Positions 1 through 29,297 of a DNA stretch of 29,297 bases are shown in pieces. This DNA comes from a virus. The translations under genes and the position numbers were made by a program. Location of the stretch: positions 1 through 29,297 of the IMG/VR virus record IMGVR_UViG_3300046816_000121, one strand, 5' to 3'. Under the pieces are notes generated by a model that had not been told where the DNA came from, did not search any database, and was given only the letters and a program-made list of their open reading frames with translations. Numbering within the stretch: position 1 is the stretch's first letter; every line of letters begins with the position of its first letter.

Positions 1-14
1 AGGCGGGTTGATCC

Positions 15-1679
15 GTGGCGACGATCACGATTGCCGAGCGCGAGCAGAAGCGGGTGAAGGCGATCTCGGCTCCGGTCACGTTCGAGTCAGATCTCCTCGC
101 GGCCGTTCGCGAGATGCTCGCCGCGGCAACAGAGATCCGCTTCCCGTCGACGCGATACCGCGCGGACCCCGTTGCGTTCTTCCGCGAGATCCTCGGGCTC
201 GAGCCCTGGTCTCGCCAGGTCGAGATCCTGGAGGCTGTGCGGGACAATCCGCGCGTCGCGGTTCGCAGCGGCCACAAGATCGGCAAGTCGAACGTCGCCG
301 CGGGCCTCGCGCTCTGGTACTACTGTTCTTTCCCCGACGCGCGCGCGATCATGTCTTCGACGACGGCGCGCCAGGTCGACCAGATCCTTTGGCGCGAACT
401 GCGAATGATGCGCGCGCGCGGCGGACGTTGTGTTGCGTGCAAGCTCGAAGACCCGGACGGCAGAAGGATCAAGCGCCCGTGCCCGCATTCGGCGACGATC
501 GACGGCGAGATCGGCGAGCTCGCGAGGACGGGCCTCAAGTCCGACGACTTCCGCGAGGTCGTCGGCTTCACGGCGCGCGAGGCGGAGGCCGTCGCCGGGA
601 TCAGCGGGCGCAACTTGCTGTATCTCGTCGACGAAGCGAGCGGCGTACCGGACGAGATCTTCGAGGCGATCGAAGGCAATCGCGCGGGCGGCGCACGGAT
701 TGTCATGTTCTCGAATCCAACGCGCACGAGCGGCGAGTTCTTCGAGGCGTTCCACGGGAAGAAGAGCTTCTACAAAACGATCACGGTCTCGAGCGAAGAG
801 ACGCCCAACGCGGTGAGCGGAACGAACTCGATCCCGGGCCTTGCTGAGCGCGAATGGATCGAGCTGAAGCGCGAGGAGTACGGCGAGGAGTCGGCGCTAT
901 ACAAGATCCGGATCAAGGGCGAGCACGCGCTACACGAGGACGGGCGCATTTTCTCCGTGCATGCGATCGCGCAGGCCCAACAGCGCTGGCACGAGACGCC
1001 GGAGAGCGGGCGTCTTTTCGTCGGTCTCGATCCCGCCGGCCCGACGGGCAGCGGCGACGAGACCGTTTTCTCGACGCGACGAGGGCTCAAGCAACTCGCG
1101 ATCGTTCCGATGCGCGGACTGACGGACGAAGCGCACCTCGTGCACCTTCTCGGGCTCCTCGCGAAGCACAAGCTCCCGCGTGAGACGCCGGTCGTCGTCG
1201 TCGATCGCGAAGGCTCTATCGGCTCGAGCCTCTACGGGCTCTTGCGCAACTACGCGGAGATGCACGCTGGCGCCTTTGAGCTTGTGGGTGTGCGCGCGTC
1301 GGATCGAGCGATGCGACAGCCGTTTATATATGCGCGCATGCGTGACGAACTCGCGGCGAACCTCGAAGCGTGGATCCGCGACGGCGGAGCGATCCTCGAA
1401 GACACGAAGCTCGAGGCGGAGCTCCATGAGTGGGAATGGAAGCAGCAAGCCGATGGGCGCTTGAAGCTCACGCCAAAGCCGGATGTGAAGAAGAAGCTCG
1501 GGCGCTCGCCGGATCGTTACGACGCGCTCGCCCTCTCCGTGTGGGAGCCGCTCTCCCTTCGAGAAAACGCGCCCGGCGCAGCGAAGGATCTCGCGGAAAC
1601 TAAGGCACACGAGCGCGACGGATACGACGCGCCAGCAATCGATCCGTACGCTGGCGCGGCGACATGGGAGAATCGATAG
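15..1679 (+). CDS. Terminase large subunit (TerL)
   Basis: Packaging motor that pumps DNA into the prohead through the portal and cuts it. The 554-aa protein has the normal TerL length and two expected domains. N-terminal ATPase: Walker A-like RSGHKIGKS at residues 84-92 and Walker B LLYLVDEAS at 201-209 with D206/E207. C-terminal RNase H-like nuclease: acidic residues D339 in GLDPAG, D397 in VVVDREG and D503 in RYDALALS. The GTG start at 15 has AGGCGGG at positions 1-7 as a ribosome binding site. A Cys/His cluster (C139, C142, C156, H158) sits inside the ATPase domain and could bind zinc, which is uncommon for TerL. No small terminase precedes it in the window; it may lie upstream or be one of the next two genes. 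The next gene starts directly after its stop. Confidence 0.95.
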   Translation: MATITIAEREQKRVKAISAPVTFESDLLAAVREMLAAATEIRFPSTRYRADPVAFFREILGLEPWSRQVEILEAVRDNPRVAVRSGHKIGKSNVAAGLALWYYCSFPDARAIMSSTTARQVDQILWRELRMMRARGGRCVACKLEDPDGRRIKRPCPHSATIDGEIGELARTGLKSDDFREVVGFTAREAEAVAGISGRNLLYLVDEASGVPDEIFEAIEGNRAGGARIVMFSNPTRTSGEFFEAFHGKKSFYKTITVSSEETPNAVSGTNSIPGLAEREWIELKREEYGEESALYKIRIKGEHALHEDGRIFSVHAIAQAQQRWHETPESGRLFVGLDPAGPTGSGDETVFSTRRGLKQLAIVPMRGLTDEAHLVHLLGLLAKHKLPRETPVVVVDREGSIGSSLYGLLRNYAEMHAGAFELVGVRASDRAMRQPFIYARMRDELAANLEAWIRDGGAILEDTKLEAELHEWEWKQQADGRLKLTPKPDVKKKLGRSPDRYDALALSVWEPLSLRENAPGAAKDLAETKAHERDGYDAPAIDPYAGAATWENR

Positions 1680-2048
1680 ATGGCAAAGAAGAAGCCGGCC
1701 GAAAAGCGAGTTGCGCTGCGTCTCTCTGGGGCTGTGATCGCGGGGATCGACGCTGTGCGAGGAACGAAGTCGCGAGCGTGGACGATCCGCGAACTGTTGA
1801 TCTCGGAACTCAAACGGCGCGCGAAATCTCGGCGTAGCGTGGCCAGCAAGAAGAAGCGGCTCGCTGCGGCAAGAGCAGACGAAAGAAGCTGGGCGCGGGC
1901 GATGCGCACCGAGCGCAGGCGCGCGAAGGAACGCGAGGCCGCCGAGAAGAAGCAGGCCCGGGCGGACGCGAGGCGATTGCGCAAACCGGTGGTGGTTACC
2001 CTTTCGCGAGAACAGCTGCGTCTGCTCAATTGGTATTACAAAAGATGA
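1680..2048 (+). CDS. Basic protein with ribbon-helix-helix-like N-terminus
   Basis: A 122-aa, very Lys/Arg-rich protein. Residues about 9-50 alternate as in a ribbon-helix-helix DNA-binding domain: a short strand (VALRLS), a helix (GAVIAGIDAVRG) and a second helix (WTIRELLISELKRR). Residues 50-105 form a highly charged helical segment rich in R, K, A and E. The ATG immediately follows the terminase stop, so the two are probably translated together. Its place between terminase and portal suggests a role in packaging (possibly an unusual small terminase) or in late regulation; neither is shown. The RHH reading is by eye only. Confidence 0.7.
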   Translation: MAKKKPAEKRVALRLSGAVIAGIDAVRGTKSRAWTIRELLISELKRRAKSRRSVASKKKRLAAARADERSWARAMRTERRRAKEREAAEKKQARADARRLRKPVVVTLSREQLRLLNWYYKR

Positions 2049-2269
2049 CGCCGGGCAGGCGCTCGCTCGTCGCGATCCTTCAACGCACGACGGGTGCGTT
2101 CGTGGCGGCGCGTTGTCGCGTGTCGAGGTCCGCAGTTTCTTCGTGGGCAACCGGCGCGTGTGTGCCGTCGCCGTCGGCCCGGCAACTGCTCGAAAGCAAC
2201 TACGGAATCAGATCCGACGGATGGGCGTTGCCCGACTTTTCAAAAACGCGCGCGAGACGTCGGGCGTAG
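2045..2269 (+). CDS. Small HTH DNA-binding protein
   Basis: A 74-aa protein resembling a Cro/C1-type helix-turn-helix. Residues about 18-50 contain FVAARCRVSRSAVSSWATG, with the SRSAVSSW recognition-helix pattern, then a short PSPSARQLLESNYGI segment typical of small phage XRE-like proteins. I chose the ATG at 2045 because it overlaps the previous stop as ATGA; an in-frame TTG at 2030 is a weaker alternative. It lies between the RHH-like gene and the portal, where a small terminase DNA-recognition subunit or a regulator could sit. Function cannot be settled from sequence alone. Confidence 0.65.
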   Translation: MTPGRRSLVAILQRTTGAFVAARCRVSRSAVSSWATGACVPSPSARQLLESNYGIRSDGWALPDFSKTRARRRA

Positions 2270-2308
2270 TCCAGTCCGAACACGTCCGGACCGTGCCATG
2301 GCTCGGGC

Positions 2309-3643
2309 GTGGGATTCGTCCAGCGAGTTGCGGCCCTCATGGGGATCAGTGCGTATGCGCTGCCTCCGTCGCCGCTTCCGAGTCTCGACGACTATTCCGT
2401 CGAAGAGGTCCGCGCTGCGTTCGGCGGTCAACTCCAGACCGCGCCCTCGAGCAAAACCCGCTGGTACCTCTCCGACCTCGAAGCGGCTGAGCACGCATCC
2501 GACACGGGGTGGCTCGCGTCGGCTGCGCAGCTCATTCGCGCGATGCGAAAAGACGGCGTGCTCGCGGGCGTGCTCTCGACGCGCACCGATGGGCTTGTGC
2601 GTCTGCCGAAGAGATTCCGAGGCGACCAACGCATCGTCGCCGCGCTCGAGCAAGGTCACGAGCTGTCGCGAAGCGTCTTCGATGAAATGTTTCCGCCCGC
2701 GGAGATCGCGTTACTCGCGTCCGACGGGGTAACGCTCGGCGTCGGCGTCGCGGAGCTCGTGAAGGTCGAGGGGCGCGATTACCCAGTGCTCGTCCGCCTC
2801 GATCCGGAATTTCTGATCTACCGCTGGAATGAGAACCGCTGGTATTTCCGATCCATCGCGGGACTGATCCCGATCACACCGGGAGACGGTCGATGGATCT
2901 TGCATGTGCCGGGCGGACGCAATGCGCCGTGGCAGCACGGGCTCTGGCGCGCGCTTGGTCGGGCGTGGATCCGCAAAGAGCACGCGAACATGCACAAGGA
3001 CAATTGGGAGGCGAAGTTAGCCAATCCCGCACGCGTCGCCGTGGCTCCGCAGGGCGCGACCGAAGAGCAGCAAGAGAACTGGTTCCGCCGCGTGATGGCG
3101 TGGGGCGTCAACACCGTCTTCGGAATGAAGCCGGGTTACGACGTGCGGCTCCTCGAGAGCAACGGCCGCGGCTGGGATTCGTTCAACCAAACGATCAAGG
3201 ACCAAAACAACGAGATGACGATCGCGCTCGCTGGCCAAACGGTCACGACCGACGGCGGCGCGGGCTTCAGCAACGCCGACATTCACAAGAGCATTCGCTC
3301 GGACCTGATCCAGGCGACCGCGGACGCTCTCGCGTACACGCTCAACACGCAAGGGCTCCCGCCGTTCATCCTTGAGCGCTTCGGAGAAGAAGCTCTCGAC
3401 AACGGCGCGATCGTGCAATGGGACACGAAGCCCGCGAAGGACCAGAGCACCGAAGCGACCGCGATGGTTCAAGCGGCGACCGCGATCACGACGCTCCGCG
3501 ACACGCTCAGCGCGAGCGGAAAGGTTCTCGACGTCGACGCGCTGTGCGTCCAGTTCGGGATCCCGGTCGTCGCGCCGAACGAAGTCGTCGACGCCGAGGC
3601 CGACAAAAAGCCGCGCCTCTCTCTCGTGAAAGAGGCCGCGTGA
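2309..3643 (+). CDS. Portal protein, Mu gp29-like (DUF935 type)
   Basis: Forms the dodecameric ring at the head vertex through which DNA passes and to which the neck attaches. The 444-aa length is typical. The C-terminal half has DUF935-like character: IKDQNNEMTIALAGQTVTT, followed by a segment with DLIQATADALAYTLN and then LPPFILERFGEE. The central region (YRWNENRWYF, then LWRALGRAWIRKEHANMHKD) also fits. The start is uncertain: GTG at 2309 has only a weak ribosome binding site, and ATG at 2339 is in frame and would remove 10 residues. The stop overlaps the protease start as TGATG. No gp30/F-type minor head gene follows, unlike in Mu. Confidence 0.88.
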   Translation: MGFVQRVAALMGISAYALPPSPLPSLDDYSVEEVRAAFGGQLQTAPSSKTRWYLSDLEAAEHASDTGWLASAAQLIRAMRKDGVLAGVLSTRTDGLVRLPKRFRGDQRIVAALEQGHELSRSVFDEMFPPAEIALLASDGVTLGVGVAELVKVEGRDYPVLVRLDPEFLIYRWNENRWYFRSIAGLIPITPGDGRWILHVPGGRNAPWQHGLWRALGRAWIRKEHANMHKDNWEAKLANPARVAVAPQGATEEQQENWFRRVMAWGVNTVFGMKPGYDVRLLESNGRGWDSFNQTIKDQNNEMTIALAGQTVTTDGGAGFSNADIHKSIRSDLIQATADALAYTLNTQGLPPFILERFGEEALDNGAIVQWDTKPAKDQSTEATAMVQAATAITTLRDTLSASGKVLDVDALCVQFGIPVVAPNEVVDAEADKKPRLSLVKEAA

Positions 3644-5127
3644 TGGCGTGGTCGAAGAAAGAGCCGCGCGAGTTCCGCCCGAAGGGCGCGCTTGCGCTCG
3701 ACCCGAAAGCGTTCGGGCTCATGTTCGCGCTCGCGGAAGAGCCGGCCGTCGATGTCGTTGAAGGCGTCGCGCGGATCACGGTGCGCGGTCCGCTTCTTCA
3801 TCACGCGGACTCGTGGGGCTGCTTCGATTCGTACGACGGGATCAAGGCCCGCGTAGCCGAGGCGATCGAGAAGAAGCCGTCGTCCGTCGTGCTCGTGATC
3901 GACTCTCCAGGCGGACTGGTGTCGGGCGTCTTCGAGACGGCACGCGCGATCCGCTCAATGTGCGACGCGGCGGGGGTTGCTCTCTTCGCGTACGTGGACG
4001 GCGCGGCGCAGAGCGCGGCTTACGCGCTCGCCGCAGCCGCTCGGCACATCGCATCACCGGAGACGGGCAACGTCGGCTCGGTTGGCGTCGTCGCGGAAAT
4101 GGTCGACGTATCGGCCGCCGACGCGCGCAACGGGATCGCGTTCAAGATCATCACGTCGGGCGCTCGCAAGGCGGACGGAAACATCCACGTTCCGATCAGC
4201 GACGGAGCGGCCGCGGCGACGCAAAAGCAGGTCGACTACCTCGCCCAGATCTTCTTCAAGCACGTTGCGGCGTTCCGAAACGGAATGAGCGTCGAGCAGG
4301 TGCGCGCGCTCGAGGCGGGAACGTTCATCGGAAACGACGCGCTCGCGCAAGGTCTAGTCGACGAAGTGGCAACGCTCGACGACCTCATGACAACGGCGGC
4401 GACCGGATCGGTTCCCGCGAAAGATGGCTCGGCCCAAGCGGCCAACGGAGAAAAGAAAATGAGCAAGCTATACGAAGACGCGATCGCAGGACTTCGCAAG
4501 GCCGCCGAGAGCGACGACGCCGAAGAGGCGAAGAAGGCGAAGCGCATGCTTCAAGCCGAGCTCGCCGAAGATTCGGACGGCGACAGCGACAAGCCGGAAC
4601 CGAAGAAGGAAGACGCGAAGGCGGACGACTCGGACGGCGACGGCAGCGACGAGCCGAAGAAGGAAGACGCGAAGGCCGAGGGCGACGCGCCCGCGATGCC
4701 TCCGAAGAAGGACGAGGACGCGAAGGCGATGGCCGCTCGCGCGATCGCCAAGGTCGAGTCCTTCGAGGCGGCGCAAGCCAAGGCCGCCGAAGTCTCGGAG
4801 CGCCGCGAGCTTCTCGCCACGCGTCCCGACTTCAGCCAAGAGGTTCTCGCGACGCTCGCGAATGCTTCGATCGAAACGGTGCGCGGCGCGGTGAAGACGT
4901 GGCCCCGCGGTCCGGCTCGCAAGCCGGCGGCCGCGATCTCCGCGATCGGCACTCGCGGCGACGGACAAGGCGACGGCGAAGCGTCGCACCTCCCGCCCGC
5001 GGAGAAGCTCGCGCTCGATCGCGCGATGGGTCTCGTCGACGAGAAGCCCGGCGTTCGCGCCGACGGCAACCGCTTGATCCTCGGCGAGTTCATGCCGGTG
5101 AAGACCGACGACAAGGGCGCTCGGTAA
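3643..5127 (+). CDS. Prohead protease, S49 (SppA-like) family, fused to scaffold
   Basis: A 494-aa protein: an S49 serine protease domain (about residues 40-250) followed by a scaffold-like C-terminus. The family matures proheads by cleaving the scaffold. Visible motifs are VLVIDSPGG (83-91), AAQSAAYALA with nucleophile candidate S124, GNVGSVGVV (142-150) and SGARKADG with candidate K176. The S-to-K spacing of 52 residues equals that of the Ser147/Lys199 dyad of Bacillus subtilis SppA. Residues about 290-345 are an acidic and Lys-rich linker with repeated PKKEDAKA blocks. I start it at ATG 3643, which overlaps the portal stop, rather than further upstream inside the portal gene. The scaffold part is probably also made alone from an internal start (separate entry). 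Confidence 0.9.
   Translation: MAWSKKEPREFRPKGALALDPKAFGLMFALAEEPAVDVVEGVARITVRGPLLHHADSWGCFDSYDGIKARVAEAIEKKPSSVVLVIDSPGGLVSGVFETARAIRSMCDAAGVALFAYVDGAAQSAAYALAAAARHIASPETGNVGSVGVVAEMVDVSAADARNGIAFKIITSGARKADGNIHVPISDGAAAATQKQVDYLAQIFFKHVAAFRNGMSVEQVRALEAGTFIGNDALAQGLVDEVATLDDLMTTAATGSVPAKDGSAQAANGEKKMSKLYEDAIAGLRKAAESDDAEEAKKAKRMLQAELAEDSDGDSDKPEPKKEDAKADDSDGDGSDEPKKEDAKAEGDAPAMPPKKDEDAKAMAARAIAKVESFEAAQAKAAEVSERRELLATRPDFSQEVLATLANASIETVRGAVKTWPRGPARKPAAAISAIGTRGDGQGDGEASHLPPAEKLALDRAMGLVDEKPGVRADGNRLILGEFMPVKTDDKGAR
4459..5127 (+). CDS. Nested in-frame scaffold protein
   Basis: An internal ATG at 4459 (Met273 of the protease ORF) is preceded by GGAG at 4447-4450 with an 8-nt A-rich spacer, among the best ribosome binding sites in the window. 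It would yield a 222-aa protein lacking the protease domain: an acidic, Lys-rich N-terminal region (blocks of PKKEDAKA), a helical segment (residues about 90-120) and an end with MGLVDEKPGVRADGNRLILG. Lambda C/Nu3 and Mu I/Z use the same layout, with scaffold made from an internal start in the protease gene. This is inferred from that precedent plus the visible ribosome binding site. Confidence 0.78.
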   Translation: MSKLYEDAIAGLRKAAESDDAEEAKKAKRMLQAELAEDSDGDSDKPEPKKEDAKADDSDGDGSDEPKKEDAKAEGDAPAMPPKKDEDAKAMAARAIAKVESFEAAQAKAAEVSERRELLATRPDFSQEVLATLANASIETVRGAVKTWPRGPARKPAAAISAIGTRGDGQGDGEASHLPPAEKLALDRAMGLVDEKPGVRADGNRLILGEFMPVKTDDKGAR

Positions 5128-5201
5128 CGAGCGGCGCAGCAAACCAAACGCGACAACGACTCTAGGGCGCCCGAAGCGGCGAATCGAAAAAGGTTGAGAC
5201 C

Positions 5202-6236
5202 ATGACGGAACGAATGACGAAGGAAAAGGACGCGGGTTATCTCGAGTTCGTGCTCACGAGCGCGGCGGTCGCGGTCAAGGGCGAGGTCGCTTGCCTCGAC
5301 ACCTCGACCGGGATTGTGACCGTCGGCGGCACGTCGACGACGCTGATCCCGATCGGCTACTTCACCGAATCGCTCACGGGCGACGGGACCACGAAGACGT
5401 CGATCAAGCTCTTCCAGGAGCTTCGCCTTCACTGGCTCGACAACGACGACAGCCCGAACGACGTGCAGACCAGCGACGTCGGAAATGAGGTCTACCTCAA
5501 GGACGGCAAGACGGTCTCGACGCTCTCGACTGGTCGATCGATTGCGGGTCGCGTCTTCGCGATCAGCACGCTCGACGGCGTTCTCGTGCAAGCGGGCGCG
5601 GCAGTCATGGGCCCAACCGGCGGCGGCGTCGCTGGCGGCGCGGTCGCATCGCGCGCGGCGCTCAAGGGCGTCGGCGCGACGTCTCGGTACGACGGGCAGC
5701 TCGTGCTCGTGAAGACCGACGGGTCGATGTGGCGATTCGTTGCCGCGAGCATCGTCGAAGCCGACGGCGCCGACGAACTCGCGATCGCGCCGACGAGCGG
5801 GACCGGCATGTGGCTCCGCGCGGACAAGAGCTTCGTGATGAAGCTTCCGATCGATCACACCATGTCGGACGGTCAGGAGATCTGCGAGATCCCGGCCGGC
5901 ATGGCGGTCAAGCTCGCGGCCGAGCCGTTCTGGGAAGTCACGACCGGATGGACCGGCGGATCGAGCGCGTCGATCGGAATCGCATCGAGCCAGACCGGAT
6001 ACAACACGGCGGGCGACTTGCTCGGCGGCGCAGCCGGCGAGTTGACCGCGGTGCTCGGCACGACCGGCGTCAAGCCGGGCACGATCGGGCCCCATGTCGA
6101 CACGCTGGTCGAGCGTCAAGCGCTCGTCATGGTGTCGGGCGACACGATCACCTACGAGAAAATCGCGGACACGTACGGAGCCGGCGCCGGCTTCGTGTGC
6201 ATCCCCGTTCTCGTCGCGACGGTCGCGGGCGGCTGA
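5202..6236 (+). CDS. Capsid decoration (head-stabilising) protein, multi-domain
   Basis: A 344-aa protein between scaffold and major capsid. Its N-terminal half (about 1-130) is beta-rich and resembles small capsid cement proteins: KGEVACLDTSTGIVTVGG, then IPIGYFTESLTGDG and GRVFAISTLDGVLVQAGAA. The remainder adds at least two beta-rich modules, a Gly/Ala linker (PTGGGVAGGAVAS, about 139-151) then VKTDGSMWRFVAAS, and later IPAGMAVKLAAEPFWEVTTG with TAGDLLGGAAGEL. Typical decoration proteins are 110-150 aa, so this one is enlarged and probably exposes extra domains on the capsid. ATG 5202 has AAAGG at 5190-5194. Position and N-terminal character support the call; the C-terminal domains could instead bind receptors or surfaces. 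Confidence 0.65.
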   Translation: MTERMTKEKDAGYLEFVLTSAAVAVKGEVACLDTSTGIVTVGGTSTTLIPIGYFTESLTGDGTTKTSIKLFQELRLHWLDNDDSPNDVQTSDVGNEVYLKDGKTVSTLSTGRSIAGRVFAISTLDGVLVQAGAAVMGPTGGGVAGGAVASRAALKGVGATSRYDGQLVLVKTDGSMWRFVAASIVEADGADELAIAPTSGTGMWLRADKSFVMKLPIDHTMSDGQEICEIPAGMAVKLAAEPFWEVTTGWTGGSSASIGIASSQTGYNTAGDLLGGAAGELTAVLGTTGVKPGTIGPHVDTLVERQALVMVSGDTITYEKIADTYGAGAGFVCIPVLVATVAGG

Positions 6237-6261
6237 TCGCTCTTCTCATAACCCAAGCCCG

Positions 6262-6286
6262 GCCCCGCGGTCACGAGCCGCGGGGC
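6262..6286 (+). other. GC-rich hairpin before the major capsid gene
   Basis: A perfect 9-bp stem, GCCCCGCGG at 6262-6270 and CCGCGGGGC at 6278-6286, with a 7-nt loop. It is followed by TTAGGGCGTT and no T-tract, so it is not a standard intrinsic terminator. It sits in the 105-nt spacer between decoration and capsid genes and may act as an attenuator, a processing site or an mRNA-stabilising structure. Confidence 0.6.
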
Positions 6287-6341
6287 TTAGGGCGTTAGAG
6301 GGACGCCGCGCGCTCCCAAAAGACGAAAAGGAAAATCCAAC

Positions 6342-7373
6342 ATGCCCGCGTTGACCCCATCGTTTCTGTACGACCTCGAGAGCAATCTCCGCCTCATCAC
6401 GTCGCGAGAGTATGAGCGCCTGACGCGCTCGCTCTGGTGGACGAAGATCGCCAAGCGCATGCCGAGCGGCGCGAAGAAGGAGCGGATCAACTGGCTCCTC
6501 GACACGGCGAAGATCGAGCGGACCTCCAAGGGAGGCGGCGAGGTCTCTTTCGAGGATCTCGCGATGCAGACGACCGAGTTCGAGAACCTCAACGCGGCCG
6601 CGGGCCTCAAGCTCAAGAAGGAGCAGCTTGAGGATCTCGACGGCAACGGCGTCCAGCTCGCGACGCACTGGTCGCGCATGATGGGCGCGTATGCGGCTTA
6701 CTGGCCGCAGAAGATGCTCGCGCAGGCGATCATCGCGAACCCAAACACGTACGACGGGCGCCCGTTCTTCGACACGGCGCACCCGTTCAACCCGTTCAAG
6801 ACGAGCCTCGGCACGTTCAAGAACGTGTTCACCTCGAGCTCGAGCGGGATCTACCCGGGCGCGCTGAAGATCGACAACTCGGTCGATCTCGAGACCGCGG
6901 TCCAGAACGTCGCCAAGGCGATCGCGTACATCGCATCACTAAAGATGCCCAACGGCGAGGACCCGCGCTTCCTCAAGGTCGCCGGGATCGGCGTGCCTCC
7001 GGCGCTCGTCGCTCGAGCACAGCAGATCACCAACGCGAAGTTCATCGCTCAGGCGGCGGGCAGCGCAGCGGGCAGCGGCGACGTCGAGGCCGTGGTGCGC
7101 AACTTCGGACTCGGCCAGCCGTTCGAGATGCCGGAGCTCGGCTCCGCGTTCGGCGGCTCGGATACGAGCTGGTACATCCTCACCGAGGAGATCACCAGCA
7201 ACGATCTCGGCGCGTTCGTGTACGTCGACCGTGAGCCGTTCTCGGTCGTTTACCACGGCCCGCAGACCGACGCGGAGCTTGCGCGCAAGCGTGAGTTTCA
7301 GTGGACGACCGAGGGCCGAAACGTTGTGGGCGCGGGTCATCCATACCTGCTCTTCCGAGCGGACGCCTCCTAA
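6342..7373 (+). CDS. Major capsid protein, Mu gpT-like
   Basis: The 343-aa main shell protein. The N-terminus (MPALTPSFLYDLESNLR), the central part (AYWPQKMLAQAIIANPNTYDGRPFFDTAHPFNP) and the C-terminal part (TSWYILTEEITSNDLGAFV) follow the Mu-like major head subunit family. The DG-PFF-THP motif is a good family marker. A purine-rich AAAAGGAAAA precedes ATG 6342. The gene is isolated by 105-nt and 122-nt spacers, unlike nearly every neighbour, which suggests separate control of its expression. Confidence 0.9.
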   Translation: MPALTPSFLYDLESNLRLITSREYERLTRSLWWTKIAKRMPSGAKKERINWLLDTAKIERTSKGGGEVSFEDLAMQTTEFENLNAAAGLKLKKEQLEDLDGNGVQLATHWSRMMGAYAAYWPQKMLAQAIIANPNTYDGRPFFDTAHPFNPFKTSLGTFKNVFTSSSSGIYPGALKIDNSVDLETAVQNVAKAIAYIASLKMPNGEDPRFLKVAGIGVPPALVARAQQITNAKFIAQAAGSAAGSGDVEAVVRNFGLGQPFEMPELGSAFGGSDTSWYILTEEITSNDLGAFVYVDREPFSVVYHGPQTDAELARKREFQWTTEGRNVVGAGHPYLLFRADAS

Positions 7374-7390
7374 CAAGGACTACCGAAAGG

Positions 7391-7434
7391 GGAGGGCGAC
7401 GCGCGGTCCTGGCCATGGTCCCGCGTCGCCCTCC
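7391..7434 (+). other. Strong 13-bp stem-loop after the capsid gene
   Basis: Perfect inverted repeat GGAGGGCGACGCG (7391-7403) and CGCGTCGCCCTCC (7422-7434) with an 18-nt loop, 18 nt after the capsid stop. No T-run follows, so a classic Rho-independent terminator is unlikely. It may be a partial terminator or a 3' stabiliser of the capsid mRNA, reducing readthrough into lower-abundance tail genes. Confidence 0.65.
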
Positions 7435-7448
7435 GACAGCAACACCCG

Positions 7449-7473
7449 GCCCGCTGCCTATCAAGGCGCGGGC
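7449..7473 (+). other. Second small hairpin with GGGCTTAGGGC repeat
   Basis: GCCCGC (7449-7454) pairs with GCGGGC (7468-7473). The 3' arm runs into GGGCTTAGGGC (7470-7480), which also occurs at 6283-6293 directly after the hairpin before the capsid gene. The arrangement (CCCGGCCC, hairpin, GGGCTTAGGGC, GAG-rich ribosome binding site) is shared by both spacers around the capsid gene. Confidence 0.45.
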
Positions 7474-7495
7474 TTAGGGCATTGAGAGACATTAC

Positions 7496-7990
7496 GTGAC
7501 CGCCTATCTCGACCTCGACGCGTTCAAAGCTCGCTCGGACATGCCGGCGACGGACGTTGACACGCTCGACGCACGCGAGACTGGATTCTTCGACGCGGCG
7601 CTCGAGGACCAGTCCCGATGGATCGACTCGCGCCTCTCGAAGCGATATGCGGTTCCGTTTCTCGCGCCGTACCCGCGCGCCGTCATGCGATGGCTCGCGA
7701 GGCTCGTCACGGTCGATGCGTACCTAAAGCGCGGAGTCGATCCGAACGACTTGCAATTTGCGATCACGACCGCGAAGGCGGAAGAGGCGAAGGCCGAGAT
7801 CAAAGAAGCGGCAGACGAGCAGAACGGTCTTTTCGAGCTTCCGCTTCTCGAGGGCGGCGCCACGGCGGCGACGCGCGGCGGGCCACTCGGCTACTCGGAG
7901 GCGAGCCCGTATGTGTGGACGGATCGACAAGGCGCGACCGGAAGCAGTGAAGACGCGTCGGGAACCGGAAGCGGTGACGGCAATGGATGA
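7496..7990 (+). CDS. Mu gp36-like (DUF1320) head-tail joining protein
   Basis: A 164-aa protein. Residues 1-110 match the DUF1320 pattern of a helical head-completion protein: start MTAYLDLDAFKAR, then FFDAALEDQSRWIDSRLSKRY and AVMRWLARLVTVDAYLKRG. In the family it joins the portal side of the head to the tail. The C-terminal about 40 residues are Gly/Ser-rich and probably disordered. GTG 7496 has GAGAGA at 7484-7489 upstream. The end overlaps the next gene by 8 nt. Confidence 0.8.
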   Translation: MTAYLDLDAFKARSDMPATDVDTLDARETGFFDAALEDQSRWIDSRLSKRYAVPFLAPYPRAVMRWLARLVTVDAYLKRGVDPNDLQFAITTAKAEEAKAEIKEAADEQNGLFELPLLEGGATAATRGGPLGYSEASPYVWTDRQGATGSSEDASGTGSGDGNG

Positions 7991-8384
7991 CTTCCAAATC
8001 CTTGACGATCACATCGCGCGGCTCCGGGTCCTTGTCGACCTTCCGAAGGACGGCGCTGATCGCGCAGCGGGTCTGATTCGCACCGAGATCGGTCGACAGG
8101 TCGCGGCGGGAACCGACCCAGAGGGTAAGCCATGGGCGCCGCGCAAGGCGGACGGTGCGCAGCCGCTCGTCAACGCAGCAAAGGACATTCGCGTTGCCGG
8201 ATACGAGAACCTAATCGTCGTTCGAATCCTCGCGCGCGAGCTCGTCCTTCATCACTACGGCTACGCCCGAGGGAACGTTAGACGGCAAATCATTCCAATC
8301 GGGAAGCTCCCCGATTCGTGGGCGAGCGCAATCAAGAAGTCGCTCGAAGAAGAATTCGCAAAGACGATGGGCGTCGCCGCCTAA
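7983..8384 (+). CDS. Tail completion / virion morphogenesis protein (Mu gpG-like)
   Basis: A 133-aa protein of the phage virion morphogenesis type, which finishes the tail end or the neck. Family marks are IRTEIGRQVAAGTDPEGKPW followed by APRK in the middle and IPIGKLPDSW near the end. I start at ATG 7983, inside the end of the previous gene, because the family similarity begins there (MDDFQILDDHI). In Mu the gpG gene lies before the protease; here it sits just before the sheath, so the order differs. Confidence 0.75.
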   Translation: MDDFQILDDHIARLRVLVDLPKDGADRAAGLIRTEIGRQVAAGTDPEGKPWAPRKADGAQPLVNAAKDIRVAGYENLIVVRILARELVLHHYGYARGNVRRQIIPIGKLPDSWASAIKKSLEEEFAKTMGVAA

Positions 8385-8396
8385 GGAGACCGGGTC

Positions 8397-10196
8397 ATGA
8401 GTCAACCGAAAGCGACAGTCAACGAGATCGACGGCGGTCTCGGCGTATTGCCTCCGAGCGAGGGCGAGCTGTACGCGCTCATCGGCGTCTCGACGAAGGG
8501 CACCGAGAACGCGCCCGCAACGTACGGGAACAAGGAAGAGCTTGTCTCCGACTTCGGCGCCGGCCCGCTCGTCGAAGCCGCGGCGCACTTCATCAAGAAC
8601 TACGGCAACCCGGTGGTCGTTGTGCGCAGCGCGCAGAGCGTTGCGGGCAGCTTCGATTCGCCGGTGAGCGCTGTCGATGGAGACACGACGGGCTTTACCG
8701 TGACGGGCGCGGGGTCCGCAACGCCGACGATGCACACCGATCCCGATCCTGATCAGGCAATGCAGGTTCAGATCGTGTTCATCACGGGCGGGACGATCGG
8801 GATGGCCGGAATGGTCTATCAGATGACCATCGACGGCGGCGACTCGTGGGGCTTCGCGGTCCCGCTCGGCACCGCGACCAGCATTTCATTTCACGGCGTA
8901 CAGGTCGACCTCGGAAGCGGGACGATCAACTCTGGAGAGTCCATCTCGTTCTCGTGCACCGCGCCGATCCTCGCGAGCGCGGGATCGGTCACGCAAGATC
9001 CATGGGACGGATCGGCCGCGCCGACCGTCGGCGCGAATGAGCCCAACGACGATTATCAGCTGTATGTAAAGTTCCTCACGGCGGGAACGATCGGGTCGGC
9101 GTCGCCTGCGATCACGTATCAGTGGTCGGTCGACGGCGGCCGCACGCTCTCCGCGGTGACGTCGCTCGGAACCGACGACACGATCAGTTTTCCGGGAACA
9201 GGGCTCACGGACGGCACGCCGATCCAGGTCGCGTTCACGCACAGCACCGTTGCGGCGGGCGACACGCTTCAATTCACGAGCTTCGCGCCGTGCTGGAATA
9301 CGAGCGACCTGTCGGCTTCGCTCAACGCGCTCGCGGCGACCGCGGCCGTGTGGGAGCTCGTGCACGTCGTCGGCCCGATGACGGCGGACGCGTTCGACCT
9401 CCTCGAGACCTCTGTACCCGCGATGCTCGCCGCGGGTAAGGCGCACGCATGGATCGGCAACGCGCGCATGCCGAACCCGGGCGAGGACGAGGCAACGTAC
9501 GCGGCGTCCATTGAGGGCGTGTTCTCGTCGAAGGCGACGAAGTTCGGAGATCTCTGCGCGGGCGCGTGCAAGCACACGTCCAGCGTCAGCGGGAGAAAGT
9601 ATCGTCGTCCGATCGCATTCGCTTACGCTGCGCTCGAGGCGTCGGTCTCGCAAGAGGTCGACACGGCCGACACGTCGCTCGGCCCCTTGCCCGGTGTCGC
9701 CATCCGCGATGCGAACGGCAACCCGGACGAGCACGACGAGACCGTTTACCCGGGCCTCGACGATGCTCGATTTACCGTGCTCCGCACATGGCCGCGGAAG
9801 GCCGGTGTGTACGTCAATCGCCCGCGTCTCTTCTCGCCGGACGGCAGCGACTTTCAGTTGCTTCCGCACCGTCGGGTCATGAACGCGGTTCACATCGCGC
9901 TTCTCGACTACTTCGAGGACCGATTGAACAAGCCGCTCCTCGTGAACGCATCGACGGGCTTCATCCTCGAGAGCGAAGCGCGCGAGATCGAGACCGGCGC
10001 GATGGCGATCATGCGTGCAGTCGCGCTCACGAAGCCGAAGGCGAGCGCGGTGAGCTTCACGCTTCAGCGTCGAGACAACCTTCTCTCGACGAAGACGTTG
10101 CGAGGAGACGCGCGTGTCGTCCCGCTCGTCTACATCGAAAACGCGGTCCTCACGCTCGGGTTCTCAAATCCGGCTCTTCAGATTCAGGCGGTCTAG
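8397..10196 (+). CDS. Contractile tail sheath protein with two inserted repeat domains
   Basis: A 599-aa sheath subunit. The N-terminus (VNEIDGGLGVLPPSEGELYA) and C-terminus (TWPRKAGVYVNRPRLFSPDG, then LPHRRVMNAVHIALLDYFED and NPALQIQ) are sheath-like. Between them are two related beta-rich repeats, about 120-190 and 220-298. Each has a GTIG element (GGTIGMAG / AGTIGSAS), a DGG turn (MTIDGGDSW / WSVDGGRTL), LGT followed by T-ISF, then a G-S/DT-SF/QF-S/T strand. Such insertions usually face outward on the sheath. The ribosome binding site AAGGAG (8384-8389) is strong. Confidence 0.88.
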   Translation: MSQPKATVNEIDGGLGVLPPSEGELYALIGVSTKGTENAPATYGNKEELVSDFGAGPLVEAAAHFIKNYGNPVVVVRSAQSVAGSFDSPVSAVDGDTTGFTVTGAGSATPTMHTDPDPDQAMQVQIVFITGGTIGMAGMVYQMTIDGGDSWGFAVPLGTATSISFHGVQVDLGSGTINSGESISFSCTAPILASAGSVTQDPWDGSAAPTVGANEPNDDYQLYVKFLTAGTIGSASPAITYQWSVDGGRTLSAVTSLGTDDTISFPGTGLTDGTPIQVAFTHSTVAAGDTLQFTSFAPCWNTSDLSASLNALAATAAVWELVHVVGPMTADAFDLLETSVPAMLAAGKAHAWIGNARMPNPGEDEATYAASIEGVFSSKATKFGDLCAGACKHTSSVSGRKYRRPIAFAYAALEASVSQEVDTADTSLGPLPGVAIRDANGNPDEHDETVYPGLDDARFTVLRTWPRKAGVYVNRPRLFSPDGSDFQLLPHRRVMNAVHIALLDYFEDRLNKPLLVNASTGFILESEAREIETGAMAIMRAVALTKPKASAVSFTLQRRDNLLSTKTLRGDARVVPLVYIENAVLTLGFSNPALQIQAV

Positions 10197-10232
10197 GGCG
10201 CGGGCGACCGCGGATCACGAAAGGCGTAGACG

Positions 10233-10715
10233 ATGGCGATCGATCCGATTCGAATCAACGGGAACCAGCTTGGTTGGGGCTCGATCCTTGCCAAGGTTGG
10301 CGGCAACGTGATTACGGGCTTCACGTCGATCAAGTATTCCGACAGCCGCGAGCGCGTGAAGGCGTACGGCATGGGGCGGCATCATGCGCCGCGCGGCCGG
10401 TCGCCTGGAAAGTACCAAGTCGATCCCGTCACGCTGAAAGGGTGGAAGGGAAGCGTTCAGGCACTCCGCGAAGCACTCGCAAGCGCGGCACCGGATGGCA
10501 TCTCATACGGCAACGTCGAGTTTGAGCTCGTCGTCCAGTATGTCGAAGCCGACGACAAGCCGATCACGGTTCACCTCGAGCGTTGCGTGATCACGAAGAA
10601 CACGGCCGACGAAGAAGAGAGCGCAGATCCGCTCTCCGAGGAGATCGAGATCGATTGCATGAAGATCCGCCGCAACGAGATGACGCTCTTCGACTCGACG
10701 GGCGGTGCTCCGTGA
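10233..10715 (+). CDS. Tail tube protein
   Basis: A 160-aa protein directly downstream of the sheath, where contractile phages place the tube (Mu gpM position). The sequence is beta-rich, ending in LSEEIEIDCMKIRRNEMTLF, as expected for the Hcp/tube fold. SD-like AAAGGCG lies at 10220-10226, and the spacer contains CTAGGGCGC, also seen before the decoration gene. The stop overlaps the next start (GTGA). The call rests mainly on position and size. Confidence 0.8.
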   Translation: MAIDPIRINGNQLGWGSILAKVGGNVITGFTSIKYSDSRERVKAYGMGRHHAPRGRSPGKYQVDPVTLKGWKGSVQALREALASAAPDGISYGNVEFELVVQYVEADDKPITVHLERCVITKNTADEEESADPLSEEIEIDCMKIRRNEMTLFDSTGGAP

Positions 10716-11158
10716 CCGATCAGGGGGAACAGGCAAGGCTCACGCAAATCGAAGCCGAGCTTGCGGAGATCGAAAAGGCGCGCGCAGAGAAGCAGGCGAC
10801 GCGCGCGGCCACTTCGAAGATCGAGGACGCCGAGCGACGCCTGCGCGAGGCAAAGGCGCTCGCGAAGTCCGAAGACGAACACGGGCCGCTCGGCGAGAAG
10901 GTCGCGACGGTCGAAACGCCCCGCGGGATCGTGATCGTCAAGTGCCCGCCGTCGGCGCGAATGAACAAGTTTCTCGATTCGAAGCAAACCGCGGCCGACG
11001 TGCTCGCGCTTGTGCGCCCGTGCGTGGTGTATCCGGATCTCGCCGCTTTCGACGCGATCCTCGAGGAGTTCTCGGGACTCCTCGCCGGCGCCGACGGCGT
11101 GGCGGACAAAGTGCAAGCGCTCTCACGAGGGCGAGCAAAAGAGGTGTCGGGAAAATAG
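10712..11158 (+). CDS. Tail assembly chaperone (G-type, unshifted product)
   Basis: A 148-aa protein between the tube and tape measure genes, the standard site of the tail chaperone. Residues 1-55 are a charged coiled coil (LTQIEAELAEIEKARAEKQA); the rest forms a small globular domain. It overlaps the tube gene by GTGA. It ends in TCG GGA AAA TAG, so a -1 shift on G GGA AAA bypasses the stop and yields the longer G-T product. The chaperone is thought to coat the tape measure protein while the tail is built. Confidence 0.85.
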   Translation: MTDQGEQARLTQIEAELAEIEKARAEKQATRAATSKIEDAERRLREAKALAKSEDEHGPLGEKVATVETPRGIVIVKCPPSARMNKFLDSKQTAADVLALVRPCVVYPDLAAFDAILEEFSGLLAGADGVADKVQALSRGRAKEVSGK

Positions 11159-11355
11159 TCGAGCTGCACAGACGCGCGCAATCCGACCTCGGGATAGCGG
11201 CAACTTGTCTGATGGCGGCTCTACGGATCGACGAGGAGAAGGAGACCGAGGGCGAGGAGATCAGGACAGCAACGGGCGCGATGCTTCTCGCCGAAGCGAT
11301 ACACGAGCTGAAGAATATTCGACGGCTACTCACACCGAAGAAGAGCGATAGATAA
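10712..11355 (+). CDS. Tail assembly chaperone G-T fusion by programmed -1 frameshift
   Basis: Predicted 214-aa product: 148 residues from the first frame plus 66 from the -1 frame, which continues IVELHRRAQSDLGIAATCLM, then EIRTATGAMLLAEAIHELKN, and stops at TAA 11353-11355. The T part has no start codon or ribosome binding site suited to independent translation. Its stop abuts the tape measure ATG. Lambda G/G-T and many tailed phages use the same arrangement; the frameshift is inferred from the slippery site and the reading frames. Confidence 0.85.
11149..11155 (+). promoter_or_regulatory. Canonical -1 ribosomal slippery heptamer GGGAAAA
   Basis: In the G frame the codons are TCG-GGA-AAA-TAG, giving the X_XXY_YYZ heptamer G_GGA_AAA directly before the stop. 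After slipping, the ribosome reads GGG-AAA-ATA-GTC. Lambda uses the near-identical G_GGA_AAG. The stop codon following at once may add pausing. Confidence 0.85.
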
Positions 11356-13200
11356 ATGGCAGGCGAGAAAACCGCGTCGTTTGCGGTCAAGATCAAAGAC
11401 GAAGGCTCGAGCGCCGCGAATACGCAGGCGGACGCCCTCGAACGCCTGCGATCGAAGATCGTCGGAGGGCAAAAGGCGCTCGGCGAGATGCAAGCTGCGA
11501 TGCGCCGCCTTCAGGGAGGAAGCTCGACGAACGTTGCCGCGTTTCGGGACCTCAAAGCCAAGATCGACGCACAAAAGAACGCCATCGCCGATGCTCAGGC
11601 CAAATACCTGGACCTCGGAGGCTCTCTCGAGAACCTCAAAAAGAAGAGCCGCGGCACGGGCGACGCTTTCTCCAAATTCCGCGGCACGGCGTCACAAATG
11701 CCGGGCCCGCTCGGATCTATCACGGCGAAGCTCTCGTCGATGGGCGAGCTTCTCGTGGGTGGCGGCCCGATCGCGGTCGGGATCCTTGCAATCGTCGCCG
11801 CGATGACAGCGCTCACCGTGGCGGCCGTCGCCGCCGGAGCCGCGCTGCTTCAGTACGGGATCGGGCAGGCCAACGCGCGGCGAAGCGAGCTGCTACGGCT
11901 CGAGGGTCTCACGACGATGCGGAATTACATGGGCATCGCGGCGGGCAAAGCGAGCGTCCTTCAAGAAGCGATCGACAGCGTGAGCGGCACGGTATCGATC
12001 GGACGGAGTCAAGTAGAAGGGTACGCGGCCGGTCTCTATCGAGCAGGCATGCGCGGCGAGAATCTCCGCCAGTCGCTTCAGGCCGTGGCGACGACCGCGG
12101 CGGTGCAGGGCGACGCACATGCGCACATGATCGCCGGTCTCGCGGTCGGCTACGCGCGCACGGGTCGCAACGTGACCGACCTCGCGAACCGGATCCAGGG
12201 CCGACTAGGCGGGATCGCGGCCGCGCAGATGCTCGATCTCGACGTGCAAACGCAAAAGCTACACGAGAGCTTCGCGCAGCTCTTCTCCGGCCTGCGCATC
12301 GAGGGGTTGCTCTCGGCGATCAACTCAATCACGTCGCTTTTCTCACAGAGCACAGCGAGTGGTCGCGCCCTGCACGCGATGATCGACGCGCTCTTCAATC
12401 CGCTTTTGAACAGCGCGAACGGCGCTCAGCCCGTGATCAAGCGCTTCTTTCAGGGGATGATCATCGGCGCGCTTCATCTCACGATCTTGTTTTTGCGAGT
12501 GAAGAACTCGCTCGTGAGCGCGTTCGCGCACAGTCCCTTTGCGAAGTTCTTTCACGGGCTCGACGCGGGGAGTGCATCGCTTCAGGCGGGCGCGATCGTC
12601 GTCGGAGCGTTCGCCGCGGCGGTTTTGCTTTCGGTTGGCGCTGTCGTGTTGCTCGTAGCAGCGGCCGCGTCGCTCGCGGCTCCGTTCGTCGCGTTCGGTC
12701 TCGCGATGAAATGGGCGTTCGACAAGGTCGTCGCGGCGTACACGTGGATCTCGTCGCATTCGTGGGGCGACCTCGGCCGCTTGCTGCTTCGCGGGCTCGT
12801 CGACGGTCTCAAAGCAGACGCCGCACTACTTCTCAGCGCCGTCCGCGGGATCGCCGACTCGGCGAAGCACGCACTAATGGGTGCGCTCGGAATTCACTCG
12901 CCCTCGAGGGTTTTTGCCGAGCTCGGCGTCCAGGTGCCTCGAGGGTTCGCGCAAGGCGTGGAGTCCGGAGCCGGAGAAGTCGGAGCGAGCGTCGGGTCCA
13001 TGGTTTCCGGCGCGTACGACATGCCCGAAGCGCCTACGGGAGGCGCTTCGAGCACCTCGCACACGACGAGCGTATCGATCGGTGACGTGCACGTGCACGC
13101 GCAGACGAACGACGCGGCCGGACTGGCGGAGGCGTTCAAGGAGAAGGTGTCGGAGCTTTTCGAAGGCGCCGCGCTCACCGTGGCGAGGCCGACGCCATGA
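11356..13200 (+). CDS. Tape measure protein
   Basis: A 614-aa protein that sets tail length; at about 1.5 Å per residue it would give a tail near 90 nm. The N-terminal 100 residues are helical and charged. Hydrophobic membrane-like segments are visible at about 138-165 (GPIAVGILAIVAAMTALTVA) and about 412-455 (AAAVLLSVGAVVLLVAAAAS), typical of proteins that enter the host membrane. The C-terminal motif HALMGALGIHSPSRVFAELG is a recurring tape-measure signature. Its ATG immediately follows the TAA of the frameshifted chaperone, and its TGA overlaps the next ATG. Confidence 0.92.
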   Translation: MAGEKTASFAVKIKDEGSSAANTQADALERLRSKIVGGQKALGEMQAAMRRLQGGSSTNVAAFRDLKAKIDAQKNAIADAQAKYLDLGGSLENLKKKSRGTGDAFSKFRGTASQMPGPLGSITAKLSSMGELLVGGGPIAVGILAIVAAMTALTVAAVAAGAALLQYGIGQANARRSELLRLEGLTTMRNYMGIAAGKASVLQEAIDSVSGTVSIGRSQVEGYAAGLYRAGMRGENLRQSLQAVATTAAVQGDAHAHMIAGLAVGYARTGRNVTDLANRIQGRLGGIAAAQMLDLDVQTQKLHESFAQLFSGLRIEGLLSAINSITSLFSQSTASGRALHAMIDALFNPLLNSANGAQPVIKRFFQGMIIGALHLTILFLRVKNSLVSAFAHSPFAKFFHGLDAGSASLQAGAIVVGAFAAAVLLSVGAVVLLVAAAASLAAPFVAFGLAMKWAFDKVVAAYTWISSHSWGDLGRLLLRGLVDGLKADAALLLSAVRGIADSAKHALMGALGIHSPSRVFAELGVQVPRGFAQGVESGAGEVGASVGSMVSGAYDMPEAPTGGASSTSHTTSVSIGDVHVHAQTNDAAGLAEAFKEKVSELFEGAALTVARPTP

Positions 13201-13766
13201 CAACGATTAACCTAATCAAGAATCCGGTGAACTTCATCGTCCTTGCTGGGCAACGGTCGCCGGGGATCGCGACGGTCAAAGGCGCCGACAGCCCGCGCAA
13301 GTGGGACCAGCGCGGCGGCTACGGACTAATCGGGGCAACCGCTGTGTTTCACGGCCGCAAGCTCTCCGAGTTCACGGTCGACCTCGTATTGAGCGAGGAC
13401 GCCGATTGGGACGCGTGGAACGCATGGAAACATCTTGTATTGGCACCGCCGAGCGAGATTCAGAGCGATCCGAATAGCATCTTGCGCCCGACGGCGATCC
13501 GCCCGCGCGCGCTCGACATCGAGCATCCAATTCTCGCAGATCTCGGGATCCGCTCCGTCGTGATCGAGAATTGCTCGCAGCCCGAGCAGACCGCCGACGG
13601 CCAGTGGACGATCTCGATCAAGATGCTCGAGTTCCATCGGCCGCATTTCACCGTTGCGCGCCCGACCGGAAGCGCGGCAACGCCGGTGGACCCGGTTGAT
13701 GCGCAGATCGAAGGGCTTACTCGGCAAGTTCAAGCGCTCTCAGGCGAGAGCGGGGATTCGCACTAA
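13197..13766 (+). CDS. Baseplate hub adaptor / tail tube-to-baseplate protein
   Basis: A 189-aa protein directly after the tape measure, where contractile phages encode the protein linking tube and hub (around Mu gp43). It is beta-rich (FIVLAGQRSPGIATVKGADS, GRKLSEFTVDLVLSEDADWD) with a short C-terminal helix (IEGLTRQVQAL). Assignment is by position and general character, not by a strong motif. It is coupled to both neighbours (ATGA before, TAATG after). Confidence 0.55.
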   Translation: MTTINLIKNPVNFIVLAGQRSPGIATVKGADSPRKWDQRGGYGLIGATAVFHGRKLSEFTVDLVLSEDADWDAWNAWKHLVLAPPSEIQSDPNSILRPTAIRPRALDIEHPILADLGIRSVVIENCSQPEQTADGQWTISIKMLEFHRPHFTVARPTGSAATPVDPVDAQIEGLTRQVQALSGESGDSH

Positions 13767-14968
13767 TGCCGAACGCCTTCGCTACGGTCAACGGACAGAA
13801 CGCGACGCGGATAACGCTTCACGTTCCGCAGATCGGCCCGTGGTTTGCCGACGTCGAACTCGAAAGCGATCCGGCGCTCTCCGGACGAGTAACGATCGCA
13901 CTCGGCGCCGCGTCTTTCGTCGGAACCGTAGCGCCGCAGTACGCGGGCACATTCGGATTGCAACGCAAGCTCCGAGTCGTCGCCGGCGCGGGCGGCTGGT
14001 CGTCGCTCTTGCGCTCGAAGGACTATCACAACGACGCCGGGCTCCGCGCGTCGATCATCGCATCCGATGCCGCGCGAGAAGCCGGGGAAACGCTCGGAGA
14101 CTTCGCGCCGGAAGCGGACCGCCTCGGCGAGCACTTCGTTCGCGAAGCCGGACCGGCAGCCCAGACGCTCGAGGCCGCGATCGGCGCTGCGGCGTGGTGG
14201 GTTGCGTACGACGGAACGACGCATGTCGGCGCGCGAGCATCCTCGGCGGCGAATGCAAGCGCGTACGAGGTTCTCGAGCACGATCCGCGCACGCGAACGA
14301 TCGTTCTCGCCGTCGACGACGTTCGCGCGGTCGGAATCGGGTCGATTCTCTCCGAGCGTCTCGACGCGGCCCAAACCGTTCGCGAGCTTGAGATCGACGT
14401 GAGCGTTCAGGGCGTGCGCGTCAAGGCATGGTGCGGCGGCTCAGCGTCGACCGCGAGCCGGCTCACCGGAGCGATTCGAGCGATCATCGCGTCGGCGACG
14501 GACGGCAAGATTTACGGGCTCCGGAAGTATCGCGTAACGCAGATGTCGGCCGACCGCGTGGAGCTCCAGGTCGTGCGGCGTGACGCAGGGTTGCCCGACA
14601 TCCTCCCGATCTCCATGTGGCCAGGACTCGCGGGCGCGCACGCTGCGTTGACGCCTGGCGCCGAGGTGCTCGTCGAGTTCATCGACGGCGAGCCGACCGA
14701 TCCGGTGATCACACACTTCGCCGGCAAGGGCGGAGCAGGATTTGTGCCCGTGTCGCTGGCGATCAGCGTCTCCTCTTTGCTCAAGCTCGGCGACGAGTCG
14801 GCTACGGATTTTGTGGCGCTCGCGAGCAAGGTCGACGCGGCCGTCAACGCGATCGTCGATACGGTGATCTCTCCGGGCGACGGTGGCGCGGCGATAAAGA
14901 CGGCCGTCACGTCCGCGTGGTCGGGCGTCGGCTCATCGAGCGCCGCTACGAAAGTGAAGGCCGCATGA
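13766..14968 (+). CDS. Baseplate hub-spike fusion protein
   Basis: A 400-aa protein. Residues 1-about 235 look hub-like (RVTIALGAASFVGTVAPQYA, then KLRVVAGAGGWSSLLRSKDY), as in D/gp44-type hubs. Residues about 245-325 are an OB-fold segment of the spike/gpV kind (IYGLRKYRVTQMSADRVELQ, then GAEVLVEFIDGEPTDPVITH). The tail end is a helical segment (LASKVDAAVNAIVDTVI). Mu encodes hub and spike as two proteins, gp44 and gp45, so a single polypeptide is compact. No beta-helical needle is visible. It binds at the tail tip and would contact the host membrane first. Confidence 0.62.
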   Translation: MPNAFATVNGQNATRITLHVPQIGPWFADVELESDPALSGRVTIALGAASFVGTVAPQYAGTFGLQRKLRVVAGAGGWSSLLRSKDYHNDAGLRASIIASDAAREAGETLGDFAPEADRLGEHFVREAGPAAQTLEAAIGAAAWWVAYDGTTHVGARASSAANASAYEVLEHDPRTRTIVLAVDDVRAVGIGSILSERLDAAQTVRELEIDVSVQGVRVKAWCGGSASTASRLTGAIRAIIASATDGKIYGLRKYRVTQMSADRVELQVVRRDAGLPDILPISMWPGLAGAHAALTPGAEVLVEFIDGEPTDPVITHFAGKGGAGFVPVSLAISVSSLLKLGDESATDFVALASKVDAAVNAIVDTVISPGDGGAAIKTAVTSAWSGVGSSSAATKVKAA

Positions 14969-15378
14969 CCCTTGCGACCGGCTACGGCTCCGACCTCGAC
15001 TGCGGCTCCGATCTCACGTCGGACATGGGCGAAGTCGACCCGTTTTCGCCGCGCGCTCTTGCGCAGGCGCTCTTGCGCCGGCTCGATTGTCCTAGAGGCG
15101 GTCTCCCCGAGGACGATGACTACGGGACCGATCTCGTGTCGATGCTCAACCGCGGGTCGACCGCGGCCGACGTACAAAACCTCGGGAGCAAGATCCGGAG
15201 TGAGCTTGCCAAGGACGATCGCGTTGATTCGCTCGTTGTTGTGGTCTCGCCGTTTCCCAACGGTAAAGACATCACGGTCAACGTTCAGGTGACGCCGGTC
15301 GATCCCGTAATCGGTACGTTTTCTATGACGTTCGTCGCGACGACGACCGAGATCGTTTTGCGGGAGATCTCCACATGA
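14965..15378 (+). CDS. Baseplate wedge protein W (gp25-like / Mu gp46-like)
   Basis: A 137-aa protein placed between the spike and baseplate J genes, as W-type proteins are. The sequence has the family's short length and a mixed fold: SPRALAQALLRRLDCPRGGL near the start, DDDYGTDLVSMLN, SKIRSELAKDDRVDSLVVVV, then a beta hairpin end (TFSMTFVATTTEIVL). ATG 14965 overlaps the previous TGA. It joins the sheath to the wedge at the baseplate. Confidence 0.75.
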   Translation: MTLATGYGSDLDCGSDLTSDMGEVDPFSPRALAQALLRRLDCPRGGLPEDDDYGTDLVSMLNRGSTAADVQNLGSKIRSELAKDDRVDSLVVVVSPFPNGKDITVNVQVTPVDPVIGTFSMTFVATTTEIVLREIST

Positions 15379-16547
15379 CGCTCGACGAACTCGTGACGCC
15401 GCTCGACGCGGACGCCGCCAAGGCGAAGATTTACGACGCACTCACGGCGCAAGGCGTTGTCACGACGACATGGAAACCCGGCGGAGTCGTGCGCACGATC
15501 ATCGCTGCTCTCGCGCTCGTCGTCGCGCCGTTCTCGACACTGCAATCGCTCATCGCAAAGAGCGGTTTTCTCGCGCTTGCCGAGGGCGACTGGCTGGTTC
15601 TGGTCGCACTCTACGTCTACGGAGTAGCGAAGAACCTCGGCACGTTTGCAGCGGGCGATCTGCGCTTCGACAACTCGACCGGGAACATCTATTCCGGCGT
15701 CGCTGGCGATCTCATCGCGATCAACCCGTCGACAGGAAAGACGTACCGCAACACGGAGTCCTTCACGATCGGATCGATGGCGACGAACGTGCTGATCGCG
15801 TTTCAGGCGATCGAACTCGGCTCGCCGAGTTCGTCGTCGGCTTCGGCGATCACGGGTCTCGTGACAACGCTCTCGGGCGTCACGGTCACGAACCCGATCG
15901 CGCTGGTGGGAGAGGATCCGGAGACCGATCCGGCGCTCCGGCTTCGATGCTCCGAGAAGCTCGGCATGCTCAGCCCAAACGGTCCGCGCGACGCGTATGC
16001 GTTCGTTGCGCGCTCGGCCGTGAGGCTCGCGGACGGCTCCGCGATCGGCGTAACGCGCGTGCGGTCCATCCCGGACGGTCTCGGAGATGTCGACGTCTAT
16101 GTGTCGTCGGCATCGGGCGCGCTCACCGGATCACTCGGAGATCCGACGAGCGACCTCGGCAAGGTTGACGACGACATGCAAAAGCTCGCCGTCCCGCTCG
16201 CGGTAACGCTCACGACGCACAACGCGTCGAACCACTCGATCGACGTCGTTTACGAGATTTGGGTTAGCGACGTCGGCTCGCTGAGCGACGCGCAGATCGA
16301 ATCCGACATCGAGGCACGGCTTACGGCGTTCATGGCGTCGCGGCCGATCGGCGGCGACATTCTTCCGGGCGAGACGACCGGGCGCGTCTACCTAAGCGCG
16401 ATCGAAGCAGTGATCGGCGCGTCGACCGAGACGCTAAAAGTCGTGATCAGTGTTCCGGCCGGTGACGTCGACATCGCCGCGACCGAGGCGCCGGTCCTCG
16501 GCACGGTCGACGCGTTTGTTCACCAAGTAACCGAGGCGATCATATGA
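15375..16547 (+). CDS. Baseplate protein J (Mu gp47-like)
   Basis: A 390-aa wedge protein with J-family features: an N-terminal helical entry (LITALALVVAPFSTLQSLIA-like region near residues 38-58), then DWLVLVALYVYGVAK, and a central stretch with GLVTTLSGVTVTNPIAL, EDPETDPALRLRCSEKLG and DAYAFVARSAVRLADG. The C-terminus has a repeated alpha/beta domain ending IEAVIGASTETLKVVISVP. ATGA overlaps join it to W before and I after. Confidence 0.88.
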   Translation: MTLDELVTPLDADAAKAKIYDALTAQGVVTTTWKPGGVVRTIIAALALVVAPFSTLQSLIAKSGFLALAEGDWLVLVALYVYGVAKNLGTFAAGDLRFDNSTGNIYSGVAGDLIAINPSTGKTYRNTESFTIGSMATNVLIAFQAIELGSPSSSSASAITGLVTTLSGVTVTNPIALVGEDPETDPALRLRCSEKLGMLSPNGPRDAYAFVARSAVRLADGSAIGVTRVRSIPDGLGDVDVYVSSASGALTGSLGDPTSDLGKVDDDMQKLAVPLAVTLTTHNASNHSIDVVYEIWVSDVGSLSDAQIESDIEARLTAFMASRPIGGDILPGETTGRVYLSAIEAVIGASTETLKVVISVPAGDVDIAATEAPVLGTVDAFVHQVTEAII

Positions 16548-17221
16548 CTCGCCTTCTATTTAGCGCGGCGCTTGTTCAGAAGTGCCCGCCGTGGCTACAG
16601 CGCACCTTCGGCGGTCCGTTCATGCGCGGGCTCGGCGACATCCTCGACACGCTCGTCGATGAGACGGTGCAAGGCGTTAAGATCCGCTTCCCCGTCGACG
16701 ACGGCGACGCACTTGCGCTCGCCACGATCGGCCGAGAGCGGCGGATCCGCCGAGGCCCAAGCGAGGCCGCAAACACGTACGCGAGCCGGATTCGCGTTTG
16801 GCTCGATTCGCATCGGACGCGCGGCAACGTGTACGCGCTCGCGACTCAGCTCTACCTATACCTCAGGGCGGGCATTAATCCGGCGTTCGAAATCGTATCC
16901 GCGAAAGGCAACCGCCTATCAGTCGACACGGCGGGAGCGATGACGCGCGATCAACTCGCGATCTGGGCGCCGTCGGGCGGATGGTCGAATATTTGGATCT
17001 TCTTCCACGTGACGTCGGCGCAGGCCGCCGCCGCCGCCGCCGATCACGAGACTTACGCCGCGGTTCCGCGCGAGTGGAGCGCAGCGCACATCAAGGACAC
17101 GACGCTCGTGTTCCTTCACGACTCGGGACGCGTGATCGGCTATCCGCCGAGCGACACGATCGGCGACGGCTACGTGCTCGGCGATGACCCGGCGGTCATC
17201 TTCACAACGGACGGACCATGA
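16544..17221 (+). CDS. Baseplate wedge protein I-like (Mu gp48-like)
   Basis: A 225-aa protein following baseplate J, where the tail protein I or gp48-type wedge component lies. The first 110 residues are helical (LGDILDTLVDETVQGVKIRF, then NTYASRIRVWLDSHRTRGN), typical of the family; the rest is beta-rich and probably anchors the fibre encoded next. Start and stop both overlap neighbours by 4 nt. Assigned mostly by synteny. Confidence 0.7.
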   Translation: MTRLLFSAALVQKCPPWLQRTFGGPFMRGLGDILDTLVDETVQGVKIRFPVDDGDALALATIGRERRIRRGPSEAANTYASRIRVWLDSHRTRGNVYALATQLYLYLRAGINPAFEIVSAKGNRLSVDTAGAMTRDQLAIWAPSGGWSNIWIFFHVTSAQAAAAAADHETYAAVPREWSAAHIKDTTLVFLHDSGRVIGYPPSDTIGDGYVLGDDPAVIFTTDGP

Positions 17222-18312
17222 CGATCAACCTGACAGACGTGAGCGCATTCTCGAGTCCAGTGCGAGCGCCGAAAGACGGCGACGCCGACGCGCAGGCGAC
17301 CTACGAGCCGTGCTTCCAAGACGTCGCGAACCGCACACGGCGGCTCCTCGACTTCTTCTACGAGATCCAGATTCAGACACTGCTAGGCCCGGGGACGTTC
17401 GACACGACGCCGAACGAGCTTGTCGACTTCGCGTTTCGCGCTGGCGTGAACGACTCCGACGACGCGATCGCCGTAGCGGTCGGAGTCTCGAGTCACATCT
17501 TCCTGTCGCGCGACTCGGGCGCCGCGTGGGATATCGCGAGCACGATCCCGACGGCGAGTTATCGGTCGGCCGTTTACGGAAACGCCGACTCGATTTTCGT
17601 CGCGGTCGGCGACACCGGGAAGATCAGCTCGTCGCCGGATGGCGACACATGGACCGCACGCACGAGCGGTACTAGCGAGCACTTGACATGGGTCTGCTAC
17701 ACCGGAGCGGGATCCGGGATCTTCGTCGTCGTCGGGCAGAACGGAACGATCCTCACGTCGACTAACGGCACGGCCTACACCGCGCGCACGAGCGGGACCG
17801 CGCACCACCTCAACGGCGTCGCGACCGACAACAGCCTTCTCGTTGCGGTCGGAAACACGGGGACGATCCTCACGAGCTCGGACAACGGCGTGACGTGGAT
17901 CACGCGCACGACTCCGGGAACCGACAACCTCAAGTCGATCGTTTGGGACGCGAAGCACTCGACATGGATCGCCGGTGGGTTCGGAGGAATCATCTGGACG
18001 TCGCCGACCGGCACGACATGGACCGCGGTCGCTGACGTTCCAGACGGCGACTACTACAGCCTCGACGTGAACCCGCACACCGGAATGGTCGTCGCGCGGA
18101 TCAACCCGAGCGACGCCACCAAAGCAAACTATGCCTATTCGCTCGACGGCGGGCAGGACTGGTTCCCGCTGAACTTCATCGGCGACACGACCGGCAACTG
18201 GCAAGGGCTCCGGTACGACACGAGCGCGGGCATCTGGCTCTTCGGAAGCACGCCCGACGGCACACACGGCGGAGTGTACCGCTCGATCCGCATCTTCCCG
18301 ACGGTCACCTAA
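17218..18312 (+). CDS. Beta-propeller tail fibre / receptor-binding protein
   Basis: A 364-aa protein. Residues 1-60 form a short N-terminal segment probably attaching to the baseplate. The rest is a beta-propeller with Asp-box (BNR-like) repeats of the form S-x-D/N-x-G-x-x-W: SRDSGAAW, SPDGDTWTARTS, STNGTAYTARTS, SSDNGVTW, SPTGTTWTAV and SLDGGQDW, six in all. Interspersed VAVGNTGTILTSS-type strands match Ycf48/sialidase-like propellers. Asp-box propellers often bind carbohydrate. It is the first gene after the baseplate and so is the best candidate for the main adhesin; no sialidase catalytic site is evident. Confidence 0.7.
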   Translation: MTINLTDVSAFSSPVRAPKDGDADAQATYEPCFQDVANRTRRLLDFFYEIQIQTLLGPGTFDTTPNELVDFAFRAGVNDSDDAIAVAVGVSSHIFLSRDSGAAWDIASTIPTASYRSAVYGNADSIFVAVGDTGKISSSPDGDTWTARTSGTSEHLTWVCYTGAGSGIFVVVGQNGTILTSTNGTAYTARTSGTAHHLNGVATDNSLLVAVGNTGTILTSSDNGVTWITRTTPGTDNLKSIVWDAKHSTWIAGGFGGIIWTSPTGTTWTAVADVPDGDYYSLDVNPHTGMVVARINPSDATKANYAYSLDGGQDWFPLNFIGDTTGNWQGLRYDTSAGIWLFGSTPDGTHGGVYRSIRIFPTVT

Positions 18313-18326
18313 CAGGAGAATTCGAA

Positions 18327-18746
18327 ATGGTACGCGTTGACGAAAATCCCGGTCACGTCTGCGGCTCCGAGTCGCGCGAGGGCGGTTGGCAATATCCGAA
18401 CCTCGACAACGCCGGAGTTGTGATCACGCTTCCGGTCGGTCAAGAGGGCGAGCACGTCAACATTCAATGGATGCCCGTTGACGTGAACGCCGGTCCGCTT
18501 CTTTGGGGGTACTTCGCGACCTTAGAAGCGGCGGAAGCCGGTTTCGACACGACGACATCGAGCGGTGACACGGGCGTTCCCGTTCCGAACGCGCCTAGAA
18601 AGATGGAACGCGGCGGAGAGGACCGACAGGTTCCGCACGGTCGGCGTTTTCTTCGTCTTCAGGCGGCGACCACTGGAAAGATCTTCGCGCTCGTCTCGAG
18701 CGCCGACAAGCATCGCAACCCGACCGGCACGGATCCGGACGTCTAA
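18327..18746 (+). CDS. Unknown small structural protein in the fibre region
   Basis: A 139-aa protein not recognised. It begins with a Cys-containing segment (GHVCGSESREGGWQYPNLDN) and has a beta-rich central part (VVITLPVGQEGEHVNIQWMP). It has a good ribosome binding site (AGGAG at 18314-18318) and lies between two fibre-type genes. It may be a fibre adaptor or cap; nothing more can be supported. Confidence 0.7.
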   Translation: MVRVDENPGHVCGSESREGGWQYPNLDNAGVVITLPVGQEGEHVNIQWMPVDVNAGPLLWGYFATLEAAEAGFDTTTSSGDTGVPVPNAPRKMERGGEDRQVPHGRRFLRLQAATTGKIFALVSSADKHRNPTGTDPDV

Positions 18747-18761
18747 AGGAGCGCGGAGAAA

Positions 18762-19235
18762 ATGACGACGAGTATCAGCACAGATTTTGCGGTCGATTGC
18801 CTGAAACACTTCTTTCAGAACGCCGCGATCGCGCACATGGGAGACGCGGCCGGCGTTCTCGCGTCGTCGACGGCGGGCTCGATCTTCGTGTCGCTACACA
18901 CGGCGCTTCCGAGCGGGAAGCAGAACAGCAACGAATACGCCGACTCCGGATACGCGCGGCAAGCCGTTGCGCGGAGCTCGGCGGGATGGACGCTCACGAG
19001 CACACCCGACGGCAACGGCGAGGTGTTCATGGTCAACGCTGGCGTGATCCTCTTTCCCGCGGTCGTCGCGACTCCGGGGATCATCACGCACGCGTCGGTC
19101 GGGCTTCAAGTGAGCGGCGCAACGGAGCGGAAGTATTCCGTCGCTCTCGCGAGTCCGGTCGCCCTCGTCGTCGGCGACCCCTTCGAGTTCGCCGCGGGAC
19201 AACTCAAAATCGCAATCGCGGTCGATGACGCATGA
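18762..19235 (+). CDS. Small tail-fibre-type protein
   Basis: A 157-aa beta-rich protein with the pattern SIFVSLHTALPSG then NSNEYADSGYARQAVARSS, seen in a recurrent family of small phage fibre or baseplate-associated proteins (LHT-xDP / N-E-Y-GYAR type). GGAG at 18753-18756 precedes ATG 18762. Its TGA overlaps the next ATG. Possibly an adaptor or knob for adjacent fibres. Confidence 0.6.
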   Translation: MTTSISTDFAVDCLKHFFQNAAIAHMGDAAGVLASSTAGSIFVSLHTALPSGKQNSNEYADSGYARQAVARSSAGWTLTSTPDGNGEVFMVNAGVILFPAVVATPGIITHASVGLQVSGATERKYSVALASPVALVVGDPFEFAAGQLKIAIAVDDA

Positions 19236-20050
19236 TCAACCGGCGTCTAAATAGGCCGCAACCGGGAGTGCAAACGCCGAACGTGCTTACGATCGACCAG
19301 ATCGCGCGCGCTCACATTCTCGCCGGACTCGGCGCGGATCTCACGGCGACGGGCAAGATCTATTCGCCGCTGGACATCGACGCGGCGAATCTGAAGTTTT
19401 GGCTCCGCCCCGATGCGTTGGCACTCACTCTCGTGAGCAGCACGCACATTTCGCAGATCAATGATCAGTCGGGAACGGGCGACAGCAATAAGAACGCGAT
19501 CCAGGCGACGGATGGCAAGCGCCCGATCCTCACCGCGAGCGACGCGGCATACAACAACCGCCCGACGATGACCTTCAACGGGTCGCAGCTTCACAGCGTC
19601 GGAAACTGGGCAGCCTCGCAAGCGCAGCCGTTCACGATCTATCTCGTCGGGCAATCTGCGGCCGGACACGCGCAGCAAGCGTTCTTGGACGACTCGGCCG
19701 GTACGAGCGTGATCTACGCGACCGACACCTCGAACGATCTGGCGATCTATGCCGGCGTGTCGCTGAGCTCGACGACCGTTACGACGAACCCGTCTGTCAT
19801 GTGCCTCGTGTTCAACGGCGCGTCGAGCGCGATTTACGTCAACGACGCGACGACGGCGAAGGCAACCGGCAACGCGAGCGGCGCGGCGCTGGTGTCGACC
19901 GTTCTCGGCGACAACGCAGGCGGAACGACACCGCTCAACGGAAAGATCGCCGACTCCGCTGGATACGCCGGCGCGCACAACCAGGCGACCCGCTCCGCAA
20001 TGATGGCGGCCTACGCCGGCAAGCGGTACGCGATCTCCGTCACACCATAA
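19232..20050 (+). CDS. LamG/concanavalin-like fibre domain protein
   Basis: A 272-aa protein. After an about 45-residue N-terminal helical segment (LTIDQIARAHILAGLGADLT), it shows the pattern of LamG-like lectin folds in phage fibres: DAANLKFWLRPDAL, ISQINDQSGTGDSNKNAIQA, NNRPTMTFNGS and a closing AAYAGKRYAISVTP. These domains bind sugars or other surface ligands. It overlaps the previous gene by ATGA and is followed by another beta-rich protein of similar size. Confidence 0.62.
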   Translation: MINRRLNRPQPGVQTPNVLTIDQIARAHILAGLGADLTATGKIYSPLDIDAANLKFWLRPDALALTLVSSTHISQINDQSGTGDSNKNAIQATDGKRPILTASDAAYNNRPTMTFNGSQLHSVGNWAASQAQPFTIYLVGQSAAGHAQQAFLDDSAGTSVIYATDTSNDLAIYAGVSLSSTTVTTNPSVMCLVFNGASSAIYVNDATTAKATGNASGAALVSTVLGDNAGGTTPLNGKIADSAGYAGAHNQATRSAMMAAYAGKRYAISVTP

Positions 20051-20058
20051 GGAACGAA

Positions 20059-20844
20059 ATGACCAGCGAGATCAGATTCTGCAAACCAGCGCCGATCGAA
20101 CCTCAGAAGATCGAGGGGCGCACGCACGCGACGCCGGACGAGGTCACTGCGTTTGTCTCCGGTCTTCGCCAGATGACCGGGCTTAGCGGCTGGACAGGAA
20201 GCCAGCGGTACGAGGCGGATTCCGGTAAAGGCTTCGGCGACTCGGTCACCATGACGGTCGGCGTGCTCTATCGGCTAGACGCCGTGCCCACTCCGGCGAC
20301 GCAAGAGATCATCGGAGGCCGCCTCACGACAAACACGGGCGGTGTGCAGGTCGGGATCGACGACGGCTCTACAGCGCAGGGCTATTGCTTCGTATCGGGC
20401 TCCGGCGATTCGGCGCTCGCCTTGCAGGCGACCTACCAGGCTGGCGACGTCGGCAAGGTCTTCTTCGACGTCTACGTGGTGAAGACGCTCTCGATCCGTC
20501 CATTCCGACAGGGGATCGTCGGGACCGAGACCGGAGTCCACAACCTCGCCGCCGCCCCGGGGGGCTCGGAGCTAATTCTCGGCGACGCAACGCATCCTCC
20601 GACGCACGTCACCTTGATCGGCATCGCTGCATGCAATGCGACGGAGCTTTCGGACGCCGACGTCCTAGCTTGGTACAACAACGTGAACGCTCAGTGCGAT
20701 CTCGTTGCCGCACCCTCCGGCACCACGGATCTTTATAAAGCGGCCGACGCCGGGGCGACTTGGGTTCCTCGCGTCGGAAGTGTGACGCTCACGCGTGTCG
20801 GAAGCGCTCTCACGAGCGAAACCTTCCATCCGGACTTTGCGTGA
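20059..20844 (+). CDS. Second beta-rich fibre-region protein, LamG-like candidate
   Basis: A 261-aa protein with beta-strand character: VTMTVGVLYRLDAVPTP, GGVQVGIDDGSTAQGYCFVS, then a possible LamG end (LSDADVLAWYNNVNAQCDLV). GGAA at 20051-20054 precedes ATG 20059. The adjacent similar-sized gene at 19232 suggests a paired set of adhesion proteins. Similarity to LamG is a weak, by-eye reading. Confidence 0.5.
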   Translation: MTSEIRFCKPAPIEPQKIEGRTHATPDEVTAFVSGLRQMTGLSGWTGSQRYEADSGKGFGDSVTMTVGVLYRLDAVPTPATQEIIGGRLTTNTGGVQVGIDDGSTAQGYCFVSGSGDSALALQATYQAGDVGKVFFDVYVVKTLSIRPFRQGIVGTETGVHNLAAAPGGSELILGDATHPPTHVTLIGIAACNATELSDADVLAWYNNVNAQCDLVAAPSGTTDLYKAADAGATWVPRVGSVTLTRVGSALTSETFHPDFA

Positions 20845-21362
20845 CCGCCGTCTTCGCGCTTTCGAAGCTCTTCGACGACGTCTCCGCGCGGTTCGCGGAT
20901 GAGCATACAAACGTCCAGAACGTCTTCGGATGGCGCGAACCCGAGAAGCGCACGGGCGCGATGCGCGTTGTTTGGGTTCCGGGCGACGACAAAGGCGACG
21001 CCGGGAAGATTGCGCCCCCAAGAAACCCGGGGGGCAATCCACGCTCACTCGGGACGCTCCTCGAGTCGTTCACAGTCTATTGCGAAGGCGTCGATGCGTC
21101 GCAGCCTGAAAACGAGCGCGCCCAGTACGAAGCCGCGCGCGCCGTATACGACACGTGGTTTCGCGCGGTCTACCTCGCGGCCCATGGAACGTACACGGTC
21201 GAAAAAACGGAATGGTTGATCGACAAGAAGGAACGCCGCTACGGCGCGACGATTCGAGTCGTCTGCACGGTGCAGGCGAAGATCCCGGATACGGCAAGCG
21301 CTGTGATGCCCGCGGACGCGACCGCGATCATCGGCATGGAGCTCGACGACAGTGTCGGCTGA
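20841..21362 (+). CDS. Tail-terminator-like protein among fibre genes
   Basis: A 173-aa protein whose middle part (LGTLLESFTVYCEGVDASQP, YEAARAVYDTWFRAVYLAAH, then TYTVEKTEWLIDKKERRYGA) has the strand-helix-strand character of the small tail terminator or neck family (in Mu, gp37 position). Such proteins are usually encoded between head and tail genes; here the gene lies after the fibres. GTG 20841 overlaps the previous stop, and the end overlaps the next GTG by 11 nt. No sequence motif is decisive, so an unrelated adaptor is possible. Confidence 0.4.
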   Translation: MTAVFALSKLFDDVSARFADEHTNVQNVFGWREPEKRTGAMRVVWVPGDDKGDAGKIAPPRNPGGNPRSLGTLLESFTVYCEGVDASQPENERAQYEAARAVYDTWFRAVYLAAHGTYTVEKTEWLIDKKERRYGATIRVVCTVQAKIPDTASAVMPADATAIIGMELDDSVG

Positions 21363-22587
21363 CCAAGATCTCGTCGTCGTCGCGACTCCGCCAAACCCTC
21401 AACCGGCCGGAGCGGTCGACGTACGCGATCACGGCGCGACCGGAGACGGTTCGACGGTTGACACAGCCGCGTTTACTGCTGCGATTGCCGCCGCGGGCGA
21501 GGGCGGTACCGTCTGGATCCCTGACGGGACGTACATCGTAAACAACGTGCAACCGCTCGAAGGCCAGACACTGATCGGCCAGAGTACGGCGGCCGTAGCG
21601 AAGAAGGATCCCATCGACGGCAACGCGGTGATCACGTGCGTCGCTCCGAACGTGATCATTGATGGGCTCGGCGTCGATCTCGTGTCTCCAGTGAATTTCG
21701 CTATTGGGATCTATCTGAACACGGCCGCATGCATTGTGCGGCGCTGCCGAATATTCGACTCGCGTCTTCTTCGAAGCGGACCGGGATGGACTGGCAACGG
21801 CGGCCCGCCGTTCACCGTCCACGCGATCCTCGCGCGCGATGGCGCTCACGTGATCGAGGACAACGAGACCGATCGCTCTCAAATCAAGGCCATCGGATCC
21901 GGGTATGTGATTCAGCGCAACGTGTGCCGCGGTTCAGCAAACTTCGCGATCTCGGCCGTGCTCGAGTCTGACGGCGAGACCGTATCGAGCGTCGAGATTC
22001 TCAACAACACGATCCTCGATCCAGCAAACCAAGGAGGAATCTATGCCGGCTCCGACATCAACAACGCGCCGACCGGCGAATACCGCAACCTAACAATCCG
22101 AGGGAACACGATCGTTGGATCGTGGGCGCGAGAGGTACCAGCGAACACCGGATGCTCGCAAATCGTCGCCCGCCCGTGCCGCGTGTCGGTCGGATGGACG
22201 ATCGAGGACAACACGATCGTATGCACGGATCCGAATCCGCCGAGCAACAGCAACGGGATCGTAATGGACTGCATTGGCTCCTCGCTCACGGATGCGGTGA
22301 TCCGCAACAACAGCTGCTCAGGCGTCGACTTCTACGGGCTCCTGCTTCAGTCGAAGCTCGAGAACGTCACGGTTCAGAGCAACAAGTTCGGGCCCGACCG
22401 CGGCACGCTCATTACGGCGCGCGGCGACGGACCTTCTACGGTGACGCTCCTCGACAACGAGACTAGCAAGATCGTGCTCAACGCGTTCGAGCAGGACTTG
22501 ACCGCGACGCTCCTGCGCAACGCGTTCTCGTCGATCGACAAGATCAACACAGCCGGAACGGTCACCTGCATCGGGCAGGGCGCATGA
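21352..22587 (+). CDS. Tailspike with pectate-lyase-type beta-helix
   Basis: A 411-aa protein. Residues about 20-70 show the pectate-lyase superfamily entry motif (VDVRDHGATGDGSTVDTAAF, then GGTVWIPDGTYIV). The following region has parallel beta-helix repeats (IEDNETDRSQIKAIG, SVEILNNTILDPA, LTIRGNTIVG, WTIEDNTIV, VIRNNSCSG). Such spikes bind and often degrade capsule or O-antigen. It has almost no N-terminal anchor, so it may be attached by a neighbour. Catalytic residues cannot be assigned. Confidence 0.75.
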   Translation: MSADQDLVVVATPPNPQPAGAVDVRDHGATGDGSTVDTAAFTAAIAAAGEGGTVWIPDGTYIVNNVQPLEGQTLIGQSTAAVAKKDPIDGNAVITCVAPNVIIDGLGVDLVSPVNFAIGIYLNTAACIVRRCRIFDSRLLRSGPGWTGNGGPPFTVHAILARDGAHVIEDNETDRSQIKAIGSGYVIQRNVCRGSANFAISAVLESDGETVSSVEILNNTILDPANQGGIYAGSDINNAPTGEYRNLTIRGNTIVGSWAREVPANTGCSQIVARPCRVSVGWTIEDNTIVCTDPNPPSNSNGIVMDCIGSSLTDAVIRNNSCSGVDFYGLLLQSKLENVTVQSNKFGPDRGTLITARGDGPSTVTLLDNETSKIVLNAFEQDLTATLLRNAFSSIDKINTAGTVTCIGQGA

Positions 22588-22901
22588 GCATCGACACGGA
22601 AGCCGAAGAAGCCTATCGGCGCTTCGGCGGTCCGCGTCGGTCGGATCCAGCGAAGTCCGCGGTTACTTGGGCATGGGTCGGTAAGGCGATGCTCGGCGGC
22701 TCGCTCGTGTTTCTCATGTACCAAGCGCAACACGTTGTCGGAAGCGTCGACGCCGCGCGAGATCAGATCGCGGCCGCACGCACTGACCTCGCCGTGCTCC
22801 GCGGTCAGCTCGACGACTCACAACGCCAATCGGCCGCGCTCGAGCGACGCGTCGAGACACTCGAGACGAAGATCCTTGGAGGCGCGATGGGAGGCCGCTA
22901 G
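22584..22901 (+). CDS. Membrane coiled-coil protein of the lysis region
   Basis: A 105-aa protein with one transmembrane segment at about 27-48 (AVTWAWVGKAMLGGSLVFLM) and a C-terminal coiled coil (about 52-98; RDQIAAARTDLAVLRGQLDD, ALERRVETLETK). It overlaps the tailspike stop. The layout, one membrane helix plus periplasmic or cytoplasmic coiled coil, resembles an i-spanin or a holin-associated protein. It could partner the lipoprotein at 23431. Confidence 0.5.
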   Translation: MSIDTEAEEAYRRFGGPRRSDPAKSAVTWAWVGKAMLGGSLVFLMYQAQHVVGSVDAARDQIAAARTDLAVLRGQLDDSQRQSAALERRVETLETKILGGAMGGR

Positions 22902-22908
22902 CGCGCTG

Positions 22909-22970
22909 GAATCCGCTCACGAGCTCGACGAGGACCGCCCCCTTCTTTGCCCGGGGTCGCGAGCGGATTC
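22909..22970. repeat. Inverted repeat in the tail-to-lysis spacer
   Basis: GAATCCGCTC (22909-22918) and GAGCGGATTC (22961-22970) form a perfect 10-bp inverted repeat with a 42-nt loop in the 101-nt spacer before the holin gene. The loop contains a C-rich then G-rich stretch. No T-tract follows. It may affect expression of the lysis genes, or it may be chance. Confidence 0.4.
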
Positions 22971-23002
22971 GAGGGCACTAGCCCGAACGGAAGGAAACGA
23001 AC

Positions 23003-23434
23003 ATGCAAGCTCAACACTGGCAAGACGTCATTTTCCCCGCACTCGCAACGTTGCTCACGGCTCTCGCCGGGCTCGTCGCTCGAGCGGTCGGCAAGTATTT
23101 CGCGACGAAGACGAAGATCATGAGCGCAGACGCCGCGTCCGCTCTCTTCGAGAAGGTCGCCGATGATGCGATCCATTACGCCGAGCAATGGGCGAGCAAC
23201 AAGGGCAAGGCTGGCCCGGCTCCGAACGGCGCCGACAAGATGAGCGCAGCGCTCGACCGCGCGGTCTCCGAAGCGAGTCGCCTCGGGCTCGTCGACGCGG
23301 GCACGGAAGCGCTCCGAGGGGCCATCGAGGCGCGTCTCGGCAAGCTCCGCGCGTCCGTTGCTCCGCCTCCCGCCCCGGCCCCGGTCGCAGTCCCGCTCGC
23401 GGTCGCTGCACCCGTCAACACGGTGAAGCCGTGA
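23003..23434 (+). CDS. Holin, LLH-type (superfamily 6) candidate
   Basis: A 143-aa protein. It has one hydrophobic segment at about 9-30 (IFPALATLLTALAGLVARAV), then a soluble part with the LLH-holin pattern: an alpha-helical DAASALFEKVADDAIHYAEQ followed by G-K and a repeat of helices, and a Pro/Ala-rich end (VAPPPAPAPVAVPLA). GGAA-rich sequence precedes ATG 23003. Holins permeabilise the inner membrane and let the endolysin reach peptidoglycan. One membrane helix is fewer than in many holins. Confidence 0.6.
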   Translation: MQAQHWQDVIFPALATLLTALAGLVARAVGKYFATKTKIMSADAASALFEKVADDAIHYAEQWASNKGKAGPAPNGADKMSAALDRAVSEASRLGLVDAGTEALRGAIEARLGKLRASVAPPPAPAPVAVPLAVAAPVNTVKP

Positions 23435-23958
23435 GGCGCGCGCTCGACGAAGCCACGGCGCTCGCGCTGACCCTCGCGGTCATGTTCGTTCTGGCCATCG
23501 CGATCACCACGTGCCTATCCGGATGCGGCGCGTCGCTGGAGGATAAGGCGCGATTCACGCTCGAGGGCTCCGCGCATCTTTTGAATGCGGCGGACATGTC
23601 GCTGGCCGCTCATGTGCGGCGGGACTGTGCGCCGGCGGCAGGCGTTCCGGTCGCCGTCGACGCGTGCCTAGCGGCGCATCATTACGACGGACCGCGGCGA
23701 AACATCAACGAAGCCGACCGCTCATTGCGCGTTGCGGAAGCCGGGATCGACGTGGGGGCGGACGTCGCGCACGGATCTGACTGGCTTGCGGCTGGCGCCT
23801 ACTGCGCGGCAAAGGCCGTGATCGAAGCCGTGCAACTCGCCGTCGCATCGGGCGCGGAAATCTCCTCGGCACTTCACGGAACGCTTACGGCCGTCGAGTT
23901 CTTCGCAGAGCAATGTCACCCGGCAGCAACGAGCAGCGCGGAGGGTCATTCACCATGA
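23431..23958 (+). CDS. Lipoprotein with lipobox
   Basis: A 175-aa protein. The N-terminus is positive then hydrophobic (LALTLAVMFVLAIAITTC, residues 11-28) and ends in the lipobox L29-S30-G31-C32, so C32 would be lipidated. The mature part is Ala-rich with further Cys residues (RRDCAPAAGVPVAVDACLA, AYCAA, EQCHP) that might form disulfides. GTG 23431 overlaps the holin TGA. It may be an o-spanin-like outer membrane protein or a superinfection-exclusion lipoprotein. Confidence 0.65.
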   Translation: MRRALDEATALALTLAVMFVLAIAITTCLSGCGASLEDKARFTLEGSAHLLNAADMSLAAHVRRDCAPAAGVPVAVDACLAAHHYDGPRRNINEADRSLRVAEAGIDVGADVAHGSDWLAAGAYCAAKAVIEAVQLAVASGAEISSALHGTLTAVEFFAEQCHPAATSSAEGHSP

Positions 23959-24134
23959 CGACTATCGAACAGGCCATTTTCGATTTCGTGGGCACGGCGG
24001 TCAAAGAGGCGCCCGAGTTCGTCGACATGATCGAGCGCGCGATCGGACATCACAAGCCGAAGCGCGTCGAGGAAGTGCGGCCGGCGGAGTCGTTCACGGA
24101 TCAAGCGATCGACGACCTAAAACGGGGCGAGTGA
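23955..24134 (+). CDS. Small acidic-to-basic helical protein, unknown
   Basis: A 59-aa protein (MTTIEQAIFDFVGTAVKEAP start). It looks helical, without a membrane segment. The ATG overlaps the lipoprotein stop and its own stop abuts the endolysin start. A small regulator or accessory of lysis is conceivable; not identified. Confidence 0.6.
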   Translation: MTTIEQAIFDFVGTAVKEAPEFVDMIERAIGHHKPKRVEEVRPAESFTDQAIDDLKRGE

Positions 24135-24994
24135 TGCCAACCGGCGCACTCGAAGCGATTCTCTCGGATCGCGTCTCGCTTTGGGACGTCTCGCCGATGC
24201 TCGAGCGGACGCCCAACGAAGAGACGCGCGATCCGGATGCGATCCGCTTTCTCATCGTCCACAAGACCGGAGCGAACGGCCGAGCGGGACTCGTCGGTCT
24301 TCAAGACTGCGTCCGCTACGTCGTGCACTCGCGCGGATTCCCCGGTCCCGCGTACACGTTCTGGCTCGCGCAACAGCCCGACCTCGACGCGATGGGGCGA
24401 TTCGTGATCTACCGTTGCCAGCCCGACACGGCGAAGAGCTGGCACACCGGACACGGCATGAACGGGATCGGCGTCGGCGCTGGTCTCCAGGGTAACTACG
24501 ATTCGCAGTGGGACTTGCTCTCGGACGGACTGCCGAAGATCGAGATCGAGCCAACCGCCGCGCAGATGGTGATGCTCGACGCGCTCGTGACGTATTGCGA
24601 GACGCGCTATCCGAAGTTCAAGGCCGACCAACTCGACGGCGCCGACTGGCTCCTGACCGGGCATTGGGAGCACGGCAAGCCGGTATGCCCTGGCGACGCG
24701 GTACGACTTTGGATCATGCGTCGACGTGGACAGACGATCGGCCCGGCGGGAGTCGGTCCCGCACTTCCGCCTCCGCGGCAAGGCGTTGATCCGTATCGCC
24801 CGTCACCTGCGCAGCTACAGGCGGCGCTCAAGCGGCTCAACTACTACGCGGGCGAGATCGACGGATCGTGGGGCTTCCAGTCACGCGACGCGCTCGAGCG
24901 ATTCCAAAAGGCGTCAGGGCTCGAGGACGATGGCGTGTACGGGCCGAAGACTGCGGCGGCTCTCGAGGCTGCGCACGGATTCGACGGGGCGTGA
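24131..24994 (+). CDS. Endolysin: N-acetylmuramoyl-L-alanine amidase with C-terminal peptidoglycan-binding domain
   Basis: A 287-aa enzyme that cuts the amide bond between MurNAc and L-Ala. The Amidase_2-type domain (about 25-200) has likely zinc ligands H44 (FLIVHKTG), H178 (LLTGHWEHGK) and C186 (VCPGDAV), plus HTGHGMNGIGVGAGLQGNYD. A PG_binding_1-type domain follows at about 227-281 (LQAALKRLNYYAGEIDG, DALERFQKASGLEDDGVYGP). No signal peptide is seen, so it needs a holin. Start is GTG 24131 or ATG 24134 (one codon later). Confidence 0.9.
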   Translation: MMPTGALEAILSDRVSLWDVSPMLERTPNEETRDPDAIRFLIVHKTGANGRAGLVGLQDCVRYVVHSRGFPGPAYTFWLAQQPDLDAMGRFVIYRCQPDTAKSWHTGHGMNGIGVGAGLQGNYDSQWDLLSDGLPKIEIEPTAAQMVMLDALVTYCETRYPKFKADQLDGADWLLTGHWEHGKPVCPGDAVRLWIMRRRGQTIGPAGVGPALPPPRQGVDPYRPSPAQLQAALKRLNYYAGEIDGSWGFQSRDALERFQKASGLEDDGVYGPKTAAALEAAHGFDGA

Positions 24995-24995
24995 C

Positions 24996-25655
24996 ATGGG
25001 AAGGCACCGGACAAACGAGCGACGATACGAGCTCGAGAAGCTCAACCGCCGGGCGAGGCGCGCACAGCTACGCGCCGAGCTCGAAGCCGAGCCGCACAAG
25101 CCGTCGAGGTTACCGCTCGTGCTTCTCGGCTCGCTCGTGGTCGCAATCTTCGTCGCAATGTGGGTCACCGCGATCGCTCACGCCGCTCCGCGCCTCGATC
25201 CCGCCCTCATCCTCGCCCGCGTGTGCGTGAAGGAAGCGGGCTTCGACTCACACCGTGACTGCGTCGGGATCTGGACGGTCCTCGATCGCGTCGGCTCCGG
25301 TGACGTCGTGCGTGGAGCTCGCGCGTACTCTCACCGCGTATTCGAGCCGTCGCAGCTCGGCCGGCGTCCGTGGATCGCGTACCTCCGCGAGGACGGATCA
25401 CAGCCGAAGCTGTGGCCGGCGTCGATGGCGTGGACGAACTACCGCGTAAGGTGGCTGGCGCTGATCGCGGACGCGCGAACGATCATTCGTGACCGGCCGC
25501 AGTCGTGCCCGGCACGGCACTGGGGCGACCACGGGCGCGATCACTTGCGCGCCGTGAGCTACGGCTGGCGGCAGATCGACTGTGGAGCGACCGCCAACGA
25601 GTTCTGGGTGAATCCGCGCCTGCTCCGCGCCGAGCTCGCGGCAGGCACGCGATGA
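24996..25655 (+). CDS. Membrane-anchored cell-wall hydrolase candidate
   Basis: A 219-aa protein with a basic N-terminus, a membrane helix at about 41-62 (VLLGSLVVAIFVAMWVTAIA) and a C-terminal domain starting LDPALILARVCVKEAGFDSH, with E80 in the position of the catalytic Glu of lysozyme-like or SleB-like hydrolases. Cys89, Cys167 and Cys194 could form disulfides. It begins 1 nt after the endolysin stop. It may be a second peptidoglycan enzyme (transglycosylase type) or an anchored accessory. The assignment is weak. Confidence 0.42.
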   Translation: MGRHRTNERRYELEKLNRRARRAQLRAELEAEPHKPSRLPLVLLGSLVVAIFVAMWVTAIAHAAPRLDPALILARVCVKEAGFDSHRDCVGIWTVLDRVGSGDVVRGARAYSHRVFEPSQLGRRPWIAYLREDGSQPKLWPASMAWTNYRVRWLALIADARTIIRDRPQSCPARHWGDHGRDHLRAVSYGWRQIDCGATANEFWVNPRLLRAELAAGTR

Positions 25656-25813
25656 GACACACACAGGGCTCGGCACCGATGCCGGTAACGCACGAGGTCG
25701 AAGGCAACACGGTGCCGAAAGTGTCCTTCTCGGGCAACCGCCGGCGCGCGAAGCTCAACCGAAAGCAACGCCGTTCGCTCGCGGCACAGCTCCGACGGGC
25801 GCGAAAGCGATAG
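25652..25813 (+). CDS. Small basic protein
   Basis: A 53-aa protein with a strongly basic C-terminus (NRRRAKLNRKQRRSLAAQLR), overlapping the previous stop by ATGA. The in-frame Met at codon 10 is an alternative start. The basic tail suggests nucleic acid or membrane contact; nothing more can be said. Confidence 0.55.
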   Translation: MRHTQGSAPMPVTHEVEGNTVPKVSFSGNRRRAKLNRKQRRSLAAQLRRARKR

Positions 25814-25818
25814 ATCCC

Positions 25819-26064
25819 ATGTGGCGACGCACCCGAGGCACGCGCGCGCATTGGTTCATCTCCGACGCCAATCAATCGCTCTGCGGCGGCAAGCCTCGCG
25901 CGGCGATCACTGACCTTCCGTACGATGAAGCGACCGACCGCGTCGACCGTTGCGCGCAGTGTCAGCGGCTCTTGTGGGAGCAGGCTGAGCGATCGAAGGC
26001 AGGCCCGAAGCGACAGGGCTCGAATCCGGGGAAGTTCTACCCGGCGCGAAAAGCTACCGGCTGA
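25819..26064 (+). CDS. Small putative zinc-binding protein
   Basis: An 81-aa protein with H11, C22, C45 and C48 (HWF, SLCG, RCAQC), a spacing consistent with a single zinc site. Similar short HW..LCG..C-x-x-C proteins are frequent in phages. It is the last gene of the + block, 5 nt after the previous gene, and faces the integrase gene head to head at their 3' ends. Function unknown. Confidence 0.6.
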   Translation: MWRRTRGTRAHWFISDANQSLCGGKPRAAITDLPYDEATDRVDRCAQCQRLLWEQAERSKAGPKRQGSNPGKFYPARKATG

Positions 26065-26147
26065 GGACTTCGAAGATCGTGCCGACCGGCTTTCTCTCCG
26101 CGACGACATCGGCGAACTGGGCACACTTGTCCTTCGGAGAGGGCCTT

Positions 26148-26172
26148 GTCACACGCAACGTCACACGTCACC
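26148..26172. repeat. Candidate integrase arm-type sites, left arm
   Basis: Direct repeats GTCACAC at 26148-26154 and 26160-26166, plus a degenerate GTCACC at 26167-26172, about 55-80 nt left of the tRNA core. Repeats of the same word occur on the other side of the core at similar distance. Confidence 0.5.
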
Positions 26173-27460
26173 GCCTCACGAGGACCAAGCCGGCGACATT
26201 CTTAGGCTTCTTCCGCTTCAACGTTCGGATTGAAAATCCTCGTGTCGGCGGTTCGATTCCGTCCCTGGGCACAGTGTTTCCAGTGGTTTCGCGATCCTGG
26301 ACCTGTCCGCACTGTCCACTACGTCCGCTTGGTGCGTCATGGTCTGTCACACCGTCTGTCACACGCGGTCCGAGGAGTGACGGAAGGCGATCGATCGCGC
26401 TCCGCTGCGCGTCTGCTCCGATGCGCGAGTAGACCCTCCGTACCATCGCCGAGCTCGCATGCCCCATCAGGGCGCTCGTCGTGTGCTCCGGGACGCCCTC
26501 CTCGCACAGCCATGTCGCGAACGTCCGGCGCAGATCGTTGTGCGTCACGGGAACGATCCCCGCGCGCTTGCAGGCGGCTGCTAGGTCGCGCCTGGCGTTG
26601 TCCCAATGCGCGAAGAGCGGTTGCCCGTCCTCGAGTTCGTCCGCGCGCCGAACGAGCACCTCGGCGACTTCTGGACGCATTGGGACGAGGCGATCGGCTC
26701 GGTCGCGCTTGCCCTTGTGCCCGTGGATGTGGCAACGCCCGTCGTCGCGGACGTCGTCAGCCGTGATCCTGTAGAGCTCCCCCTCGCGCGGCCCCATGCC
26801 GACGTAGGCGATCAAGTAGTCCCGACGCTCCGCCGAGAGCGCGAGCCAGAGCTTCGGGTACTCCTCGCGTGAGAGCGCGCGGTCTCGAGGCGAGTAGGCC
26901 CCGCGCAGCTCTTCCGGCAGCACGATCGACGGGTCGCCGCGGTAGAGTCCGCGGCGCTTGGCATGCTTCAGGGCGGACCGGAGCGCGCCCAGTTCCTTCG
27001 CGATCGTCGAGAGCGAGACATCTCGATAGCGCTTGCCCGTGAGATCGGCGCCCTTCTTCTCGCGCGTCTTGTACCGCACGCCCTCGAGCTTCCGAGCCGC
27101 GAGGTAGTCATCGCAGTCGCTCATCGTGATCGCGTGCACGTCGAGCTCGGGGCCGAAGTATCGGAGCAGGTGCCGCGCCTTCTTCCGGTAGTAGTCCTGC
27201 GTCACTTCCTCGCGCTTCACTCGCTCGAGCGTCGCGAGCCACGCAGCCAGACACTCACTCAGCGCGTACGCCGCTCTCTCGGGAGCGCCGTTGACCCACT
27301 CGCGTCTAAGTCGTCGAGCAGCCGCTTTCGCCAACGCTCGGTCGCGCTGGCCGGTGCTGAGTCGCCTGCGCTTGTTCTTGCCGTTGCCGAGAGGGACGTT
27401 GACCCACGTCCACCAGACTTTGCGGCGGAGGTAGAGCGGCGGGTCGTCTCGTTCTGCCAT
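26168..27460 (-). CDS. Tyrosine site-specific integrase
   Basis: A 430-aa integrase that recombines attP with the host tRNA-Phe gene. N-terminal DNA-binding segments are residues 1-60 (arm-type; WWTWVNVPLGNGKNKRRRLS) and about 65-165 (core-binding). The catalytic domain shows R225 (GMGPREGELYRI), K249/K251, box II NDLRRTFATW with R311, H334 (LMGHASS) and nucleophile Y344 (RRVYSRI). N308 replaces the usual box II His. Residues 397-412 (PRDGIEPPTRGFSI region) are the antisense of the tRNA fragment, so the gene's last residues change on integration. A strong ribosome binding site (GGGGGA) precedes ATG 27460. It overlaps the Xis-like gene by 202 nt. Confidence 0.93.
   Translation of the reverse strand: MAERDDPPLYLRRKVWWTWVNVPLGNGKNKRRRLSTGQRDRALAKAAARRLRREWVNGAPERAAYALSECLAAWLATLERVKREEVTQDYYRKKARHLLRYFGPELDVHAITMSDCDDYLAARKLEGVRYKTREKKGADLTGKRYRDVSLSTIAKELGALRSALKHAKRRGLYRGDPSIVLPEELRGAYSPRDRALSREEYPKLWLALSAERRDYLIAYVGMGPREGELYRITADDVRDDGRCHIHGHKGKRDRADRLVPMRPEVAEVLVRRADELEDGQPLFAHWDNARRDLAAACKRAGIVPVTHNDLRRTFATWLCEEGVPEHTTSALMGHASSAMVRRVYSRIGADAQRSAIDRLPSLLGPRVTDGVTDHDAPSGRSGQCGQVQDRETTGNTVPRDGIEPPTRGFSIRTLKRKKPKNVAGLVLVRR
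26346..26364. repeat. Candidate integrase arm-type sites, right arm
   Basis: Direct repeats GTCACAC at 26346-26352 and 26358-26364, each preceded by TCT, about 75-95 nt right of the core. They lie inside the integrase coding region, where they spell VTDGVTDH on the opposite strand, so codon constraint partly explains them. Confidence 0.45.
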
Positions 27461-27633
27461 TGCGTTCCCCCAAGTTCGAGCCAGCGTTCGAATATATCCC
27501 GACGGACGCGCACCATGCGACGGCCAGTATGCGCCACCTTCGGAATGCGTCCGATCAGCTCGTAGGCGTAGGAACGCGAGACGTTCAGGATGCGCGCGAC
27601 GTCGCGGGCGGTGAGGTACTCGGAGTCGGTCAT
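27259..27633 (-). CDS. Excisionase-like HTH protein
   Basis: A 124-aa ORF. Residues 1-52 are a winged-helix/MerR-like excisionase domain (YLTARDVARILNVSRSYAYE, then RRMVRVRRDIFERWL), typical of HTH_17-type Xis proteins that direct excision. The stretch beyond about residue 58 is Ser/Arg-rich, looks low in structure and overlaps the integrase start by 202 nt, which is unusually long. Its ATG overlaps the upstream GIY-YIG gene stop. It would control whether the phage integrates or excises. Confidence 0.75.
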   Translation of the reverse strand: MTDSEYLTARDVARILNVSRSYAYELIGRIPKVAHTGRRMVRVRRDIFERWLELGGTQWQNETTRRSTSAAKSGGRGSTSLSATARTSAGDSAPASATERWRKRLLDDLDASGSTALPRERRTR

Positions 27634-28211
27634 TCAGCCGCCTTGGCGGCCAGCGACCAGAACTTCATCCGATGCGCGAGCACGTCGAGATCTCGATCAC
27701 CGGCCTGATCAAGCCACTCGTACGGGACGACGTGATAGTTATCTTCCCAGCGCGTGAAGTACACGATGGCCATGGGCTCGCAGGCACACTCATGGAGGCA
27801 GTCCTCATCATTGCATTCGTGTTCGCATTCCTCGTCGTATTCACACGCCCGACAGTCGTCATCGTAGTAGCCGATCAGACCAGCCGCATCGGCTTCGTCG
27901 TTCGTGCGCACCCATCCCCATTCAAGATCTGTCGCCGGCCATGTCGGCGCCTCGAGCTTCTTCTCGACCCTCTGCGCGAGTCCAAGATAGGACGCGAGCT
28001 CGTCCTTTTCAGTGAACCATTCGCCGCCGATACGAAGCTTTGCGAACTTCCGATGCAGGTCTTTTTCGTCGTCCTTGGTGCCTTCGATGATGCGAATCAG
28101 CTCGAGTTGCGTCGGGCTCGCGGTCTGTAGGCTCGCGATCCGCTTCTTGGGATTCGCGGAGTAGCCGATCTTGACGCGACCGATCTCGCGCGCGCGAAGG
28201 AAGTAGATCAC
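27630..28211 (-). CDS. GIY-YIG/T5orf172-like protein with Cys-rich acidic tail
   Basis: A 193-aa protein. Residues 1-80 fit the T5orf172/MUG113 branch of the GIY-YIG nuclease superfamily: IYFLRAR, VKIGYSANPKKRIASLQT with R24, then LHRKFAKLRIGGEWF with E65. The second half has an unusual acidic, Cys-rich section (about 117-146) with seven Cys (C120, C123, C129, C133, C138, C142, C144), then a short WEDNYHVVPYEW region. The Cys could bind metal. GTG start overlaps the preceding micro-ORF stop. It may be a small phage nuclease or regulator; not proven. Confidence 0.72.
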   Translation of the reverse strand: MIYFLRAREIGRVKIGYSANPKKRIASLQTASPTQLELIRIIEGTKDDEKDLHRKFAKLRIGGEWFTEKDELASYLGLAQRVEKKLEAPTWPATDLEWGWVRTNDEADAAGLIGYYDDDCRACEYDEECEHECNDEDCLHECACEPMAIVYFTRWEDNYHVVPYEWLDQAGDRDLDVLAHRMKFWSLAAKAAE

Positions 28212-28288
28212 CGGCCCTCCTGCAACTCGACCATCCGCTCGAGCAGGCGGCGGATCTCGGCGAGCTCGGCGCGGAGAGACGAGGTCAC
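28208..28288 (-). CDS. 26-residue micro-ORF coupling methyltransferase and GIY-YIG genes
   Basis: GTG 28288-28286 overlaps the methyltransferase stop (GTGA), and its TGA 28210-28208 overlaps the next gene's GTG. It encodes MTSSLRAELAEIRRLLERMV and six more residues, a possible amphipathic coiled coil. Clean overlaps at both ends and AAGAGG upstream support translation. Possibly only a coupling element, or a small coiled-coil binder. Confidence 0.5.
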   Translation of the reverse strand: MTSSLRAELAEIRRLLERMVELQEGR

Positions 28289-28941
28289 GCGGCCTCTTGG
28301 AGAACGCGCATCGCGGCGCGGCCGATGTGCTCCGAGTACGCGGGCGGGATTGCCTCGCTCAGTTCGTCGCGGCTCATCCAGTCGATGCCCATTGCGGCGC
28401 GCTTCTCTTCGATGCTGATGTTTCGACCGAACTTGCGGCGATGCCATTGCGGCGTCCCGTGCCCCAAAACCGGGACCGCAAGGCCAGTGTGCGCGCACGA
28501 GAGCGCGAGCCCAGGATAGAAGCTGCATTCAAAGAAGCGGTGCCGCACGACAGCCAGCCCGAACATGGACCCGCACAGCATGAGCGACTTACGAAGCGGC
28601 GCGCCCGGAACGTTCTCGATCACTGTCAGCGCCACGACGCGCGCGAGACGTTGACGCACGGGGGCGATCAGGTCGGGGTGATTCTCCGCCGTGCCCATGT
28701 TCCGCGAGTAGACCGAAAACCGCTGGCATGGAGGGCTCGCCCAAACAAAGTCGTAGCCCTCGATCGGGAACTCGAGCGCGTCGCCCTGGTGAAACGCGTC
28801 GCCGCAGTAGTTCGGCTGAGGCGCGATATCCACGCCCGTCACATGAAATCCAGCGCGCTGGAGACCTTTCGTGACGCCGCCGGCGCCGCAGAAGAGATCG
28901 AGCGCACGTGCGCCCTCCCGCATGTCGCGCGCGGCGGTCAT
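28285..28941 (-). CDS. Short phage C5-cytosine DNA methyltransferase
   Basis: A 218-aa enzyme that methylates C5 of cytosine using SAM. Motif I: ALDLFCGAGGVTKGLQRAG (13-31). Motif IV: WASPPCQRFS with catalytic C72. Motif VI: IENVPGA (108-114). An RHRFFE-like stretch (133-138) is near motif VIII. Motif X: AIPPAYSEHIG (197-207). Typical C5 enzymes exceed 300 aa, so the target-recognition region is reduced (about 140-195). I choose ATG 28941 (MTAARDM), which overlaps the upstream stop as ATGA. Likely role is protection from host restriction or gene regulation. Confidence 0.88.
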   Translation of the reverse strand: MTAARDMREGARALDLFCGAGGVTKGLQRAGFHVTGVDIAPQPNYCGDAFHQGDALEFPIEGYDFVWASPPCQRFSVYSRNMGTAENHPDLIAPVRQRLARVVALTVIENVPGAPLRKSLMLCGSMFGLAVVRHRFFECSFYPGLALSCAHTGLAVPVLGHGTPQWHRRKFGRNISIEEKRAAMGIDWMSRDELSEAIPPAYSEHIGRAAMRVLQEAA

Positions 28942-29225
28942 ACGCGAGCCTTTCGATCGCAGAAGCGCTCCCATGCCTCGTACGCGCGCCATGCTTGCTC
29001 GGTCGCTTCTGCCGTCGCGTTCCATTCGTGGCCGCAGTGCGCGCAGCAAAGCCAGTTGTCATGGTACCCGCGACTGTGCGCGACCGGCGTCCCGAACGGC
29101 TGATCGCAGCTCGGGCATTGTGGGCAGTCCCGATACAGCGGCACCTTGCGGCGCACGCGCTTGGGCTTGGGCGCGTCGGGGCCGACGTCGAATAGCGCGG
29201 GCTGTTTGGGGCGGGTGGCGGTCAT
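28938..29225 (-). CDS. Small zinc-ribbon-like protein
   Basis: A 95-aa protein with C34, C37 and C40 (DCPQCPSC) and C60/C61 and C64 (WLCCAHCGHEW), a spacing typical of zinc ribbons. Beyond residue 70 it is a helical tail (ATEQAWRAYEAWERF). ATG 29225 overlaps the upstream gene's stop. It lies directly before the methyltransferase in the same operon and may bind DNA. Function unknown. Confidence 0.65.
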   Translation of the reverse strand: MTATRPKQPALFDVGPDAPKPKRVRRKVPLYRDCPQCPSCDQPFGTPVAHSRGYHDNWLCCAHCGHEWNATAEATEQAWRAYEAWERFCDRKARV

Positions 29226-29297
29226 CGCTCTTCTTTCCTCGCGAGAAAGACGCGGACGCCCTCATCTCCAAAATGCTTCTCGAGCATGTCGGCGAGT
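29222..29297 (-). CDS. Partial gene at the window edge
   Basis: The open frame ends in LADMLEKHFGDEGVRVFLAR followed by KEER and a TGA at 29224-29222. The start lies to the right of the window, although an ATG at codon 4 is possible. Its stop overlaps the zinc-ribbon gene's ATG, so it belongs to the same operon. Not recognised. Confidence 0.5.
   Translation of the reverse strand, partial: LADMLEKHFGDEGVRVFLARKEER

Follow-up and report, generated by a model that had tools for sequence, protein, structure and literature searches.

Related hairpins on both sides of a Mu-like capsid gene look like a shared but undescribed device for setting capsid amount

Tailed phages need far more major capsid protein than the products of its neighbours, all of which come from shared late transcripts. 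How such a ratio might be set is the question raised by the locus described here. The DNA we analysed, called the window throughout, is a virus record of 29,297 bases from IMG/VR (IMGVR_UViG_3300046816_000121) with a GC content of about 65%. Inside it lies a Mu-like head and contractile-tail block, in which profile matches identified genes for a terminase, a Mu-type portal, an S49 protease, a virion structural protein, the gpT capsid, a gp36-like protein and a DUF2586 sheath; the source is an uncultured, Mu-like phage. An earlier note on this DNA had pointed to two related hairpin spacers around the capsid gene and had proposed that they probably set capsid expression by RNA processing, attenuation or a late promoter. 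We consider a role of the spacers in capsid expression plausible, and we compared them with those of other phages.

Two related hairpins around the capsid gene

The features of the capsid region are as follows.

5202..6236, + strand: upstream virion structural protein gene (phrog_1731, E 1e-11), for which a "decoration-like" role is a guess
6237..6341, + strand: spacer of 105 nt from the decoration-like gene to the major capsid gene
6257..6302, + strand: element copy 1 (fold z -5.5; found by models R2, E 0.0013, and R3, E 1.5e-7), with outer stem 6257-6260/6290-6293, inner stem 6262-6270/6278-6286, 3' bulge TTA at 6287-6289 and tail GTTAGAGGG at 6294-6302
6326..6331, + strand: ribosome binding site AAAAGG of the capsid gene, outside the element (direct reading)
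6342..7373, + strand: major capsid protein gene, Mu-like gpT (Pfam PF10124, E 6.4e-18; phrog_371, E 1.8e-21)
7374..7495, + strand: spacer of 122 nt from the capsid gene to the gp36-like gene
7391..7434, + strand: strong hairpin right behind the capsid gene, 13 perfect bp plus inner pairs (fold z -4.8)
7445..7489, + strand: element copy 2 (fold z -4.8; R3 E 1.9e-10; no R2 match at E<=10), with outer stem 7445-7447/7477-7479, inner stem 7449-7454/7468-7473 together with 7456-7458/7465-7467, bulge TTA at 7474-7476 and tail ATTGAGAGA at 7481-7489
7496..7990, + strand: gp36-like gene with a GTG start (Pfam PF07030, E 1.3e-5)

The coordinates given for the spacers in the earlier note were correct on re-reading. 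Both spacers carry CCCGGCCC (6258-6265 and 7445-7452) and GGGCTTAGGGC (6283-6293 and 7470-7480), the latter match extending to 13 of 14 bases, and the perfect 13-bp stem of the second spacer pairs 7391-7403 with 7422-7434. The statement that almost all other genes of the block overlap proved too strong: among 22 junctions between 23 ORFs picked by hand, one of them with its start out of frame, 9 overlap, 2 abut, 5 are separated by 1-15 nt and 6 by more, while the 105-nt and 122-nt spacers are indeed the largest gaps in this rough gene set. The longest ORF of the S49 protease overlaps the portal gene by 226 bases (3418-3643), and the true protease start probably lies further downstream. The purine-rich ribosome binding site claimed behind each hairpin does not hold for copy 1, where the capsid gene has its own AAAAGG outside the element and starts 48 nt past the hairpin; the start codon after copy 2 is 15 nt past its hairpin.

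The element has an outer stem of 3-8 bp and, set off by a small asymmetric bulge, a GC inner stem-loop with at least about 6 pairs; a G-T-purine tail follows. There are two copies in the record, and GGGCTTAGGGCNTT is found nowhere else in its 29,297 bases. An 11-base word shared by the two spacers was reached in 16 of 2000 dinucleotide shuffles of both, so the repeat alone is only moderately unlikely and the case rests on comparisons across phages.

The spacers as a whole fold with z-scores of -3.4 (first) and -4.9 (second), and the trimmed hairpins, at -4.8 to -5.5, are stable and GC-rich, as those of intrinsic terminators are. A U-rich tract directly after the stem is absent at both spacers, the tails being GACAGCAA and TTAGGGC, and no terminator-like site was found at either. 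As for the late promoter suggested earlier, positions 1-20000 hold 0 sigma-70-like sites, against 1.6 in shuffles (phage-specific promoters lie outside the scope of this consensus), and the compensatory stem changes reported below point to RNA. Intrinsic terminator and sigma-70 promoter were thus rejected as identities, since their defining features are absent.

By its name, the Mu-gpT-DE RNA motif is presumably a structured RNA tied to the gpT capsid family. It is catalogued as Rfam RF03012 (named in a passage of PMC7657543), and we rejected it as the identity of the element, given that it had no match in window positions 5200-8400 at E<=10. Its gathering score of 49 bits was reached in none of 34 records, and the window and a second phage with the same arrangement (G003, below) had no match at E<=1. 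More generally, no family of Rfam 15 reached its gathering score in the window or in 13 + 12 further loci; the sub-threshold matches were weak ones to microRNA or sRNA families.

At E 1e-5 the GenBank phage set gave no match to the capsid protein, nor did a pattern-based search of species-genome contigs bring up a confirmed relative. The strict element pattern matched once in species genomes, at a scaffold end of a Pedobacter MAG (L095). Capsid relatives are encoded in 112 IMG/VR stretches, of which 80 were retained as capsid-relative loci.

Unrelated phages carry the element next to capsid genes and gene starts

A scan of IMG/VR with the pattern GGGCTTNGGGCNTTRAGAG, which was derived from the window and a few relatives, yielded 14 stretches, 13 of them distinct. 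In all 13 distinct matches a helix of 6 pairs or more ends precisely at GGGC, as compared to 28 of 82 GGGCTT sites in the same loci, a comparison set that includes most of the elements themselves. A permuted control pattern gave 7 matches versus 15 for the shortened real pattern, and the 6 scorable permuted matches had helices of 4 pairs at most. In raw form, the tail pattern is not abundant. Matches to a looser pattern (L096-L104) were dropped by eye as chance. Among these, L097-L104 are near-copies of one coding-looking stretch and also score a 7-pair helix, because their pattern demanded GCCC upstream. Two more loci were left out of the tabulated instances: L105, and L088, which nevertheless has a 6-pair helix and whose record scores E 4e-4 with model R1.

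Model R1 was made from 8 instances, two being those of the window. It found two copies each in G001, G002, G003, G006 and G008. Conservation among relatives, which the earlier note had made a condition of its proposal, is patchy: at E<=0.05, R1 matched 7 of the 80 loci with capsid relatives, including two near-copies of the window, and the rest have a variant, another hairpin or none. Only weak matches (E 0.99 or more) were obtained in 15 of 16 further gpT loci. Matches in cultured phages, all at E 0.9 or more, were taken as chance, and the one inspected lay inside an annotated gene.

Model R3 was made from 9 instances in phages not found as relatives by the window's capsid, two of the instances coming from G003. 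Over the window and 61 relatives (660 kb), it ranks window copy 2 (E 1.9e-10), L066, L067 and window copy 1 (E 1.5e-7) at the top, with the fifth match at E 0.028. These E-values are flattering, above all that of copy 2, since the R3 seeds were gathered with the window-derived tail pattern or from a record found with it. The compensatory changes, model R2 and the G003 bracket are independent of R3.

A 25-nt core, CCCCGGTAGGCYTNGAGCCCCGGGG, was first noticed in L068, L072, L145 and G008 and is absent from the window. It was found in 18 viral contigs, which should far exceed chance for a word of this length, and had no match in plasmids. In 7 of the 18 contigs, from two capsid families, the core starts 20-40 nt after the stop codon of the major capsid gene. 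Six of these encode gpT capsids (L068, L170, L171, which is the contig of L072, L179, L181, which is the contig of L145, and L184), while the core of L178 follows a gene of the unrelated capsid family PF09950 (E 5.7e-44). Four core contigs were known before the scan and three of them are capsid-linked (L068, L171, L181); the fraction among the new contigs is 4 of 14. Another 8 of the 18 cores precede a gene for a protein of about 440 aa without assigned identity, in large phages. In an alignment of seven of these eight proteins, the first shares 73-90% identity with the remaining six, and we therefore count them as one clade. Small genes follow the remaining cores, those of L175, L180 and L177, the last being the G008 contig. 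As read by eye, each core is on the same strand as its capsid gene or next gene (for L178 the next gene was not named).

The protein of about 440 aa (L174:4779-6113, L183:2243-3529 and homologues) is very conserved and adjoins the element in eight contigs of 10-111 kb; it had no match in Pfam, PHROGs, PDB or GenBank phages, and its fold prediction has a pLDDT of 28. A few tens of nt after the element and before the next gene, GCGTCGGCCCAAGAAACGGC or a close form of it occurs in L169, L172, L174, L182, L183 and L185, and this stretch may belong to a longer leader as its second structured part.

The model of the 18 core contigs, R2, contains no window sequence. It matches window copy 1 (E 0.0013 in 156 kb, E 0.0057 in 668 kb), and window copy 2 was not found at E<=10. 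Over 63 of the 66 dereplicated gpT loci (the other three are in its seed), R2 gave seven matches at E<0.05, namely L069, G003 twice, the window, L039, L005 and L055, and all seven adjoin the capsid gene or the gene before it.

The arrangement of the window is repeated in G003, a 16.7-kb record whose gpT capsid (Pfam E 1.5e-30) has 25% identity to that of the window over 200 residues, and for which no capsid relatives were found beyond G003 itself. Its capsid gene has a copy of the element on either side: copy 1 ends 50 nt ahead of the capsid start (48 in the window) and copy 2 ends 15 nt ahead of the next start (15 in the window). On a by-eye reading, the gene after the G003 bracket is the small gene preceding the gp36-like one. 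An upstream copy is rare, being seen in the window with its near-copies and in G003; in L005, the nearest distinct relative (79%), it is shifted upstream by one gene and stands ahead of the small gene that comes before the capsid gene. In G009, which has a lambda-type portal, a copy lies behind the S49 protease gene, 11 nt before a start codon.

The position of hairpins, regardless of their sequence, was compared at 93 gpT loci reduced to 66. An additional gpT search had supplied 16 loci, 11 of which went into the 93; L143, L154 and L156 were already present, and L152 and L153 were judged to be near-duplicates of L151. Within the 100 nt downstream of the capsid gene, 25 of 63 loci have a perfect stem of 8 bp or more (12 of 189 when shuffled); within the 100 nt upstream, 2 of 66 do, the window among them (Fisher P 1e-7 for downstream against upstream). 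Inside the capsid gene the counts were 8 and 5 of 66, and 500 nt further on 3 of 60. The post-capsid stems differ in sequence between lineages. These counts indicate that a hairpin after the capsid gene is common in the gpT group, that the element is one way to supply it and that the upstream copy is a rarer addition. The extra hairpin of the window has a position common to many gpT relatives, and its sequence is shared, among the spacers listed, only with L003 and L004. Taken with the G003 bracket and the post-capsid cores in 7 of 18 contigs, the position-conserved hairpins after gpT genes bear out the earlier description of the spacers as related, structured and capsid-linked. In two records of about 62 kb (L137 and L136, that is G001 and G002), several small genes seem to be preceded by hairpins of other sequence, as judged from a noisy scan.

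Base pairing, start codons and tail

Compensatory changes in the stems, proposed earlier as a check in related phages, were seen in both stems. In all 26 instances, pairs 5 and 6 of the inner stem (P2) are of standard kind, 3 pair types occurring at the former and 4 at the latter. For the outer stem, the arms of 27 instances paired better with their own partners than with swapped ones in all 20000 permutations. Part of the 27 instances were chosen by eye, and the P2 arms were delimited by complementarity, so that the P2 tests lean towards pairing; the outer-stem permutation was therefore repeated on the 18 core contigs, for whose selection the outer stem was unused. Here swapped arms reached the true pairing in 0-2 of 20000 permutations, and in 11 of 20000 when three similar contigs were removed. 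A fixed-register count of outer-stem pairs in the 18-contig alignment showed no covariation above shuffles; the register slides between phages, and only the register-free test shows the pairing.

Among the 27 instances, 18 lie within 22 nt of the start codon of an ORF of at least 40 codons and 9 do not. In the pattern-found subset, 8 of 13 are near a start as compared to a background of 22.6% (P 0.003); leaving out the window copy from which the pattern was derived makes it 7 of 12 (P 0.008). G008 holds four variant copies on both strands (L134 4345-5803), each 15-23 nt before the start of neighbouring small genes. The copies of G004, G006 and G007 are 43-88 nt from a start, and in L072 the hairpin stands 2 nt from a GTG and has no purine tail. 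The tail variants GTTGAGAG, GTGAAAGG, GTCAGAGG and similar ones are purine-rich. Their distance to the start does not always suit ribosome binding, so we do not take the tail for a simple Shine-Dalgarno sequence.

Possible roles of the hairpins and known systems

We propose, with a probability of roughly 0.6, that the hairpins in the spacers act in cis on the mRNA, between cistrons, and determine capsid output through stability, processing or partial termination. On a polycistronic late mRNA, the hairpins would mark off the capsid cistron. The post-capsid hairpin, helped by the extra 13-bp hairpin, would block 3' exonuclease, be processed or partly terminate transcription, and the capsid message could thereby outlast that of the minor downstream genes. 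Owing to the purine tail, the ribosome binding site that follows would lie just clear of the stem. The upstream copy may give the capsid message a protected, structured 5' end and may uncouple the capsid gene from the gene upstream. More tentatively, the hairpins may form an undescribed mRNA family in unrelated uncultured phages, probably exchanged in cassettes, whose bracketing of capsid genes would be a common dosage device read by a conserved host factor such as a ribonuclease, RNA polymerase or the ribosome.

The same hairpins could instead act mainly as transcription attenuators, that is, as U-poor terminators that lower transcription after and before the capsid gene, with the purine tail incidental. 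Post-capsid hairpins are conserved in position, as this would have it, and prediction of intrinsic terminators often misses mapped phage termination sites (5 of 22 were predicted in LUZ100, in the part of PMC10134795 that treats them, and 13 of 66 in CKA15, in that of PMC12282133). Among the gpT relatives, L157 has a long hairpin followed by eight T after its capsid gene, like a classical terminator, where GC-rich relatives have U-less hairpins, and L056 and L064 have, by eye, a hairpin with a T run there. However, not one of the 43 longest perfect post-capsid stems (at least 7 bp) has 5 T or more among the 8 bases behind it, in a test that covers the longest stem only and missed L157; sequence conservation does not end with the stem but reaches the tail; and attenuation directly upstream of the capsid gene would reduce capsid. 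We regard attenuation as the main role as unlikely. A role as translation-start elements, comparable to the Start Associated Sequences (SAS) of mycobacteriophages and with the hairpin and purine tail read by a ribosome or a protein, also strikes us as doubtful. The 18 of 27 instances near a start, the enrichment in the pattern subset and the spacing of the four G008 copies speak for it, whereas copy 1 and the first G003 copy stand 48-50 nt from the start, behind further leader, the G004, G006 and G007 copies are 43-88 nt away, and the L072 hairpin lacks the tail.

Two further explanations dispense with RNA function. DNA sites (late promoters, operators or recombination boundaries) would account for a near-palindromic core common to unrelated phages, but we hold them very improbable in view of the missing sigma-70-like sites, the pairing kept while bases change, the asymmetric bulges and the core's place on the strand of its capsid or next gene (by eye, and with the L178 next gene not named). 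That GC-rich hairpins merely resemble each other by chance is a thought invited by a GC of about 65% and by the 16 of 2000 shuffles, and we give it hardly any credit: R2 finds copy 1 with no window sequence in it at E 0.0013, the same bracket occurs in G003, and the R3 E-values point the same way, although their seeds were gathered with a window-derived pattern.

Published systems resemble the mRNA hairpins proposed here in part. In T7-like LUZ100, passages of PMC10134795 describe a capsid gene apparently controlled by a local promoter before it and a strong terminator directly after it. The window shares with LUZ100, so described, a major capsid gene bracketed by expression signals, one directly after the stop codon; it differs in having the same RNA hairpin on both sides, no promoter or U-tract that we could find, and a different phage lineage. 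The likeness to intrinsic terminators lies in a GC-rich intergenic hairpin behind a gene, while the element has no U-tract and its hairpin is followed by the outer stem and a conserved tail.

The start-linked repeats of mycobacteriophages and Microbacterium phages are, going by the passages that describe them, the nearest published repeats. The SAS/ESAS of cluster K mycobacteriophages comprise a 13-bp sequence, GGGATAGGAGCCC, a few bases before start codons, in 11-19 copies in the non-structural-gene half of the genome; about half have an inverted repeat upstream, ribosome pairing alone is no full explanation, and their authors saw little support for RNA hairpins (sections of PMC3203893). Common to these and the window is a short repeated sequence at gene starts, whereas the window sequence differs, its 2 copies are at the capsid gene with copy 1 48 nt from the start, and pairing is supported. 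In Microbacterium phages, cluster EF has SAS/ESAS and cluster EG has 18-bp inverted repeats 14-22 bp before start codons (sections of PMC7302621). The EG repeats resemble the element as inverted repeats in short intergenic gaps at a similar distance to start codons; they have another sequence, GATCAACCNNGGTTGATC, and stand in 8-10 copies at right genome ends, with no capsid link in those sections of PMC7302621. We recognised no published account of this element in a search of mostly open-access literature, which is weak evidence of absence.

The hairpins look like a shared but undescribed device that sets the amount of capsid protein, as judged from sequence comparison. If it is true that an RNA element recurs at the capsid gene across unrelated capsid families, it would be a new RNA family to annotate in viral metagenomes. 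It would also give a sequence handle on how the capsid ratio is set, and such a handle would reach outside the T7 and mycobacteriophage models.
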